Source: Pedobacter deserti (GTDB taxonomy: Bacteria > Bacteroidota > Bacteroidia > Sphingobacteriales > Sphingobacteriaceae). Taken from it: 64,000 bases of DNA. Shown here in pieces: positions 1-64,000 of this stretch. The position numbers and the translations under genes are program-made. Within the stretch, counting starts at the first letter, position 1; every line of letters begins with the position of its first letter. The notes under the pieces were generated by a model that was not told where the DNA came from, searched no databases, and was given only the letters and a program-made list of their open reading frames with translations. The DNA lies in NCBI RefSeq assembly GCF_024436415.1, contig NZ_JAFMZQ010000001.1, positions 930,001 to 994,000 on the forward strand, written 5' to 3'.

Positions 1-2
1 AA

Positions 3-1064
3 AAGCGGTTTTCTGAAGCTTTCGACCACGCGCCTATAGGCATGGCACTGGTGTCGCCCGAGGGCCACTGGATCAAAGTAAACGAGAGCTTATGCCAGCT
101 GCTGGGCTATACCGAGCAGGAGTTCATGAACCATACCTTTCAGGAATTTACCTATCCCGAAGATCTCGACTCCGACCTGCGTCAAATGAAACTATTGCTC
201 AACGGCAAGATACAGCGGTACAGTATGGAAAAACGCTACTACCGCGCCAATGGCGTCCTCATCTGGGCCCTGCTTAGTGTCTCGCTCGTGCGCGATGCCG
301 CCGGCAATCCCCTGTATTTCGTATCGCAGGTTAAAGACATTACACAGCGGAAGCGCAACATGGAAACCATCCGCGATCAGAACGCGCGGCTGTTGAATTT
401 TGCGCATATAATTTCCCATAATCTACGTTCTCACACGGGCAACATCCGGATGATGACGAGCATGATCTCCGAAGAACAAGATGAAGAGGAAAGAATTAAA
501 CTCGTGGAGATGCTCGACATCAATGCCAGCAATCTCCTTGAAACGCTCAACCATCTTAATGAAGTCGTTAAAATTCACGACAAAGGTCAGGCCGATGTTG
601 CCGAACTACACCTCCGGCAGCAGGTAGAGCGCGTCATGGAAATACTCGGCCCCTCGTTCCGCGCCGCCAAGGCAAAAGTAGACCTGCAGATAGATCCTGC
701 ATTGGTCATTAATTACAGTCCGGCCTACCTCGAAAGCATCCTTATCAACTTGCTTACCAATTGTATAAAATATAAGCACCCCGACCGCAAGCCCGAAATA
801 TCCATATGCGCGGAGCTTGTCGATTCCTTTGTGCTGCTCAGCATAAGCGATAACGGCCTGGGCATAGACCTCGAGCTCCACGGGCATAAACTTTTCGGCA
901 TGTACAAAACCTTCCATAAGCATGAGGACGCGCGTGGCATGGGGCTCTTTCTCGTCAAAAACCATGTCGAAGCCATGGGCGGAAGGATCCATGCGGAGAG
1001 CAAGCCCGGAGAAGGAACCAAATTTACCATAGAAATCAACACCCACACATACACACACGAATGA
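3..1064 (+). CDS. PAS-domain sensor histidine kinase, 5' end outside window
   Basis: The reading frame is open from base 3, so the gene begins upstream of the window; the ATG at 42 lies inside the PAS domain and is not the true start. Visible in order are a PAS domain (APIGMALV and ...NESLCQLLGYT), a PAC-like stretch ending VKDITQRK, a HisKA helix with the phospho-acceptor His at 417-419 (ISHNLRSH), and a HATPase domain with an N box (LLTNCIKYK), G1 (DNGLGID) and G2 (GMGLFLV). It should autophosphorylate and pass phosphate to a receiver. The stop codon overlaps the start of the response regulator gene by four bases, so the two are probably a translationally coupled pair. The signal sensed cannot be told because the N-terminus is missing. 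Confidence 0.93.
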   Translation, partial: KRFSEAFDHAPIGMALVSPEGHWIKVNESLCQLLGYTEQEFMNHTFQEFTYPEDLDSDLRQMKLLLNGKIQRYSMEKRYYRANGVLIWALLSVSLVRDAAGNPLYFVSQVKDITQRKRNMETIRDQNARLLNFAHIISHNLRSHTGNIRMMTSMISEEQDEEERIKLVEMLDINASNLLETLNHLNEVVKIHDKGQADVAELHLRQQVERVMEILGPSFRAAKAKVDLQIDPALVINYSPAYLESILINLLTNCIKYKHPDRKPEISICAELVDSFVLLSISDNGLGIDLELHGHKLFGMYKTFHKHEDARGMGLFLVKNHVEAMGGRIHAESKPGEGTKFTIEINTHTYTHE

Positions 1065-1474
1065 GCAAAATTGATATTGCATGCCTGATCGACGACGACA
1101 GGATGTTTACCTATTTGTTGAGTAAACAAATGAAGCTGATGGATTTTTGTGAAGGCGTACTTGTTTTCAACGATGGTCTCGATGCACTCAAATACCTCAA
1201 ACCCATTATTGAATCGCCCGAATCTTTGCCCTCGGTTATCCTTTTAGACCTGAATATGCCGGTGCTCGACGGATGGCAGTTTCTCGACGAGTTCACCAAA
1301 TTCAAGCCCAGTAAAAAGATCACCATATATATTGTCAGTTCCTCTATTGATCAGCAGGACCACCTTCGGGCAGCCCAGTACCGCGAAGTATCCCGTTTTT
1401 ACGTCAAGCCCATATCCAAAGAACACCTGGTCGAGATGCTGGAAACCCTGAACAATAACGACATCAGCTCTTAG
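1061..1474 (+). CDS. Single-domain response regulator (CheY-like receiver)
   Basis: This 137-residue protein is a stand-alone receiver domain. It has the acidic cluster D11-D13, the phospho-acceptor D63 in LLDLNMP, a Ser in the switch position (IVSSS, about 93-94) and the conserved Lys116 before Pro (YVKPIS). There is no output domain, so it probably works by protein contact or as a phosphorelay intermediate. Its ATG overlaps the stop codon of the upstream PAS kinase (ATGA), which makes that kinase the likely phosphate donor. Its 3' end overlaps the 3' end of the convergent EamA gene by 11 bp. Confidence 0.93.
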   Translation: MSKIDIACLIDDDRMFTYLLSKQMKLMDFCEGVLVFNDGLDALKYLKPIIESPESLPSVILLDLNMPVLDGWQFLDEFTKFKPSKKITIYIVSSSIDQQDHLRAAQYREVSRFYVKPISKEHLVEMLETLNNNDISS

Positions 1475-2378
1475 TAAGCTTTGCGCGGTTCGACAAGTAC
1501 GCCGCTACCAGGATAATGGCGATGCCCAGGACCTGGCTTACAGAGATATGTTCATTGGCCACCAATACGCCCAGCAGCACCGCAATAATAGGGTTTACAT
1601 AAGCATAAGTGCCCACTACCGCTGGTGGCCGTACAGACAGCAGGTAGTACGAGGCCGTGAAAGCGACAACCGAACCCGCAACGGCCAGATAGCTGATGGC
1701 AGCCCAGGTGCGCAGGGATACCTGGCTGAAGCTAAACGAGGCCAGCGGATCGGCAAACACACTCACAATCAGGCAGGCCACCGCGCCGCCCAGCAACTGC
1801 CAGCTCACATCCGGGAAAAGGCGGCCAGCCTGCGCATGGTTCTTATAATAAATTGAGCCCACCGCCCAGCTTAAGCAAGAGCCCAGCACAGTAAGCGAGG
1901 CGATCAGCTTCATCGTCCCGTCTTCCGACCCGCCCGAAAGCTGATCCTTAAATAGTAACAATATGCCCGCGAGTCCCAGCGCAATGCCCGCGAACGTAAG
2001 CCAACTGTTGAAATAGCCCTTCCAGTTTTTGCGGTCAACCACAATATACCAGATCGGCAGGGTAGACACCAGCACCGCAGTAAGTCCCGACGATAAATAC
2101 AACTCAGCCCAGAACAACACACCCTGACCCAGCGTAAGCATCACCGCCCCCAGCAGGATATTCCTCCATACTGTAGCATCAATAAGCCGCTGTCGCCGCA
2201 CCACACAAATAACCGCCAGCAGCAAGCCGGCAACCACGTACCTAAAGCCCGCCATCAAAAAAGGGGGGAAATCTTCCAGACCGATCTTAATCGCCAGATA
2301 GGTCGTCCCCCAGATAATATAAACAGCCGCAAAGGCTAAAATGACCTTAAAATCAAGGGATCGGAACCAGTTGTTCAT
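1464..2378 (-). CDS. EamA/DMT-family transporter
   Basis: The 304-residue protein is almost wholly hydrophobic and shows about ten predicted membrane segments in two similar halves, as usual for the drug/metabolite transporter superfamily. The first half has the typical IIWGTTYLAIK start with the FPPFLMAGFRY segment after it. Family members export amino acids, metabolites or drugs across the inner membrane; the substrate cannot be read from sequence. The gene is monocistronic. It converges on the response regulator with an 11-bp tail overlap and has a good -7 box 24 bp upstream. Confidence 0.9.
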   Translation of the reverse strand: MNNWFRSLDFKVILAFAAVYIIWGTTYLAIKIGLEDFPPFLMAGFRYVVAGLLLAVICVVRRQRLIDATVWRNILLGAVMLTLGQGVLFWAELYLSSGLTAVLVSTLPIWYIVVDRKNWKGYFNSWLTFAGIALGLAGILLLFKDQLSGGSEDGTMKLIASLTVLGSCLSWAVGSIYYKNHAQAGRLFPDVSWQLLGGAVACLIVSVFADPLASFSFSQVSLRTWAAISYLAVAGSVVAFTASYYLLSVRPPAVVGTYAYVNPIIAVLLGVLVANEHISVSQVLGIAIILVAAYLSNRAKLTKS

Positions 2379-2401
2379 TTGCTACGCTCATTTAGAGCTT
2401 G

Positions 2402-2409
2402 CAAATATA
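2402..2409 (-). promoter_or_regulatory. Probable -7 box for the EamA gene
   Basis: On the minus strand this reads TATATTTG, a match to the Bacteroidota TAnnTTTG element. It lies 24 bases upstream of the EamA start, just after the stop of the GH130 gene. A TTTG on the same strand is further upstream (2436-2439), with a longer spacer than usual. Confidence 0.5.
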
Positions 2410-2415
2410 TGGAAA

Positions 2416-3552
2416 TCACTGTTTCGACGCGGGATCAAATACCGCCACGGCAACACGCGAATCAGCACAGCCATAATATAGGAACCATTTCTTCTTGAAG
2501 TACACCAGACCTTCAATAAACACGGTGCCTGCGGGGTACTGACCGCTCTTCTCGTAGGCTTCCCTTGGAACCAGGAATGGCTCGTCGAGCCTGTTCAGCA
2601 CTTTTGTAAAATCTTTGGAATCGAACAGGATCTGCCCGGCAGCATAAGTATTCGCTGTGTAGCGCTTGTCGCGGGTCTCGCCCCCCGAATTTTTACCGTT
2701 GTATAAAAGAAGAATGCCCTTGTCGGTCATCACAGCAGGCGGACCGCATTCCGTGAGATCGCTATCGAAATAACCCCGTCTGGGTTTAGCGATATGGAGC
2801 AGGTTGCCCGATTCATTTAGTAAAGGTTCCCAGTTGATCAGGTCGGTCGACACAGCCGGGTTAATAAAACGTTCGCCCCAGTACATCAGATATTTGCCAT
2901 TTACCTTAGCGATTACCTGCTTGTTGCCTTTCAAGCGCGTAACCACCGAGCCCGACTTGCTGGCCATGTCGGCAAACCGTCCGTTATGCGCACGCTTAAA
3001 TGCCGGCCCGTGCTTTTTCCAGATTCGCAAATCCTTTGATGTAGCTACCGCAAGTCGGGGCACTTTCCTGTTCCACTGCGTGTACAACATCACAAAAGTG
3101 CCATCCTCAGTCCGCGCTATCCTGGGGTCTTCGCAACCTCCCGGCCATTCCATTTCCTTCTGGTCGTCATTGGCCGGATACAGCACCGGTTTAGCATCTC
3201 TCCTCATGCTGATGCCATCAGCGCTGGAAGCGATCCCAAGCCTGGAAGTACGCTTGCCTATCCCCATGCCCGACATATCTTCCGCGCGGTACAGCACGTA
3301 GATGCTATCGCCCATTACGGCCGCAGCCGGATTAAAGGTGTCGCTGGCCTCCCAATGTACCGGCTTTCCCGACATCGGGTCAGGGAATACCGTAGTTGTA
3401 TCCGGCAAAATAACCGGCGCGCTGCTGCCTCGGACAAACGGCGTCATGGTCCAGTTGCTGTTTTGCTGCGTGAGTTTTTGAGTAGTACATCCCGCACTTG
3501 CTACGGTAAGGAGCAGCGCGAGCATAAGTTTAGAGATTATATTCAGGTTCAT
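2416..3552 (-). CDS. GH130-type glycoside phosphorylase/hydrolase lipoprotein
   Basis: The 378-residue protein starts with a lipoprotein signal (hydrophobic stretch ending ASAGC, Cys22), so it should be lipid-anchored outside the cytoplasm. The rest is a five-bladed propeller type sequence: GGCEDPRI near residue 143 and YYGCADSRVAVA near the C-terminus are the hallmarks of family GH130, whose members act on beta-mannosides by phosphorolysis or hydrolysis. An exported member is more likely a hydrolase, since free sugar phosphates would be lost there; this is inference. No transporter or SusC/D pair is next to it. A GH43-like propeller is a less likely alternative. Confidence 0.8.
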   Translation of the reverse strand: MNLNIISKLMLALLLTVASAGCTTQKLTQQNSNWTMTPFVRGSSAPVILPDTTTVFPDPMSGKPVHWEASDTFNPAAAVMGDSIYVLYRAEDMSGMGIGKRTSRLGIASSADGISMRRDAKPVLYPANDDQKEMEWPGGCEDPRIARTEDGTFVMLYTQWNRKVPRLAVATSKDLRIWKKHGPAFKRAHNGRFADMASKSGSVVTRLKGNKQVIAKVNGKYLMYWGERFINPAVSTDLINWEPLLNESGNLLHIAKPRRGYFDSDLTECGPPAVMTDKGILLLYNGKNSGGETRDKRYTANTYAAGQILFDSKDFTKVLNRLDEPFLVPREAYEKSGQYPAGTVFIEGLVYFKKKWFLYYGCADSRVAVAVFDPASKQ

Positions 3553-3569
3553 CCCGTCAAGATATCATC

Positions 3570-4682
3570 TTAAAACGAATTACCCAAGCTTCCGTTGTCG
3601 TTAATTTTTCCCATCATGGTGTGAATTTTCCCATCAAGTTCCCCGGCAGCCGTACCAAGCATATCTATATATTCCGAGAGTTCATGCTGCGGCAATGTTT
3701 TGATGACATTCACAAGGCCAAGGATAGAGGCAACCGGCCGGCGTATCTCGTGCGACTGGATCCTGGCGATTTCCGTCAGCGCTTCGTTCTGCTGGGTGAT
3801 CTTAAGTTCGTGAGCCTTTCGCGCAGAAATATCCGTTGCATTATAAGACACCCCGATAATACGTCCGTCTGTAGCATACACCGGATCATAATCTATTTGC
3901 CACCAGATATCCTCCTGCGCATAACTTAGCTTAACATCATTGCTGACACTCTCGCCCTTCATTGCCCGCTCGAAGTTTGCTTTGAAGACATCCAGGTGCT
4001 GCGGATGCACATAATCCGTGATCTTGTCGCCAATGTTGATCCTCATACCTGAGTTGCGTTTCACAAAATCGACAACAGCCTTGTTGTAATGCAGCACTTC
4101 ATAATCGGACCCCAGAAACAGGTGACAGGCCGCTGAGCTTTCAAAAAAGGCCCTGATCTTAGATTCAGAACGCTTTGCCCGGTCAAACTGCTCCTTAAGA
4201 ATATCCACGCTCAGCTCAAAGTCGAGCAGCATCATGGCCTGGTCCCTCAGTACACCAAGCATCAGCCGCTGCTCCTCGTTCAGGTCGTTCGGTTTCATAT
4301 CAATCACGCACAAACTCCCCAGCAGGGCGCCGTCGGCAGCCCTCAGGCGCGCACCCGCGTAGAACCGGATATTCGGATGGCCTGTAACCAGGTTATTCTC
4401 CGCAAACCGGCTGTCCTTCTCGGCGTCCGGAACAACCATGATCTCTTCCTCAAGTATAGTGTGGTTGCAAAAAGCGTCCCTACGTTCGGTATGTGTTAAG
4501 CTGGTTCCCGATTTAACCTTGAAATGCTGGATATCCTCATCCAGAAAAGTAATGAGACCAATTTCGCAATGGCATATCCTCGCTGCCAGGTCAACAATAC
4601 GCTGAAGCTCGGCCTCCCGCGTTATTTCAAGATTTAAGAAGCGTCGGAGAGACTTGAGGCGTTCCAGTTCTGATAAGGGCAT
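3570..4682 (-). CDS. GAF-PAS protein with HisKA-like helix but no ATPase domain
   Basis: This 370-residue soluble protein contains a GAF domain (about residues 20-165; it has the GSLCVIDMKP motif of this group), a PAS/PAC domain (about 175-295; ends GVSYNATDISARK) and then a histidine-containing helix RIQSHEIRRPV that matches the phospho-acceptor box of PAS kinases. The protein stops about 55 residues later, before any N, G1 or G2 box. It therefore has a dimerisation/phospho-acceptor module without its own kinase, and could be phosphorylated in trans or act as a sensor adaptor. The open frame ends normally and no downstream ATPase remnant is seen before the GH130 gene at 3552. Confidence 0.85.
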   Translation of the reverse strand: MPLSELERLKSLRRFLNLEITREAELQRIVDLAARICHCEIGLITFLDEDIQHFKVKSGTSLTHTERRDAFCNHTILEEEIMVVPDAEKDSRFAENNLVTGHPNIRFYAGARLRAADGALLGSLCVIDMKPNDLNEEQRLMLGVLRDQAMMLLDFELSVDILKEQFDRAKRSESKIRAFFESSAACHLFLGSDYEVLHYNKAVVDFVKRNSGMRINIGDKITDYVHPQHLDVFKANFERAMKGESVSNDVKLSYAQEDIWWQIDYDPVYATDGRIIGVSYNATDISARKAHELKITQQNEALTEIARIQSHEIRRPVASILGLVNVIKTLPQHELSEYIDMLGTAAGELDGKIHTMMGKINDNGSLGNSF

Positions 4683-4743
4683 GCGTTAGTGTTTGTTTGA
4701 ACATAAGCAATATCCAGACCATAAAATTGTTTAAAAGCAGAGC

Positions 4744-5556
4744 CTAAAGCTTTTCGATTTCTTTTATAGTGAGACCGGTAGCTTCCGAAATGATCATGAT
4801 GTCGATGCCCTTGCTTTTCAAGTGCTTTGCTATCTCCGCCTTTTCTCTTTCAGCGCCACGGGCTTCCCCTCTAGCTTCCCCTCTGCGATAAAAGATATCG
4901 TTTTCTTCTTTAAAAAATGTACTTACTGACTGCATAATTTCTTCAAGTTGATGTACAAGATTGGATCGCAACTGTACAAATATACGTAATTGATTAAAAA
5001 GTTTATTCTTCTCCAGGTCACTTTCGGTCGACCTGGCAATGCCATCCACAATAGCCTGAAGGTCTTCCTTTAACTTGCCGTGCGGGATATTAGCCAAGAT
5101 GCCCATCATCTTAACGTGCGGCACCTCCGATCTGAGATACAGGTCGGGGTTAGTCTCGGAAACGCGGATCAACTCATACTTGTACTTGTGACAAGGTGTG
5201 TCAATCTCCGTTTTCATTTGAGGCGTAACCTCGTTCAGAAATATCACAAATTGTTTGACTGGCAACTTGTACCGGCGCATCAGCATCACGCTGTACTCGG
5301 CCATTCGGTAAACCATCTCTGCCTCATTGGCTACCTGAAATTCCAGATGCAGAACATACGTATCTCCTGCGCTGTCGGTCACTTTCTTAAGCGCATCAGG
5401 TTTACGTTCTTTTGTATGCTGGATATCGTCTGGCAGCTCCTCACTGGCTACGATGTCGAGATGAAGCAAGTCCTTCATAATCGCTGGCAGGGTAGCTTCC
5501 AGGTTTTCCTTAATGATCTTGTCGTACTGGCTCGTCTGTCCTGAATTCTTTCGCAT
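4744..5556 (-). CDS. Rpn-family PD-(D/E)XK nuclease / putative transposase-like protein
   Basis: The 270-residue protein matches the Rpn (recombination-promoting nuclease, formerly PD-(D/E)XK transposase) group of Bacteroidota. The core includes KPDALKKV followed by YVLHLEFQ, which fits the D...ExQ nuclease motif. The C-terminal tail has short charged repeats (RGEARGEARGAERE) and ends in a helix-turn-like EATGLTIKEIEKL. Family members in E. coli cut DNA and raise recombination; the role here is unknown. A shortened copy of its C-terminus and upstream region lies at 10752-11080. Confidence 0.85.
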   Translation of the reverse strand: MRKNSGQTSQYDKIIKENLEATLPAIMKDLLHLDIVASEELPDDIQHTKERKPDALKKVTDSAGDTYVLHLEFQVANEAEMVYRMAEYSVMLMRRYKLPVKQFVIFLNEVTPQMKTEIDTPCHKYKYELIRVSETNPDLYLRSEVPHVKMMGILANIPHGKLKEDLQAIVDGIARSTESDLEKNKLFNQLRIFVQLRSNLVHQLEEIMQSVSTFFKEENDIFYRRGEARGEARGAEREKAEIAKHLKSKGIDIMIISEATGLTIKEIEKL

Positions 5557-5572
5557 CTGTATTTTTCAGCAG

Positions 5573-5580
5573 CAAACTTA
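5573..5580 (-). promoter_or_regulatory. Probable -7 box for the Rpn gene
   Basis: On the minus strand this reads TAAGTTTG (TAnnTTTG) 17 bp upstream of the Rpn start. The same box and the bases after it (TTAATCAGGAA on the plus strand) recur at the decayed copy near 10991, which supports it being part of the original promoter. Confidence 0.5.
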
Positions 5581-5763
5581 ATCAGGAATAACCATCCGCT
5601 GGTAGTCACACAACAAATTTATTTACAGTTGGTTACGAAATATTTTGAGGTGATAATCAAGGATTTGAACAATAGCTCAACATCACGAGATTTCACCTCA
5701 AAATAACTCAAATGACTTTACCAAATTAAATCGCAGAAGACCGGAAATTAACCGTGAAAGACC

Positions 5764-6162
5764 TTAAATCATGCGTGAACGCCGAAAAGCCAAACGCAAA
5801 ATGCGCCAAATCACCACTATTACAACCACGCCTGCAATCCAAAACCACAGTCCCTGTGCTGGAGAGCGGCTTTTAACGCTTTCAGATAGCCGGGCCGATC
5901 GCTGTTCAGACGCTGCCGCCTGATGGAGCGTCTGTTCGTTTACCAGATCCTTTATGTTCTCATAACGGTACAGTGTGCTGTCGGTCCAGTACGAAAACAC
6001 CTCGTGCTCCCGCGTTGCCCTGCTGTGGCTCAATTCCAGGCGCTCCTGTGCACTGCTTATCTTACGCTCCGAGCTCGAACGTGCGCTGGTCGATTTTCCT
6101 AGCATAGAGCAGCCGCCTGCCGCGACAAGCATTGCGCAAGCCAAAAAACACATCCATTTCAT
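5764..6162 (-). CDS. Putative unimolecular-spanin-like lipoprotein
   Basis: The frame is open further upstream, but the ATG at 6162 gives a lipoprotein signal (MKWMCFLACAML, ending AGGC) and overlaps the stop of the CHAP gene as ATGA, so this start is chosen (132 residues). After the lipobox Cys comes a charged, helix-prone periplasmic stretch, and residues about 98-120 form one strong membrane segment (GLWFWIAGVVVIVV) followed by a basic tail. A lipid anchor at one end and an inner-membrane segment at the other is the layout of phage unimolecular spanins, which link and fuse the two membranes during lysis. Their sequences are too variable for homology to be judged by eye; the call rests on topology, size and gene order. 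Confidence 0.6.
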   Translation of the reverse strand: MKWMCFLACAMLVAAGGCSMLGKSTSARSSSERKISSAQERLELSHSRATREHEVFSYWTDSTLYRYENIKDLVNEQTLHQAAASEQRSARLSESVKSRSPAQGLWFWIAGVVVIVVIWRILRLAFRRSRMI

Positions 6163-6815
6163 CTTCCACCTCCCTTTCCATTTCGCGGAGCAGCTATCCA
6201 GTCGGCATAACAATGCACCGTGCGCACATGCCGCAGGCGGCGATACACCCCATCGCCCTCCCTGCCGCCCGAAGCGTTCGTGTTGCCCTCCACCGTACCA
6301 ATCCAGGAATCGCGGCGGTCGGTTACCAAACCGCAATGTGCCACACGCTTCAACGCTGGGAAATAGATCCCAAACACATTGCCCGGTGCCGCTGCCTTCG
6401 CTAGTCGCGCGGCAGGGAAGAGGGCGGGCGACCAGCCCGTGCGGGGTTTGGCATACCCTGCTTGTTTAAACACCCAGGACACAAAAGCCGCACACCAGGG
6501 CTGTCCCTTCTTCAGGCCCACCGAAGCCAGATAGCCCTCTACACGCGGTCCGTCATTTTTGCCCGAAGCCTCCCGCACCCAAAGCTCCCCGCAGGCTATC
6601 TCCACCACACGCTTGCGCTGCTGCGCGTCGGCAACATGCGGCTTGCTCAAAGGCGTAAAACTGCCATAAAGACGCTCGCCCAGCCAGTAGCCCGCCCTTG
6701 AATGCGGCGTGGCAACCTCAAAGGTGCCTTTGCCTAGCATACTACTGCCAGGCATCCCAGACCCGCCAACAAGAGCAAAGCAAAAGAAAGCCAGAAGAAA
6801 CTTAGCTGTTGCCAT
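6159..6815 (-). CDS. CHAP-domain peptidoglycan hydrolase (endolysin-like)
   Basis: The 218-residue protein has an N-terminal hydrophobic stretch that looks like a signal peptide (residues 1-20) and then a CHAP amidase/endopeptidase domain: the catalytic Cys108 in GQPWCAAFVSWVF, His160 in RVAHCGLV, and the E176-x-N178 pair in VEGNTN. It should cleave peptide bonds in peptidoglycan. The chosen ATG at 6815 overlaps the upstream membrane-protein gene by 82 bp; a start at Met26 (6740) would overlap only 7 bp but lose the signal. The 3' end is coupled by ATGA to the spanin-like gene. In phage genomes such an enzyme between a holin and a spanin is the endolysin. Confidence 0.8.
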   Translation of the reverse strand: MATAKFLLAFFCFALVGGSGMPGSSMLGKGTFEVATPHSRAGYWLGERLYGSFTPLSKPHVADAQQRKRVVEIACGELWVREASGKNDGPRVEGYLASVGLKKGQPWCAAFVSWVFKQAGYAKPRTGWSPALFPAARLAKAAAPGNVFGIYFPALKRVAHCGLVTDRRDSWIGTVEGNTNASGGREGDGVYRRLRHVRTVHCYADWIAAPRNGKGGGR

Positions 6816-7123
6816 AATTCCAGCGTATTAAAGCGTGAAACCATCTCGCCCCGGTCGGGCAAACCCAATACAAACCAAAAATGGTTCAGCAGCCACCAGG
6901 CAATACCTACGATCAGCCCGAAGCAGGCCAAACCAATCATCACCAGCAGCCAGATGCTGCCATCAATAAAGCCGCGAGTCGGGTCGGCAGAAAATACAAG
7001 ACCCTGTAGCAGCGGCCACAGCCAACATACTGCAGTAAGCAGCACGCCGATCTTAAACGCCTTTATCAGCACAGGCGTTCCCCATCCCGGGTGGGCCTGC
7101 ATATTGAAATCAAGAATATTCAT
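6734..7123 (-). CDS. Small three-TM membrane protein, holin-like
   Basis: This 129-residue protein has three strong hydrophobic segments (about residues 22-44, 56-82 and 105-128) and short charged loops. It matches no family I can name. Its size, three-segment layout and position directly before a peptidoglycan hydrolase and a spanin-like protein are those of a class I holin, which would let the hydrolase out or depolarise the membrane. Its start lies only 18 bases beyond the poly-T tract of an intrinsic terminator, so its expression should depend on read-through. The 3' end overlaps the CHAP gene by 82 bp in another frame. Confidence 0.6.
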   Translation of the reverse strand: MNILDFNMQAHPGWGTPVLIKAFKIGVLLTAVCWLWPLLQGLVFSADPTRGFIDGSIWLLVMIGLACFGLIVGIAWWLLNHFWFVLGLPDRGEMVSRFNTLELWQQLSFFWLSFALLLLAGLGCLAVVC

Positions 7124-7141
7124 TTTGAAAAAAATTAGATG

Positions 7142-7172
7142 AAAAAAAAGAGGGCGCCATCACAGCGCCCTC
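7142..7172 (-). terminator. Strong intrinsic terminator before the lysis-like genes
   Basis: On the minus strand an 8-bp perfect stem (GAGGGCGC/GCGCCCTC, 7150-7157 with 7165-7172, 7-base loop) is followed by eight T residues (7142-7149). It lies just after the DUF6266 gene at 7182 and 18 bases before the holin-like start at 7123. Confidence 0.88.
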
Positions 7173-7181
7173 AACTTAACA

Positions 7182-7829
7182 TTAAACAATGATCAGTTCG
7201 CCAAGGTATTGCGACCGGCTCACGAGGCGGCCGTCGACAGCCTTGGCCAGGATATACACCTGAACCTCATCGCCGCTGAAGTCGAGCGGCAAACTCATGT
7301 CGTACGCCACCGCGCTGCGGGCCACCACATCCTGCGCAATCACAAACCTGTCTTTGGCCGGATTAAACACGATGACAGACACCCGGTCGGTCGCATCCCT
7401 GTCGGGAAGCCCCGGCAAATCCGCTGCCCAGCTAAAGTTCAGCTCCGCCTCATTGTCGGCCGCCACCTGTACGGCGCTCAGCTGACCCAGCTTGCCCTCG
7501 CTAAAGCGGATCTGCGCAAAGTCGATCGTGTAGTTCGGAGAAACCCCCGCAACTGCGACCTCCAGATTGTAGGCCACACAAGCGTTCATCGCGCTTTGGT
7601 TAGGCTTGCGCACCAGGTCGAAACCCGGTTTGATAATCGATTTCGCCCAGCTCAGGAAGCCCGAAACCAATTTCATTTTCAATTGCACTTCGATCTGCTT
7701 CACCGTTGGCGGCCGGTTCGATTTGCGCGGCATCGCCTTAATCAGATCCATTAATCTCCAGAAGCAGCCATATGCCGTTCCTAATTGTCCCTGGAATCCA
7801 CCCAGGAATCCTCTTGATAATTTTCCCAT
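7182..7829 (-). CDS. DUF6266 family protein (copy 1)
   Basis: This 215-residue protein has the DUF6266 pattern: a Gly-rich N-terminus (MGKLSRGFLGGFQGQLG), a basic/proline stretch, then a beta-rich domain with F-W-type and VYILAKA..LVS strands and the ending YLGELIIV. No function is established for the family. It has no signal peptide and no membrane segment. Copy 2 lies just upstream on the same strand, and the two share the same start pattern, the middle (DFAQIRFSEGKL versus DYPKVRLTQGSL) and the end. It has its own -7 box at 7893-7900, and a strong terminator follows. Confidence 0.8.
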   Translation of the reverse strand: MGKLSRGFLGGFQGQLGTAYGCFWRLMDLIKAMPRKSNRPPTVKQIEVQLKMKLVSGFLSWAKSIIKPGFDLVRKPNQSAMNACVAYNLEVAVAGVSPNYTIDFAQIRFSEGKLGQLSAVQVAADNEAELNFSWAADLPGLPDRDATDRVSVIVFNPAKDRFVIAQDVVARSAVAYDMSLPLDFSGDEVQVYILAKAVDGRLVSRSQYLGELIIV

Positions 7830-7892
7830 TTTAGTAGGTTTTTAAAGTTTAAAAAATTTGTTTATTCACGTTGTCCTTGCAAGTCAACACGA

Positions 7893-7900
7893 CAAACATA
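7893..7900 (-). promoter_or_regulatory. Probable -7 box for DUF6266 copy 1
   Basis: The minus strand reads TATGTTTG, a full TAnnTTTG match, 64 bp upstream of the start. TTTG motifs occur 10 and 14 bases further upstream, closer than the usual -33 spacing. The same gap holds three TTCCGG motifs between about 7949 and 7976. Confidence 0.45.
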
Positions 7901-7990
7901 TAGCAGCTTTCAAACAAAACCTACTGGGTCACAGTAATTTGCCGAACTTTTCCGGTGATTTTCCGGAGTTCCGGAAAATTTCAGGGCAGT

Positions 7991-8632
7991 TCAGGGCGCT
8001 AATTCACCCAGCCAAACACTGTTCGAGATCTGCTGCCGGTTGTCGCTCACAAAGCCGATGTACACCTGCAGCGCATGCCCGCTAAACTCGTCCGGGATCT
8101 CCAGCAAGTCGGCACCCTTATATCGCGGCGCACCACCAATCTGGAAGGCCGAACGGTTCAGCGCCTGGCAGTACACCAGCAACATCGTTTGTGAACGCTT
8201 TAGTACATTTTCTGCGTTCGGGTCGGCCCACCAATAAAACGACACGCCCTGCAGCGTACGTTCGGCCACAAGTCCAGATGGCATAGGCAGCGAACCCTGA
8301 GTAAGCCGCACCTTCGGGTAATCTATCCGCAAGTCCGGATAAACGCCCGTTACCGCATGCAGCAACTGGTACGACTTCGCCGCATTGTTGGCCGAAAACG
8401 GCTCTCCCCGGGCCGTGAGCTCGAAGCCCACCCTTACAAAATCCGTCATCGTGTCTACAAACCGGTTTACCACCGACATTGCACCGCGTGTCGCCCTAAC
8501 CGGTTCAGTAGCCGGTTTCTTCGTTTTCCGTCGCTTAGCGCGCAAATACGGAATCCCGTTCCTGATGTAACACTCATAATCGCCCGCCACCCCGGTGGCG
8601 CCGCCGAAAACTCCCTGAGTTAATCTAGCCAT
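7991..8632 (-). CDS. DUF6266 family protein (copy 2)
   Basis: This 213-residue protein begins MARLTQGVFGGATG and ends VWLGELAP, the family pattern seen also in copy 1. Between them are a Lys/Arg-rich segment (AKRRKTKKP), a helical part and a beta-rich C-terminal half with FYWWADP and VYIGFVSDNR. No signal peptide is visible. Family function is unknown. It is the first gene of the minus-strand island; its predicted leader RNA would contain four 11-bp repeats and an upstream hairpin partner. Whether it is cytosolic, exported by an unknown route, or a structural subunit cannot be told from sequence. Confidence 0.8.
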   Translation of the reverse strand: MARLTQGVFGGATGVAGDYECYIRNGIPYLRAKRRKTKKPATEPVRATRGAMSVVNRFVDTMTDFVRVGFELTARGEPFSANNAAKSYQLLHAVTGVYPDLRIDYPKVRLTQGSLPMPSGLVAERTLQGVSFYWWADPNAENVLKRSQTMLLVYCQALNRSAFQIGGAPRYKGADLLEIPDEFSGHALQVYIGFVSDNRQQISNSVWLGELAP

Positions 8633-8693
8633 AGTTTCTAGTCTGAATATTAAACCAATATTTACCGGCTGCTACCCGCTCCAGTCCGCATAA

Positions 8694-8737
8694 CATCCGG
8701 GTAGCAACCGGGCAGTATCCGGGTAGTATCCGGGCAG
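8694..8737. repeat. Four tandem 11-bp repeats in the DUF6266 leader
   Basis: The units are CATCCGGGTAG, CAACCGGGCAG, TATCCGGGTAG and TATCCGGGCAG, contiguous with no spacers. The complementary GCTACCCGC occurs at 8671-8679, so in the minus-strand transcript any unit could form a hairpin with it (8-10 bp stem with the first unit). They sit between the predicted -7 box (8754-8761) and the DUF6266 start (8632). Confidence 0.85.
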
Positions 8738-8753
8738 CAACGCCTCTCTAAAC

Positions 8754-8761
8754 CAAAGCTA
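8754..8761 (-). promoter_or_regulatory. Probable -7 box for DUF6266 copy 2
   Basis: The minus strand reads TAGCTTTG (TAnnTTTG). A transcript from here would start near 8747 and carry a leader of about 115 bases that includes the four 11-bp repeats. No clear -33 TTTG is seen at the usual distance. Confidence 0.4.
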
Positions 8762-8770
8762 AATGGTTGT

Positions 8771-8889
8771 AACCGACTCATTTTGTGATGGTTTGCACTT
8801 TTTTCGATGTGCAGGTTTGTAACAATCTGGTTATCAGCGAAAAATTGGTGTTTTTACCAGTCCTTTGTGAAAACCGGTTCATTTTTTTG
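8771..8889. repeat. Pair of direct repeats in the divergent intergenic region
   Basis: The 388-bp gap between DUF6266 copy 2 and the MocR-like gene contains AACCGACTCATTTTGTG (8771-8787) and a near copy AACCGGTTCATTTTTTTG (8872-8889), about 100 bp apart. A small palindrome GGTT-GT-AACC (8765-8774) overlaps the first. They are candidate binding sites for the regulator encoded next door. Nothing else recognisable is seen here beyond the 11-bp repeats. Confidence 0.4.
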
Positions 8890-9020
8890 TATTAAAAGTT
8901 TCTTAAAGTGGTCGTTTCCAGTCGAAAGTATGATAAAGATGCACTGTGTAAGTGATGCCTTTCCTGCCGGAAGCCTGCGATAAGCTAAATTCGTTAACCA
9001 AACATCAACAAACCCGCTCT

Positions 9021-10481
9021 ATGAACGAGAATGAACACCACAGATGGATCGTACCCACGCTCATGAAGAACCGGTACGCTCAGCAAATTGAAGACCTTAT
9101 TGTTACCCGGATCACCAGGGGCATCCTGCAACCCGGAGAGTCACTCCCCTCATGCCAAAAACTGGCCCACATCAACGGCATACACCGCAACACGGTATCC
9201 AAGGTGTACCAAAGCCTCAGTGCCTGCGGCTGGCTGCACATAGGCCGCGGCGGCAAAACCCTCGTGGCCGAACACCCGCCCATACCCAGGGGAAGCCAAA
9301 GCGGGGTGCCCGATCGGGTGCCGGCCAATATGCGGCCCCGGCAGGAAATACTTACCATACCTGCGCCGCAAAACAAGCGCGACTATGTGATGATCGGGCC
9401 CCAGCAGCTCAACGAAACCTATTTGTCCTATAAGCTCATCGATAAACACAGTCGCTCGCATATCCGCTCCCGCATCAACGCTGCGCAGATAGAACTGCTG
9501 CGGGCCGACCGTGCAGAGCCTCTTGCAAACCCGGTATGCGGCTATCTTAATCAACGCGGATTTTCCATTGGGCTGCAAAACCTGCAACTCATCCGCGGTA
9601 AGGGCGCCGCCGTAGCCCGGTTACTGCAACTGCTCCTGCCCCCGCAAAGCACCATCATCAATACCGTGCTGGGCTGTCAGTTTACCGAATACATGATGCA
9701 GCAAAGCGGGCATACCATTATCGAGTTCGATATTACCCGATACGATGCGCTGAGCCAGCTGGAAGCACTGCTCAACAAACAGCCCATCAAAGCCATGTAT
9801 ATCAGGCCGGGCTGCAGCTTCCTTAAAGCACATACGGTCGACGAAGCCACCTGTTTGGCCCTCATAGCCCTGTCGCGAAAACACAGGTTTTACCTCATCG
9901 AAGATGATGACGACCATGAGTTCTGGTACAAAGCCGAACCCTTCCGATCGCTGATAAACTACGAAAACGACGGGCAGGTGGTGTACTGCGGCGCGCTCAG
10001 CAGATTGCATCCATATCTGCAAAACCTGCGCACTATTGTTGCTCCGGCCGAGATCATTGACATGCTGAAAAACATGCCGGGCAGTCCGCATGAGTACCGC
10101 GACCATGTGATGGAGGTCTCCATAGAATATATGCTGAGAAGTGGTGAACTTCAGAAGCTGGTGCGGCAAACCCGGCAGCAAAAGCAGCGCGACCTGATGA
10201 ACATGCACGAGATACTTAAAACCCAGTTGCACGAGTTTATACGATACAAACTGCCCGATCATGGCACAAGCATCTGGATCCGTTTCCTGCCGCAGGTTAA
10301 CCTTAAGCTGATGCTCGACATGCTGGAGCGCAAAGGCGTGCAGGTACCCTACTTTCCGGAAAAGCAGCTGCTCCAGCAGCATGTACACCATATGCGGCTC
10401 GATTTCAGTCAGTATATCGAGGAAGAATGCTACCAGGCCGCCATAAACCTCAGACAGATTTTGCACCACAGGATTCGTTAG
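9021..10481 (+). CDS. MocR-like GntR regulator with degenerate aminotransferase domain
   Basis: The protein has an N-terminal GntR winged helix (RITRGILQPGESLPSCQKLA...RNTVSKVYQSL) and a C-terminal fold-type I aminotransferase-like domain, the MocR/PdxR layout. The frame is open from a GTG at 8952, but the ATG at 9021 sits closer to the usual domain start and is preferred (486 residues); an ATG at 9060 is also possible. The PLP-binding motif usually written S-K-x-x-x-P-G is here SRLHPYLQNLR, with Arg (codon 10002-10004) in place of the Schiff-base Lys; the usual DDYDSEF is DDDDHEF. It probably cannot hold PLP as an aldimine. It is transcribed away from the DUF6266/lysis-like island and lies 2 bp before a small HTH gene. 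Confidence 0.85.
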   Translation: MNENEHHRWIVPTLMKNRYAQQIEDLIVTRITRGILQPGESLPSCQKLAHINGIHRNTVSKVYQSLSACGWLHIGRGGKTLVAEHPPIPRGSQSGVPDRVPANMRPRQEILTIPAPQNKRDYVMIGPQQLNETYLSYKLIDKHSRSHIRSRINAAQIELLRADRAEPLANPVCGYLNQRGFSIGLQNLQLIRGKGAAVARLLQLLLPPQSTIINTVLGCQFTEYMMQQSGHTIIEFDITRYDALSQLEALLNKQPIKAMYIRPGCSFLKAHTVDEATCLALIALSRKHRFYLIEDDDDHEFWYKAEPFRSLINYENDGQVVYCGALSRLHPYLQNLRTIVAPAEIIDMLKNMPGSPHEYRDHVMEVSIEYMLRSGELQKLVRQTRQQKQRDLMNMHEILKTQLHEFIRYKLPDHGTSIWIRFLPQVNLKLMLDMLERKGVQVPYFPEKQLLQQHVHHMRLDFSQYIEEECYQAAINLRQILHHRIR

Positions 10482-10483
10482 CC

Positions 10484-10741
10484 ATGAAACACTTGCTCGA
10501 AAAAATTATTCAGCTGCTCGAAACACACTTTGAAGAACTCCGGCAGGAAAGGCAAGAGACGCTGCTTGCGCGCAACAAGGACGTTTGGCTCGACTCAGAC
10601 ACCGTCCAACGGATGCTGCGGGTAACAGACCGCACACTTTTCAACTACATTAAACAAGGTAAGCTGGTCTCTGTTAAACGCGGTCACGTAAGGTACTTTC
10701 AGGAAGCCTCTGTGCTGGCGCTTATGGAAAAGGGGAGGTGA
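10484..10741 (+). CDS. Small helix-turn-helix protein (MerR/excisionase-like)
   Basis: An in-frame ATG at 10427 lies within the upstream gene; the ATG at 10484, two bases after that gene's stop, is preferred and gives 85 residues. The N-terminal third is a charged helix (HFEELRQERQE) and the rest is an HTH_17-like domain: WLDSDTVQRMLRVTDRTLFNYIKQGKL followed by a wing and RYFQEASV. Such proteins in Bacteroidota bind DNA alone or as partners of larger regulators. It is almost certainly co-transcribed with the MocR-like gene. Confidence 0.8.
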   Translation: MKHLLEKIIQLLETHFEELRQERQETLLARNKDVWLDSDTVQRMLRVTDRTLFNYIKQGKLVSVKRGHVRYFQEASVLALMEKGR

Positions 10742-10751
10742 GGGACAAAGG

Positions 10752-10952
10752 TTAAAGCTTTTCGATTTCTTCAACAGAAAGGCCAGTAGCTTCCGAAATG
10801 GTCTTAATGTCGATTCCTTTGTTTTTCAAGTGCTTTGCAATATCGCGTTTTTCCTGAGCTGCTTTCGCTTCGGCCTTTGCGCGTTCCTTTTCAGCGCCAC
10901 GAACTTCACCCTGTTTCTCCGCCCTGTCCAATAATAGTTCTTCTAAGCCCAT
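10752..10952 (-). pseudogene. Remnant of an Rpn-family nuclease gene
   Basis: The 66-residue frame encodes only the C-terminal tail of an Rpn-family protein; its end (IAKHLKNKGIDIKTISEATG) closely matches the end of the intact protein at 4744-5556. Recognisable frame continues upstream without a start (EQEFDKITERS) to a stop near 11010. The nuclease core is missing. A GGAG sequence stands before the ATG, so a short peptide might still be made. Confidence 0.75.
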
Positions 10953-10990
10953 AGTATTACTCCTTTCAGTTATCTTATCAAACTCTTGTT

Positions 10991-11080
10991 CAAATTTAAT
11001 CAGGAAACATTACTACAGTGATAATCACAGAAAGATTTATTTACAGCTAGCTGAGCAAAATTTTGAGATGATTACCTCAC
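10991..11080. repeat. Upstream region shared with the intact Rpn gene
   Basis: This stretch resembles 5573-5665: both contain CAAA(C/T)TTAATCAGGAA (here 10991 onward), then TTTATTTACAG and a TTTTGAGRTGAT motif at similar distances. The two loci therefore share promoter-side DNA as well as the 3' coding end, as expected for a duplication followed by loss of the middle. Confidence 0.55.
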
Positions 11081-11214
11081 AAATGTTATGAGATCAGCTA
11101 CCTGCTTTCAGGTATTTGCTTACAATCTGTTTGTTTGAGTAAATTATTGGTTATATTGTAATTGATTTTAATACAGCATGTTGCTGTTAAATGACCAACC
11201 AAACTAACCATCTA

Positions 11215-12750
11215 ATGACTCGAGAATTATTGTTTGTTGCCTGCATGTTATGTATGCTAAGCGCAAAATCACAAACCCCGATTAGCGATATTATATCGAA
11301 AAAATCCACAATCCTTATAAAGAGGGAACAGCTCATGAACGGATATATACCGTTGCAGCAAGTCAGCGTTGTGAGCGACAGGCAACCATTTTCAAGTGTG
11401 GAAGAAATTGAGAATTTCCTTGATAAAATGAATTCGGATGAGTCATTGAGCTCGGATATATCGATCTGGATGCGCCAACATCTTAAAAGCTACCCAAATG
11501 GCGCTGCTATTGTTTTTGTACGCCGGCCGCTCAACCTAAATAAACTGTATCAAAATACCAGCGCAACTATCGATTCATTATATAAAGTAGTTTGCAAGGA
11601 AAAGCACGCCATCAAGGCGATGCTGGAGGCGTACAGAACCGAGGAGAAGACCCTTACAAAGAAAATGGCAGCGGACAGGACGGAAATTGTTAAGAGAAGC
11701 ATACAAAACGCAACCGAAAAAGAAAAGCGCGAACTTAAGAAGCTTCAGTCAGATTATACAATTGACCAGCAAAAGCATCTATCGCTCAGATCGTTAATTG
11801 AAAGCCTTGATAAGGAACATATGGGTCTAACGGACAAGTTGACCGAACTTCAGAAGCAGTTTGATGAGGCTAATAATTTTTTTGTGGAAGACACTACCCA
11901 GATACTGTCTACAGTTATTACCAGTGAACATGGCGAGAGCTCTGATTATTTGCTGAACAGAAGGAATGTACTTGTCGTACTCTTAGGAAATTCGTTCAAT
12001 TCGCACTCGATACAAGTGGTTAATGGTAAAAAGAGCGTTGATGTGGGGTTAGCTAATCTTATGAAATTGGCGACTACCGTTACCGGTATTAAGAATGGCG
12101 CGAAGTACGAAAGGGACAAAGACTGCGATCCGGTAAATCCTGACCGGTCCATGCAATTAACCTTTTTTCTGTTGAAACAGAGAAGCATCGATCCACCGAG
12201 TGCCCTAAATTTAACCAAGCAGGAGAAGGTGGTAAAGACTTTAGCGGATATCCACGAAAAGTCCTATTTAGGGATAAAGGTAGGCTTAGGTCTTCATCGG
12301 CTTGAAAACAAGGATTTCCGTTTGAATTCCAATAATGAACTCACGATACAAACAGACTCTCTTCGAGCTGATGAGCTAAAACTTAACCTCATGGCACTTG
12401 TCGAATTTTACCCTTTTGGCCGTGATTATGACCGGCTTAAATTGATTACCGATAAAGATAACATTCCATTTCATGAACGTATCGGAATCGTGGCGGGGCT
12501 GAAGATATCTAAAGACCCGCTTGAAAGTTATTTTGCAGGAATCTCTTTGGCAATTTCCAAAGCCTTTAATGTTGTTGCGGGAACAAGTTTCAACAAAACA
12601 CCGGAAGATGTAGATGAGTTGCAGGTGGGAACCAATGCAAGTCTGGAGTACTTACGAAGACATTCCGATAAGCAATACGTACCGAAACTATACCTCGGCA
12701 TCTCTGTGTCACCGGAGTCATTGTTCAAAGTGTTTGGTGTGAAAGATTAA
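11215..12750 (+). CDS. Exported coiled-coil protein of unknown function
   Basis: Starts at 11191 and 11215 are both possible; the latter begins a compact signal peptide (MTRELLFVACMLCMLSAKSQ). I do not recognise the family. The mature protein has an N-terminal globular part, a long charged helical region (about residues 120-220, rich in Lys, Glu and Leu) likely to form a coiled coil, and a C-terminal part with alternating hydrophobic residues and phrases such as LGLHRLENKDF and AGISLAISKAFNVVAG that look like outer-membrane beta strands. It may span from the outer membrane into the periplasm. A metalloprotease lipoprotein gene follows 19 bp later on the same strand. Confidence 0.75.
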   Translation: MTRELLFVACMLCMLSAKSQTPISDIISKKSTILIKREQLMNGYIPLQQVSVVSDRQPFSSVEEIENFLDKMNSDESLSSDISIWMRQHLKSYPNGAAIVFVRRPLNLNKLYQNTSATIDSLYKVVCKEKHAIKAMLEAYRTEEKTLTKKMAADRTEIVKRSIQNATEKEKRELKKLQSDYTIDQQKHLSLRSLIESLDKEHMGLTDKLTELQKQFDEANNFFVEDTTQILSTVITSEHGESSDYLLNRRNVLVVLLGNSFNSHSIQVVNGKKSVDVGLANLMKLATTVTGIKNGAKYERDKDCDPVNPDRSMQLTFFLLKQRSIDPPSALNLTKQEKVVKTLADIHEKSYLGIKVGLGLHRLENKDFRLNSNNELTIQTDSLRADELKLNLMALVEFYPFGRDYDRLKLITDKDNIPFHERIGIVAGLKISKDPLESYFAGISLAISKAFNVVAGTSFNKTPEDVDELQVGTNASLEYLRRHSDKQYVPKLYLGISVSPESLFKVFGVKD

Positions 12751-12769
12751 CTAAATTATCCGTATCAAA

Positions 12770-13729
12770 ATGAAAAAGGAAGTGATGCTTTTAAGCGTGC
12801 TCGTAGCAACACTAGGTGTTGCCTGCAGTGATCAAAAAGGTGGAGACGACACCGGTTCCACAACTACCCAGGCAGATACATCGATAGCTTCAACAAATGG
12901 GGCGCTTGCGCTAGATACAATTTCTCTTACCTCTTCTAAGGCGCTTTCTTTAAACAGCAAAGCGCAGGAGCTTATGGCCCGCCTGCAGCGAACGCTTAAG
13001 TCAGTAGTTCTCGACGGCACAAAATTTTATGTTGTTGAAGGTGATTTGTTGATGGATCAGGATGAATTGTATGTATACGCACTCAAACTATTAAATCGCG
13101 ATCGAGGCGCGCACGGAGCGGATAAGCTGACCGTAGCAACTACGTCTGCCGGTCAGTTTGCTAAATGGCCTGAGGGGTATGTGATCAAATATTCGGTATT
13201 AAAAAGATCGTTCATGTCACCCCAGATGTACCAACAAACCGTTGCATGGATGCAAGAAGCCACGACCGATTGGATGAAGGCCTGCAATGTTAAGTTTGAA
13301 TATGTGCCGGCATTGGATAACGGCACTGTCGGCCAAGTTATTGATCCCAGGCTGACCTTTGTGGTAAGACAATTTAACTCAAATGGTGCATTTGTGGCAC
13401 AGGCATTCTTCCCGCCAGATCCACCATACAGGCGGAAGATATTGTTGGATTACCGTTTTTTTAGTCTGCGGGAAAGCAAGGCGGGTGTGCTGCGGCATGA
13501 ACTCGGCCATGTCTTAGGTTTTCGACATGAGCACATATGGCGTACCGGAACTGACTGTCCCGAAGAGGCGATTGTTGAGGAATTCCTCGGCGCTCAGAAT
13601 TTAAGCGAAGAGATAGATTGCTCTTCGGTAATGCACTATATCTGCGGCGACTGCGGTTCATACGAAATGAAGCTGTCTGAAAATGATATCAGGGGCGCCC
13701 AAGTGGTGTACGGCACACCTAAACGCTAA
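12770..13729 (+). CDS. Metzincin-type zinc metalloprotease lipoprotein
   Basis: The 319-residue protein has a lipoprotein signal (ending LGVACS, Cys19), a low-complexity Thr/Ser linker, and a catalytic domain with the zinc motif HELGHVLGFRH (His243, Glu244, His247, His253) and a Met-turn SSVMHY near residue 288. HExxHxxGxxH plus Met-turn defines the metzincin clan; similarity to the HEIGH (M57) and matrixin groups is the closest I can name. It should be a surface or periplasmic protease. Paired Cys residues near the C-terminus (CSSVMHYICGDCG) may form a disulfide. It shares a 19-bp gap with the upstream exported coiled-coil protein, which may be its partner or substrate. Confidence 0.85.
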   Translation: MKKEVMLLSVLVATLGVACSDQKGGDDTGSTTTQADTSIASTNGALALDTISLTSSKALSLNSKAQELMARLQRTLKSVVLDGTKFYVVEGDLLMDQDELYVYALKLLNRDRGAHGADKLTVATTSAGQFAKWPEGYVIKYSVLKRSFMSPQMYQQTVAWMQEATTDWMKACNVKFEYVPALDNGTVGQVIDPRLTFVVRQFNSNGAFVAQAFFPPDPPYRRKILLDYRFFSLRESKAGVLRHELGHVLGFRHEHIWRTGTDCPEEAIVEEFLGAQNLSEEIDCSSVMHYICGDCGSYEMKLSENDIRGAQVVYGTPKR

Positions 13730-13778
13730 TAGATATACGTCTAGAGTTTAACTTATTTAACGTCACCTAGCCCTTTAA

Positions 13779-13795
13779 AGTGTACGTTGTACACT
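13779..13795. promoter_or_regulatory. Perfect 7-3-7 inverted repeat before the polysaccharide locus
   Basis: AGTGTAC-GTT-GTACACT is a perfect palindrome with a 3-base centre, 184-200 bp upstream of the first polysaccharide gene. It has no T tract, so an operator is more likely than a terminator. No regulator gene is adjacent. Confidence 0.45.
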
Positions 13796-13891
13796 ATGCA
13801 GGGCAATATCCCGCTCATTTTTAGCATTTTACCAGAACATATCGAAATTATTTTAAGAAAATTTAATATTAAAACTTGCATAAGATTTCCT

Positions 13892-13899
13892 TATATTTG
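13892..13899 (+). promoter_or_regulatory. Probable -7 box of the polysaccharide locus
   Basis: TATATTTG matches TAnnTTTG exactly, 80 bp upstream of the CpsB-type gene. A TTG lies 13 bases upstream (13876-13878), which is shorter than the usual spacer. Confidence 0.5.
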
Positions 13900-13978
13900 T
13901 GCGAATCCTTAAGTATTATTGAGCACTTGCTGTGAAAATCAGGTCTATTTTTTTAAAATTTCATGCAAAATCCAGGTA

Positions 13979-14707
13979 ATGTTCTCATTTTTTAAGAAAA
14001 AAACACGTGTAGATAACATAGAATGGTTGGGAGTTGATGTTCATTCGCATTTATTACCTGGAATTGATGACGGATCACCCGATGTTGTGCAATCTGTAGC
14101 GCTAATTAAGCAATTAAATGAGCTTGGATTTCATAAATTTCTATGCACACCGCATATCTTCAAAGAATTGTATCCAAATACCTGCGACACCATAAACCCG
14201 GCGCTTGCCAAAACCAGAGAAGCTTTGGCTAAGGCGAAAATCAATGTAGAACTCGGGGCAGCCGCAGAATATATGATTGATGAAAACTTTGAGGTTAATG
14301 ATGACCTTATGTGTTTGCCAGGAAAATATGTGCTTATCGAGATGTCTTACATGAATGAGAGCCCGAATATAGAAGACGCAATTTTTGATCTGCAAATCAA
14401 AGGCTATAATATCATTCTGGCTCATCCCGAACGCTATATTTTTTATCATAAAAACCTAACACGACTGGAGCGCTATAAAGATATGGGTGCGATGCTCCAG
14501 ATGAACCTGCTTGCGCCAACAGGTTATTATGGCAAGGACGTGAAACGTGCTGCAGATTACCTTTTGGAGGGTAAGTATTACGACCTAGCGGGAACTGACC
14601 TCCATCATGATAAACATTTAGCAGTGCTAACTAATGCAGTTAGAGGCGGATACTTATATGAGAAGATTGGCGATTATCCGTTTAAAAATAAATCAATGTT
14701 TATATGA
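13979..14707 (+). CDS. CpsB/YwqE-type tyrosine-protein phosphatase
   Basis: The ATG at 13979 is chosen over a TTG at 13919 and gives 242 residues. The sequence has the metal-binding motifs of the PHP-fold phosphatases that act on BY-kinases: DVHSHLLPGIDDG near the N-terminus, CTPH, the E of GAAAEYM, ILAHPERY and LAGTDLHH near the C-terminus. It should remove phosphate from the Tyr-rich tail of the Wzc kinase encoded two genes downstream and so control chain length or export. It is the first gene of the polysaccharide locus. Confidence 0.92.
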   Translation: MFSFFKKKTRVDNIEWLGVDVHSHLLPGIDDGSPDVVQSVALIKQLNELGFHKFLCTPHIFKELYPNTCDTINPALAKTREALAKAKINVELGAAAEYMIDENFEVNDDLMCLPGKYVLIEMSYMNESPNIEDAIFDLQIKGYNIILAHPERYIFYHKNLTRLERYKDMGAMLQMNLLAPTGYYGKDVKRAADYLLEGKYYDLAGTDLHHDKHLAVLTNAVRGGYLYEKIGDYPFKNKSMFI

Positions 14708-14753
14708 CGACTATACTTAGAAAAGGGGATGTGAGAATCAGGGTAAAAAAGGC

Positions 14754-14761
14754 TAAATTTG
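14754..14761 (+). promoter_or_regulatory. Probable -7 box before wza
   Basis: TAAATTTG matches TAnnTTTG, 43 bp upstream of the chosen Wza start. No clear -33 element is present. Confidence 0.4.
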
Positions 14762-14803
14762 CGACTTATTTTTTACAAAGAATTTAAAAGTTTTATTACG
14801 TAT

Positions 14804-15616
14804 ATGGTAAGAAAAATTTTAGGCAAAACGCGCTTTACCTCTCTAATTGTCCTTTCTGCTGTTTTCATCGTTTCTTGCGGAAGCACTAAGAATGTTCCTT
14901 ATTTTCAGGATGTCAGCTTGGATGCTCAGTCTGAATTATCTAATACTGCTAAGTTCACTGAACCTGTAATTCAGGCAGATGATATTCTATCCGTTTCAAT
15001 ATTTACAATTGATCCAGCTACCGGAATGATTGTTAACCAAGTGGCTAGCCAGGTGATGGGTACACAAGGAAATGCCGCTTCCACACAAAATGCAACTCCG
15101 TCAACCTCAGGATTCATTGTTGATAAAAATGGTGAAATTGAACTTTCTTTACTGGGCAAAATGAAGGTGGCGGGGTTAACAACGTTTCAAGCAAAGGACT
15201 TGATTAGAAATCGGGCTTCCAATTCGTATCAGAATCCAAATGTTCAAGTTCGATTCGCTAATTTCAAAATTACAATTTTAGGAGAGGTCACTAAACCAGC
15301 GTCATACATCATACCTAATGAGAAAGTGAGTATTTTGGATGCTCTTGGCTTGGCGGGCGATTTGACCATATACGGAAGACGAGAAAACGTAATTTTAATA
15401 AGAGACATCGATGGGAAAAAGGAGTTTGCTCGAATAAACCTTAATTCGAAAGACATATTCACTAGTCCCTACTATTACTTAAGACAAAACGACGTGATAT
15501 ACGTGGAACCAAATAAAGGTAAAGCTGCAACCCTCAATCAAGCTCGAACTCAAACGATTGCTTTAATAGGAACGGCTTTGACTGTAGTGGCTGCCCTTGT
15601 AGCGAGACTTTTTTAA
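14804..15616 (+). CDS. wza: Wza-type polysaccharide export lipoprotein
   Basis: The start at 14804 (MVRKILGK) is preferred to an upstream TTG and gives 270 residues. A lipoprotein signal ends FIVSCGSTKNV. It is followed by the polysaccharide export domain (IQADDILSVSIF; GFIVDKNGEIELSLLGKMKVAGLT) and an SLBB-like segment (ITILGEVTKPASYIIPNEKVSILDAL split across residues about 165-195). The C-terminus has a single hydrophobic segment (IALIGTALTVVAALVA), as expected for the helix that crosses the outer membrane in Wza. It should form the outer-membrane export channel together with Wzc, encoded 22 bp downstream. Confidence 0.93.
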   Translation: MVRKILGKTRFTSLIVLSAVFIVSCGSTKNVPYFQDVSLDAQSELSNTAKFTEPVIQADDILSVSIFTIDPATGMIVNQVASQVMGTQGNAASTQNATPSTSGFIVDKNGEIELSLLGKMKVAGLTTFQAKDLIRNRASNSYQNPNVQVRFANFKITILGEVTKPASYIIPNEKVSILDALGLAGDLTIYGRRENVILIRDIDGKKEFARINLNSKDIFTSPYYYLRQNDVIYVEPNKGKAATLNQARTQTIALIGTALTVVAALVARLF

Positions 15617-15638
15617 GCAAAGCATCTGATACATACTT

Positions 15639-18023
15639 ATGATTAATAACGAAGATCAATATATTCAAGTAGTCGATAAAGCAAATAAACTAGATTTTAA
15701 GCGGTTTTTTGCTCGGATAGTAGGTAACTGGTATTGGATAGCCCTGTCTGCCATCGTTGGTTTTATGCTCTCTTATTTATATATCCGTTATCAAACGCCC
15801 ATTTACACAATTTCTGCACGTGTCCTGATAAATGATGAGAAGAAAGGTGGAAACATATCTGGTGCAACGGAAGTTTTAGGAGATCTGGGTGGACTTTTCG
15901 GAGCAAAAAGTACAGTTGACAATGAAGTGGAAGTTTTAAAAACCAGATCATTGATGAAACAGGTCGTGGAGGATCTAACATTAAATATCACTTATTATAA
16001 AAACGGAGCCGTTCGCGATGTAGAGCTGTATGCTTCGCCTTTTATTGTTCAACGGTTAGATAATCGCGATACAGTGCCCGCAACACATCTTGAACTGGAA
16101 CTAACCGCATCAAATATTGTAGTTAATCTGGAGGACGAGCGGAAAACCATTCAATATGGCAAAGCAATTGAATTGCCAGGAGTAGGAAACTTGCAGTTTG
16201 TAAGAAATTACAGTGTTCCTTTGGATGCAGGTAGTTATAGTGTGGACATAGTTTCAGTAGACGATAAAGTCGGACACTTAATGGGCGCACTCAATATTGG
16301 AATAAACAATAAGTTGGTCAGCATTATTGATTTGGTATTAAAGCATCCTGTTCCGAAAAAAGGCGAAGATATCTTGAATAGGTTGATTTATAACTATGTT
16401 AGAACGAACTTAGATGATAAAAATGCAGTAGCAGACAGTACGATTCAATTCATTCAAAATAGGCTAGTCCTTATCGGAAGTGAGTTAGGGGATTTAGAAG
16501 GAAATATTCAGGGCTTTAGGCAAAAGAATAAGCTTACTGACATGACAGAGCAGGGCAAGCTTTTGATTTCTTCAAGTTCGGAGTTAATGAAAGAGTTAGC
16601 TCAAATCGAAACAAAAATTAGTATTTCAAGAGATCTTGAGAGCTATTTAAGTAACCCCGATGTTAAGAGAGTCCTTCCGAGTGCTTTAGTTAGTGAAGAT
16701 GTAACTTTTAATAGTTTGGTAGAGAAATATAACGCTCTGCTATTAGAAAGAGACAGGATGTTACTAGGAGTTACGGAGAATAATCCGGTTGTTGCTAATA
16801 TGGACGAGCAAATATCAAATTTGAGGAGTGATATGTTGTTAAACTTGAGAAGCACAGCAAGTTCCTTAAATATATCCAGAAATCGCTTGAGGAGCCAGGT
16901 TGGTGCTTTGGAAGGTGACATTCAGCAAGTGCCAGCTACAGAAAGGAGTTATTTAAATTTATTTCGGCAACAACAAATCAAACAAGAGCTGTATCTGTTT
17001 TTAATGCAGAAAAGTGAGGAAACGGCGATTTCAAAGACTGCCAATATTTCAAATTCCAAGACTATAGATCCGCCCAAAGCCGCTAAAAATCCGGTCAGCC
17101 CTAAGCGATCTTTCTCTTATTTTATAGGACTAATCTTCGGTGTTTTGGTCCCTATCGTGTTTTTATATTTGCGTGAACTAACCAATACAAAGGTTGAAAC
17201 GCGGGAAGACATAAGCGCTAAAACGGATGTTCCAGTTTTGGGAGAAATTAGTCACGATGATGGCAATGATAATTTAGTGGTTGCTAACAGTTCAAGATCT
17301 GCGATAGCTGAACAGTTTCGAGCCTTGAGGACCAATCTATCTTTTTACTTAAAGGAACCTAACCAGAAAGTTATACTGCTCACTTCAAGTATGTCGGGGG
17401 AGGGTAAGTCGTTTATTGCTATCAATTTAGGGAATGTTTTAGCGCTTTCTGGTAAAAGGGTAGCTTTAATGGAACTAGATCTTCGAAAGCCCGGTCTTTC
17501 AGCAAAATTGGGTATCCAAAATAATATAGGATTTACAAACTATTTAGTGGACTCTGATTTGTCGGCTAATAACATTATTAAACCATTAAAGCTTCATAAG
17601 AATCTTTCGATTGTTAGCTCTGGTCCTATACCACCAAACCCGGCAGAAATGCTGCTCGATAGTAAAACTAAGGATTTGATTGAGACTATGAAATTGGAGT
17701 TTGATTACATTATAATCGATGCACCTCCGGTGGGAATTGTAACTGATGCTCAATTGTTGGAGCCTTATACTGATATATGCCTCTATCTGGTTAGACAAAA
17801 ATATACTTTCAAACAGCAGCTACAAATTATCCAGGACCTTTATCAAAGCAAAAAGATGAAAAGTATAGGTATTGTGGTCAATGACATCGATGCGACAGAC
17901 AACTATGGCTATGGTTATGGCTATGGTTATGGTTACGGTTATGGTTATGGTTACGGTTATGGGACGTATGGCGATAATGAGGTTAAGAAGAAAAGTTTGT
18001 TAAAAAAAATATTTAAGATTTAA
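15639..18023 (+). CDS. wzc: Wzc-type co-polymerase with BY-kinase domain
   Basis: The 794-residue protein has an N-terminal Wzz domain flanked by membrane segments (about residues 33-53 and 490-512), a long periplasmic helical part, and a cytoplasmic tyrosine kinase. The kinase shows Walker A SSMSGEGKSF (about 582-591), Walker A' ALMELDLRKPG (about 608) and Walker B IIIDAPPVG (about 690). The Tyr cluster is an uninterrupted run of ten Tyr-Gly pairs, then T-Y-G, at about residues 756-778. It should control chain length and couple to Wza, with phosphorylation of the Tyr tail reversed by the CpsB-type phosphatase upstream. Confidence 0.95.
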   Translation: MINNEDQYIQVVDKANKLDFKRFFARIVGNWYWIALSAIVGFMLSYLYIRYQTPIYTISARVLINDEKKGGNISGATEVLGDLGGLFGAKSTVDNEVEVLKTRSLMKQVVEDLTLNITYYKNGAVRDVELYASPFIVQRLDNRDTVPATHLELELTASNIVVNLEDERKTIQYGKAIELPGVGNLQFVRNYSVPLDAGSYSVDIVSVDDKVGHLMGALNIGINNKLVSIIDLVLKHPVPKKGEDILNRLIYNYVRTNLDDKNAVADSTIQFIQNRLVLIGSELGDLEGNIQGFRQKNKLTDMTEQGKLLISSSSELMKELAQIETKISISRDLESYLSNPDVKRVLPSALVSEDVTFNSLVEKYNALLLERDRMLLGVTENNPVVANMDEQISNLRSDMLLNLRSTASSLNISRNRLRSQVGALEGDIQQVPATERSYLNLFRQQQIKQELYLFLMQKSEETAISKTANISNSKTIDPPKAAKNPVSPKRSFSYFIGLIFGVLVPIVFLYLRELTNTKVETREDISAKTDVPVLGEISHDDGNDNLVVANSSRSAIAEQFRALRTNLSFYLKEPNQKVILLTSSMSGEGKSFIAINLGNVLALSGKRVALMELDLRKPGLSAKLGIQNNIGFTNYLVDSDLSANNIIKPLKLHKNLSIVSSGPIPPNPAEMLLDSKTKDLIETMKLEFDYIIIDAPPVGIVTDAQLLEPYTDICLYLVRQKYTFKQQLQIIQDLYQSKKMKSIGIVVNDIDATDNYGYGYGYGYGYGYGYGYGYGTYGDNEVKKKSLLKKIFKI
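17904..17963 (+). repeat. In-frame hexanucleotide tract encoding (Tyr-Gly)10
   Basis: Ten units of TAYGGN follow each other without a break, then ACG, then one more TATGGC. Units vary only at third positions. The period of 6 means unit gain or loss keeps the frame and changes the number of phosphorylatable tyrosines. Confidence 0.95.
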
Positions 18024-18033
18024 AATCAATGTT

Positions 18034-19575
18034 ATGGTTAAGCTATTAGATTGTACGTTAAGAGACGGAGGTTATTATACAAATTGGGATTTTGAGAAAG
18101 GCCTAGTCGAAACATATCTAACATCATTGAATAGCTTACCGATTGAGTATATCGAAGTCGGCTATAGAAGTGTACCAATAAAGGAATATTTTGGTAAATA
18201 CTTCTATTCGCCTGTTTATGAGCTTCAAGAGCTAAGAAAACTCAGCAATAAAAAGCTTGTAATTATATTTAACGAAAAGGATATTCGTGTCGAGCATGTT
18301 GCCGATCTTTTGCAACCGATCATTGGTTTAGTCGACATGGTAAGGATTGCATTAGACCCGCAACAGTTGGGCAGGGCACTAAAACTGGCTGCAGAAATTA
18401 AGAAGTACGGATTTGAGGTCGGTTTCAACGTGATGTATATGTCGAAATGGAAGCAATACGGAAGCTTCGTCGAGGAGTTGCGTGAGCTTGACGGTCTGGC
18501 GGATTATTTCTATATGGTGGATAGTTACGGCGGCGTTTTTCCTGATGACGTGAAAGAGACTATGGATTTAGTGCGTTCCAAAACAAACTGTAGCCTAGGG
18601 TTTCATGGGCATAATAATCTAGAACTTGCTTTAATTAATACACTGACGGCGATAGAGTATGGCGCTGACATTGTAGACTCAACGATATTAGGTATGGGAA
18701 GAGGTGCCGGTAATCTAAAGACGGAATTACTTTTGTCGGTATTAAATACGAAGTTTGATTGGTCTGTTGATTTTAACGCTATAGGAAATGCTGTTGATGC
18801 CTTTGATAAGCTGTTAAAAAAATACGAATGGGGTACTAACGTTCCTTACATGATTTCAGGGTCGAATTCATTGCCACAAAAAGAAGTAATGGACTGGTAC
18901 ACTACCCGGGTTTATTCTTTGAACAGTATGGTCAGGGCACTGCAAAATCAAAAAAATAACATCAAAGATAACGAGCAGTTACCGAGTTTTAAGCCTAGCA
19001 AAAAATACAATAATGTCTTGATCGTCGGCGGGGGTCCAAATTCTGTTGAGCACTCGAAGGCAATTATAGAATTTATTAATAAGAATCTCGACTTGGCAGT
19101 TATTCATGCCAGTTCAAAAAACGCAATTTTTTACAAAAATGTTGTGGCTGATCAGTTTTACTGTTTAGTTGGTAATGAAGGGCACCGGTTGGAAAAGGTA
19201 TTTTATGATTTAGGAGATTTTGAAGGGATATGCATTTTGCCGCCTTTCCCTCGTAAAATGGGAACCTATGTGCCCCCAAAAATTCATGATCAATGCTTTG
19301 AGTTAACCAGTATCACATTCACAAACCAACTAACCGACTCACATAGCGTGTTGGCTTTACAGACTGCACTGGAGTTAGGAGCAAATCAAATTTTTGTAGT
19401 TGGTTTTGACGGATATCAAGAAGCTTCAATCTCTCAACTGGAAAGAACATTGGTGGAAGAAAATGAATTTCTTTTTAGCACTTTTCAAAACTTTACAGAT
19501 AGGAGTTTGATTTCATTGACCCCAACAAGATACAAAGCTTTACAATCAGGTTCGGTTTATAGTTTTATTTGGTAA
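18034..19575 (+). CDS. DRE-TIM aldolase fused to a DUF115/MptE-like domain
   Basis: The 513-residue protein has two parts. Residues 1-300 are an HMGL-like TIM barrel: LLDCTLRDGGYY at the N-terminus (the D-R-D-G motif), a metal-binding GFHGHNN and a GMGRGAGN loop, as in 4-hydroxy-2-oxovalerate aldolase and related enzymes that join or split 2-oxo acids. Residues about 325-513 start VLIVGGGPNSVEH and continue FVVGFDGY, resembling DUF115/MptE-like proteins. The next two genes, a CMP-sugar synthetase and a HAD phosphatase, suggest that it makes the carbon skeleton of an ulosonic acid. The reaction itself is inference. The stop overlaps the next start by one base (TAATG). Confidence 0.82.
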   Translation: MVKLLDCTLRDGGYYTNWDFEKGLVETYLTSLNSLPIEYIEVGYRSVPIKEYFGKYFYSPVYELQELRKLSNKKLVIIFNEKDIRVEHVADLLQPIIGLVDMVRIALDPQQLGRALKLAAEIKKYGFEVGFNVMYMSKWKQYGSFVEELRELDGLADYFYMVDSYGGVFPDDVKETMDLVRSKTNCSLGFHGHNNLELALINTLTAIEYGADIVDSTILGMGRGAGNLKTELLLSVLNTKFDWSVDFNAIGNAVDAFDKLLKKYEWGTNVPYMISGSNSLPQKEVMDWYTTRVYSLNSMVRALQNQKNNIKDNEQLPSFKPSKKYNNVLIVGGGPNSVEHSKAIIEFINKNLDLAVIHASSKNAIFYKNVVADQFYCLVGNEGHRLEKVFYDLGDFEGICILPPFPRKMGTYVPPKIHDQCFELTSITFTNQLTDSHSVLALQTALELGANQIFVVGFDGYQEASISQLERTLVEENEFLFSTFQNFTDRSLISLTPTRYKALQSGSVYSFIW

Positions 19576-20312
19576 TGAGTTATATAGTAGTAATCCCAGC
19601 AAGATATAAATCTACAAGGTTCCCTGGGAAGCCTTTAACGGATATATTGGGTAAGAGTATGTTGTTGCGAACATATGAGCAGTGCATCAAAGCCGTTGAT
19701 TCTAAAAAAGTTTATGTTGCCACAGAAGACGAGCGTATCGTTGATCACTGTAATCAACATAATATGCAGGTAATCTTAACGAGTGATGAATGTTTAACAG
19801 GAACTGATCGAATTGCGGAAGTTGCAAAAGAAATTAAGGTAGATTACTATATCAATGTTCAAGGTGATGAACCATTATTTAACCCCGACGACATAGTCAA
19901 GGTGATAAGCTTTTTGGATACCTATCCCGGTGAGATATTAAATGGTTATTGCTCAATCACCGATCCAAAACAGTATACGAGTGTCTCGGTTCCTAAGGTG
20001 GTGTTCAGGCCGAATGGTAAGCTTTTGTATATGTCAAGAAGTCCTATACCGGGGAACAAACAGGCTACTTTCGCCAAGGCTTGGAGACAAGTGTGTATAT
20101 ATGCTTTTCCCTTTGATGCCCTGGAGTCTTTTTCTAGTTGTGACCGCAAGACGGAGTTGGAACAGGAGGAAGATATAGAGATTTTGAGATTCCTCGAATT
20201 AGACTATGAAGTAAGGATGATTGAATTATCGAGTGAATCAATTGCAGTTGACAACCCAGAAGATGTAAATGATGTCATTCATAAATTAGAAGCCGATGCT
20301 AGAAAAGTATAA
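19575..20312 (+). CDS. KdsB-like CMP-ulosonate cytidylyltransferase
   Basis: The 245-residue protein has the KdsB signature: VVIPARYKSTRFPGKPL at the N-terminus, then TSDECLTGTDRIAE, YYINVQGDEPLF and SRSPIPG. Members transfer CMP from CTP to Kdo or related 8-9 carbon sugar acids. The ATG at 19575 shares a base with the upstream stop, and the 3' end overlaps the HAD gene by 17 bp, so the three are translationally coupled. A capsule-locus copy with its own aldolase and phosphatase is likely to serve a special sugar rather than lipid A Kdo. Confidence 0.9.
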   Translation: MSYIVVIPARYKSTRFPGKPLTDILGKSMLLRTYEQCIKAVDSKKVYVATEDERIVDHCNQHNMQVILTSDECLTGTDRIAEVAKEIKVDYYINVQGDEPLFNPDDIVKVISFLDTYPGEILNGYCSITDPKQYTSVSVPKVVFRPNGKLLYMSRSPIPGNKQATFAKAWRQVCIYAFPFDALESFSSCDRKTELEQEEDIEILRFLELDYEVRMIELSSESIAVDNPEDVNDVIHKLEADARKV

Positions 20313-20925
20313 GGTACTGTTGTGGGATTTTGACGGAGTTATCATGGATTCTATGCCAGTGCGAAGTAATGGCTTTAGCGCTGTCTTGAAAGAGTATCCT
20401 GAAGAGCAAATTAGCCAGTTGATGGATTTCCATAATTTAAATGGCGGATTATCTAGGTACGTAAAATTTAGGTATTTTTTCGAGGCTATACGAGGTGAGG
20501 TGATAACCGAAGCTCAGGTTAATACACTAGCGAAGTCTTTTTCGGAGATAATGCTGGCCTCTCTTGTCAATAAAGACTTGTTAATAAAGGACGCCGTCGG
20601 TTTTATTGAACAGAATTGGAATAAATATGAAATGCATATCGTTTCCGGTTCAGATGGAGTTGAATTGAATGCGATTTGTCAGGCCTTGAATTTAGCCAGA
20701 TTTTTTGAAACTATTAATGGTTCGCCAACCCCGAAAAATAAGCTCGTTGGGGATTTGCTGGATGAATATGAATACAAGCGATCTGAATGCGTCCTGATAG
20801 GCGACTCCATAAATGACTATGAGGCTGCTGCGACGAATGGGATAGATTTTATAGGATACAACAACCAACACATTAAGAATATAGCGTACGCTTATATTGA
20901 AAATTTCGAAGCGCTTAACCAGTAG
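20296..20925 (+). CDS. HAD-family phosphatase
   Basis: The 209-residue protein has HAD motif I DFDGVIMDS near residue 12, motif II HIVSGSDG, a motif III Lys near PTPKNK and motif IV LIGDSINDYEAA. The helical cap between motif I and II is of the small C1 type. In the Kdo and sialic acid pathways a HAD enzyme removes phosphate from the 8- or 9-phosphate before activation by CMP. Its overlap with the cytidylyltransferase gene supports that role here. Confidence 0.88.
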   Translation: MLEKYKVLLWDFDGVIMDSMPVRSNGFSAVLKEYPEEQISQLMDFHNLNGGLSRYVKFRYFFEAIRGEVITEAQVNTLAKSFSEIMLASLVNKDLLIKDAVGFIEQNWNKYEMHIVSGSDGVELNAICQALNLARFFETINGSPTPKNKLVGDLLDEYEYKRSECVLIGDSINDYEAAATNGIDFIGYNNQHIKNIAYAYIENFEALNQ

Positions 20926-20980
20926 TCTGTGAAAACTTTCAAATCAGCAACTGAAAATGTAATTATATCGCCTGAGCCAC

Positions 20981-22354
20981 ATGTCTACTAGATCAAATTT
21001 ATTTAAAAATGGCATTGCTACTGGCATCCAAAAGGCAGTACGTGTTTTGGATCAACTAGCACTTGTCCCTTTTTTTATATCGGCTTGGGGAGCTGCGTAC
21101 TACGGAGAATGGTTAACTTTGACCATTATCCCAAGTGTTTTGGCGTTTTCTGACCTTGGATTTGGTTCTGCAGCTGCCAGCTCGTTCGTTCTAAAGTATG
21201 CTTCTGATGATAAGCAAGGGGCAGCAAACGTATTCAGATCGGGATTTGCGATTATAAGTTGCATGATCACTTTTGGGGTATTAGTTAGTGTCATGGCACT
21301 GTTCGTATTGGATCATTATAAGGTATTCGATAAGTCGCTGATTGATTCGAAAGACACAATTCTTGCTGTTTCAATCTTGATTGGCGCCAGGTTTATCGGA
21401 TTTTACAGCCAATTGTTTGAATCTCAGTTTCGTGCGGCCAGAAAAGCATCCTTGAGTATTAATTTCCAGACAATTAATAGCGCTTGCAATATAGTCGGTG
21501 GAATCATTGTGCTATTGTCAGGATATAAAATAGTAGAATATGCTATTTCTCAACTTATCATATCTGTCCTGTTTAATTTGTTCTATGCCTATAAAGCCAA
21601 AGAGACATTAGGTCTGTTGAAGGTTTATAAGGGGAAAATAGTAAAACAAGAAGTCACTGATATCACTAAGAAGGGATTTGGTTATCTTATGAACCCTATT
21701 TGGCAGTCAGTGTTTTTCCAAGGCAGCACATTCGTAGTACGGGTGACATTAGGGCCGGAGTCAGTAACCATTTTTAACACCGCAAGAACAGCGACTCGTT
21801 CAGTCACTCAACTATTTCAAATGGTAGAAACATCCGTTTTTCCAGAGATGCAGTACGAAGTTGGTGCACGCAATTTTAACAAAGCAAGGCGACTATTTAG
21901 TGCCTCTGTGTGGACATCATTTGTGATTGGTGTTTTTGGTGTAATTTTCTTGGGCTTATTTGGAACTTGGCTTTACGAAATATGGACGAACCATGCGCTA
22001 CATATTCCTGATACCGTATGGTATATTTTTATCAGTAGTATCTTATTTAATGCACTTTGGTGGACAACAGTAGTTGTATTTTGGGCTTTCAATAAGCCTT
22101 ACCATTTCACGTCAGCAGGAACTGCTGGCGCTGTTTTAGCAGTAATTAGTTCGTATTTCTTGACACTGCATTTTGGATTAGTTGGTGCAGCTATGGGAAG
22201 TTTGTTGCTAGATATCTTGATGATCTGTTACGCGCTGCCGATGTGCTGCAAAATGTTGGGGATGTCAGTGTGGGAGTTGATAAGAAATGGCAGCGGTGAT
22301 CTGATAAACTTGACTAATTCTTTTTCGAGGAAGATACGATCAGTAATAAAATAG
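20981..22354 (+). CDS. wzx: Wzx-like polysaccharide flippase
   Basis: The 457-residue protein has about twelve membrane segments and the layout of the polysaccharide-transport branch of the MATE/MOP superfamily. The N-terminus (NGIATGIQKAVRVLDQLALVPFF) and the loop YGEWLTLTIIPSVLAFSDLGFG are typical. It should flip the lipid-linked repeat unit to the periplasmic face. The neighbours (a Wzy-like protein three genes on, plus Wza/Wzc) fit a Wzx/Wzy-dependent pathway. Confidence 0.88.
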   Translation: MSTRSNLFKNGIATGIQKAVRVLDQLALVPFFISAWGAAYYGEWLTLTIIPSVLAFSDLGFGSAAASSFVLKYASDDKQGAANVFRSGFAIISCMITFGVLVSVMALFVLDHYKVFDKSLIDSKDTILAVSILIGARFIGFYSQLFESQFRAARKASLSINFQTINSACNIVGGIIVLLSGYKIVEYAISQLIISVLFNLFYAYKAKETLGLLKVYKGKIVKQEVTDITKKGFGYLMNPIWQSVFFQGSTFVVRVTLGPESVTIFNTARTATRSVTQLFQMVETSVFPEMQYEVGARNFNKARRLFSASVWTSFVIGVFGVIFLGLFGTWLYEIWTNHALHIPDTVWYIFISSILFNALWWTTVVVFWAFNKPYHFTSAGTAGAVLAVISSYFLTLHFGLVGAAMGSLLLDILMICYALPMCCKMLGMSVWELIRNGSGDLINLTNSFSRKIRSVIK

Positions 22355-22372
22355 TGAAGCAATAAATAACAT

Positions 22373-23440
22373 ATGCGTAATCTCTTTGTTTGTCATTCCC
22401 AAGCTCAATTAATGTTAGCTATCGGCTTAATCAAAGGCCGATTTAAGGCCGACAGCAATGATCTTATTTTGTTCATCGATTTTGCAATAACCCCAGACAC
22501 TAGAAAAAAGCTGACGGACAGTTTTGAAACAGTTCTTTTTCGCCCCGGGATTTTTCCGCCTTCAAATAAATCCTGGCGTCGTAAGCTTTTGAGCATGCCA
22601 ACTGATTTAGTACGAATAGGTCAGTTCATCCGACGTAAATATGATCGCGTTTTTGAGGTTTGCGATGGAAATATCCCCGAAATATATATAGTTAAGCGAT
22701 GTTTCAGTTTAAATAAACATACAGAATTCATATGGCTTGAGGATGGATCTTATCCGTATTTTCAGAATGTCATTGATGTAGACGGATTTAATTCAAATGA
22801 CAGAATGCGTTTTCTACGCAAAGTTATCTTTAAATATGTGTTCATGCTTGGGAAATTTTATGATTTTCAAGGCGCGCATATGGGAGCCAATAGATGGCTC
22901 AAAACTGCCTACTTAACCCTAAAGGGGAAGGAGCGTGATATTTATGCATCGAAGGATATTGTGGAGATCTCTGCTTCTGAGTATCGACTTGGAATTGAGA
23001 CTCTGTTCGGCTCCGGGAATATAAGGTTGAGAGAGAATTCTATACTTTTAGTAATGGATAAATCAAACGTATATAAGAGTCTCGCCAGCGTAAGGGAACT
23101 TGTCATGAAAATTTTTGAAGTATCGGAGAGGTCTGGACGAATGCTTTATTATAAATTACATCCTCGAGAAACCACAGACTTTATTAACATACCGAATTCT
23201 GCGTACATGCTCGATAGCTCAATTGGTATCGAATCTTATTATTCAGCTGCAGGAATTAATTCAAACGTGGTAGTTATAGGAGTGAAGAGCACAGCTTTGC
23301 AAAGTGCAAAACTGCTGGGATTTAAGACTATCTCAACTTCGCTTATTATTGATGAAGGTGATTCCGACGTATTGCAATTTTATAAAGAGATTGGCGTCTT
23401 AACACCAGCTTCGATTGACGAACTTTCTACAATGATCTAA
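22373..23440 (+). CDS. Sialyltransferase-fold glycosyltransferase (GT52/GT38-like)
   Basis: This 355-residue protein is divergent, but it carries in the right order the short motifs shared by bacterial sialyltransferase families: E-D-G at residues 123-125 (WLEDGSYPY), H-P at 263-264 (YYKLHPRE) and a Ser-Thr pair at 306-307 (GVKSTAL). The start NLFVCHSQAQLMLAIGLI also resembles the polysialyltransferase group. Such enzymes use CMP-sialic acid or CMP-Kdo-like donors, which fits the CMP-sugar genes just upstream. There is no signal peptide, so it is cytoplasmic. Confidence 0.7.
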   Translation: MRNLFVCHSQAQLMLAIGLIKGRFKADSNDLILFIDFAITPDTRKKLTDSFETVLFRPGIFPPSNKSWRRKLLSMPTDLVRIGQFIRRKYDRVFEVCDGNIPEIYIVKRCFSLNKHTEFIWLEDGSYPYFQNVIDVDGFNSNDRMRFLRKVIFKYVFMLGKFYDFQGAHMGANRWLKTAYLTLKGKERDIYASKDIVEISASEYRLGIETLFGSGNIRLRENSILLVMDKSNVYKSLASVRELVMKIFEVSERSGRMLYYKLHPRETTDFINIPNSAYMLDSSIGIESYYSAAGINSNVVVIGVKSTALQSAKLLGFKTISTSLIIDEGDSDVLQFYKEIGVLTPASIDELSTMI

Positions 23441-23452
23441 ATACGAAAGCGG

Positions 23453-24340
23453 ATGAAACATGCATTCCTAATACTTGCGCACGAGCAACCGAAACACCTG
23501 CTCAAGTTAGTCAACAAACTTAATTCAGATTTTGCTAATTTTTATATTCATATCGACAGTAAGTCAAAAGTTTTGATAGAAAGTGATGAAATCCAATTAC
23601 TTAAAGCTTATTCGAATGTCACTTTTGTTACCAGCAGGTCAACGCACTGGGGAGGATTCTCCTTGGTAAAAGCTGAAATAGATTTATTGAAAGCGGCGTA
23701 TGATAGTTGTGACAATGAAAGGTTTCATTTAATCTCAGGTGTGGACTATCCTATGGTTAGTAATCAACACTTATATTCTTTTTTCGAAAATAATGTAAAT
23801 GACTATATTCTTTGGGATGAAAGCGAGGCTCATAAACGTTATTATATTGATTGCTTTTATTTTTATGATCGTTATTTCGGCAAGAGCAAAGCCAACAAGT
23901 TCAACTACTATTTTTTAAAGCCTATATACGTAGCAATGCAGCGGGCGAGTCGTTTGCTCTATCAGTACCTTAATATTAAATTACGAAAGCAAATTCCCGG
24001 GACGTTTTATCATGCATTTGGAGCTCAATGGTTCTCGATTTCACGTTCAAGTGCCGAATATATCGTTAACTATTTACGACAGAATGAGTGGATTATTAAA
24101 AGGTTTGAGCATACAGCGGTTTCAGACGAGACCTTCTTTGTTATGATACTGATGAACGGCCCCCGGAAAGAGTATGCGATTAATGACAATTTGAGATTTT
24201 TTGGAAAGAAGTCTAACGAGTTGCTTCTTGATACCTCAGATTGGGTTGATTTAGAACGGTCGAATGGCATCTTCGCAAGAAAGGTCAACTCAGGAAAGTC
24301 CGATCTGCTGATTAGTTTAATAGACGAAAGAACCGCATAA
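23453..24340 (+). CDS. GT14-like (core-2/I-branching type) glycosyltransferase
   Basis: The 295-residue protein has the Branch-domain pattern: FLILAHEQPKHLLKLVNKL at the start, YIHIDSKS, STHWGGFSLVKAEIDLL and FHLISGVDYPM, followed by the AVSDETFFV segment. Family GT14 members add GlcNAc or xylose from UDP-sugars; bacterial homologues are common in capsule clusters. Acceptor and donor are unknown. It lies 12 bp after the sialyltransferase-like gene and belongs to the same operon. Confidence 0.85.
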   Translation: MKHAFLILAHEQPKHLLKLVNKLNSDFANFYIHIDSKSKVLIESDEIQLLKAYSNVTFVTSRSTHWGGFSLVKAEIDLLKAAYDSCDNERFHLISGVDYPMVSNQHLYSFFENNVNDYILWDESEAHKRYYIDCFYFYDRYFGKSKANKFNYYFLKPIYVAMQRASRLLYQYLNIKLRKQIPGTFYHAFGAQWFSISRSSAEYIVNYLRQNEWIIKRFEHTAVSDETFFVMILMNGPRKEYAINDNLRFFGKKSNELLLDTSDWVDLERSNGIFARKVNSGKSDLLISLIDERTA

Positions 24341-24363
24341 TGAGTACAGAATAGTTTTGTCTT

Positions 24364-25635
24364 ATGGAATTGATCCTCATTGCTGTATTTATTGCTATCA
24401 ACTGTTACATTCTGATAGAGTATTTTAAAAAGGACCTAGGCGTTTTCCAGGCTCCGTTTTTAACCGCTGCAGTTTCGATTTCTATATTACTTCCTCAGAT
24501 AACTTCTATTTATTTCAGCGAGTACTATGATAATCGTCTTCTCTATAATCTTCTGTTTGTAATGATTACATGCAATTTGGCTCTTAAGTTCGGCTTCGAA
24601 CTCGGAGCCAGAAAATCTAAACCAAACCTAATAAGGGATATTAAACTGCTTGAGGTAAAGCCGACTATTATAGTCTTGAGCTCGATCGGATTTATCGCGT
24701 CCTTCCTACTTAGAGGTGTTTGGATGAGTGAGCTGGAAGGAGGGTCTAGGAGCAATTTTATTGTGATGGTAAATTTGGCCAGCTATCTGGAATTAGGCTT
24801 TATATACGGGTTGGTATTTTTTACCAAATACAGTATTAGAGACAAGCTGATTATTCTTATCGTAGTCTTAGCATCGCTATTATATTTGGAAAGTATTGTA
24901 CTGTTAGGTCGACGTAACCTCACAGTTCGTCTAGCGTTTAACCTTTTCTTTGCATTCTCGTTAATACGTTACCAAAGTTATAAATACATCAAAATCGTCG
25001 TATTCGTACTGTTTGTTTTTGGAGGCGTAATCAATGCAAGTATTGAAGCCATCCGGTTAAATATCAGCAACAAGTCAAATGAGAGCATTGAATTCGTGGA
25101 TAATTTTAAGGATTCATTTATCCAAAATGATTTTACTCTTGGTATGGATTTAGGTAACGCAGCGTTGGGAATAGATTACTGCTATAACAATGACTCTTAT
25201 GATTATGGTATAGTTATCTGGAATAACTTTATTTATAATTTTGTCCCAAGATTTTTGGTTGGCGAGGAGATTAAGGAAGGTCTTCAAGTACATTTTAACT
25301 ACGAAAAGGTTCTCCCCGAATTGACTAAAAATATAACCACGATGACTGGATATTTTGATGCCTTCGCATCGTTCTCATATTTTGGGTTTATCAAATTTTT
25401 CTTAGTTGGGTATATTTTAGGGGTTTTTTGGTCATGGTCTTTCATATCGTCGCTTTATCGAATTGTCTATATGCTCCTTTTTACTCAGGTGAGTTCTGTC
25501 TCGACACACAGCACTCAATATGTCTTTATACGAATAGAATTTTTCCTGCTTTTTTGCCTTCCATTTCTTTTGTATAACATCTATAAAAAGAAGCGTGTCA
25601 GTCATTACAAGCCATATAGTCTGCAACTATCCTAA
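24364..25635 (+). CDS. wzy: Wzy-like O-antigen/capsule polymerase
   Basis: The 423-residue protein has about ten to twelve membrane segments with one longer extracytoplasmic loop in the second half (about residues 235-330, containing YCYNNDSYDYG and NFVPRF). No conserved motif defines Wzy, so the call rests on topology, size and its place between glycosyltransferases in a Wzx-containing locus. It should join repeat units on the periplasmic side. Confidence 0.78.
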   Translation: MELILIAVFIAINCYILIEYFKKDLGVFQAPFLTAAVSISILLPQITSIYFSEYYDNRLLYNLLFVMITCNLALKFGFELGARKSKPNLIRDIKLLEVKPTIIVLSSIGFIASFLLRGVWMSELEGGSRSNFIVMVNLASYLELGFIYGLVFFTKYSIRDKLIILIVVLASLLYLESIVLLGRRNLTVRLAFNLFFAFSLIRYQSYKYIKIVVFVLFVFGGVINASIEAIRLNISNKSNESIEFVDNFKDSFIQNDFTLGMDLGNAALGIDYCYNNDSYDYGIVIWNNFIYNFVPRFLVGEEIKEGLQVHFNYEKVLPELTKNITTMTGYFDAFASFSYFGFIKFFLVGYILGVFWSWSFISSLYRIVYMLLFTQVSSVSTHSTQYVFIRIEFFLLFCLPFLLYNIYKKKRVSHYKPYSLQLS

Positions 25636-25649
25636 TTGAGAAGTATTAA

Positions 25650-26744
25650 ATGAAAAAGGTTTTATTTTTAACTAATTTGTCTACACCTTATCGAGTCGAT
25701 TTCTTCAATGAATTTGGAAAGTTGTGCGATTTGACGGTTATTTTTGAAGCTCGTCGGTCAGGAGAACAGTCTTTTAACTGGAATGAGGATAAGATATCAA
25801 CGTTTAAACCAATTTTTGTAGGCAATTCTCTTTTAAATGATAAGCAGATCAAAGCCGAAGTTTTCAAACATTTAAGTACATCAAAATATGATGCTATTAT
25901 AGTTGGCTGTTATCATACACGCACGCAATCCTTAGCAATTTTGTATATGAAGATGCTAGGTATTCCTTACTATCTGGAGACGGATGGAGGAATGATTTCA
26001 AGCGGAGAGAATATACTATCAAAGAAAATTAAAAGATTTTTAATCAGTGGCGCAAAGAAGTATTTTAGCCCAAGTGCGATTTCTGATGCTTATTTAACTT
26101 ACTATGGTGCAAAGAACATCGTTCGCTATCCGTTTACATCATTAAAAAGTGCAGACATATTACAATCACCGGTTGATGCGGCAACCAAAGCCAAGTTAAA
26201 ATCGCGATTAGGCATCAAAGAAAATTATGCAATAATTTCGATCGGACAGTTTATTCATCGTAAAGGGTTTGATATACTTTTAAAAGCTGCAAAATCCATT
26301 AACAAGAGTGATGTTGGGATTTATATTATTGGTGGCTTGGCAACGCAAGAATACCTTGATCTCCAGCAGGAATTAGGCTTGCGAAACATTCATTATAGAC
26401 AGTTCATGGGACAACTTGAGATTCAGGAATGGCTTAAAGCGTGTGATCTCTTCGTTCTGCCTACGCGGGAAGACATATGGGGACTCGTGATCAACGAAGC
26501 AATGGCTTGTGGACTTCCTGTTATCACGACCGATAAGTGTATCGCCGGAATAGAACTTATAAAGGATTCGGAATGTATTGTGCCTTCTGAAGATCCGCAT
26601 GCCTTAGCGGAGATGATCAATACGATTGCTCTAAATCCAGGCTACGCAAACAAATTGAGCTTTAATAGTTTAAAAAATATTAGATTAAACACATTCGAAA
26701 ACATGGCGATGTCTCATATTAATCACATAATGAATGAAGAATAG
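25650..26744 (+). CDS. GT4-family glycosyltransferase
   Basis: The 364-residue protein has a GT-B fold: N-terminal LFLTNLSTPYRVDFFNEFG, a central FIHRKGFDILLKA after the linker, and the C-terminal donor-site motif FVLPTREDIWGLVINEAMACGLP with the E-x7-E spacing (E...E) of GT4. It uses an NDP-sugar to extend the lipid-linked repeat unit in the cytoplasm. Its 3' end overlaps the next transferase gene by 11 bp. Confidence 0.9.
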   Translation: MKKVLFLTNLSTPYRVDFFNEFGKLCDLTVIFEARRSGEQSFNWNEDKISTFKPIFVGNSLLNDKQIKAEVFKHLSTSKYDAIIVGCYHTRTQSLAILYMKMLGIPYYLETDGGMISSGENILSKKIKRFLISGAKKYFSPSAISDAYLTYYGAKNIVRYPFTSLKSADILQSPVDAATKAKLKSRLGIKENYAIISIGQFIHRKGFDILLKAAKSINKSDVGIYIIGGLATQEYLDLQQELGLRNIHYRQFMGQLEIQEWLKACDLFVLPTREDIWGLVINEAMACGLPVITTDKCIAGIELIKDSECIVPSEDPHALAEMINTIALNPGYANKLSFNSLKNIRLNTFENMAMSHINHIMNEE

Positions 26745-28008
26745 AGAGGTAGTTGTTGCACATCCTGGCAAACAACACGTATTTCAGTTATTAATTGCAT
26801 TGAAAAAAGCCAATGTGCCGTTCAGATTTTTTACTACGGTATATGACAAAGAATCGTCTTTGACGAATATCTTGAAGAGATTCTTAAAAGGGAAGGACTT
26901 CAAAAAAGCCTCTTCAAGAAGATGCGAACAAGTTGATGATAGTCAAGTGTCACTAATTGGTGAATTTGGTGGATTATTATTGATACTTCTCGCAAAGATT
27001 GGGGTTAGCAAATCTATACGAGATTACTTTTATCTCGTCATCCATAAAAGGTTTGCAACTAAAGTTGCTAAATACGCCATTAAAAATAACTCTCCTGCAG
27101 TAATACTATTTGATTCAAACGTGTATGACTCTTTCCTTCTGATAAAGTCTAATAGGCCGGACATTAAATGCATACTTGACGTGACCATAGCTAGTAGGTC
27201 TTATATGAAGACAATTTATGAGCGCGATATGCAGATTACAAATAGCAAAGAAATTTATGAGGAACAAAGACACCTTTGGAATGAAAGGAAAATGGAAAGA
27301 TACGAAAATGAGTTTCTGCTTGCCGATCATTTATTAGTCGGGTCATCCTTTGTAAAAAACAGTATACTTGCTAACTGCTTGGAATGTGAAGACAAAATCA
27401 GAATGATTCCTTATGGAGTAGACACCTCCCAATTTCACCAGCGAGAAAGCCTACCACGTAAGCAGGAACCATTAAAGTTGTTTTTCGTCGGAGGAATTAA
27501 CAGAAGGAAAGGCGTGCACCATCTTCTTGAGGTCGTATCACTCTATGATAGCGATCAGGTTGCTCTCACCTTAGCCGGCGGGTTTGATGCTAAGTCTGAT
27601 TTATATGAAAAATATAAAGAATATCCAAATATCCACTTCGAGGGATTTGTAACAAGAGATGTGATGTCCGAATATTATAAAAAATCCGATGTGTTTGTTT
27701 TGCCCTCCTTGGCTGAAGGTCTTGCTTTAGTCGGACTGGAAGCGTTAGCGTCTGGACTACCTGTTATTTGTACACAAAACAGCGGCGTCAATGATTTGAT
27801 CATAGATGGTCAAAACGGCTTTGTCATTAAAAGCAGTTCAACAGATGATCTTAGAGGTAGGATTGATTGGTTCTTAGATAATAAAGAAAGATTAAATTAT
27901 ATGAGTCAAAATGCAAGGAATTCGATTTCTGATTACGATTGGAAAGATTATCATTACAAAATAGCTCATTTTTTAAAAGATATTGGTTGTATCGTTCATG
28001 AGAGTTGA
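26734..28008 (+). CDS. GT4-family glycosyltransferase
   Basis: The 424-residue protein has a GT-B layout with an N-terminal acceptor domain (VVVAHPGKQHVFQLLIALKKA), the junction RMIPYGVDTSQF, and the GT4 donor site VLPSLAEGLALVGLEALASGLPV. The helix-rich insertion between the halves (about residues 140-200) is longer than in the neighbouring GT4 proteins. Overlaps at both ends (11 bp each) show tight coupling with the flanking transferases. Confidence 0.9.
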   Translation: MKNREVVVAHPGKQHVFQLLIALKKANVPFRFFTTVYDKESSLTNILKRFLKGKDFKKASSRRCEQVDDSQVSLIGEFGGLLLILLAKIGVSKSIRDYFYLVIHKRFATKVAKYAIKNNSPAVILFDSNVYDSFLLIKSNRPDIKCILDVTIASRSYMKTIYERDMQITNSKEIYEEQRHLWNERKMERYENEFLLADHLLVGSSFVKNSILANCLECEDKIRMIPYGVDTSQFHQRESLPRKQEPLKLFFVGGINRRKGVHHLLEVVSLYDSDQVALTLAGGFDAKSDLYEKYKEYPNIHFEGFVTRDVMSEYYKKSDVFVLPSLAEGLALVGLEALASGLPVICTQNSGVNDLIIDGQNGFVIKSSSTDDLRGRIDWFLDNKERLNYMSQNARNSISDYDWKDYHYKIAHFLKDIGCIVHES

Positions 28009-29179
28009 TGTTATAACCTGTTCTATTTCCCGTATGGCCGGGGGATTACGAGACGCTATTAGAGATTTATATAGGAGTAGTGCTCTAAAAGGTATAGATT
28101 TAAAAATATTTTCCTACCGAGATGTTCACGCGGTCGATGATCTGGCGGGTTGGCATCCGCTGAAAGTCCTTCTTTATAAAAAGCTACCTTTTTTTTATTC
28201 TTATAGTATTAGCAAGGACTTGATCGCCAGCGAATCTACTTTGCTACATGTTCATGGTCTCTGGCGGTACCCACACCTATTTATCCGGTTTTGGAAGAAT
28301 GCATCTAATAAGGTCATAGTAAGTCCTCATGGTATGTTTGATCCATATATACTCGCTCATCAATCTAAGGTTAAGCGTGCTATAGGAAATCTTATGTTTT
28401 CAAAAATAGATTTTCATCTGGTTGATTGTTATCATGCTCTGTCTCTTAAAGAACTTGAAGATATACGAAGTTATGGGATTACCTCCCCAGTTGCTATTAT
28501 CCCAAACGGAATCAACATTAATGAAGAGAATTTTGTCAGAAATACAAAAAAAGAGAGTAAGCGACTGCTGTTTTTAGCGCGTCTACACCCGAAAAAGGGA
28601 GTCGATATTCTGTTAAAAGCGGTGGGAGATATAAAGCAGAATAACCCAGACCTATTAAATAATTGGGGTATTGATATTGTAGGGTGGGGGCAGGATAATT
28701 ACCCTAAAAAACTGCGCGTGTTGGCAGATGAACTTGGCCTACAGGATCTTGTGAAATTTCACGGAGGAGTTTTTGATGCCGCTAAAGATGAATTATACAA
28801 GAAATCGGACGCGTATATCCTACCATCGCATGGCGAAGGGTTGCCAATGACTGTTTTAGAGGCGTGGTCTTGGAAACTTCCCGTGATTATTACCCAAAAC
28901 TGTAACCTGCCGGAAGGCTTTGAGGCTGGCGCGGCTATCGAAATTGAGGCTTCAATCCAGTCGGTCGTTGAAGGTTTAACTAAATTGTTTAAGATGTCTG
29001 ATGTGCAAAGATCTGAGATGGGTTTGAGGGGTAAGGCTTTAGTTGAAAAGGATTTTACCTGGGAAGTTTCGGGTAAAAAAATGAGTGAGCTTTACAGATA
29101 TGTTACATATGGCGGCGATGTTCCCCATTTCGTAAATCTTATGGATCCTCAGGGAAGTTCTAACAGTATTCATGTATAA
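27998..29179 (+). CDS. GT4-family glycosyltransferase
   Basis: The ATG at 27998 is preferred to an upstream TTG and gives 393 residues. Visible are the N-terminal SISRMAGGLRDAI loop, the HVHGLWRYP acceptor-side motif, VAIIPNGIN, FLARLHPKKGVDILLKA and the donor motif ILPSHGEGLPMTVLEAWSWKLPV. This sub-group is common in mannose and rhamnose transfer in capsule loci, but the sugar cannot be fixed. The next gene starts 8 bp before its stop. Confidence 0.9.
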   Translation: MRVDVITCSISRMAGGLRDAIRDLYRSSALKGIDLKIFSYRDVHAVDDLAGWHPLKVLLYKKLPFFYSYSISKDLIASESTLLHVHGLWRYPHLFIRFWKNASNKVIVSPHGMFDPYILAHQSKVKRAIGNLMFSKIDFHLVDCYHALSLKELEDIRSYGITSPVAIIPNGININEENFVRNTKKESKRLLFLARLHPKKGVDILLKAVGDIKQNNPDLLNNWGIDIVGWGQDNYPKKLRVLADELGLQDLVKFHGGVFDAAKDELYKKSDAYILPSHGEGLPMTVLEAWSWKLPVIITQNCNLPEGFEAGAAIEIEASIQSVVEGLTKLFKMSDVQRSEMGLRGKALVEKDFTWEVSGKKMSELYRYVTYGGDVPHFVNLMDPQGSSNSIHV

Positions 29180-30215
29180 TTCAACTAAGATGACTGAAGT
29201 AGCAGGCACTGCGTCAAAACTTAAAGCTAGATATGACTTTTTAGATTTGTTGAAAGGGGGCACTATAATTTTGGTTGTTCTGTTTCATATAAACACTGAA
29301 CTAACAAGATATGTAGTTACGCCGTTCTTTATGCAGCTTTTTTTCATGATATCGGGCATATTTGTATCTACCAAAGTAGACTTTGTTAAGTATTTGATAA
29401 GTAAGATTAACAGGTTAATAGTACCCTTGCTATTTTTTTTTATCTTAAACTATGCTGCGATTTATTTCGCATCTGACATCGTAGGATTAGGGAAATCTGG
29501 CAAAATGCAACGTTTCGAAATGCTGAGCTTACTGGAACTTTTTGACGGTACGGAGGATTTTACTTACGCCGGCGCGCTCTGGTTCTTAATAGGTTTGTTT
29601 AATTTGTTCGTGTTTTACTATTTTATCTCTAAGATATCTAGTCCAATTATTCGTTTAGGCACCTGCTTTATTTTATCTGGATTAGGATATTTGTTAGGTG
29701 AGATGCATGTGAATCTCCCATATTTCATTGATTCGTCAATCAGTATGATGTTTTTCTTTGGGGCTGGGCATTATCTTAAGAATTTTAAATGGTTTCTTAA
29801 TTCGACTAAATATGACCTATGGTTAGGCATCATACTTTTGGTCCCATACACGATAATCATAGTAACCAACAGGATAAGCGCTGAGGTGATGTTAAACTCC
29901 TATCAGGGAGAACACATACTTTTGTTAGTAAGTGCATTAACCGGTGTATTTGGTGTTTTCTTTGTCGGAAAAGTCATAATCAGCATACCAAGCATTAATT
30001 TTCTGGGCAGAAACTCACTCATAGTACTTTGTACGCATCAACTTTTAATCATCATTACTTCCTTTGTTACTGGACGAGTAGTCTTGATCAATGGCCCCTG
30101 GGTAGACTTTATAAAACTTGGAATTGTATTAATATCAGAGGTTCCAATAATTTTCTTTCTTAACAAGTATCTGCCGTATTTCGTCGGCAAGAGAGATTTA
30201 TTCCATTTTAACTGA
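29172..30215 (+). CDS. Acyltransferase 3 family membrane protein
   Basis: The 347-residue protein has about ten membrane segments and the start of the acyltransferase 3 family (YDFLDLLKGGTIILVVLFHI; the H of LFHIN is the expected catalytic His). Members place acetyl or other acyl groups on surface sugars. A second ATG at 29190 is possible. It overlaps the upstream GT4 gene by 8 bp, so it probably modifies the same repeat unit. Confidence 0.87.
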   Translation: MYNSTKMTEVAGTASKLKARYDFLDLLKGGTIILVVLFHINTELTRYVVTPFFMQLFFMISGIFVSTKVDFVKYLISKINRLIVPLLFFFILNYAAIYFASDIVGLGKSGKMQRFEMLSLLELFDGTEDFTYAGALWFLIGLFNLFVFYYFISKISSPIIRLGTCFILSGLGYLLGEMHVNLPYFIDSSISMMFFFGAGHYLKNFKWFLNSTKYDLWLGIILLVPYTIIIVTNRISAEVMLNSYQGEHILLLVSALTGVFGVFFVGKVIISIPSINFLGRNSLIVLCTHQLLIIITSFVTGRVVLINGPWVDFIKLGIVLISEVPIIFFLNKYLPYFVGKRDLFHFN

Positions 30216-30228
30216 CAGTATATAGGAT

Positions 30229-30780
30229 ATGACATCAAAGGATTACGATTCTTACACTAGCCCTTCATTCTCTATAGCAAATCGTGTTATGAGATTAGTT
30301 TGGAATGTAATTTATTTTCTTTTATTTCGATATTCACCAAAGCCTCTGCATAAATGGAGGGCGTTTTTACTAACTATCTTCGGGGCTAAAGTTGGCCGAG
30401 GCGCACATATATACCCTAAAGCCATTATATGGGCTCCATGGAATCTGGAGATTGGAGATGAGGCTGGTGTTGCAAACGGAGTTGACCTTTATAGTCAAGG
30501 GAAGATTAAACTTGGCCACCGTTCTATTATTTCGCAACGGGTTTTTCTTTGTGCTGGTACTCATGATTACACAAAATCTGGCCATCCTTTAGTTACCGCA
30601 CCGATAATAATAGGGGATCATGCATGGGTTGCAGCAGAAGCCTTTGTTCATCCCGGCGTTAATATCGGTGAAGGCGCAGTCATAGGGGCCAGATCAGTGG
30701 TCACGAAAGATATGCCGGCATGGACCGTATGTGCCGGCCACCCTTGCAAACCTTTGAAACCACGTATCATAACAGACTAA
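30229..30780 (+). CDS. wcaF: WcaF-like hexapeptide acetyltransferase
   Basis: The 183-residue protein is a left-handed beta-helix acyltransferase. Hexapeptide repeats run through residues about 60-165 (IYPKAIIWAPWNLEIGDE; VFLCAGTHDYTK; IGEGAVIGARSVVTKDM), with the catalytic His in GTHDY. The N-terminus (NRVMRLVWNVIYFLLFRYSPKP) is typical of colanic acid WcaF relatives. It uses acetyl-CoA in the cytoplasm. The nearby WcaI-like gene matches the wcaF-wcaI grouping of other loci. Confidence 0.87.
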   Translation: MTSKDYDSYTSPSFSIANRVMRLVWNVIYFLLFRYSPKPLHKWRAFLLTIFGAKVGRGAHIYPKAIIWAPWNLEIGDEAGVANGVDLYSQGKIKLGHRSIISQRVFLCAGTHDYTKSGHPLVTAPIIIGDHAWVAAEAFVHPGVNIGEGAVIGARSVVTKDMPAWTVCAGHPCKPLKPRIITD

Positions 30781-30787
30781 ATTTACT

Positions 30788-31696
30788 ATGCTAGATATAA
30801 CGACAGTAATTTTAACTTACAACGAAGAAAAACATATTGAGCGTTGCATTCATAATGCTCAACTTTTTTCCAGGAAAATCTATCTCGTGGATTCCTACTC
30901 AACAGATCGAACATGTGAGATTGCCGAATCCCTCGGGGCAATCGTTTACCAAAACAAATGGGAGAATAACTATGCCAGGCAACTAAATTGGGGCTTATCA
31001 AATCTTCCCATCGAAACCGAATGGGTATTTCGACTGGACGCTGATGAGTACCTTTCCGATGCTCTAATTTCGGAAATGACACTCAAGCTACCTAATGTAC
31101 CGCTCGAAATATCGGGTATCGTGATGGAGAGAAAGATGATCTTTTTAGGTCGAATTATAAACAAAGGCAATATAAGATGGAACATGCTACGGCTATTCCG
31201 CAATAAGAAAAGTTTTTGTGAAGAACGTTGGATGGATGAACATATGGTTTTAACTGAAGGTATCAGTCAACAGTGGCAGAATTGCTTTTATGATGATAAC
31301 TTGAATTCCTTGGGATGGTGGATTAATAAGCATAATGGATATGCAATTCGAGAGGCGATAGATATGTTAAATATAGAATTAAAGTTTCTGCCCGAAAAGG
31401 GACAAGATTCGTCCATTTCGATGTCCAAGGATGCAAAGGACAAACGAGGTAAAAAGGAGAAATATACTTCAATGCCGTTATTCTGGCGAACCTTTATCTA
31501 CTTTATTTATAGATATGTTTTTAAATTTGGATTTACAGAGGGCAAAGAGGGTTTCTTGTGGCATTTTTTGCAAGGTTGGTGGTACAGAACCCTTGTAGAT
31601 GCTAAGATTTTTGAGATCAAAAAGCATTGTGGGAATGATACCCTAAAAATCAAAGCATACATATTGGATAATTATCGGATAGATTTAAATAAATGA
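30788..31696 (+). CDS. GT2-family glycosyltransferase (WaaE-like)
   Basis: The 302-residue protein has the GT-A features TVILTYNEEKHIERCI, VDSYSTDRTCEIA and the metal-binding LDADEYL, with RWNMLRLFRN in the acceptor half. It resembles the WaaE/KdtX-type GT2 group, which adds glucose or related sugars. The C-terminus has an amphipathic stretch (FWRTFIYFIYRYVFKFGF) that may hold it at the membrane. It lies 7 bp before the WcaI-like gene. Confidence 0.88.
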   Translation: MLDITTVILTYNEEKHIERCIHNAQLFSRKIYLVDSYSTDRTCEIAESLGAIVYQNKWENNYARQLNWGLSNLPIETEWVFRLDADEYLSDALISEMTLKLPNVPLEISGIVMERKMIFLGRIINKGNIRWNMLRLFRNKKSFCEERWMDEHMVLTEGISQQWQNCFYDDNLNSLGWWINKHNGYAIREAIDMLNIELKFLPEKGQDSSISMSKDAKDKRGKKEKYTSMPLFWRTFIYFIYRYVFKFGFTEGKEGFLWHFLQGWWYRTLVDAKIFEIKKHCGNDTLKIKAYILDNYRIDLNK

Positions 31697-31702
31697 TCTA
31701 GG

Positions 31703-32938
31703 ATGCGGATTCTTATTTTCGGCATAAACTATGCGCCTGAATTAACAGGCATCGGCAAATATACTGGAGAAATGGCTAGCTGGTTTGCAAATCAAGGTCA
31801 CGATGTACATGTTTTGGCAGCGTTGCCTTACTATCCCGAGTGGCGCGTTCATCCGAATTACGCTGGAAGATCTTGGACGACAGAGATTATTGAAAATGTA
31901 AAAGTACATCGAGTCCCGTTATATGTTCCACGAAAAGTTACATCGGTAAAGCGGATTATTCACGAATTTTCCTTTTTCGGGGCGAGTATCCCTTTTTGGA
32001 TAAAAAGTATATTTAGTGAGCGATTTGATGCCATCTTATGTATTGCACCTCCTTTTCATCTTGCTGTGATGCCTTGGATTTACACACGCTTTCGAAGGAG
32101 CGTGTGGATTAACCATATTCAAGATTTACAGGTTGACGCCGCTAAAGATCTAGGGATGATCAAAAGTCAAGCTCTGCTTAGGATTATGTTTGCCATTGAA
32201 CGTCTCTTACTAAAGAAGGGCACAAGGGTCTCGACAATTAGTGAGGGGATGAAAAGAAAGATAAGTGTAAAGGGTGTTCCTGATGAGAAAATTCTCTTGT
32301 TTCCCAACTGGGTTGATAGCGAGGTAATTAAGCCCTTGACAAAAGACCAGTCTCTTAAAAACGAATTTGGTTTCACCGGCAGAGACAAAATAGTACTTTA
32401 TAGTGGTAATCTAGGAGAAAAACAAGGTCTGGAGGTTATCATCCGTATAGCCCAAAGCTTTTCCGTTACAGATGAGGATGTCAAATTTGTGATATGTGGG
32501 TCAGGAGGTGGTAAGGAGAAGCTTCAAGGTCTAGCCAATTCTGCTAATTTGAAAAATGTTCTTTTCTATCCTCTTCAACCTTATGCAAAGTTTTCAGCGC
32601 TGTTAGCTATGGCAGATGTGCATCTTGTATTACAAAAAAGTTCAGCCGCCGATTTGGTTATGCCAAGTAAGCTGACCGGTATTTTAGCAGCAGGAGGTTG
32701 TGCGATAGTTACTGCCCAATCTGGAACATCATTGCATCAGGTTGTCACACAGCATAACTTAGGTATTGTAGTTAACCCGGAGGACGATAAGGCCTTAGAA
32801 ATCGGCATCAGACGTGGTTTATTTGAGGAAAATGATATGTTTCGTGCCAATGCTCGCAAATATGCAGAGCAGTATTTAGACAAAGATACTCTATTGAGTA
32901 AATTTGAGATGGAAATTAAAGATTTGCTTAATGAATAA
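31703..32938 (+). CDS. wcaI: WcaI-like GT4 glycosyltransferase
   Basis: The 411-residue protein matches colanic acid WcaI: ILIFGINYAPELTGIGKYTG at the start, then VLAALPYYPEWRV, IQDLQVDAAKDLGM and a C-terminal donor site with VMPSKLTGILAAGG. WcaI transfers fucose or glucose in colanic acid assembly; the GDP-fucose genes at 34-37 kb make fucose a fair guess. It overlaps wzi by 8 bp. Confidence 0.88.
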   Translation: MRILIFGINYAPELTGIGKYTGEMASWFANQGHDVHVLAALPYYPEWRVHPNYAGRSWTTEIIENVKVHRVPLYVPRKVTSVKRIIHEFSFFGASIPFWIKSIFSERFDAILCIAPPFHLAVMPWIYTRFRRSVWINHIQDLQVDAAKDLGMIKSQALLRIMFAIERLLLKKGTRVSTISEGMKRKISVKGVPDEKILLFPNWVDSEVIKPLTKDQSLKNEFGFTGRDKIVLYSGNLGEKQGLEVIIRIAQSFSVTDEDVKFVICGSGGGKEKLQGLANSANLKNVLFYPLQPYAKFSALLAMADVHLVLQKSSAADLVMPSKLTGILAAGGCAIVTAQSGTSLHQVVTQHNLGIVVNPEDDKALEIGIRRGLFEENDMFRANARKYAEQYLDKDTLLSKFEMEIKDLLNE

Positions 32939-34385
32939 TATATTGAGGTGGATTAGCCTTGCTTTCTTCGTTTTGGTTGGTTTGACTTTGCAAGCTCAAC
33001 ACTTCGATTCATTACAGATATATGCTACGTCAAAGGTACAAGTGGCGTCGAAAAATTTTCAGCCATTATGGTCTAAAGCAAATCGCTTTGGGATATCGAG
33101 TGATAGTCAAGTGGATCAGGTTACGTTTTTTGAGGCGGTAAATAAGTATTATTTAGGCAATTGGAATTATTTAAGCGATACCTCGTCTTTGCTGAAGCTA
33201 GAGTATGGAGCAACAATATTTAATAGTAATGCTTATAGCAGAGTCGTCATACAGCAAGCATATGCACAGCTAAAATATAAAAGTTTTATCGTTCGTGCAG
33301 GGCGGCATCGTGACCTTTGGGATGATCTAAATCCAGAACTTTCTGTCGGCTCACTAGGCACCAGCGGAAATGCTCTTCCGATTCCAAAAATTAGTGCTGT
33401 TATCAACGATTATGTTAACGTCCCCTTAACGAAAGGGCGGCTACAGTTTAAAGGGATGATGAGCCACGGATGGATGGGCAAAGATAGATTCATGGAGTCT
33501 TGGTTACATGAAAAGAGTTTCTATGGACGGCTTAATTTATCAAGAGTTAAACTCTATGGCGGAGTCCAACATTATGCGGAATGGGGTGGAAAGAGGCCGG
33601 CGGATGATGTATATCTTGATCGCTCACTTAAAGGATTTTTTAATGTTTTGTTAGTAGCAGAGGCTAATGATGGATCATTACCGCTCGAAGACGAGCTTAA
33701 CGGGTTCCGACCAAACAGAGCAGGTGATCAACGAGGACTAATAGAATTCGGCGCTGAAATTGAATTTGAGAATTTTGGTTTGCAGATATACAACCAAACT
33801 CCGTTTGAAAGTGGAACTGGTATAGATGTACGGAACATCGATCGCATCTTAGGAGTTCGGATTAGCCCAAAGGCTAATATTAGTCTCAGAGATATTTTAC
33901 TTGAATTTATACATACGAAGCAGATGGAAGAGTATGGGAAGGAATTACAAAGTTACTATAACAACGGTCCAATGAAGACTGGATGGGAATACCAAGGTAT
34001 GGTGATTGGTACACCAATCATAACCAACAGAACAGAAGGTGCGAATTATCTACCAATCACACCTTTTAATTGGAAGGCCTCCGATCCGATACCAGGGAAT
34101 AGCAATATTATTAATAATCGACTTATTGGCGCAAATCTTGGAACGCGCTGGCGAATTAATCAATATATATCAATCCGGACTAAAGTCACACCAGTTATTA
34201 ATTACGGCGCTAGAAATTTCATTCATCTCTACGGAGGAGGCAAAGGCGTATTCCAATGTTATTCGTTATTTGAAGGGAAATATCAACGTGATAACTGGGG
34301 CTTGATGTTTTCGTTAGCGGGTGATTTTGGAAAGTTATATAACAATTTTGGTAGCGGTTTAGGATTTGCGTATTCCTTTCGCTAG
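32931..34385 (+). CDS. Wzi-family capsule assembly outer-membrane protein
   Basis: The ATG at 32931 (MNNILRWISL) is preferred to 32904 because it starts a clean signal peptide (ending LTLQAQ); it gives 484 residues. The mature part is an outer-membrane barrel of the Caps_assemb_Wzi type: VRAGRHRDLWDD, KGMMSHGWMGKDRFMESWLHEK and FGLQIYNQTPFESG are characteristic, and it ends in Tyr-Ser-Phe-Arg like many barrels. Wzi binds capsule at the cell surface. It is the last plus-strand gene of the main operon and converges on manC. Confidence 0.87.
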   Translation: MNNILRWISLAFFVLVGLTLQAQHFDSLQIYATSKVQVASKNFQPLWSKANRFGISSDSQVDQVTFFEAVNKYYLGNWNYLSDTSSLLKLEYGATIFNSNAYSRVVIQQAYAQLKYKSFIVRAGRHRDLWDDLNPELSVGSLGTSGNALPIPKISAVINDYVNVPLTKGRLQFKGMMSHGWMGKDRFMESWLHEKSFYGRLNLSRVKLYGGVQHYAEWGGKRPADDVYLDRSLKGFFNVLLVAEANDGSLPLEDELNGFRPNRAGDQRGLIEFGAEIEFENFGLQIYNQTPFESGTGIDVRNIDRILGVRISPKANISLRDILLEFIHTKQMEEYGKELQSYYNNGPMKTGWEYQGMVIGTPIITNRTEGANYLPITPFNWKASDPIPGNSNIINNRLIGANLGTRWRINQYISIRTKVTPVINYGARNFIHLYGGGKGVFQCYSLFEGKYQRDNWGLMFSLAGDFGKLYNNFGSGLGFAYSFR

Positions 34386-34401
34386 ATAGTCGTCAGATAT
34401 A

Positions 34402-35478
34402 CTAAATAAATCTGTAGCCAAATTGTTTACCGATCTGAGAAACGATTGCCTTAACTTGCTGTTCAGATGATTTAGGATAGATCAGTAAAGAATTTCCCTC
34501 ATCCACCACGATAAAGTTGTCCAGTCCTCTTATAATAGCCAGTTTATCAGAGTTGATATGAATGATACTATTAGATGTATCCCTAACATCTATTTGTTTT
34601 GCAGAAATCACATTATTGTTTTCGTCTTTTGGAGCCGCTTCATATAAGGAAGCCCACGTGCCCAAGTCAGACCACCCGAACTCTGCAGGGATGGTATACA
34701 CATTGTCCGCCTGTTCCATAATGGCATAGTCAATGGAAATATTGGGCGAAGTTGGATAATGTCTGTTAATGAATGTTTGTTCCTCAGTCGTATTGTATAC
34801 AGGATTCCCTTTTTCAAAAAGCGTATGTATTTCTGAGGAGTGTTCTTTTAGGGCCTTTAAAATTGACTCAACTTTCCAGATAAAGATTCCGGCATTCCAC
34901 AGATAGTTGCCTTCAGCTAAATACTCCTTTGCTTTCTCTAAGCTGGGCTTTTCCCGGAATTGCAGCACTTTATGAACCCCGGCAAGATTGTCGGTAGAAT
35001 AATTGATGTAGCCGTAGCCGGTATCCGGCCTTGTCGGAGTTATACCTAAAGTAACCAGCGCTTCATTTGCTTCGGTAAAGGCAAGGGCTTGCCTGATCTT
35101 TTGAATAAAGATGTCTTCGTAAAGAATAAAGTGATCGGAGGGTGCAACGACAATATTTGCCTCAGGGTTTATCGCGCTTATTTTGAAAGACGCATACGCA
35201 ATGCATGGTGCAGTGTTATTTCTACTGGGTTCACAGATGATTTGCCGGCTTTTGATGCCATTCAATTGATCCATGATAATAGACTCATATTGCCCATTGG
35301 TTACAATATATATGTTTTCTGCCGGACAAAGCTTCAGGAACCGCTCATAGGTGAGCTGGAGCAGTGATTTTCCGACACCGAGGATATCAATAAACTGTTT
35401 AGGAAAATTATTGCGGCTTTTTGGCCAGAAGCGGCTTCCGACGCCTCCGGCCATAATGAATACATAATTATTCGACAT
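34402..35478 (-). CDS. manC: Mannose-1-phosphate guanylyltransferase
   Basis: The 358-residue protein has the GDP-mannose pyrophosphorylase signature MAGGVGSRFWPKSR...FPKQF at the N-terminus, IVVAPSDHFI, FREKPSLEKAKEYL and WNAGIFIWK. It lacks the C-terminal isomerase domain of two-domain ManC/AlgA proteins, as usual in Bacteroidota. It makes GDP-mannose from mannose-1-phosphate and GTP, feeding gmd and fcl upstream on the same strand. Its start shares one base with the fcl stop. Confidence 0.94.
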   Translation of the reverse strand: MSNNYVFIMAGGVGSRFWPKSRNNFPKQFIDILGVGKSLLQLTYERFLKLCPAENIYIVTNGQYESIIMDQLNGIKSRQIICEPSRNNTAPCIAYASFKISAINPEANIVVAPSDHFILYEDIFIQKIRQALAFTEANEALVTLGITPTRPDTGYGYINYSTDNLAGVHKVLQFREKPSLEKAKEYLAEGNYLWNAGIFIWKVESILKALKEHSSEIHTLFEKGNPVYNTTEEQTFINRHYPTSPNISIDYAIMEQADNVYTIPAEFGWSDLGTWASLYEAAPKDENNNVISAKQIDVRDTSNSIIHINSDKLAIIRGLDNFIVVDEGNSLLIYPKSSEQQVKAIVSQIGKQFGYRFI

Positions 35479-36410
35479 TAGTTCCAGTTCAAGTCTTTAA
35501 CGTCAGTATAAACTTTGGTAATGCCTTCTTCCAGCGTAACCTTAGCTTTCCAGCCTTGTGCATGCAATTTACTTACATCCATCAGTTTTCTTGGAGTGCC
35601 ATCAGGCTTAGAGGTGTCGGTTTTAATTTCACCTTCAAAGCCTACAACTTTAGCCACCAGTTGAGCTAATTCAAGTATGGTTACGTCTTCGCCTACGCCG
35701 ATGTTTACAAGCCCGGGCTCATTATAGGTCTGCATCAGATAGTAACAAGCATCGGCCAGATCATCTACATACAGGAACTCCCGTTTCGGTGTGCCGGTTC
35801 CCCAGATGGTAACTGACGGTTCGTTGTTGTTTTTGGCTGTGATTACTTTACGGATCAATGCCGGCAATACATGCGAGTTGTTCAGGTCGTAATTGTCGTT
35901 AGGCCCGTAAAGATTGGTGGGCATACAGGAGATATAGTTGCAGCCGTATTGCGAACGGTAAGCATCGCAGAGCTTAATGCCTGCGATCTTGGCAATGGCA
36001 TAAGGCTCGTTGGTAGGCTCCAGTTCACCGGTCAACAAATAATCTTCTTTTAAGGGCTGCGGAGCCAGTTTAGGATAAATGCAGGAAGAACCGAGGAACA
36101 TGAGTTTCTTTACATCGTTTTTATAAGACGAATGTATCACGTTGTTCTGGATCATCAGGTTTTCGTACAGAAAATCTGCACGGTAGGTATTGTTGGCAAG
36201 GATGCCGCCAACCTTTGCTGCCGCAAGAAAAACATAGTCTGGTTTTTCTGCAGCGAAAAATGCTGCGACTGCAGCCTGATCTCTCAGGTCTAATTCTTTT
36301 GAAGAGCGGGTTATAATGTTAGTATAGCCTTCACTTTGCAGTTTTCTGACGATAGCAGAGCCTACCATACCGTTATGACCCGCTACATATACTTTGTCTG
36401 AGATTTCCAT
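35478..36410 (-). CDS. fcl: GDP-L-fucose synthase
   Basis: The 310-residue short-chain dehydrogenase-like protein has the NADP-binding [10 protein letters not shown] at the start, the catalytic YAIAK (Tyr-x3-Lys), [10 protein letters not shown] and [16 protein letters not shown], all typical of Fcl/WcaG. It epimerises and reduces GDP-4-keto-6-deoxymannose to GDP-L-fucose. It sits 2 bp after gmd and overlaps manC by one base. Confidence 0.95.
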
Positions 36411-36412
36411 TA

Positions 36413-37525
36413 CTATTCGTATTGGTTTTTAACTGCATAGCCAGCGTCTTTCAGCATCTTTTCTTTTTGGAAATGCTGAACATCTGAAGTCATCATGTCG
36501 TTAACCAATCCTGCCAGGTCGTATTTCGGCATCCAGTTTAGTTTTTCTTTGCACTTGGTTGGGTCGCCGATAAGCAAATCAACCTCCGTAGGTCTGAAAT
36601 AACGTGGGTCAACAGCAACGACTTCTTTACCGGGTTCAATCTGGAATTCTGGTTTGCTGCAGGATACCACATAGCCTTTTTCTTCTGCGCCCTCACCTTT
36701 AAATTCAAGCGTGATACCCACTTCTCCAAAAGCCATCTTGATGAAGTCGCGCACGGTGGTGGTTACACCAGTCGCAATCACAAAGTCTTCTGGTTTTTCT
36801 TGCTGAAGAATTAACCACATGGCCTCAACGTAATCTTTAGCATGACCCCAGTCGCGTTGTGCATTAAGGTTTCCAAGGTATAGTTTGTCTTGCAGACCCA
36901 AGGCAATTTTAGCGGTACCGCGCGTAATTTTACGGGTAACGAATGTTTCGCCGCGTAATGGGCTCTCGTGGTTAAATAAAATACCGTTGCATGCATACAT
37001 GCCATAAGCTTCCCTGTAGTTTACTGTGATCCAGTAAGCGTACATTTTAGCCACAGCATAAGGAGAACGGGGGTAGAATGGTGTGGTTTCTGATTGAGGC
37101 ACTGCCTGAACCAAACCGTACAGTTCTGAAGTAGAAGCCTGATATACTTTAGTCTTTTCAACAAGACCTAGTATGCGGATGGCTTCTAAAATCCTTAAAG
37201 TTCCAATACCATCTGCATTGGCAGTATATTCTGGAGTCTCGAAACTTACATGCACATGGCTCATAGCACCCAGGTTATAAATCTCGTCAGGTTGTACCTG
37301 CTGAATGATACGGATCAAATTTGTAGAATCACTTAAATCACCGTAATGCAAAACAAACTTAACATTACTTTCATGAGGGTCCTGGTACAGGTGATCGATA
37401 CGATCTGTGTTAAAAAGAGAGCTACGACGTTTAATTCCGTGTACTTCATAACCTTTTTTTAGTAAAAAGTCGGCTAGGTAAGAGCCGTCTTGACCTGTTA
37501 CTCCTGTAATGAGTGCTTTTTTCAT
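36413..37525 (-). CDS. gmd: GDP-mannose 4,6-dehydratase
   Basis: The ATG at 37525 ([20 protein letters not shown]) is the family start and gives 370 residues; an in-frame ATG at 37570 only adds a non-conserved leader. Family motifs include [21 protein letters not shown] with the catalytic Tyr and Lys, [16 protein letters not shown] and [11 protein letters not shown]. It converts GDP-mannose to GDP-4-keto-6-deoxymannose, the substrate of the fcl product encoded next. Confidence 0.96.
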
Positions 37526-37604
37526 CGATTTAATTTTGGAAAAGTTTTGTTTTGACGATTTTGCCGACAAATGTAATGAGTTTGCCGTATTATGCTATTG
37601 ATTG

Positions 37605-38309
37605 TTAAAAGTTTAGTGATTTATTAACGGCTTCTTTCAGCAATGGCTCGATCATCCCATGGGCAATGTCAAATTGCTGTTCCAGAGTAAGGTTAGTATT
37701 ATCCAGAATAAATGCGTCTTTTGCGCAGATCAAAGGGCTTTCGCTGCGGGTAGTGTCATCGTAGTCCCGTTGTGTGAGATTAGCCAGTACCTGATCTAGG
37801 GTTATATCGACATCTTTAGCAGCAAGTTCAGCATGCCGGCGTTCGGCCCGCTTTGCAGGATCGGCAGTCATAAACAGTTTCACCTGGGCATAAGGAAATA
37901 CGCGCGTACCAATGTCCCGGCCATCCATGATGATGCTCTGCTGTCGGCCTAAAGCTTGCTGCAATTGGACTAATCTTTTGCGTACAGAAGTGAGTTGACT
38001 GACTTTGCTAACCATCTCTGAAACGTACATTTTCCTAATTTCCCATGTTACGTCTTCACCGTTTAGCATTATGCGGTTTCCGATTTCCGATTGTTCAAAC
38101 AAGATTTCGGCTGTTTCAAGGGAGCGATTCACATCCTTCTCACATCTAATGTCTGTTTTTTGATTGATGAAGTGGAGTGTGGTTGCGCGGTACATTGCGC
38201 CGCTATCCACGTAAGTGATTCCTAGCCTTGTAGCAAGTTGTTTTGCGAGCGTACTTTTGCCACACGATGAAAACCCATCTATGGCTACAACAATATTGAC
38301 TTGACTCAT
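37605..38309 (-). CDS. cmk: Cytidylate kinase
   Basis: The 234-residue protein has the P-loop GFSSCGKSTLAKQ, the YVDSGAMYRA motif, MDGRDIGTRVFP and RDYDDTTR, all standard for Cmk. It phosphorylates CMP and dCMP. It is a housekeeping enzyme, but it also recycles the CMP released by CMP-sugar transferases, which may explain its place between capsule genes. It has its own -7 box and precedes gmd by 79 bp on the same strand. Confidence 0.95.
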   Translation of the reverse strand: MSQVNIVVAIDGFSSCGKSTLAKQLATRLGITYVDSGAMYRATTLHFINQKTDIRCEKDVNRSLETAEILFEQSEIGNRIMLNGEDVTWEIRKMYVSEMVSKVSQLTSVRKRLVQLQQALGRQQSIIMDGRDIGTRVFPYAQVKLFMTADPAKRAERRHAELAAKDVDITLDQVLANLTQRDYDDTTRSESPLICAKDAFILDNTNLTLEQQFDIAHGMIEPLLKEAVNKSLNF

Positions 38310-38330
38310 AATGGTAGTTTATTGTTGTTA

Positions 38331-38338
38331 CAAATATA
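38331..38338 (-). promoter_or_regulatory. Probable -7 box for cmk
   Basis: The minus strand reads TATATTTG, a full TAnnTTTG match, 21 bp upstream of the cmk start. The rest of the divergent gap (to 38466) holds GTGTATATAGTACAC (38362-38376), an imperfect palindrome. Confidence 0.5.
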
Positions 38339-38466
38339 GTGTAAAAATGTTGGTGTGTATATAGTACACTAAGTAATTTGTTTCTGGTAATAATTTACTT
38401 TCCATTTTTATGGATTATTTGGAAAAAAAGTCGCAGTTTGGCTCCAGAAATATTCTGTATTTTAAT

Positions 38467-39864
38467 ATGAGGAAAATCAAATCTATCTGTTGTATTGGAG
38501 CGGGCTACGTTGGTGGACCCACTATGGCGGTAATTGCAAAGCAATGTCCTGAAATTAAAGTTACTGTAGTTGATTTAAACAAGGCCAGGATTGCTGCTTG
38601 GAACGATCCTGATACGGAAAACATCCCAGTATATGAACCGGGTCTAAGTGAGGTTGTAGCAGAAGCGCGAGGTCGGAACTTGTTCTTCTCAACAGATGTT
38701 GATAACGCAATTGCAGAAGCCGAGATGGTTTTTATCTCGGTCAATACGCCGACGAAGACTTATGGCGCCGGGAAGGGGCAGGGTGCGGATTTGAAATGGA
38801 TTGAGCTTTGTGCACGTCAAATTGCGCGTGTTTCTAAGAGTGATAAGATCATTGTAGAGAAATCTACTTTGCCTGTGCGTACTGCTGAGGCGGTTCGTGA
38901 TATTTTAGATAATACCGGTAATGGTGTGAACTTCCAAGTCCTTTCTAATCCGGAATTTTTAGCGGAAGGCACTGCAGTAGAAGATTTGTTAATGCCCGAT
39001 CGTGTGTTGATCGGCGGTGATCAGACACCTGAAGGTAAAGAAGCTATACAAGCATTGGTTGATATTTACGCACACTGGATTCCGCGAGAACGTATTTTAA
39101 CAACGAATGTGTGGTCTTCCGAGCTTTCAAAGTTAGTAGCGAACGCTTATCTAGCGCAGCGAATATCATCAATTAATTCTATATCTGAACTTTGCGAGAA
39201 GACAGAAGCAGATGTGAGTGAAGTGGCGCGTGCGATTGGTACGGACAGCCGTATCGGCTCTAAGTTTTTGAAAGCTTCAGTAGGTTTTGGTGGTTCTTGT
39301 TTCCAGAAGGATATTCTTAACCTAGTGTATATTTCTCGTACTTTCGGTTTAAAGGAAGTTGCTGACTACTGGGAGCAGGTCATTATTATGAACGATCATC
39401 AGAAAAAGCGTTTTGCGAACAATATCGTGAAAGAACTCTATAATACAGTGTCAGGCAAGAAGATAGCTTTCTTGGGTTGGGCATTTAAAAAGGATACCAA
39501 CGATACTCGTGAGTCCGCAGCGATCTACGTTGCGGATGAGCTTTTGAATGAGCAGGCACAGATCGGGGTCTATGATCCTAAGGTTCAGGAGCATCAAATT
39601 CTTGGTGATCTAGACTATCTGAATACGCGTAGTCCTGAAGACAATCGTGAGCAGGTAAAGGTATTTGAGGATCCGTATCGTGCCTGTGAAGGTGCACACG
39701 CAATCGCTATCCTGACGGAGTGGGATGAATTTAAAGATTATGATTGGCAGCGTATCTATGATAACATGCTGAAGCCCGCGAAAATTTTCGATGGCCGTAA
39801 TATTCTGGATGCGCAAAAGCTACGAGCGATTGGATTCAAGGTGAAGTCCATTGGGGTGAATTAA
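38467..39864 (+). CDS. ugd: UDP-glucose 6-dehydrogenase (animal-type)
   Basis: The ATG at 38467 ([20 protein letters not shown]) fits the family start and gives 465 residues; an in-frame ATG at 38410 adds a leader without similarity. It has the NAD-binding [21 protein letters not shown], the STLPVRT motif, the catalytic Cys in [14 protein letters not shown] and a C-terminal UDP-binding domain. The two-fold oxidation yields UDP-glucuronate. Length and motifs are those of the eukaryote-like group. The last 77 codons also occur as an isolated, diverged copy at 42800-43030. Confidence 0.95.
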
Positions 39865-39869
39865 TCAGC

Positions 39870-40646
39870 ATGAACAGGATTTTCAAAGGTTGTATTTATT
39901 TTTTGAGTGTTATAGTATCAACGGATGGTTTTGCTCAGCAGCGGAAGTTTTCGCTTGATTTAGAGGCAGCCCACTTTCAAAACGTTGAGGACAACCTAGT
40001 GCCGCTGAGGAATGTAGGACCGGCGGTTCACATCGGGGTAGCCTATTCTATTGAGAGGTTCGAAAGTATAGATTTGTTTAGACTTAGTTCCACGCTTACT
40101 CTACCAAAAACGGCCATTGAGAATGTGAGGGAATCCTATACGGGCAAGCTGTCATTATCTTATGACCGGCTTTATAATATAAAGGAGAAATTCTTCTTAG
40201 GATTCTCTATTAATGCCGATTATCGCGACGGCTTTTATAAGGCCATAGATCAAAGCCATTTATATTGGACAAGTTTTTTAGGAGGTGGTCTATCGGGTGA
40301 TTTTAAGCAGAGGGTGGGGAACTCCGCGAACTTAACAATGCATTTCAATATCCCTGTGTTTGGACTTGTTAGTAGACCTGCGATAGACCGCTATTATAAA
40401 GTAGATGATCCGTCTCTAGGCAATTTAATTAAGTTGAATCATAGTAACTATTCTTTTGCACTAGCTAATCAATATATAAACCCAAAATTAGAAGTGATGT
40501 ATGATTTCAAAGTTGCAACTGGCGTTGCAATGGGGTTATTTTTGCGAAGCCAATATTTGAAAACAGTACCCAAGAACAGCGGCCGGTATGAAGAGTTTCA
40601 AAATGGGTTCGGTATTGTTGTTTCACATAATAGAGTTTTAAGATGA
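39870..40646 (+). CDS. Exported beta-barrel-like protein of unknown function
   Basis: The 258-residue protein has a signal peptide (MNRIFKGCIYFLSVIVSTDG, cleavage after FAQ) and then alternating hydrophobic/polar strands with many aromatic ends, such as FSLDLEAAHFQ, GKLSLSYDRLY and KFFLGFSINADYRD, which suggest a small outer-membrane barrel. I do not recognise a family. It starts 5 bp after ugd and overlaps the following serine hydrolase gene by four bases (ATGA), so the two and the acyltransferase after them look like one unit. Confidence 0.75.
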   Translation: MNRIFKGCIYFLSVIVSTDGFAQQRKFSLDLEAAHFQNVEDNLVPLRNVGPAVHIGVAYSIERFESIDLFRLSSTLTLPKTAIENVRESYTGKLSLSYDRLYNIKEKFFLGFSINADYRDGFYKAIDQSHLYWTSFLGGGLSGDFKQRVGNSANLTMHFNIPVFGLVSRPAIDRYYKVDDPSLGNLIKLNHSNYSFALANQYINPKLEVMYDFKVATGVAMGLFLRSQYLKTVPKNSGRYEEFQNGFGIVVSHNRVLR

Positions 40647-41689
40647 GAGTGCTTAGCTTGCTGTTATCGTTGTTGTTCTTTTGCGCTTGTTTGAAGGAAA
40701 ATCCGATGAAATCAGATAACAGGAGTTTGGTGCCTATGGAATTGAATGATGGTTTGGCGATATCGACGCTGGCCGAGCAGCAGTTAGATGAGAAAAAAAT
40801 TAAGCAAGCCTTTGATATTTTTTATTCTAATAAGCTACCCTTGTCCAGAGGACTAACCATTATCAGAAACAATTTCCTGGTTGCTGAGGCGTATGCCCGG
40901 GACAGAAGTGACATTGATAAGATCGACAACATACAGTCTTGTACGAAGAGTATTACAGCATTGTTGATCGGTATGGCTATCCAAGACGGTTTAATTGCAT
41001 CCGTGAATGATCCAATATCAAAGTATATTCCAGAATATTTCAATACTGACGCATCAAAAAGGAAAATCTCTATCAGGAACTGCTTAACTATGCAGGGCGG
41101 TTTGGAATTTGGGGGTAATGGGGAGTCTGAAAAGATGGTCAACACCAGCGGGAGTTCAATTGAATTTGTACTAAAAAAGCCCATGCTGGCCGATACCGGA
41201 AGTACTTTTCTGTACTCAGATTTGTTGCCTCAATTGTTAACAGGTTTATTACATAAAGTGACCCCTGACGGCGTAGAAGCCTATGCGAAGCAAAAGCTTT
41301 TTGATCCTTTGGGTATCGACCAATATATCTGGGAAAAAACAAAAGATGGCATTAATATCGGTGCATTTTCTATTTTTATTACAAATCGAGACTTGGCTAA
41401 GATTGGCATGTTGTGTGTTAATAATGGTGTTTTTGATGGGTTACAGATTGTTGGTTCAGATTGGATTAAAGTGTCTTCCCAAAAACAAGCGAAAGACGCC
41501 CCGTATGGTTATGGATTTTATGTGAATTCTGATCAGTCCTATCAAATGCGGGGCAATGGTGGTCAATTTGTATATATCGACCCTATAAAAAAGTTAGTTA
41601 TTACATACACAGCTTTACCTTACAGCGGCCCAAGCCTTTGGGGTAATACGACCGAGTTGGTGAATCTAATAAGGGATGCTTGTAATTGA
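40643..41689 (+). CDS. Beta-lactamase-fold serine hydrolase lipoprotein
   Basis: The 348-residue protein has a short lipoprotein-like signal (LLFFCACLK, Cys16). It then has the serine hydrolase motifs of the class C beta-lactamase/esterase group: Ser99-x-x-Lys102 (SCTK), a Tyr191-Ser-Asp193 triad element and MRGNGGQF near the C-terminus in place of KTG. Such proteins are often esterases or D-peptidases. Between a barrel protein and an acyltransferase it could remove or transfer acyl groups on the polysaccharide in the periplasm; this is inference. Confidence 0.82.
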   Translation: MRVLSLLLSLLFFCACLKENPMKSDNRSLVPMELNDGLAISTLAEQQLDEKKIKQAFDIFYSNKLPLSRGLTIIRNNFLVAEAYARDRSDIDKIDNIQSCTKSITALLIGMAIQDGLIASVNDPISKYIPEYFNTDASKRKISIRNCLTMQGGLEFGGNGESEKMVNTSGSSIEFVLKKPMLADTGSTFLYSDLLPQLLTGLLHKVTPDGVEAYAKQKLFDPLGIDQYIWEKTKDGINIGAFSIFITNRDLAKIGMLCVNNGVFDGLQIVGSDWIKVSSQKQAKDAPYGYGFYVNSDQSYQMRGNGGQFVYIDPIKKLVITYTALPYSGPSLWGNTTELVNLIRDACN

Positions 41690-41691
41690 AA

Positions 41692-42750
41692 ATGAAAAAT
41701 AAGCTTGAAAAACTGGAAGCGATCAGAGGAATAGCTGCGCTATATGTTGTTTTCCACCATTCCTTTTTTTCTGAACACTTTATTGTTCTTGGTTTTAACC
41801 TTTCGTTCTTTTTTAAATTTGGTCAGGAAGCAGTGATCTTATTTTTTCTCATGTCGGGCTTTGTTATCGGATATTCATTTGAGAAGTCTAGGGACAAGGG
41901 GTTTAGGAATTATTTTCAAAAAAGATTTTATCGGATATACATCCCTTTGTTCTTGGTCTTTTTAGGTCATTATATCCTTAGTTCAATTGAAGCAAATGGA
42001 TTGGTCCAGGTCGACATATGGCAACTCGTCGCGAACGTTTTTATGCTGCAAGACGTTAGTTCATTAAAACCGAATGTAATTGCAGACCCTTTCTTGGGTA
42101 ATGCTCCACTTTGGTCGCTGTCTTATGAGTGGTGGTTTTATATGACTTTCTACTTGCTTTATAGTCTACGTTCAAGGCATGTCAACTTGAATTCAGAAGT
42201 ATTCGTAATAGTGGCAGTTAGCAGCGTCAGTTACTTGGTTTTCCCTAATTTCTTGAATAGACTTTTAATGTACTATGGGATTTGGTGGGTTGGCGTGGCC
42301 ATGGCGAAGAGTTTTATTGCGCATAACAAGGTGGTCCTTTCTGACTTGTTTGTGCCTTTCTCAGGTATTTTAATTGCGACATTGGTATTGAGTTTTAACG
42401 CTTACATACATGCTGGAACTATATCCTCAATTGGCGTTTCACCGCTGTTAGAACTAAGGCATTTTGCGTTTGCTCTTGTCGCAGTACTTATAGCTCTATT
42501 GTGGCAATCTCGGAAATGGAGATTCTTCGACATGATCTTTGGAAAATTCGCCGTTTTTGCACCGGTATCTTATGTGTTATATATATCACATTATTTCCTA
42601 GTGTCTCATGCCCGCTACTTAAGCGTGATTAATAATAAGTACGTGGCGTTTACTTTATACCTAGGCGTTGCGTTAGGTTTTTCATACCTTATTGAGGTTG
42701 TAGTTTACCCGCGAGCAAAAAAAATCATTACCCAAAGGATAGCCAGATAG
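41692..42750 (+). CDS. Acyltransferase 3 family membrane protein
   Basis: The ATG at 41692 lies 3 bases after the upstream stop; a TTG two codons earlier is less likely. The 352-residue protein has the family start KLEAIRGIAALYVVFHHS with the catalytic His pair region, the FFLMSGFVI segment and about ten membrane helices. It should acylate a surface glycan. It is the last gene of the cassette inserted between ugd and the leftover ugd tail. Confidence 0.88.
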   Translation: MKNKLEKLEAIRGIAALYVVFHHSFFSEHFIVLGFNLSFFFKFGQEAVILFFLMSGFVIGYSFEKSRDKGFRNYFQKRFYRIYIPLFLVFLGHYILSSIEANGLVQVDIWQLVANVFMLQDVSSLKPNVIADPFLGNAPLWSLSYEWWFYMTFYLLYSLRSRHVNLNSEVFVIVAVSSVSYLVFPNFLNRLLMYYGIWWVGVAMAKSFIAHNKVVLSDLFVPFSGILIATLVLSFNAYIHAGTISSIGVSPLLELRHFAFALVAVLIALLWQSRKWRFFDMIFGKFAVFAPVSYVLYISHYFLVSHARYLSVINNKYVAFTLYLGVALGFSYLIEVVVYPRAKKIITQRIAR

Positions 42751-42799
42751 TTTATTTCCGTATTTGATCTTAACGATCTCGACTTTTACTACCAGCTAG

Positions 42800-43030
42800 C
42801 CTGAAGAGAACCGCGAACAGGTGAAGGTGTTTAAAGATCCGTATCGTGCTTGTGAGAATGCGCACGCTATTGCTATTCTTACGGAATGGGATGAATTTAA
42901 AGACTACGATTGGCAGCGCATATACGACAATATGAAGAAGCCTGCTAAGATTTTTGATGGCCGTAACATCCTGGATGCGGAGAAATTGCGTGCTATTGGC
43001 TTTAAGGTTAATGCTATTGGTGTTAACTAG
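42800..43030 (+). pseudogene. 3' remnant of a second ugd gene
   Basis: Starting at 42800 the frame reads [25 protein letters not shown]... to the natural end KVNAIGVN, matching the last 76 codons of the intact ugd ([15 protein letters not shown]... KVKSIGVN) with many silent differences. A stop codon lies directly in front (42797-42799), there is no N-terminal part and no start in the family position. It ends in a terminator (43053-43086), so it keeps the original 3' context of a ugd gene. Confidence 0.9.
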
Positions 43031-43052
43031 TTTCTAACGTATATTTTTTTTG

Positions 43053-43086
43053 TCCCGTTATGCTTTGGTGTAACGGGATTTTTTTT
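43053..43086 (+). terminator. Intrinsic terminator after the ugd remnant
   Basis: A perfect 8-bp stem (TCCCGTTA 43053-43060 with TAACGGGA 43071-43078) with a 10-base loop is followed by eight T residues (43079-43086). Confidence 0.9.
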
Positions 43087-43120
43087 GCGCTCGTCATTCC
43101 GAGCGAAGGGAGGAATTCAA
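43087..43120. repeat. Dispersed GCGCTCGTCATTCCGAG-type repeat, copy 1
   Basis: GCGCTCGTCATTCCGAGCG followed by AAGGGAGGAATTC is intergenic here, directly after the terminator. A near copy lies inside rfbD (46254-46311) and a shorter one at 47770-47795. It is of the GTCATTCCGAGCG(A/C)AGCGAGGAATCT type seen scattered in many Bacteroidota genomes. Confidence 0.75.
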
Positions 43121-43182
43121 GCTAACCCGTAAAACTTTGGTAGCTTTTTTGCATTTTTGGAGAATTAATTAATGGGTTATAA

Positions 43183-44238
43183 ATGAACAAGAAGATCCTC
43201 ATTACCGGTGGTGCCGGTTTCATTGGCTCGCACGTGGTGCGCAGGTTTGTGAATACTTATCCTGATTATCAGATTGTAAATCTTGATAAGCTGACTTATG
43301 CTGGTAACCTGGCTAACCTGAAGGATATTGAAGATAAGCCGAATTATAAGTTTGTGCGTTTGGATATTACGGATGCGGCGGAGATCAATGAGTTGTTTGA
43401 GGTGGAAAATTTTGGTGCGGTGATTCATTTGGCTGCGGAGTCGCATGTGGACCGCTCTATTACTGATCCTACGGCCTTTGTAATGACGAACGTGATTGGT
43501 ACGGTGAATTTGCTGAATGCTGCGCGGGAGTACTGGAAGGGTGATTATGATAAGAAGCGTTTTTATCATGTGTCTACCGATGAGGTGTATGGTGCTTTGG
43601 GCGAGTCGGGTATGTTTACGGAGTCTACGGCTTATGATCCGCATAGTCCGTATTCGGCTTCTAAGGCTTCGTCTGATCATTTTGTGCGTGCTTATCATGA
43701 TACATATGGTTTGGATGTGGTGATTTCGAATTGTTCGAATAATTATGGTTCGCATCATTTTCCGGAGAAGCTGATTCCGCTGGCGATTAATAATATCAAA
43801 AAGAACAGGCCTGTGCCGGTGTATGGCAAGGGTGAGAATGTGCGCGACTGGCTTTGGGTGGAAGATCATGCGCGTGCGATTGATGTGATTTTCCATAAGG
43901 CTGCTACGGGGCAGACGTATAATATTGGCGGGCATAATGAGTGGAAGAATATTGATCTGATTCATTTGCTGTGCCGCATTATGGACGAGAAGCTTGGTCG
44001 CGAGCCTGGTGAGTCGGCCAAACTGATCACTTTTGTGACTGACAGGGCGGGTCATGATCTGCGTTATGCGATCGATTCGACGAAGTTGCAGCAGGAGCTG
44101 GGCTGGGTGCCTAGCCTGCAGTTTGAGGAGGGTTTGGCTAAGACTGTCGACTGGTACCTGGAGAATGAGGAATGGCTGAGTAATGTGACTTCGGGTGCTT
44201 ATCAGTCTTATTATGATACGCAATACGCTCAGAGATAG
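43183..44238 (+). CDS. rfbB: dTDP-glucose 4,6-dehydratase
   Basis: The 351-residue protein has GGAGFIGSHVVRRF, the STDEVYG motif, YSASKASSDH with the catalytic Tyr and Lys, and NNYGSHHFPEKLIPLAINN, all standard for RfbB/RmlB. It forms dTDP-4-keto-6-deoxyglucose. It is the first gene of a tight rfbBCAD operon downstream of a terminator. Codon choice (many GGT, GCT and GTG) differs visibly from the A+T-rich capsule genes upstream. Confidence 0.96.
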   Translation: MNKKILITGGAGFIGSHVVRRFVNTYPDYQIVNLDKLTYAGNLANLKDIEDKPNYKFVRLDITDAAEINELFEVENFGAVIHLAAESHVDRSITDPTAFVMTNVIGTVNLLNAAREYWKGDYDKKRFYHVSTDEVYGALGESGMFTESTAYDPHSPYSASKASSDHFVRAYHDTYGLDVVISNCSNNYGSHHFPEKLIPLAINNIKKNRPVPVYGKGENVRDWLWVEDHARAIDVIFHKAATGQTYNIGGHNEWKNIDLIHLLCRIMDEKLGREPGESAKLITFVTDRAGHDLRYAIDSTKLQQELGWVPSLQFEEGLAKTVDWYLENEEWLSNVTSGAYQSYYDTQYAQR

Positions 44239-44775
44239 ATGAAGGTTACGGAGACTAAGCTTAAGGGTTGTTTTATTATTGAGCCGACGGTGTTTAAGGA
44301 CAGTCGCGGTTATTTTTTTGAGAGTTTTAATGCGCCTAAGTTTGAGGAGCTGACAGGACAGAATGGTCATTTTGTGCAGGATAATCAGAGTGCTTCGACT
44401 TTCGGGGTGATCAGGGGCTTGCATTTCCAGAAGGGTGAGCATGCGCAGGCTAAATTGGTGCGGGTAATAGAGGGCGCGGTGCTGGATGTGGCCGTGGACC
44501 TGCGTGAGGGTTCTGAGACTTATGGTGAGTGGGTTGCTGTGGAGCTTACAGCGGAGAATAATCTGCAATTGTATGTGCCGCGTGGTTTTGCGCATGGTTT
44601 TTCGGTGCTGAGCGAGACGGCTGTGTTTGCGTATAAGTGTGACAATACGTACAACAAGGCTTCGGAAGGTGGTATCCGCTATGATGATCCTACTTTGGGT
44701 ATCGACTGGCGCATTCCGGCTGATAAGCGGAGCCTGAGTGACAAGGATGTAATTCTTCCATATTTTAACGCATAA
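44239..44775 (+). CDS. rfbC: dTDP-4-dehydrorhamnose 3,5-epimerase
   Basis: The 178-residue cupin-fold protein has [20 protein letters not shown] with the catalytic His, the [12 protein letters not shown] segment and [13 protein letters not shown], as in RmlC. It starts immediately after the rfbB stop with no gap. It epimerises C3 and C5 of the 4-keto sugar. Confidence 0.96.
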
Positions 44776-44783
44776 TTTCGAAC

Positions 44784-45647
44784 ATGAAAGGTATAATACT
44801 AGCCGGTGGTAGCGGCACTCGTTTACATCCGTTAACGCTTGCGATGAGCAAGCAGATGATGCCGGTTTATGATAAGCCGATGATTTATTATCCGTTGTCG
44901 ACGTTGATGCTGGCGGGGATTAATGAGATTCTGATTATTTCTACGCCGCATGATTTGCCTAATTTTAAGAAGCTGCTTGGCGATGGTTCTACACTGGGCT
45001 GTAAGTTTTCGTATGCGGTGCAGGAGTTGCCGAACGGGCTGGCTCAGGCTTTTGTGATCGGGGCTGATTTTATTGGTAACGATAAGGTGGCGCTGGTGCT
45101 GGGTGATAATATTTTCTATGGTGAAGGTATGAGCAAGTTGCTGCAGTCGAGCAGTGATCCGGATGGGGGTGTGGTGTTTGCTTACCAGGTATCTGATCCG
45201 GAGCGTTATGGTGTGGTGGAGTTCGACGCAAACAATGTGGCGATCTCTATTGAGGAGAAGCCGCTGCAGCCTAAGTCGGATTATGCGGTTCCGGGCTTGT
45301 ATTTTTATGATAATTCGGTGGTGGAGATTGCAAAGAATATTAAGCCTTCGCCCCGCGGTGAGTATGAGATTACGGATGTGAATAAGGTGTACCTGGAGCA
45401 GGGTAAGCTGAAGGTGGGTGTGCTGAGCCGGGGTACGGCATGGCTGGATACGGGTACATTTAATTCGCTGATGCAGGCGGGCCAGTTTGTGCAGGTGATT
45501 GAGGAGCGCCAGGGCTTGAAGATCGGGGCTATTGAGGAGGTGGCTTACCGGATGGGCTTTATTAATGCGGAGCAGTTGCGCGCAGTGGCGGAGCCTTTGG
45601 TGAAGAGTGGTTATGGTCAGTATTTGCTTAAATTGATAAAACAATGA
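44784..45647 (+). CDS. rfbA: Glucose-1-phosphate thymidylyltransferase
   Basis: The 287-residue protein has the full signature [20 protein letters not shown], then [30 protein letters not shown] and [20 protein letters not shown]. It makes dTDP-glucose, the first step of the rhamnose pathway. The last four bases overlap the rfbD start (ATGA). Confidence 0.97.
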
Positions 45648-46555
45648 GGGTTTTGGTGCTTGGTGCTTCTGGTCAGCTGGGGCAGTGCCTGAGGGTGGTT
45701 GCTGAAAGGCGTAGCTTGGATTTCCTGGTTTTCCCGGAGGAGTCCGCCGCCAATATTCTTGATGTGGACGGGCTTTCGGCTTTGTTTGCCGGGGTGAAGC
45801 CTTCTTTTGTCATAAATTGTGCGGCGTATACGGCGGTCGATAAGGCGGAGTCGGATGTGGAGGTTTGTCGCGCAGTAAATCGTGATGGTGCTTTGAATAT
45901 CGCGCGTTTGTGTGCGGAACATGGTGCCGCGATGGTGCATATTTCCACGGATTTCGTGTTTGAGGGTGATGTGGTGGAGCTGCTCCGTGAGGAGGATATG
46001 GCCGAGCCGATCAGTGTGTACGGCTTAACGAAGCTCGAGGGCGAACTGGCCATCGCTGAGGTGTTACCTGAACATTTTATCCTCCGCACGAGCTGGCTGT
46101 ATTCTGAGTTTGGCAATAACTTCGTGAAAACGATGCTTAAGCTTGGGGCCGACCGCGACGAGTTAAACATCATTGCCGACCAGATCGGTTCTCCTACTTA
46201 TGCCGTTGACCTGGCTGGTGCTATCTTGGATATTATTGCCGCGTCGGGCGCGAGCGCTCGTCATTCCGAGGCAAGCGAGGAACCTCCTGTGCGAAGCGAG
46301 GAATCTGTTGGTGGTTACGGCCTGTACCACTACAGCAACGAAGGGGCGGTTTCCTGGTACGATTTCGCTAAGGCGATCTTTGAACTGAGCGCTACGCAGG
46401 TGAGGGTAAACCCCATTCCTTCTTCCGACTATCCAACAGCGGCTAAACGCCCGAAGTTCTCTGTCATGGATAAATCCAAAATCAAATCGGCCTTTGGCCT
46501 GGAAGTGCCGTACTGGCGCGACAGCCTGATAAAGTGCATTGAGGCGTTATCTTGA
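45644..46555 (+). CDS. rfbD: dTDP-4-dehydrorhamnose reductase with repeat-derived insertion
   Basis: The 303-residue protein has the RmlD features [37 protein letters not shown] and the catalytic YGLTK (Tyr-x3-Lys), and ends with the usual [10 protein letters not shown] and [10 protein letters not shown]. Between ILDIIAAS and [17 protein letters not shown], where relatives have only a few residues, there are about 20 extra residues (204-223, including [18 protein letters not shown]). They are encoded by an in-frame copy of the dispersed repeat. The frame is intact, the site is a surface loop by position, and the enzyme is probably still active. Confidence 0.94.
46254..46311 (+). repeat. Dispersed repeat inserted in frame within rfbD
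   Basis: GCGCTCGTCATTCCGAG followed by GCAAGCGAGGAACCT and then a second GCGAAGCGAGGAATCT half. It matches the intergenic copy at 43087 over about 30 bases. The insertion length keeps the rfbD frame. Confidence 0.85.
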
Positions 46556-46559
46556 GGCT

Positions 46560-46623
46560 ATTCCCTGAAAAAGCCTATATTTAGGGATTATATTCCCTAA
46601 AAAAGCCTATATTTGGGGAATAT
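46560..46623 (+). repeat. Two 32-bp direct repeats overlapping the ATPase promoter
   Basis: Two contiguous 32-bp units (46560-46591 and 46592-46623), each ATTCCCT(G/A)AAAAAGCCTATATTT(A/G)GGGA(T/A)T, with internal ATTCCC/GGGAAT symmetry. The second unit contains a full -7 box. They end 11 bp before the ATPase start at 46635. Confidence 0.88.
46608..46615 (+). promoter_or_regulatory. -7 box inside the second 32-bp repeat
   Basis: TATATTTG is an exact TAnnTTTG match 19 bp before the ATPase start. The first repeat has TATATTTA at the same place. A protein bound to the repeat would cover the promoter. Confidence 0.5.
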
Positions 46624-46634
46624 ACAGTCTGAGT

Positions 46635-47759
46635 ATGATTAATCGGGTGCTAAAAGCTACTTTAGAGAGTAAAATCGATTTCAAGAAAGCCATTGTCATT
46701 CTGGGACCTAGGCAGGTGGGAAAGACAACTTTAATTACAACCATCGCTTCGGCTTTGGATAAAGACTTTTTATATATCAACGGTGATGATCCTGCGGTAA
46801 GGACACTTTGGAGCAATCCTAGCCAAGCTTTTATTAATAACTATATTGGCAATAATAAAGTGGTCGTATTTGATGAAGCGCAGCGACTTGAGAATATCGG
46901 ATTAAGTGCAAAGATGATCATAGATTCCGGGAAGGATATTCAATTGTTTATCTCGGGGTCATCTGCATTGGAAATTGCGAGTAAGATCAATGAGCCGCTT
47001 ACTGGACGAAAATGGGAGTATAGGCTGTATCCTTTGGCCTGGAGGGAACTGAAGGAGCAATTTTCTTTTGGAAAGGTGCAACCGCGATTGGAGGAATTTC
47101 TAATTACGGGTATGTACCCTGATGTAATTAATAATCCGGCGTCTGGCATTGAGACGTTGAATAACTTAGCCGGAAGCTATCTATATAAGGATATCCTGGA
47201 GTCGGGCGGCATACGTAGGCCAGATGCGCTGATGAAGTTGTTGCAGGCACTGGCCTGGCAGGTGGGAAATGAGGTGTCGTATAATGAGCTGGCGGTTACG
47301 GTGGGGCTTGACAAGGCTACAGTAGGTAATTATATAGATTTGCTGGAAAAATGTTTTGTTGTATTTCGATTAAACCCGCTGGCCCGAAATCTGCGCAATG
47401 AGATAAGTACGTCTAGAAAGATCTATTTTTATGATAACGGAATCCGGAACAGTGTGATTAACAATTTTGCTCCTTTGGTACAACGGAATGATATTGGCGC
47501 ACTTTGGGAGAACTTTGTTATAAGTGAGCGTAAAAAGAATCTGGCTTACTCGGGCTTTTACGGCAACACTTATTTCTGGAGAACGGTAGGCAAAGCTGAG
47601 ATAGACTATATTGAGGAGCAGGACAATTCTTTCGAGGCTTTTGAGTTAAAATGGAATCCGAAGGTACGGGTGAAGTTTACGCCATCGTTTTTAGAAAGCT
47701 ACAACCCGAAAGCAGTAGGGGTCATCAACAGTGATAATTATTGGGAATATCTTTCTTAG
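46635..47759 (+). CDS. AAA_14/DUF4143 ATPase
   Basis: The 374-residue protein has an N-terminal AAA_14 ATPase domain: Walker A GPRQVGKTTLI (about residues 24-34), Walker B VVVFDEAQRL and the sensor segment LFISGSSALEIAS. A central winged-helix-like part (YNELAVTVGLDKATVGNYIDLL) and a C-terminal DUF4143 domain with a nuclease-like end (WRTVGKAEIDYIE...FEAFELKW) follow. No function is established for the family. It is monocistronic, controlled from the 32-bp repeats, and converges on a second member of the same family. Confidence 0.9.
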   Translation: MINRVLKATLESKIDFKKAIVILGPRQVGKTTLITTIASALDKDFLYINGDDPAVRTLWSNPSQAFINNYIGNNKVVVFDEAQRLENIGLSAKMIIDSGKDIQLFISGSSALEIASKINEPLTGRKWEYRLYPLAWRELKEQFSFGKVQPRLEEFLITGMYPDVINNPASGIETLNNLAGSYLYKDILESGGIRRPDALMKLLQALAWQVGNEVSYNELAVTVGLDKATVGNYIDLLEKCFVVFRLNPLARNLRNEISTSRKIYFYDNGIRNSVINNFAPLVQRNDIGALWENFVISERKKNLAYSGFYGNTYFWRTVGKAEIDYIEEQDNSFEAFELKWNPKVRVKFTPSFLESYNPKAVGVINSDNYWEYLS

Positions 47760-47769
47760 TTTTCCCGGA

Positions 47770-47795
47770 CGTCATTTCGAGCACAGCAGATATTT
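47770..47795. repeat. Degenerate copy of the dispersed repeat
   Basis: CGTCATTTCGAGCACAGCAG lies in the 34-bp gap between the two convergent ATPase genes. It resembles the core of the repeats at 43087 and 46254. Confidence 0.5.
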
Positions 47796-48978
47796 AAAGG
47801 TTTCCGCCCCAGACGAAGTCGGAAAAGCCGCTTTCTGACGGATATCGGCCTATCAGAAGATTTTGTTTGAGTTCGATGGCATCGGCTCTTTGTTCTAGTG
47901 TTTGTTTGTCCTTCTGAATGGGGGTTTCTTTTACTTCCAGGGCGATTTTGCCATCGAAAATGAAGTCGATTTCCTGACCGGTTTTCTTTTGATAGTATTG
48001 TAATGAGCCTTGCGTTTTCAATTGAGCGGCAATGGTATTTTCAAATAGTTGTCCACTTGAAAGCTGATCGGTACCCAATATGTTTAATATCCCGGTGTCG
48101 GCAAAGTATAGCTTGGTTTGCTGGGATATTTCTTTGTCGATGTTTTTGGTAAATGGTGATACCTGATAAACGAAGTAGGTATATTCCAAAAGTTGAATAT
48201 AGGTGGCTATCTTTTGTCTGTTGATGCCTGTTACGCTGGCGATCTTTGTATAGTCTACCTTATTCCCTGCCCGGGCAGCCAGGATTTTGACAAGTTTATA
48301 TAAGTCTTCGCTCACTGAATAGTCGGAGAGAAGTTTTACATCGAGTTCGATGTACGAGTTTACGATGTCTTTAAGAAGTTCAGTTTTGTCGTCTTTATCT
48401 GTTTCAAGGACAACCTCTGGAAATCCTCCGAATTTTATGTATTCGGCATAGAGTTCATTGTATCTGTTGTACCAGCTAATATTCAGGGGCTGCCATTTGT
48501 GTTTTTCATAGTTTCCTACGGGTATGTCTTTAAAGACCAGGTATTCCTGGAAGGACAGTGGATACATTTCAAAGATGCGTTTTCTCCCTGCAAGGCTCTC
48601 TGAAAAGTGGTTCTTCATGTAATAGGAACTGGAGCCTGTGACGATGAATTTAATATTGTAGGTGTCGTATAGATATTTAATGACACTTGGGAGGTTTTCT
48701 ACAAGCTGGATTTCGTCTAAAGCGATTAGGGCCGGGCTTGAAAAGTCAACACCCATAATTTCGAGCTCGGCTTTAATGCCCTCGTAGTTCTGTCCGTTGA
48801 ACAGTAGCCTCACCTCCACCCGTTCACAGTCGAGGTAAATGTAATTGTTGTGTCCGATGTTTTGGAGTATATATTTTACCGCGGTGCTTTTCCCTACCCG
48901 TCGCATTCCGGTAATGACCGTGATTTGTTTTTTTTGACTATGAGCCAGCAAATCTTCGTATATATGCCTATACTTCAT
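47794..48978 (-). CDS. AAA_14/DUF4143 ATPase
   Basis: The 394-residue protein has Walker A GMRRVGKSTAV (about residues 24-34), Walker B LIALDEIQLV, the sensor segment FIVTGSSSYYM, the LAGRKRIFEMYPLSFQEYL motif typical of the family, a winged-helix part (YTKIASVTGINRQKIATYI) and a C-terminal DUF4143 region ending with a PD-(D/E)XK-like QEIDFIFDGKIALEVK. It is only distantly similar to the ATPase encoded opposite. Four 32-bp repeats lie in its promoter region. Cellular role unknown. Confidence 0.9.
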   Translation of the reverse strand: MKYRHIYEDLLAHSQKKQITVITGMRRVGKSTAVKYILQNIGHNNYIYLDCERVEVRLLFNGQNYEGIKAELEIMGVDFSSPALIALDEIQLVENLPSVIKYLYDTYNIKFIVTGSSSYYMKNHFSESLAGRKRIFEMYPLSFQEYLVFKDIPVGNYEKHKWQPLNISWYNRYNELYAEYIKFGGFPEVVLETDKDDKTELLKDIVNSYIELDVKLLSDYSVSEDLYKLVKILAARAGNKVDYTKIASVTGINRQKIATYIQLLEYTYFVYQVSPFTKNIDKEISQQTKLYFADTGILNILGTDQLSSGQLFENTIAAQLKTQGSLQYYQKKTGQEIDFIFDGKIALEVKETPIQKDKQTLEQRADAIELKQNLLIGRYPSESGFSDFVWGGNL

Positions 48979-48989
48979 GATGTAAAATT

Positions 48990-49096
48990 AATCAAAAAGT
49001 ATTACTTCGTGACAAAAAATCAATCGCAAAGTATTACTTTATGACGAAAAACTAATCAAAAAGTCAGGCTATGTGGTGAAAGTTCAATCAAAAAGT
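48990..49096 (-). repeat. 32-bp-period direct repeats upstream of the second ATPase
   Basis: AATC(A/G)(A/C)AAAGT begins at 48990, 49022, 49054 and 49086, an exact 32-bp period. The first two units are the best preserved (both contain AAAGTATTACTT and TGAC(A/G)AAAAA), the third is weaker, and only the first 11 bases of the fourth remain. They begin 11 bp upstream of the ATPase start. Confidence 0.82.
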
Positions 49097-49133
49097 TGCC
49101 AATACCGTCATCTTGAAGGTGTGTAAATAAAAT

Positions 49134-49426
49134 ATGTACGCTAAATACAAGGATAAGGGTTTTGAGATTGTAGGTGTGGCGAAGGAAGCTCCTGCGGCAC
49201 CTGAGGTGATTCAGCAAAAGTGGCGTAAGGCTATTGCTGAAGACAAGATCGGGTGGATTCATTTGTTGAACAATGAGAACGAAGGCACGTTTGACGGGTT
49301 AAGGCTTTCGGCATAGGGTCGTTTCCGATCAAGATACTGCTCGACAAGAACGGAAAGGAGATAGGTCGCTACGGCAGCAAGCCCGACGACCTTGATGCTA
49401 AACTGAAGGAAATATTCGGTTTTTGA
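49134..49426 (+). pseudogene. Thioredoxin-like (TlpA-type) gene fragment with frameshift
   Basis: The first frame (YAKYKDKGFEIVGVAKEA to about 49310) and then another frame (FGIGSFPIKILLDKNGKEIG to the stop at 49424-49426) together make the C-terminal half of a TlpA/AhpC-type thioredoxin-fold protein, including the cis-Pro segment (SFPIKILLD). The N-terminal half with the CxxC motif and any signal peptide is absent, and a frameshift near 49310 separates the two pieces. It is a decayed remnant, next to the cobA 3' end. Confidence 0.75.
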
Positions 49427-49430
49427 TTCG

Positions 49431-50150
49431 TCAGATGGCGCAGACGTTTCCGATAACGATGATTGCAGGATAGTGCAAGCCCGCGCTTTGGGCTGCCGAC
49501 TCAATGTCTTTTACTTCGCAGGTCACTTTTTTCTGCTGTGGCAGGGTGGCATGTTGTATGATCGCCGCTGGTGTGTTGCCCGCACCGGCGGTGATATATG
49601 TTTGCGCAATCTCCGCCAGTTTTTTCATGCCCATATAGATAACGACCGTGGCGCGACTGTGAATGGCGCAGGTGAGGTCTTTCGACAAGCTTCCGTCTTT
49701 CTTGGTTCCGGTAATGGCCCAGATACTCTCGCTTACACCGCGATGCGTTAGCGGAATGCCGCTGAAGCCTGTGGCCTGCATGGTACTAATGCCCGGTATA
49801 TAGTGCGCCGGGATGCCGTTCGCTTCTGCGAAAAGCAATTCTTCGAACCCGCGACCGAAAATAAACGGATCGCCGCCCTTTAATCGCACGACTACACTGT
49901 GGTTTTGGATATAATGTTTAATTAACTCGTGGATTTCTTCCTGAGATGTGCATTTTTCGTAAGGTTTTTTGCCTACATATACAATTTTGCATAGCGGATT
50001 TGCGATTTCCAGTAGTTTTTTATTGATTAGGTTGTCGTAAAGTATGACTTCTGCGCGCTGGAGCACCTTAAATGCTTTAATTGTCAATAAATCCGGGTCT
50101 CCAGGACCTCCTCCTACTATAAATAATCCAAAATCCTCTATTTTTTTCAT
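49431..50150 (-). CDS. cobA: Uroporphyrinogen-III C-methyltransferase
   Basis: The ATG at 50150 (MKKIEDFGLFIVGGGPGDPD) fits the family; an in-frame ATG at 50183 adds only a leader. The 239-residue protein has VGGGPGDPDLLTIKA, the YVGKKP motif, VRLKGGDPFIFGRG and GIPLTHRGVS, as in SAM-dependent SUMT/CobA. It makes precorrin-2, the precursor of siroheme. It is divergent from nirB, whose product needs siroheme, so the shared gap probably carries coordinated control. Confidence 0.94.
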   Translation of the reverse strand: MKKIEDFGLFIVGGGPGDPDLLTIKAFKVLQRAEVILYDNLINKKLLEIANPLCKIVYVGKKPYEKCTSQEEIHELIKHYIQNHSVVVRLKGGDPFIFGRGFEELLFAEANGIPAHYIPGISTMQATGFSGIPLTHRGVSESIWAITGTKKDGSLSKDLTCAIHSRATVVIYMGMKKLAEIAQTYITAGAGNTPAAIIQHATLPQQKKVTCEVKDIESAAQSAGLHYPAIIVIGNVCAI

Positions 50151-50238
50151 GATATTCTTAGAAATAACTGATGTTCTGTTCAAAATTGCAATAAAATTCT
50201 TGTGTTTTTAAACAATTAAATAATTAAAATCATAAAAA

Positions 50239-50271
50239 TTTGGATTTTTGTTATGTAATATGCTAGATTTG
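50239..50271 (+). promoter_or_regulatory. Probable nirB promoter
   Basis: TTTG (50239-50242), a 21-base spacer and TAGATTTG (50264-50271) match the Bacteroidota -33/-7 consensus. The -7 box abuts an Fnr-type palindrome. Confidence 0.6.
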
Positions 50272-50272
50272 A

Positions 50273-50286
50273 ATGATGTAAATCAT
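50273..50286 (+). promoter_or_regulatory. Fnr/Crp-type palindrome before nirB
   Basis: ATGAT-GTAA-ATCAT is a perfect inverted repeat with the spacing of an Fnr box (TTGATnnnnATCAA), matching at the TGATnnnnATCA core. It lies one base after the -7 box and 32 bp before the nirB start. The Crp/Fnr-type gene at 54429-55112 is a candidate binder. Confidence 0.65.
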
Positions 50287-50318
50287 GTTTATTTAGAAAA
50301 CATTAAAAAATATCCGTT

Positions 50319-52829
50319 ATGTGCTCGAAAAAACTCGTAATAATTGGAAATGGGATGGTCGGACATAAGTTTTGTGAGAAAATTACTGACCGATCTGACG
50401 AATTTTCCATAACTGTGTTCGGAGAAGAGCCTAAAATCGCCTATGATAGGGTGCATTTGAGTGAATACTTTAGTGGAAAGGGTGCGGATGACCTCGCACT
50501 TGCTTCATATGACTGGTATAGGGAGCGCGAAATTACTTTGCACCTGGGTGATCCGGTCAAGGAAATCAATACCCGGGAGAAAACGGTGCATTCGCATCGG
50601 GGCCTTAGGGTAGAATATGATTACCTGGTTATGGCGACGGGTTCTGCGGCTTTTGTGCCGGATATACCGGGGGTGGAGAAGCAAGGGGTATTTGTCTATC
50701 GCACCATAGAGGATCTGGACATGATCAGGGATTATGCCGTTGGCGCTAAAAGTGCGATGGTGCTGGGAGGTGGTTTGCTGGGTTTGGAGGCTGCGAAAGC
50801 ATTGATGGATCTGGGTGTTCCGCAAACGGGTATTGTGGAATTTGCGTCCAGGCTGATGCCGAGGCAGATCGATCAGCGGGGCAGTGCGATCCTACAGGCT
50901 AAACTGGAAAGCCTTGGGCTGGATATTTATTTGAATAAGAATACTTCGCTTATTGAAGGTGGCGACCACATCTCTGCTTTGAGTTTTACTGACGATAGCG
51001 TGCTGGAGACGGATATGCTGGTGATCTCGGCAGGCATAAGGCCGCGGGATGAACTGGCCAGGCTGTGTGGACTTGAGGTGAGCAGTCGCGGTGGTATTGT
51101 GGTAGATGACAGGCTTCAAACCAGCGATCCGTCGATTTTTGCGATTGGTGAGTGTGCTTTGCATGCGCAGATGATTTACGGTCTGGTAGCGCCGGGTTAT
51201 GAGATGGCTGAGGTGGTGGCTGCCAATTTATGCGGCGCGCAGAAGCGCTTTAGCGGGTTTGACATGAGTACTAAGCTGAAGCTTATTGGTGTGGATGTGG
51301 CAAGTTTTGGTGATAACCTGGTATCGGAACCGCATTGCCGGACGATTGTTTTTGAGAATAGGCACAAGGGTGTTTATAAAAGGATTAATATCAGTAATGA
51401 CGGGCAATACCTCCTTGGCGGTATTTTGATCGGTGATGCGGCAGCGTATAATATGCTGCTGCAGACGGTCAATAACAGGATTGTTTTGCCGCCTGATCCG
51501 GAGGATCTGGTGCTGGGCGCCCGTGGCGGACAGGAAGCTGCCGGGGCTGGTCTGGCCGGTTTGCCCGACAGTGCCGTAATCTGCAGTTGTGAGGGGGTAA
51601 CCAAGGGGCAGATATGCGGAGCTGTTTCCGAGGGTGGTTGTGAAACGGTGGATGCTTTAAAATCGTGCACGAAGGCGGGTACTGGCTGTGGTGGTTGTGT
51701 GCCTATGATGAAAGATTTGATGCTGCATACGCTTAAGTTGAACGGTAAGTACATCAGAAATGTGATTTGTGAGCACTTTGCCTATAGCAGACAGGAGTTG
51801 TTCGACCTGATCCATATTCATGAGCTAAAGAGTTTTAATGAGGTGCTCGACGCGCTGGGTAAGGGCGATGGCTGCGAGGTGTGCAAGCCGCTGGTGGTAT
51901 CGCTGCTGGCGAGTTTGTGGAACGAGATGATCCTGAAGAAGGGTAACGACGTGGCGCAGGACAGTAACGACCGTTTTCTGGCAAACATTCAGAAGGGTGG
52001 TTCTTATTCGGTGGTGCCACGGATTCCGGGGGGTGAGATTACGCCGGATAAACTGATGGTGATTGCCGGTGTGGCCAAGAAATACAATTTGTATACAAAG
52101 ATTACGGGCGGGCAGCGTATTGATATGTTTGGTGCTTATCTGAACGATCTGCCGCTGATCTGGTCGGAATTGATTGCTGCAGGGTTTGAAAGCGGACATG
52201 CTTATGGTAAGGGCCTGCGCACGGTGAAAAGCTGTGTGGGAAGCACCTGGTGCCGCTTTGGCTTGCACGATAGTGTAAGCTTTGCGATCCGGATAGAGGA
52301 GCGTTACCGGGGTATCCGTGCGCCGCACAAGTTTAAGTCGGCCGTAAGCGGCTGCATCCGCGAGTGCGCGGAGGCGCAAAGCAAGGATTTTGGAATTATA
52401 GCTACCGAAAAGGGCTGGAACTTGTATGTGTGCGGCAATGGTGGCAGCAAGCCTCAGCATGCCTTATTGCTGGCGAGCGATCTGGACAGTGATACCTGTA
52501 TCCGGTATATCGACCGTTTCCTGATGTTTTACATTCGCACGGCTGATCCGCTGACGCGCACGGCGACCTGGCTGAACAAGATGGAGGGTGGTATCGATTA
52601 CCTGCGCAATGTGATCGTAAACGATAGCCTGGGTATGGCCGGACAATGGGAAGGGGAAATGGACGCTTTGATAAAAAATTATACCTGTGAATGGAAGGAG
52701 GCCATCGAGAATCCGGAGATCAGGAAGCGCTTCCGCTATTTTGTGAACGACCCGGTGGCTAAAGATCCGTCGATAAGATTTGAGGAAATGCGCGGGCAGA
52801 AGAAGGCCGCGGAATGGATAAAGCAATAA
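50319..52829 (+). CDS. nirB: Nitrite reductase [NAD(P)H] large subunit
   Basis: The 836-residue protein has the NirB domain order. First is an FAD/NAD-binding oxidoreductase (IIGNGMVGHKF; VLGGGLLGLEAA; the second Gly-rich motif is near residue 148). Next comes a BFD-like [2Fe-2S] part with clustered Cys (CSCEGVTKGQICGA...CTKAGTGCGGC, about 418-466). Last are the two nitrite/sulfite reductase halves with the siroheme-4Fe4S ligands C-x5-C (SCVGSTWC, about 638-644) and C-x3-C (GCIREC, about 678-682). It reduces nitrite to ammonia in the cytoplasm. nirD follows 13 bp later. Confidence 0.96.
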   Translation: MCSKKLVIIGNGMVGHKFCEKITDRSDEFSITVFGEEPKIAYDRVHLSEYFSGKGADDLALASYDWYREREITLHLGDPVKEINTREKTVHSHRGLRVEYDYLVMATGSAAFVPDIPGVEKQGVFVYRTIEDLDMIRDYAVGAKSAMVLGGGLLGLEAAKALMDLGVPQTGIVEFASRLMPRQIDQRGSAILQAKLESLGLDIYLNKNTSLIEGGDHISALSFTDDSVLETDMLVISAGIRPRDELARLCGLEVSSRGGIVVDDRLQTSDPSIFAIGECALHAQMIYGLVAPGYEMAEVVAANLCGAQKRFSGFDMSTKLKLIGVDVASFGDNLVSEPHCRTIVFENRHKGVYKRINISNDGQYLLGGILIGDAAAYNMLLQTVNNRIVLPPDPEDLVLGARGGQEAAGAGLAGLPDSAVICSCEGVTKGQICGAVSEGGCETVDALKSCTKAGTGCGGCVPMMKDLMLHTLKLNGKYIRNVICEHFAYSRQELFDLIHIHELKSFNEVLDALGKGDGCEVCKPLVVSLLASLWNEMILKKGNDVAQDSNDRFLANIQKGGSYSVVPRIPGGEITPDKLMVIAGVAKKYNLYTKITGGQRIDMFGAYLNDLPLIWSELIAAGFESGHAYGKGLRTVKSCVGSTWCRFGLHDSVSFAIRIEERYRGIRAPHKFKSAVSGCIRECAEAQSKDFGIIATEKGWNLYVCGNGGSKPQHALLLASDLDSDTCIRYIDRFLMFYIRTADPLTRTATWLNKMEGGIDYLRNVIVNDSLGMAGQWEGEMDALIKNYTCEWKEAIENPEIRKRFRYFVNDPVAKDPSIRFEEMRGQKKAAEWIKQ

Positions 52830-52842
52830 ACTTTTAAACCCA

Positions 52843-53199
52843 ATGAATATGGAACTAAACACAAACTGGCTGGCAGCCTGCCGTATTGAGGATGCCGCTG
52901 AAGATGGAGGTGTGTGTGTGAAGCATGAGGAGGAGCAAATCGCCTTGTTTTATTTTAAACGCAGAAATGAGTGGTATGCCACGCAGAATGAATGTCCGCA
53001 CCGCCGGCAGATGGCCTTGAGCCGGGGGATGATTGGTACGGCTACCGACGAACCTAAGGTGGCCTGTCCCTTTCATAAGAAGACTTTTTCGCTGAGTACG
53101 GGTGAATGCTTAAGTGCGGAGTCGTGCGGAAGCTTGAAGACTTATCCTGTTAAGGTGGAGGATGGTACGGTATATATTGGTTTAACCGCTAGCAATTAA
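52843..53199 (+). CDS. nirD: Nitrite reductase small subunit (Rieske)
   Basis: The 118-residue protein has the Rieske ligands C-x-H (NECPHRR) and C-x2-H (ACPFHKK) about 28 residues apart, and the size of NirD. A second ATG two codons in (52849) is also possible. It is the small subunit of the assimilatory nitrite reductase and lies between nirB and the nitrite transporter gene. Confidence 0.94.
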   Translation: MNMELNTNWLAACRIEDAAEDGGVCVKHEEEQIALFYFKRRNEWYATQNECPHRRQMALSRGMIGTATDEPKVACPFHKKTFSLSTGECLSAESCGSLKTYPVKVEDGTVYIGLTASN

Positions 53200-53203
53200 G
53201 ACG

Positions 53204-54019
53204 ATGGATTATGTATCTCCTAAAGAAGTGGCCGGAACGATGATGAGTTCGGCACTTGCTAAATCTGCATTAACGGTTAAGGATCTCCTGATCCGCGGTG
53301 CGATGTCGGGCGCCTTGCTGGGGATCTCGGTAACGCTGGCTTATCTGGCCGCCTCGCAAACGAAATTGAGTATGGCGGGGGCGCTGGTTTTTCCGGTGGG
53401 CTTTGTGATTATTGTGCTGCTCGGACTTGAGCTGGTAACAGGTAGTTTTTCGCTGGTGCCACTGGCCTGGCTGGAGAAGAAGATATCGGCTACTGTGATG
53501 ATCATGAATTTGTTCTGGGTGTTTATTGGCAACCTGATCGGTAGTTTGCTCTTTGCTTTTCTGTTTTGGAGTGCCTCTTCGGAAATGGGTACGGCGACGC
53601 TGCTGGGCAATATTGAACTGATGCTGGTGACGGCCGCTGAGAAAAAGACCATTGGCTATGCGGCGCATGGTGGTGCGGGCCTCTTCGGGGCTTTTGTGAA
53701 GGCTATTTTATGCAACTGGATGGTGTGTATGGGTGTGGTGATGGCGATGACTTCTAAATCGACCGTAGGTAAAATCCTCGCTGCGGGTATTCCGATCTTT
53801 ATCTTTTTTGCACTCGGGTATGAGCATGCGGTAGTCAATATGTTCGTGATCCCCGTGGGCATGATGTTTGGCGCTAAGGTAACAGTGGGCGACTGGTGGT
53901 TGTATAATCAACTGATTGTGACGGCTGGAAATATCGTAGGCGGACTGCTGTTCACCGGTGCTGCGATTTATTATACTTACGGAAAGAGCAAGGAACAGGT
54001 GCTTACCAATTCTATTTAA
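53204..54019 (+). CDS. nirC: Formate/nitrite transporter family protein
   Basis: The 271-residue protein has six membrane segments and the FNT signature regions: RGAMSGALLGISVTLAYLAA, LVTGSFSLVPLAWL and KAILCNWMVCMGVVMA. It sits 4 bp after nirD. In this context it should import nitrite; a formate channel is the alternative given by the family. Confidence 0.9.
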   Translation: MDYVSPKEVAGTMMSSALAKSALTVKDLLIRGAMSGALLGISVTLAYLAASQTKLSMAGALVFPVGFVIIVLLGLELVTGSFSLVPLAWLEKKISATVMIMNLFWVFIGNLIGSLLFAFLFWSASSEMGTATLLGNIELMLVTAAEKKTIGYAAHGGAGLFGAFVKAILCNWMVCMGVVMAMTSKSTVGKILAAGIPIFIFFALGYEHAVVNMFVIPVGMMFGAKVTVGDWWLYNQLIVTAGNIVGGLLFTGAAIYYTYGKSKEQVLTNSI

Positions 54020-54024
54020 TATTT

Positions 54025-54432
54025 ATGTGGAGAGTTACTTTTTTAGCTGCTGTAATTGGCGGCCTGGTTGTTTGCATGTCTTGTTTTTCCCTGAAAGCAC
54101 AAAGCACAACGGTGCGGGCGAGCCTGTTTGAGGGTGTAGTGGCGGTGGGTTATATCGACCGTGGTGCCACGGTTAATTTTACTGGTCCGGCCATTAAGGT
54201 TACGCATAGGCCTTTTAGCTTTTTAGCCGGAATGCTGCCCAGCCTAAAAATCAAAAAGGACAATGCCCCGGCAAATGCAACACGAAATGCAAGTGTGATA
54301 CCTTCTCTTGGCTTCGGCGCTACGCTGATATATAAGCATATTGCCCTGCAGGTTCCCTTCTTATATAATCCAAAGACCGCCACTGCCAATGGTAAATGGA
54401 ACGCGGGGATTGGTTTGGGATATAAGTTTTAA
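54025..54432 (+). CDS. Small exported barrel-like protein after nirC
   Basis: The 135-residue protein has a signal peptide (TFLAAVIGGLVVCMSCFSLKAQ) and short beta-strand-like segments ending in an aromatic C-terminus (GIGLGYKF), as in small outer-membrane proteins of Bacteroidota. I do not recognise the family. It is 5 bp after nirC and is likely part of the nitrite operon. Its last four bases overlap the tail of the convergent Crp/Fnr-type gene. Confidence 0.75.
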   Translation: MWRVTFLAAVIGGLVVCMSCFSLKAQSTTVRASLFEGVVAVGYIDRGATVNFTGPAIKVTHRPFSFLAGMLPSLKIKKDNAPANATRNASVIPSLGFGATLIYKHIALQVPFLYNPKTATANGKWNAGIGLGYKF

Positions 54433-55112
54433 GAAGTGATTAGCGCAGTCAGCGTTGCTTCGGAAGAGATCGCAATGCGTTTGCCTGAAAGGCTGATAAG
54501 GTTTTCCTGGATCATTTCGTTCATGGTGCGGAATACGGTCTCATAAGTTGCCCCTGCAAAGGCTGCAAGGTCCTGTCTGCTCATATCCACCGCAATGCAC
54601 TGGTTTTCATCGAGCCCGAACTGCTCTTTAAGCTGGAGCAAAGCGACGGCAAGCCTGCCTTTTACGGGCATAAGTGCCAGGTTCCGCATTTTCTTTTCCG
54701 ATTCTTCTAATTCGGCGGCATAGAACATCATCAGCTTGAACGCGAAATCGTGATTGACTTTTAACGTACTGATGAAGAACTCGGCCGGGATAAAGCAGAG
54801 TTTGGTTTCTTCGAGTGCGGTGGCCGATATAGGGTAAGTGGCATCGGCAGTGCCCAGACCGCGGTGACCCAGGATTTTCCCGTTGTTGGCAAAACGGATG
54901 ATAAGTTCTTTGTCGCCCCAATGCTTATGCACTTTTACATTGCCCGTATAAACAAAGTAAATGCCGGTCACCGGATCGCCTTCTCGGAAGATAACTTCGT
55001 TCTTTTTGACCACGAAGTTTTTCTTGTGTGCCGCGATAGCGGGTTGCCATTCCTTCATCGTACATTGGCACATAAAGCAGCGCTGCAGATCGCAACATTG
55101 GGTTTTTTTCAT
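54429..55112 (-). CDS. Crp/Fnr-family regulator with N-terminal Cys cluster
   Basis: The 227-residue protein has a cyclic-nucleotide-binding-type beta-roll (IFREGDPVTGIYFVYTGNVKV) and a C-terminal HTH (MSRQDLAAFAGATYETVFRTM). Its first 17 residues hold five Cys (6, 7, 12, 15, 17: CCDLQRCFMCQC), a pattern like that of Fnr proteins that carry an oxygen-sensitive Fe-S cluster. It is a candidate regulator of the nirB promoter, which has an Fnr-type palindrome. It directly follows the LuxR-type gene with no gap. Confidence 0.9.
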   Translation of the reverse strand: MKKTQCCDLQRCFMCQCTMKEWQPAIAAHKKNFVVKKNEVIFREGDPVTGIYFVYTGNVKVHKHWGDKELIIRFANNGKILGHRGLGTADATYPISATALEETKLCFIPAEFFISTLKVNHDFAFKLMMFYAAELEESEKKMRNLALMPVKGRLAVALLQLKEQFGLDENQCIAVDMSRQDLAAFAGATYETVFRTMNEMIQENLISLSGKRIAISSEATLTALITS

Positions 55113-55802
55113 TTATATCAGATCAAAAGCGCGGGCATACATGGTAAGCTCGTAACTGGTTTGTGCGTTTAGTTTTTTGCGGATGTTTTTCCGGTGTGTC
55201 TCCACGGTTTGTTTGGAAATGAAAAGGGAATCGGCGGTTTGAATGGCGGAGTAGCCCCGCGACATGTATTGCAGGATTTCCTTTTCGCGTTCGCTAAGCG
55301 CGGCAAAGGTCTGGTAGTTGCTGCGCAGGAAGTTGTTCTCTTCCATCAGTCGCTCGGCTTTTGTGGCCATGTGATGCATGGAATCCATAGGGAAGGCCAT
55401 GGTAATGGTTAGAAGGGGCTTGCCCTGATCGTTACGGAGCAATACCATGGTGCTGGCCATGTGCCATGTAAAATCCGGTTCGCCAGCAAGGCGAACCTGT
55501 TGAAAATAGGCGCAGGTTTGGTCGGTTATATTGCTTTCCATAAGCGCGGATATTTTAGGAACATAGTCGCTCGAGTCCTCCGGATTGAAATATCGGGCAT
55601 GATATTGTTCTGAACTGAGTGCCGTTATTTCCTCGAGTGACGCGCCAAGTTCCTTCAGCCCACGCTCTGATACCCATGCTACGCTCCAGTCGGCCAGATC
55701 GTGAATGACGACAACGCCGGGCAGCTTGTGTGCGATGGCTGCTATCTCTGCTATACTGTTTCGGATAAGGTGCTGTTCGGTTTGGGTATAATTTGCTTTC
55801 AA
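55113..55802 (-). CDS. PAS-like/LuxR-type transcription regulator
   Basis: The 229-residue protein has an N-terminal PAS-like sensor region (VVVIHDLADWSVAWVSERG; FHL-type strands to about residue 145) and a C-terminal LuxR/GerE HTH (LSEREKEILQYMSRGYSAIQTADSLFISKQTVETH). There is no receiver domain or membrane segment, so it probably senses a small ligand or partner in the cytoplasm. Its stop abuts the start of the Crp/Fnr-type gene, so the two are one operon. Confidence 0.88.
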   Translation of the reverse strand: MKANYTQTEQHLIRNSIAEIAAIAHKLPGVVVIHDLADWSVAWVSERGLKELGASLEEITALSSEQYHARYFNPEDSSDYVPKISALMESNITDQTCAYFQQVRLAGEPDFTWHMASTMVLLRNDQGKPLLTITMAFPMDSMHHMATKAERLMEENNFLRSNYQTFAALSEREKEILQYMSRGYSAIQTADSLFISKQTVETHRKNIRKKLNAQTSYELTMYARAFDLI

Positions 55803-56021
55803 TATTTAAGAGGTTAGTTACTTGTAAGCAAATTTAGGTAATTTTCCAGCACTTTAATGAATACATGTAGAGGATATTGTGATCGTTGCAGCAAAAATGT
55901 CCTGCTAAAACTATTTCGTTTCCAGCATAATACCCGTTTACAGGGATTTTGCGCTCAAATGAAGTCTTTTCTTTGGATTTTGATGCATTTTAGAGATTTT
56001 TGCCGCAAATATTATGAAATT

Positions 56022-56723
56022 ATGAAAAAACGCTTCCTCTCGTTCCTTGTCTTGTGCTTGAGTGTTGTTGCAGTTTGGGCTCAGGACGCGCCTGCCGATT
56101 CTGCGAAATCTGCTTCTGGCCTTAAGTTCTCATTGGAAAACGCTGCCGTACAGGCCCACGTTGGTACACAGGGATTCGGCGTAGCAGCCCGTTACGCTTT
56201 CTTGCCGAACCTTTCTGCCCGCCTCGGGGCTTCTTTCGGATCGGTAAAAATTGAAAAGGGTATTAGCTTTGACAATTTATCTTCTGATAACACCTTGAAA
56301 GCCGAGGCTTCGAATATGCATTTGTGGGCAGAATTTAGTCCGCTTAGCTGGCTGCGGATTAATGCGGGCGCAGGCTACTTCTTTAAAGCGAAGGCGACGA
56401 TGGAAACGATACCTAATGAGTCTGTTACCCAGGATGGTATTACGCTTGAACCTGAGGAAATAGGTAAGTTAACGACTACGGCGACTTATAAAGAATTTGC
56501 GCCTTACTTCGGACTAGGCGTGGGCAGAGGTATTCCTCAAGGTCGGTTCAACGTGAACGTTGACTTGGGAACTTATTATCTGTCTTCTCCAAGCGTGACC
56601 ATGGTGGGCACGGAGTACCTTGCAGATAACGGTCACAACGGCCCTATATTGGAACGCAACATGAAGGACTACAGGTGGCTTCCGGTACTGCAACTTAATC
56701 TGACCTTTAAACTCTCAAAATAA
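56022..56723 (+). CDS. Outer-membrane beta-barrel protein (paralogue A)
   Basis: The frame is open from 55857, but the ATG at 56022 begins a standard signal peptide (MKKRFLSFLVLCLSVVAVWA) and is chosen (233 residues). The mature protein is a small barrel: VGTQGFGVAARYAFLPNLSARLGASFG, INAGAGYFFKAKA and FAPYFGLGVGRG are strand-like, and it ends LQLNLTFKLSK. It is a paralogue of the protein at 63157-63876 with the same strand order and ending (FMPVLQINFNF there, WLPVLQLNLTF here). A lipoprotein gene follows 6 bp later. Confidence 0.85.
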   Translation: MKKRFLSFLVLCLSVVAVWAQDAPADSAKSASGLKFSLENAAVQAHVGTQGFGVAARYAFLPNLSARLGASFGSVKIEKGISFDNLSSDNTLKAEASNMHLWAEFSPLSWLRINAGAGYFFKAKATMETIPNESVTQDGITLEPEEIGKLTTTATYKEFAPYFGLGVGRGIPQGRFNVNVDLGTYYLSSPSVTMVGTEYLADNGHNGPILERNMKDYRWLPVLQLNLTFKLSK

Positions 56724-56729
56724 CCTGCT

Positions 56730-58343
56730 ATGAAAACTAAAGATATTCTTCTGATACTGTTCGCATTGCTGTCGGCTGGCGTAGTGCTGTATGCTTGTAA
56801 AAACCCTGGTGAGGGTGTAACCATTAACATAAATACCAATGTACTTAAGGCACCGACGGCTGTTCAGTTTGTGAACGCTGTAGATGGTGCGGCAACCCAG
56901 CCTAACAATTTTCCGGTAACTATTGGTGGGCCGGACGCTGATAAGGTGGTAACTGCCGATAATAAAACGACTTTTAATGCTTCGGAAGGTCGAATTTTCC
57001 TCGCCTTAAAGAAAGGGGTAATGCCTTCCGAGTCGGATCCTATCGTCTTTACCGTAGCGGCGGAAGTTCCTGGATTTACGCCGGCAACGCATACTTTCCG
57101 TATTACTGCAGATGAACCACAATCGGTGGTTGTTCCGGTGATTGAATACGCCAACCCGGTTCCTGGAACGGCTGTGGTAGTTGAGGAGTTTCCCTTGCAG
57201 GGGGGTGTTAATACTGCTCCGATTAGTATTGAAACATCGTCCAACGGGGCCATGACTGAACAGGCTTCCATTGTGGTTCCTGCCGGAACTGAATTCCGGG
57301 ATGCTCAAGGCAACAAAATTAATGCAGCTCAGCTTGAAAGCCGGGTGGTACAGTTCGGTACAGAATCGGCAGAATCCCTTGCGGCTTTCCCTGGTGGTTT
57401 TAATGTGGCTAATATTATCGGGGAAAACGGGCAGCCTATTCCCGGAGGTGTGGCTTTCGTAACGGCAGGCTTCATTGCGATGGACATGTATGCGGGCGGC
57501 ACGGAGATTAAGAGTTTCTCCAAGCCGCTTGAGATTACCATGGACGTTAACCCGGCTGTTGTGAACAGTCAGACCGGCGCCACAGTAAAAGAAGGTGATA
57601 TTGTACCTGTATGGAGCCTTGATGATAAAACCGGTCAGTGGAAATTTGAATCGAATGCCACTATCGTGGAAGACGCACAAGGCAAGCTTAGCGCAAGTTT
57701 TCAGGCCAGCCACCTTTCGTATTGGAACTTCGACTGGATTAATTCTTTCTGTCAGAATAGATTGAGTATCACTTTCAGTGCGCCGAATTATGAGGTTTCC
57801 GCTTACCGTGTAGAAGTGGAAGCGTCTAATGGATACAGGTACTCAACTACGATGGTTGTATCGGACAACAAGACCATCTCAGAACGCGTTCCTTCTGGCA
57901 ATCTTAAAATAAGGGTGTACTCCGGCCCTATTCTGATCACGGAGACAGATTACTTTGATGGCTGCAGTGGCAGCATCACTGTAAACTTCCCCCCTAAAGC
58001 AGCCGTGGATCTGGTGAATGTTGCGATGACGCTTCAGGGTGTTTGCCCGAATAAGCCTTTGAATGAGAACATTGATTCCTGGGCTGTTGTATACGAAAAG
58101 GGCAAAACACGGGCACAAGGCACCACCGTTTACGTGAAGCTTGGAAAGCTGAACTTAAAGTTAAAAAATAACACTGAATACGTGGTTGAAGCACAATATG
58201 GTAACAACTGGAAAACTGCAGAGATCCTCTTCAAAAAGGAAAACTTTACTTTTCCGGGTACTGTAAGCGGTACAGCGACTTACGTTCAGTCCACAAACAC
58301 TGTTAACGTTTTAGCACAATTTAAGTTACCAAATTGTAACTAA
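56730..58343 (+). CDS. Large lipoprotein with Ig/ZU5-like repeats
   Basis: The 537-residue protein has a lipoprotein signal (LLSAGVVLYAC, Cys23) and then several beta-sandwich-like modules. Features include IVVPAGTEFRDAQG, PVWSLDDKTGQWKFES and SHLSYWNFDW, which recall the FAM171/CILP-type extracellular region. No enzyme motif is seen. It is probably displayed at the cell surface with the barrel protein encoded just before it, possibly as a glycan- or matrix-binding partner; this is inference. A related lipoprotein begins at 63889 after the second barrel gene. Confidence 0.8.
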   Translation: MKTKDILLILFALLSAGVVLYACKNPGEGVTININTNVLKAPTAVQFVNAVDGAATQPNNFPVTIGGPDADKVVTADNKTTFNASEGRIFLALKKGVMPSESDPIVFTVAAEVPGFTPATHTFRITADEPQSVVVPVIEYANPVPGTAVVVEEFPLQGGVNTAPISIETSSNGAMTEQASIVVPAGTEFRDAQGNKINAAQLESRVVQFGTESAESLAAFPGGFNVANIIGENGQPIPGGVAFVTAGFIAMDMYAGGTEIKSFSKPLEITMDVNPAVVNSQTGATVKEGDIVPVWSLDDKTGQWKFESNATIVEDAQGKLSASFQASHLSYWNFDWINSFCQNRLSITFSAPNYEVSAYRVEVEASNGYRYSTTMVVSDNKTISERVPSGNLKIRVYSGPILITETDYFDGCSGSITVNFPPKAAVDLVNVAMTLQGVCPNKPLNENIDSWAVVYEKGKTRAQGTTVYVKLGKLNLKLKNNTEYVVEAQYGNNWKTAEILFKKENFTFPGTVSGTATYVQSTNTVNVLAQFKLPNCN

Positions 58344-58372
58344 TAGGACAGTGTATTTAATAATGATATATT

Positions 58373-58407
58373 TGGCTTTGGAGAGTTATCTCTGAAGCCA
58401 TTTTTTT
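58373..58407 (+). terminator. Intrinsic terminator after the lipoprotein gene
   Basis: A two-part stem (TGGCTT/AAGCCA outside and GAGA/TCTC inside, with a symmetric TG/TG bulge and GTTA loop) spans 58373-58400 and is followed by seven T residues (58401-58407). Confidence 0.85.
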
Positions 58408-58507
58408 AATCCTCGGTCGTAACTGCTTTTTTCATTTGAAACCACAGCCAAAGCCACACCAGGACATAGAGAAACGCTAACGTGCAGATGATTATTTCGA
58501 CGTTCAT
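58406..58507 (-). CDS. Possible 33-residue single-pass membrane protein
   Basis: On the minus strand an ATG at 58507 opens a 33-codon frame: a short acidic start (MNVEI), one hydrophobic, Trp-rich segment (IICTLAFLYVLVWLWLWF) and a basic-to-acidic tail ending TTED. Its stop lies at the edge of the opposing terminator. Size and layout are those of small regulatory or accessory membrane proteins. No homologue is known to me and no clear promoter is visible, so this is tentative. Confidence 0.4.
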   Translation of the reverse strand: MNVEIIICTLAFLYVLVWLWLWFQMKKAVTTED

Positions 58508-58634
58508 AATATTTGGTTAAGTTGATTATAACAATAACATTGTTTCGGTGTTATTGTTTTTTAGGTATCCGATTTTGAATTTTGCTATTTGGTTTGATAA
58601 ATGCAAATAATTTTTGAAAAATAATTTACAACTT

Positions 58635-59546
58635 ATGTCTCAATTGAAACCTGCTCTTGTAATTCTGGCTGCCGGTATGGCTAGCCGTTATGGTGGTAAC
58701 AAACAAACGGAATCGTTTGGTCCTTCTGGGGAAACGATCATGGAGTACTCTATTTATGATGCGATCAAAGCCGGCTTTGGTAAGGTCATCTTTATTATCC
58801 GCGAGGAATTCGCTGAAGCTTTTAGGGCAGCAATAGAGCCGAAGCTGTCCGGTAAAATTGAACTGGAGTATGTGTATCAATCGCCCGAAAAATTTAGCGG
58901 TGGCCGGTCAATACCCGCAGGGAGAGTTAAGCCTTTCGGTACGCAACATGCACTTTTATGTACCAGAGATGTGATAGATGGTCCCTTTGCGGTAATCAAT
59001 GCCGATGACTTCTACGGTTATGAGTCATTTAAACTGGCATATGACTTCCTAACCACCGAGGCTGCGGATGGCAAATATGCCAGTATGGGCTATCTGTTAA
59101 AAAATACTTTAAGTGACAACGGATCCGTGACCCGCGGCGAGATCAGTGTGGATGATGATGGTAATGTGAGCGGAATTATTGAGCGTAAGGAGATTTACAA
59201 GGTAGACGGAAAGGCTATTACAACAGAAGGTGACTCAGAAAAAGAATTGCCTCTGGACACGAAGGTGAGTATGAATTTCTTTTGTTTTATGCCGGAATTT
59301 GTGAAATGGAGTGAAGGCGAGTATAGCAAGTTCTTGGATAAGCATCTTGAAACTGATATGAAAGCGGAATTTTTAATTCCAGAAGTTGCGGATCTGTGTA
59401 TCAAGGCAGGAAAAGCTGAGCTGAAAATGATTCCCACGCCAGCCAAATGGTTTGGAGTGACGTTCAGAGAAGATGCCGCAGTTGTTCGCGAGGAGTTGCA
59501 AAAACTGGTAGACGAGGGGGTCTATCCAGCGAACCTATGGGCTTAG
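58635..59546 (+). CDS. Sugar nucleotidyltransferase-like protein
   Basis: The ATG at 58635 is chosen over an upstream TTG (303 residues). The N-terminus LVILAAGMASRYGGNKQTE and the later FAVINADDFYG are nucleotidyltransferase (GT-A) motifs as in GalU/RmlA-like enzymes, but the binding loop SRYGG differs from the usual GTR. This form is widespread in Bacteroidota; its sugar is not established. Near the capsule initiating transferases it may supply an NDP-sugar. A terminator follows. Confidence 0.85.
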   Translation: MSQLKPALVILAAGMASRYGGNKQTESFGPSGETIMEYSIYDAIKAGFGKVIFIIREEFAEAFRAAIEPKLSGKIELEYVYQSPEKFSGGRSIPAGRVKPFGTQHALLCTRDVIDGPFAVINADDFYGYESFKLAYDFLTTEAADGKYASMGYLLKNTLSDNGSVTRGEISVDDDGNVSGIIERKEIYKVDGKAITTEGDSEKELPLDTKVSMNFFCFMPEFVKWSEGEYSKFLDKHLETDMKAEFLIPEVADLCIKAGKAELKMIPTPAKWFGVTFREDAAVVREELQKLVDEGVYPANLWA

Positions 59547-59555
59547 TAAAGTTTG

Positions 59556-59580
59556 GGCCCGCTTTACGAGCGGGCCTTTA
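59556..59580 (+). terminator. Intrinsic terminator after the nucleotidyltransferase gene
   Basis: The stem GGCCCGCT (59556-59563) pairs with AGCGGGCC (59569-59576) around a 5-base loop and is followed by TTTAG and a T-rich run. The opposing zinc-ribbon gene ends here too. Confidence 0.8.
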
Positions 59581-59769
59581 GCTTTTTAAGTATATTTTTG
59601 CGCCGCAGTTATTGCATTTGTATCTTTTGAAGCTCTGGCCCAGGAAATATTTAACCAAAAACCCTCTGTGGATTCGGGTATCAAGGTTTCCTATTTTGCA
59701 TCTTGGGCATTTCTGATAGGCCCGGGCTTCGCTCAGCCATGTAAGTTCTGGATGCTTTTCCATGTCCAA
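59578..59769 (-). CDS. Small zinc-ribbon protein
   Basis: The 63-residue protein has two Cys pairs, C-x2-C (KCPRCKIG) and C-x2-C (KCNNCGAK), about 27 residues apart, with a basic segment between them (IHRGFLVKYFLGQSFKRYK). This is a zinc-ribbon pattern as seen in small nucleic-acid or membrane-associated proteins. No more specific function can be given. It converges on the nucleotidyltransferase gene. Confidence 0.65.
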   Translation of the reverse strand: MDMEKHPELTWLSEARAYQKCPRCKIGNLDTRIHRGFLVKYFLGQSFKRYKCNNCGAKIYLKS

Positions 59770-59972
59770 TTAGGGTTTTATTTACGGAATGCTGGTAAAA
59801 TATTCGAACAGGGAGGAAAATTTAAGACTGCATCGCAATCTCGGTATAAATTTACGCTAATAATTAATAAAACGTATTAGCAATTTAAAATTTAACGTTT
59901 TTTTTATAGTAAATATATCATTTCATAACGTCGTTAACAGAAAATAATTCTAAAACAAACAGTATTAATTTG

Positions 59973-59980
59973 TAATTTTG
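59973..59980 (+). promoter_or_regulatory. Probable -7 box for the first sugar transferase
   Basis: TAATTTTG matches TAnnTTTG, 60 bp upstream of the start at 60040, in an A+T-rich gap of 270 bp that holds nothing else recognisable. Confidence 0.4.
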
Positions 59981-60039
59981 TTGTGAACCAGTAAAAAATA
60001 AATGAGATGGGCTATTTTATTTAATTTTTTAATCGCTAA

Positions 60040-61431
60040 ATGCAAACACGGTACCTCTATCTTCTACGCTACATCCTTGCAGTAACAGATTTATTGATGC
60101 TTAACCTCGTATATTTTGTCGCCTACTATGTGACAAACTTACTGGGCAAGGATGTTTGGATTGAGCTTTTGAAGCACTATGTAGTTGTTTGCAATCTGAT
60201 CTGGCTGTTTAACGCTATGCTTTTTGGCCTGTATACAGAATATGGTGCCCGCAAGCTCGAACGGATTTATCGGGGTACTTCACGCAGCGTCCTAATGCAT
60301 TTTATCTTGTTTTCGCTGTACCTGATGTTTCAAAAGGACACCGATTTTTCGAGGACCTTCATTGTTATATTCTATGTCCTCCTGGGGCTTGCTTTTATAT
60401 TGAACCGCTTTGTGGGTACCGCACTACAGTTCTTGCTGATCAACAAGTATAATGTAACGAAGAAGGTTGCTGTGATGGGTTTAAATCCAACGGGACTGCG
60501 TTTGGCGGAATACCTGAAAGAGCGGAAAAATTTTGATTTTTATGGCTTTGTAGGAAATACCGACAGTGGCTTCAATTATAAAACAGGGTTGCTTTCTGAC
60601 GAGGCGGTTACAGAGATGGAGCTGGCCGCCTCAAACGGCGTTCAGGATCTTTATGTAGCGGTTCCACCAGATCGAATGTCGCATATCCACACTTTGGTAC
60701 GGGAAGCCGATAAGCAGTGCCTTCGGCTAAAGTTTATTCCAGACATCGCAGGCTCGCTGGCGGCACCATACACGATTAGTTATATGGGTGGTGAATTTCC
60801 TGTAATCACTTTACGTAATGAGCCGCTTGAAATAATGGGTAATCGTTTCAAAAAGCGTGCTTTCGATGTGGTTTTTAGCGGATTGGTCATTATTTTCATT
60901 TTAAGCTGGTTATATCCGATCATTGCCATTTTGATAAAGCTGCAAAGTCCTGGCCCGGTACTTTTTAAGCAACTTCGTAGCGGCAGGAATGATGAACCGT
61001 TCTGGTGCTACAAGTTCCGGAGCATGAAGGTAAATAAAGAAAGTGACCGGAAGCAGGCCACTAAAGATGATGACAGGATAACGCCGATAGGACGTTTCCT
61101 GAGAAAAACCAGTCTTGATGAACTTCCTCAGTTTTTCAATGTTTTTTACGGAAGTATGAGCGTGGTTGGACCGCGCCCGCATATGTTGAGCCATACAGAA
61201 GCATATAAAGCTATCATCGGACAGTTTATGGTTCGACATTTTACTAAGCCGGGTATTACGGGTTGGGCTCAGGTGAATGGGTACCGTGGCGAAACCAAAG
61301 AGGATGAGGCAATGCGCAAGCGCGTAGAATTTGACATCTGGTATCTGGAAAACTGGACCGGTATGCTGGATGTCAAGATTGTGTTTATGACCGTGATTAA
61401 CATGTTGAAAGGAGAGGACAACGCATATTAG
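60040..61431 (+). CDS. Undecaprenyl-phosphate sugar phosphotransferase (WcaJ-like), copy 1
   Basis: The 463-residue protein has four N-terminal membrane segments, a CoA-binding-like middle (VAVMGLNPTGLRLAEYL), a fifth membrane segment and the C-terminal bacterial sugar transferase domain. That domain shows KRAFDVVFSGLVIIF, FKQLRSGRNDEPFWCYKFRSM, TSLDELPQFFNV, SVVGPRPHM and PGITGWAQVNGYRGE. It places the first sugar phosphate (glucose or galactose type) on undecaprenyl phosphate. It probably starts the polysaccharide assembled by the 14-43 kb locus. Confidence 0.93.
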   Translation: MQTRYLYLLRYILAVTDLLMLNLVYFVAYYVTNLLGKDVWIELLKHYVVVCNLIWLFNAMLFGLYTEYGARKLERIYRGTSRSVLMHFILFSLYLMFQKDTDFSRTFIVIFYVLLGLAFILNRFVGTALQFLLINKYNVTKKVAVMGLNPTGLRLAEYLKERKNFDFYGFVGNTDSGFNYKTGLLSDEAVTEMELAASNGVQDLYVAVPPDRMSHIHTLVREADKQCLRLKFIPDIAGSLAAPYTISYMGGEFPVITLRNEPLEIMGNRFKKRAFDVVFSGLVIIFILSWLYPIIAILIKLQSPGPVLFKQLRSGRNDEPFWCYKFRSMKVNKESDRKQATKDDDRITPIGRFLRKTSLDELPQFFNVFYGSMSVVGPRPHMLSHTEAYKAIIGQFMVRHFTKPGITGWAQVNGYRGETKEDEAMRKRVEFDIWYLENWTGMLDVKIVFMTVINMLKGEDNAY

Positions 61432-61516
61432 TTAAATTCCATAATTTTTTTATTGATTTAATTTGGTTAAGTTTGCGCCCTTAAATATTTGATAACGAAT
61501 AAAGTAGTTTTTTATT

Positions 61517-62983
61517 GTGAGCTCTGTCTCTTTTTTATGGTCTTCTGCAAGTTCCCTGCCTCAGGCGAGTAGGTTAGATCATTTGAGTTTCAGCTCTTCC
61601 ATAGCTGACAAGTATACTTTTATCTACAAGCTTATCGGCGTAGTGCTGGACTTGTTGCTTCTTAACGCTTCTGCATACTTGGTATACGCTCTATTGCATC
61701 CCGAAAATGACAAACAGCTAAATACCATAAATGTGGTTGTAATAAACCTTTTGTGGTTGTATCTGACCAGGGTTATGGGGCTTTATCGACATGCTGTAGC
61801 CAAGGAAGCTATTCCAACTCTTAAACAAGCGATCTTATCCTTGTTCCTGTTCGGCCTTGCTGTGAGTTGCCTTTCGTTTTATGTTAGTGAGTTTGATCTG
61901 GAACGTCGGGAGATTGTTTATGCTGCCTTGATTTTTGCACCTTCTGTGATCGTTGGAAAAATTGCTTTTCTTCTTTTCAGAAGGACGCACAGGGAGACGT
62001 TGGTTGAATATGCCAAAGTGGTTATTGTTGGCGCCGGCCCGGTGGGGGTTGAGCTGGAAAAGGTGATGGAAATTCGCAAGAATCTTGGTTTAAAGGTTGT
62101 CGGTTTTTTCGATGACAAGCCCAATTTACAGGCGGCCAACGTCCGGATTTTGGGCCGGGTTTGTGACTGCATTTCTTATGCAAAAGAAAACGGCATTAAG
62201 GAAATTTATTGCGCCCTGCCTGATCGGGCACAAAAAAAAATAAAGGAACTCATGTTGGCTGCCGACAGGGAGATGATCCGGTTCAGGCTGGTGCCTGACG
62301 TCAAGGATCATTTTCATAAAAATGTGAACGTTCGTATGCTGGGACATTTCCCGGTCATCAGTCCGCGGCAGGAGCCGTTGGAATTGGTGCAAAACAAGAT
62401 TGCGAAACGTGCATTTGATATTGTGTTTTCGTCTATTGTTATCCTGTCAATACTTAGCTGGGCAATTCCTTTGCTGGCTTTGCTAATCAGGCTCGACTCT
62501 CGGGGGCCGATTTTCTTTAAGCAGTTGCGTTCAGGGAAAGGCAATTTGCCATTTTATTGTTTGAAGTTCCGGAGCATGCGCGTCAATGATGACAGTGACA
62601 GCCGCCAGGCGATAAAAGGCGACCACAGGATTACACGTTTGGGATCCTTCCTGCGCAGGACGAGTTTAGACGAACTGCCACAGTTTTTTAATGTGTTTGT
62701 CGGCCATATGTCTGTAGTTGGTCCTAGGCCGCATATGCTTCAGCATACAGATGCCTACTCAGAGATGATAGATCGTTTCATGGTAAGGCATTTCATTATG
62801 CCGGGTATTACAGGCTGGGCGCAAGTTACGGGATTCCGGGGCGAAACCTCAGAAGAGGGATCTATGGAAGGCCGTGTTTCTGCTGATATATGGTATTTAG
62901 AGAATTGGTCTATGTTTTTAGACCTGAAAATTGCTTTTTTGACGCTTTGGCAGGTCTTTGCTGGTCATAAGAATGCATATTAG
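61517..62983 (+). CDS. Undecaprenyl-phosphate sugar phosphotransferase (WcaJ-like), copy 2
   Basis: The frame opens with GTG at 61517 and has no ATG that would keep the first membrane segment, so GTG is taken as start (488 residues). Domain order is the same as in copy 1: four membrane segments, VVIVGAGPVGVELEKV, KRAFDIVFSSIVILS, FKQLRSGKGNLPFYCLKFRSM, TSLDELPQFFNV and PGITGWAQVTGFRGE. All core motifs are kept, so both copies are likely active. It lies 85 bp after copy 1 on the same strand. Confidence 0.92.
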   Translation: MSSVSFLWSSASSLPQASRLDHLSFSSSIADKYTFIYKLIGVVLDLLLLNASAYLVYALLHPENDKQLNTINVVVINLLWLYLTRVMGLYRHAVAKEAIPTLKQAILSLFLFGLAVSCLSFYVSEFDLERREIVYAALIFAPSVIVGKIAFLLFRRTHRETLVEYAKVVIVGAGPVGVELEKVMEIRKNLGLKVVGFFDDKPNLQAANVRILGRVCDCISYAKENGIKEIYCALPDRAQKKIKELMLAADREMIRFRLVPDVKDHFHKNVNVRMLGHFPVISPRQEPLELVQNKIAKRAFDIVFSSIVILSILSWAIPLLALLIRLDSRGPIFFKQLRSGKGNLPFYCLKFRSMRVNDDSDSRQAIKGDHRITRLGSFLRRTSLDELPQFFNVFVGHMSVVGPRPHMLQHTDAYSEMIDRFMVRHFIMPGITGWAQVTGFRGETSEEGSMEGRVSADIWYLENWSMFLDLKIAFLTLWQVFAGHKNAY

Positions 62984-63156
62984 TGGGTGTATGTCAAAAA
63001 TGTAATGTTTTTATATGAAAAATTAAAAAAAAATTAACATAACTAACGATATAATGCGGTGATAATGACTATATTAGCCCGTGATTTGTGATAAAGTGTG
63101 AATTATACAATAAGTAACCATTAAAAATTAACAAGATACCCCCATAAAATTAGCTT

Positions 63157-63876
63157 ATGAAAGTAAAACTTACGAATTTATGTTTAGGCTTGCTATTACT
63201 GACAGGTTTCGGTGTGCAGGCACAGGAAAGCAGCGAACAGGATATGCGTACGCCGGTTGATAGCGCTGCACGGAGTAAATATTACATCAGCGCACACATT
63301 GCCACTCAGGGTGTTGGTCTGGAATTGAAATACGCTCCTACGCCAGCTTTTGCAGTACGTGGCGGCGCGAGTATTTTGCCTGTCAAGGGAGATTTTGTTT
63401 ACAGTGTAGGTACACAACCCACGAGTGTTGATTTTGACGTTGATTTTGGCAATGCGCATGTCATGTTTGACTGGCATCCTTTCCTTGCTGAAACAAGCCT
63501 TTCACGCAAGATCGTGGTTACTGCAGGTGCCGGGTATTTCTGGAAAGCTGAAGGTGATGCGGTAGTTAGCTATAAAGGTACGTACAAGTATGGCGACATC
63601 CTGATCCCGAGCGATGATCTTGGTCAGCTGACAGGAACTGTAGAATGGAACAATGTTGCCCCTTACTTAGGATTTGGTTTTGACCATGTTTTCCCAAGAA
63701 ACAAGTTTAACGTTGGTTTTGCTATCGGTACATATTACTTGGGTAAGCCTGACGTAACGCTTACAGGAAGCAAAATGCTTGCTTATAACAGCGAAAACGA
63801 AGCGCAGTTCCGTGAGAACATGTCGCACTACAGATTTATGCCGGTGCTGCAGATCAATTTTAATTTTGCCCTTTAA
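63157..63876 (+). CDS. Outer-membrane beta-barrel protein (paralogue B)
   Basis: The 239-residue protein has a signal peptide (MKVKLTNLCLGLLLLTGFG, cleavage after VQA) and small-barrel strands. These include IATQGVGLELKYAPTPAFAV, VVTAGAGYFWKAEG and VAPYLGFGFDHVFPRNKFNV, ending in MPVLQINFNFAL. It matches paralogue A at 56022-56723 in order, spacing and ending. A lipoprotein gene follows 12 bp later, as in pair A. Function unknown. Confidence 0.85.
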   Translation: MKVKLTNLCLGLLLLTGFGVQAQESSEQDMRTPVDSAARSKYYISAHIATQGVGLELKYAPTPAFAVRGGASILPVKGDFVYSVGTQPTSVDFDVDFGNAHVMFDWHPFLAETSLSRKIVVTAGAGYFWKAEGDAVVSYKGTYKYGDILIPSDDLGQLTGTVEWNNVAPYLGFGFDHVFPRNKFNVGFAIGTYYLGKPDVTLTGSKMLAYNSENEAQFRENMSHYRFMPVLQINFNFAL

Positions 63877-63888
63877 TACATTTACAAT

Positions 63889-64000
63889 ATGAAAAACCTT
63901 ACAAAAATTTTAACCTTTCTTCTCGCTGCGGTTTGCCTCTTTAACAGTTGCAAAAACCCCGCTAGTGAGATGAACATTATATTTGATGCGGATGTGATCA
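63889..64000 (+). CDS. Lipoprotein paralogous to the 56730 gene, 3' end outside window
   Basis: The visible 37 residues are a lipoprotein signal (MKNLTKILTFLLAAVCLFNSC) followed by KNPASEMNIIFDADVI. The first residues after the Cys (KNP) and the I-N/I-I strand match the lipoprotein of pair A (CKNPGEGVTININT). The gene runs off the window. Confidence 0.8.
   Translation, partial: MKNLTKILTFLLAAVCLFNSCKNPASEMNIIFDADVI

Follow-up and report, generated by a model that had tools for sequence, protein, structure and literature searches.

A phage-type lysis cassette behind DUF6266 genes in Pedobacter chromosomes: a candidate terminator-gated, type 10 secretion-like release system

Why would a Bacteroidota chromosome carry holin-, endolysin- and spanin-like genes outside a phage? 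The question is raised by three overlapping minus-strand genes of Pedobacter deserti, at positions 5764–7123 of the 64,000-nt stretch analysed here (the window), for which an initial annotation had proposed an orphan lysis cassette. The genes are laid out as that annotation described. Gene A (6734..7123, minus strand) encodes a 129-aa protein with three hydrophobic segments, holin-like in topology; gene B (6159..6815, minus strand) a 218-aa CHAP/NlpC-type peptidoglycan hydrolase, so called from PHROG matches, residues and an AlphaFold2 model, with a hydrophobic, signal-like N-terminus; and gene C (5764..6162, minus strand) a 132-aa lipoprotein with a C-terminal transmembrane (TM) segment, whose topology is unimolecular-spanin-like. 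The overlap is 82 nt between A and B and 4 nt between B and C. The reading we favour, and consider probable, is that these genes form a domesticated, terminator-gated, type 10 secretion-like release cassette derived from phage, with DUF6266 proteins encoded directly in front of it as the likeliest cargo.

Relatives of the locus were compared in three sets: a chromosomal set from named genomes, comprising the best 80 of 186 relatives; a viral set of 84 IMG/VR loci, the union of 6 loci and the best 80 of 484, one of which lacks an intact B; and a related-genome set of 81 loci, made up of 80 fetched regions (mostly better-scoring B places) and the window. In the first two sets A was counted by profile or as a multi-TM ORF just upstream of B; in the third, the gene calls of the neighbourhood overview are crude, and gene order was read on the same strand within at most four genes upstream and three downstream.

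Of 148 related genomes, 53 have a relative of B; 52 of the 53 belong to the genus of the window, and Pedobacter accounts for 61 of the best 80 chromosomal loci. Across the 81 related-genome loci, A was found in 79, DUF6266 in 73 and C in 54, usually in the order DUF6266-A-B-C on one strand and amid varied neighbours; around B stand DUF6266, A and C in 47 loci, DUF6266 and A in 24, A and C in 7, A only in 1 and none of them in 2. The A/B overlap is exactly 82 nt in 72 of 79 related-genome loci and in 63 of 75 chromosomal loci (best 80 of 186); in the latter set, 67 of 80 loci have DUF6266 immediately upstream, and C went unrecognised in 18 of 80. The P. deserti genome holds a second cassette, ordered DUF6266-A-B-DUF6266. 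Recurrence of DUF6266-A-B(-C) across the genus and related genera is far beyond chance. Co-occurrence with DUF6266 outside prophages, which the initial annotation had named as a test of its proposal, is also seen at genus level: among 89 genomes, 50 have B and DUF6266, 2 B alone, 16 DUF6266 alone and 21 neither (Fisher p 1.5e-8, uncorrected for kinship and partly built in, as each cassette brings one DUF6266; weak or partial B matches were scored as present). The median number of DUF6266 copies per genome, counted up to about 19, is 7.5 with B and 0 without, and 16 of the 37 genus genomes that lack B still have the domain.

B matches the PHROG endolysin family phrog_9589 (E 2.8e-16), and falls under the curated cut-off of NCBIfam TIGR02594 (32.4 of 70.55 bits). 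The initial annotation had called it a CHAP hydrolase with Cys108/His160. Its score lies below the gathering cut-off of Pfam CHAP (PF05257; 18.1 of 26 bits), and thus "CHAP/NlpC-type" is the safer name, but the residues stand: no variation is seen at Cys108, His160, Glu176 or Asn178 in any of 69 chromosomal loci with DUF6266 (best-80-of-186 set), 80 related-genome loci and 83 viral loci (6 plus best 80 of 484). The AlphaFold2 model of B (pLDDT 85.4) has the endolysin Ly7917 as its best PDB match (E 9.1e-4, the sole match at or below 0.001), followed by other endolysins and NlpC/P60 endopeptidases, with LysIME-EF1 and RipA among the fold matches; a sequence search of the PDB with B gave nothing better than E 0.15. 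The catalytic Cys/His pair with its polar partners and the predicted fold together place B among the peptidoglycan hydrolases of the CHAP/NlpC-P60 superfamily.

The lipoprotein and C-terminal membrane features that had been noted for C can be recognised by eye: AGGC at residues 15–18, a hydrophobic segment at the C-terminus, and no cysteine between them. Of 63 homologues in the chromosomal set, 62 have the C-terminal TM segment and 53 both lipobox and TM segment by a heuristic scan. By sequence, C has the topology of a unimolecular spanin, with lipobox, C-terminal TM segment and no periplasmic cysteine; Pfam, PHROGs and NCBIfam contain no family that it matches. A has no Pfam or NCBIfam match either, and its PHROG matches are weak and to families without assigned function, while all 76 homologues of 101–174 aa have at least three hydrophobic segments in a lenient scan. 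Its putative holin role comes from this topology and from homology to a phage cassette.

The initial annotation had also noted that capsid, tail, terminase and integrase genes are absent nearby. Fifty-five ORFs of the window match 36 PHROG families; terminase, portal, capsid and integrase are missing from the 25 of these listed, while one ORF matches a "minor tail protein with lysin activity" (phrog_382, 6.5e-14) and one a transposase family. No tRNA was found at 1–20000, and no Rfam match at 5000–11200. Two minus-strand ORFs, 4744-5556 and 10752-10952, flank the locus and have a common C-terminal motif around KGIDI..ISEATGL; the longer has a weak likeness to Transposase_31 (16.9 of 21 bits), and the two may represent an ancient mobile gene along with a fragment of it. 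Farther along, at about 14.7–47.8 kb, PHROG matches to nucleotide-sugar epimerases, glycosyltransferases, UDP-glucose dehydrogenase and an O-acetyltransferase occur as in an exopolysaccharide cluster.

Relatives of the cassette in phages were absent from the initial annotation, as were the hairpin and the regulator genes described below. IMG/VR contigs of Bacteroidota-type phage carry the A-B(-C) module amid phage genes: among 83 viral loci with intact B (6 plus best 80 of 484), 79 have A or a small multi-TM ORF just upstream and 28 in addition a C-like protein, and the A/B overlap is exactly 82 nt in 17 of the 72 with an A match. Presence in phage contigs, often with the same overlap, marks A-B(-C) as a true phage lysis module. 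In a phage collection, B matches 349 records, all below 60% identity (31–38% among the 30 matches listed). DUF6266 was found in none of the 83 viral loci within the 4–17 kb stretches fetched, a count that a DUF6266 gene farther off would escape.

What is new at the chromosomal loci lies between DUF6266 and the lysis genes. In the window, a terminator-like, G+C-rich hairpin followed by eight T (7150..7172, minus strand) separates the two; at the same junction, the second cassette of the genome carries a hairpin of nine pairs with six T behind it, and both have the make-up of a classic terminator. Folding of the 85 nt past the DUF6266 stop, compared with shuffles at all 61 chromosomal loci with A and DUF6266, gave a median z of -3.58, with 50 of 61 below -2; after dereplication to 38 loci, the one place in this work where relatedness was corrected for, 29 remain below -2. 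Controls gave median z values of -0.12 before the first DUF6266 (4 of 54 below -2), -1.47 at the operon end (27 of 67), -2.63 between tandem DUF6266 genes (4 of 7), 0.10 before A in viral loci (3 of 72; 6 plus best 80 of 484) and -0.42 after lone DUF6266 genes of the P. deserti genome (4 of 14). Hairpins thus also trail other gene ends, less often than they occupy the DUF6266/A gap. A strict terminator rule was satisfied by 19 of 61 gaps, against about 1% of shuffles, and a looser rule (hairpin of at least 6 bp plus T-rich tail), applied to the 40 loci with gaps of 30–200 nt, by 21, against 1.5. The hairpin stands a median of 20 nt from A (range -4 to 92, 39 loci).

A Sigma-70 promoter scan of 5300–9200 found 0 matches where 3.2 were expected; that model is unfit for Bacteroidota promoters, so TANNTTTG was used instead. 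We take this motif, and the form TATGTTTG found in the window (7893..7900, minus strand; 71 nt before P0004), to be the -7 element of the Bacteroidota promoter. The window also has the motif 129 nt before P0005. TANNTTTG occurs within 150 nt before the first DUF6266 in 34 of 67 loci, against 5.5 expected, and 29 of 35 occurrences fall 65–107 nt upstream of that gene; it is missing in the other 33 of 67 and in the stretch examined of the second cassette. Before A it occurs in 0 of 61 chromosomal loci, against 4.2 expected, and in 6 of 72 viral loci (6 plus best 80 of 484), against 6.4. A promoter without this motif may still precede A. With the motif before DUF6266, none before A and a hairpin between, transcription of A-B-C most likely starts before DUF6266 and reads through the hairpin, and the hairpin itself is likely to act as a terminator gate.

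If such a gate exists, its control might be sought among the neighbouring regulators. In the window, a GntR-type regulator (8952..10481, plus strand; GntR domain in Pfam), presumably MocR-like by eye, and an HTH_17 protein (10427..10741, plus strand; Pfam) are candidate controllers on the opposite strand; the first DUF6266 lies 0.3 to 2.1 kb away. Near the 67 DUF6266-linked loci (best-80-of-186 set), an HTH_17 gene is found at 45, upstream on the same strand in 36; MocR-like relatives at 14; and a LytTR gene at 20, many of one clade by eye, with 12 LytTR genes genome-wide. At least one of the three types lies near 53 of the 67, and none near any of the 84 viral loci (6 plus best 80 of 484). 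That the HTH_17 protein in particular serves as the antiterminator is doubtful, at perhaps one chance among several.

The DUF6266 proteins themselves are puzzling. The window encodes two, P0004 (7182..7829, minus strand; Pfam PF19781, E 2.1e-30), a candidate cargo or partner, and P0005 (7991..8632, minus strand; Pfam E 2.6e-33). Of 23 DUF6266 genes in the P. deserti genome, 19 lie at 14 places without A, B or C, singly or in pairs; phylum-wide, the domain was found in 21 of 296 genomes including that of the window, mostly solitary among the loci listed. Identity to P0005 ranges from 18 to 43% across 68 others. The AlphaFold2 model of P0005 (pLDDT 95.4) combines strands at the N-terminus, helices and a C-terminal half that resembles FN3 (Z up to 7.6, in a comparison that barely probed the N-terminal half); the FN3-like fold is common, so we draw no function from it. 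In the structure library, the model as a whole has one viral look-alike, a protein without assigned function (E 2.4e-5, 12% identity), so DUF6266 may have had a viral past. P0005 had no match in phage and plasmid collections, a PDB sequence search with DUF6266 gave nothing up to E 1, and the literature searched does not name DUF6266.

Some relatives carry DUF6266 fused to a C-terminal TPMT-type methyltransferase (2.4e-27) or GNAT domain (2.8e-11, 5.5e-9), as at L303:1701-2987 (minus strand), L302:2336-3499 (plus strand) and L304:2304-3434 (plus strand); further copies with C-terminal extensions exist. TPMT-type and GNAT domains use cytosolic cofactors, and such fusions therefore fit secretion poorly, the main oddity for a cargo reading. 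Taken together, we regard DUF6266 as main cargo as an evenly balanced proposition. A family of about 190 aa (L151:4015-4587, plus strand; L162, L185, L189, L193, L062, L071), which precedes A in some cassettes, is like DUF6266 in its N-terminal domain (hhalign probability 98, E 7.3e-14, 89 columns) and has a different C-terminal half.

Viral-contig searches returned no relative for one DUF6266 subgroup and, for another, one 4.3-kb contig, filed as viral, which also carries cas1 and a cas2-like gene (the latter by eye) and which we take as bacterial. On this contig (L326:290-2253, plus strand), the genes behind DUF6266 (1e-89) encode a protein matching Phage_holin_4_1 (2.1e-5), a small product that has no Pfam match but is hydrolase-like by eye, and a lipoprotein that has a TM segment at its C-terminus. 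These proteins are unrelated to A, B and C and stand in the same order behind DUF6266; a single contig, this is a lead rather than proof. Separately, a 250-aa family without Pfam match, found in 38 of 295 genomes of the class (L329:6455-7833, plus strand; L354–L373), has DUF5675 directly behind it in 6 of 20 loci inspected by eye and a small same-strand ORF with one or two TM segments downstream in 15, and is perhaps another cassette of this kind.

How might these parts work together? We infer the membrane and wall activities, gating by antitermination and the cargo role of DUF6266, as follows. A phage cassette of holin A, endolysin B and unimolecular spanin C would have been captured by Pedobacter-type Bacteroidota and kept as a cell-opening device. 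DUF6266 would be transcribed from its own promoter, with the hairpin behind it normally halting transcription ahead of A-B-C until, on some signal, read-through or antitermination, perhaps via the HTH_17, MocR-like or LytTR regulators, turned these genes on. A would then open the inner membrane, B cut peptidoglycan, and C fuse or disrupt the outer membrane, releasing cytosolic DUF6266 made beforehand, including copies encoded elsewhere. The signal-like N-terminus of B suggests that a holin is perhaps not needed for its export. A more specific version is tentative, and we rate it somewhat below an even chance: in Pedobacter and relatives, part of the population would be sacrificed, with phage-derived, terminator-gated cell opening setting free cytosolic DUF6266 proteins, a large and diversifying family in which some members bear enzyme domains; and partnerships of DUF6266-type proteins with unrelated holin/hydrolase/spanin sets would have arisen on more than one occasion.

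The same parts could instead serve programmed self-lysis or abortive infection, in which the cassette kills the cell, for example upon phage attack or DNA damage, and DUF6266 acts as sensor or regulator rather than cargo. A hairpin before lysis genes together with small HTH regulators recalls the alp system as described in PMC7969949, and the diversity of DUF6266 paralogues would suit such a role. Defence searches speak against it: at E 0.1, PADLOC models gave nothing for A, B, C and DUF6266, the matches of the HTH_17 protein to mad1 (4.6e-7) and ZorG (0.0065) being probably generic HTH, and no recognised defence family appears among the 25 of 97 Pfam families listed for 134 flank proteins. 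The 19 of 23 P. deserti copies of DUF6266 that lie away from any cassette also count against it, and we consider self-lysis an unlikely, if serious, alternative to protein release.

Less probable still, at roughly half the weight, is remodelling of wall and membrane without lysis. Here B would export itself by its signal-like N-terminus, A and C would be accessory or restraining membrane proteins, and DUF6266 would stay inside the cell, as its cytosolic-type enzyme fusions and its occurrence alone might suggest. The trio is, however, the lysis set of phage contigs, and C has spanin topology.

Whether the cassette serves its host at all was judged from flanks, phylogeny and selection. Viral-flank-like proteins average 0.12 per locus at the 67 DUF6266-linked loci and 7.0 between viral contigs, a figure raised by the resemblance of viral contigs to each other, and at least one such protein occurs at 7 of 67 and 81 of 84 loci, respectively. 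Those at DUF6266-linked loci are, where a start could be placed, UmuC/DinB-type repair or general proteins by their look. Among the 134 flank proteins of these loci, scanned at two per locus, the 25 of 92 PHROG families listed include no terminase, portal, capsid or tail, and one protein matches the endolysin family phrog_2649. Loci without DUF6266 do include prophages, with terminase, head, sheath and integrase among the 47 of 66 flank proteins covered; L198, L202, L205, L206 and L207 have 4–7 viral-flank-like proteins each. Homologues are thus not confined to intact prophages, the finding that the initial annotation had said would count against it, and its view of a holin/endolysin/unimolecular-spanin-type cassette outside phages agrees with these flanks.

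In a quick tree of B (150–300 aa, 160 rows), one set of 57 rows, including B of the window, holds 54 DUF6266-linked, 3 other chromosomal and 0 viral sequences (SH-aLRT 84). The B placed nearest to that of the window in this tree is from P. psychroterrae. The chromosomal label requires 8 changes over the tree, at least 4 of them forced, and so several captures or exchanges are likely. Values of dN/dS were 0.06–0.54 wherever computable in 17 pairs of related loci (0.06–0.36 for B alone), with the A/B overlap excluded for both genes and three gene comparisons giving no value; some dS are saturated, and three DUF6266 pairs at 22–26% identity are hardly orthologues. The chromosomal cassette genes are under purifying selection, and single copies with internal stops occur. 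A prophage remnant was rejected for the DUF6266-linked loci on these dN/dS values and the non-phage flanks. That the loci are remnants or recurrent grafts of lysis genes from prophages that do nothing for the host, as the phage type of the cassette, the label changes, the internal stops and the prophage-like loci without DUF6266 might imply, is very improbable in the face of the same dN/dS values and flanks, the invariant catalytic residues, and a DUF6266 and hairpin junction common to distant chromosomal loci and not seen in viral ones. We are confident that a phage lysis module has been captured and kept by its host.

If correct, the release-cassette reading would extend protein release dependent on lysis cassettes to Bacteroidota, and provide a first functional frame for DUF6266. 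It would also yield a domesticated lysis cassette with a control switch that is readable from sequence as a terminator ahead of the lysis genes. Whether type 10 secretion is lytic or non-lytic could then be tested in a new phylum, in a system where a unimolecular spanin replaces the two-part spanin. The literature searched, mostly outside subscription journals and available in part, contained no such system in Bacteroidota.

Among known systems, the Bacteroidota-type phage cassettes in IMG/VR have homologous A and B, often the 82-nt overlap, and C in some; they differ in their phage neighbours, in the lack of DUF6266 in the stretches fetched and in the rarity of the hairpin. C resembles the unimolecular spanin T1 gp11, which is described as having an outer-membrane lipoprotein signal, a C-terminal TM segment and no periplasmic cysteine (PMC6139136), and like C is encoded by the last lysis gene; C differs in having no family match.

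For control logic, the closest parallel we see, by analogy, is the alp system of Pseudomonas aeruginosa, where AlpA is reported to allow RNA polymerase through the terminator that precedes the self-lysis gene alpB (PMC7969949). Both have chromosomal lysis genes with a phage-like holin behind an intrinsic or terminator-like hairpin, and a small DNA-binding regulator; judged by sequence, the Pedobacter loci likewise appear to have a terminator between promoter and lysis genes. The genes themselves differ, and in Pedobacter DUF6266 sits between the promoter motif and the hairpin.

In architecture the cassette resembles the type 10 secretion systems, a name given to holin/endolysin/spanin clusters outside phages (PMC10847048). 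Those described have a core of holin and hydrolase with optional spanins, and some are reported to work lytically, others non-lytically (PMC13284979). The examples, Serratia ChiWXYZ, Yersinia entomophaga YenLC and a Salmonella system, are likewise phage-derived lysis genes outside phages, and have dedicated regulators (PMC10847048, PMC13284979), to which the regulator genes near Pedobacter loci, known by position, may correspond. Unlike these examples, the Pedobacter cassette belongs to Bacteroidota, has a CHAP/NlpC-type hydrolase and a single unimolecular-spanin-like protein in place of an i-/o-spanin pair, and carries DUF6266 directly in front and a terminator-like hairpin before the lysis genes. 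Its predicted gene content, a holin and a hydrolase with or without a spanin outside a prophage, is that of a type 10 system, and we file it as type 10-like rather than as a proven member.
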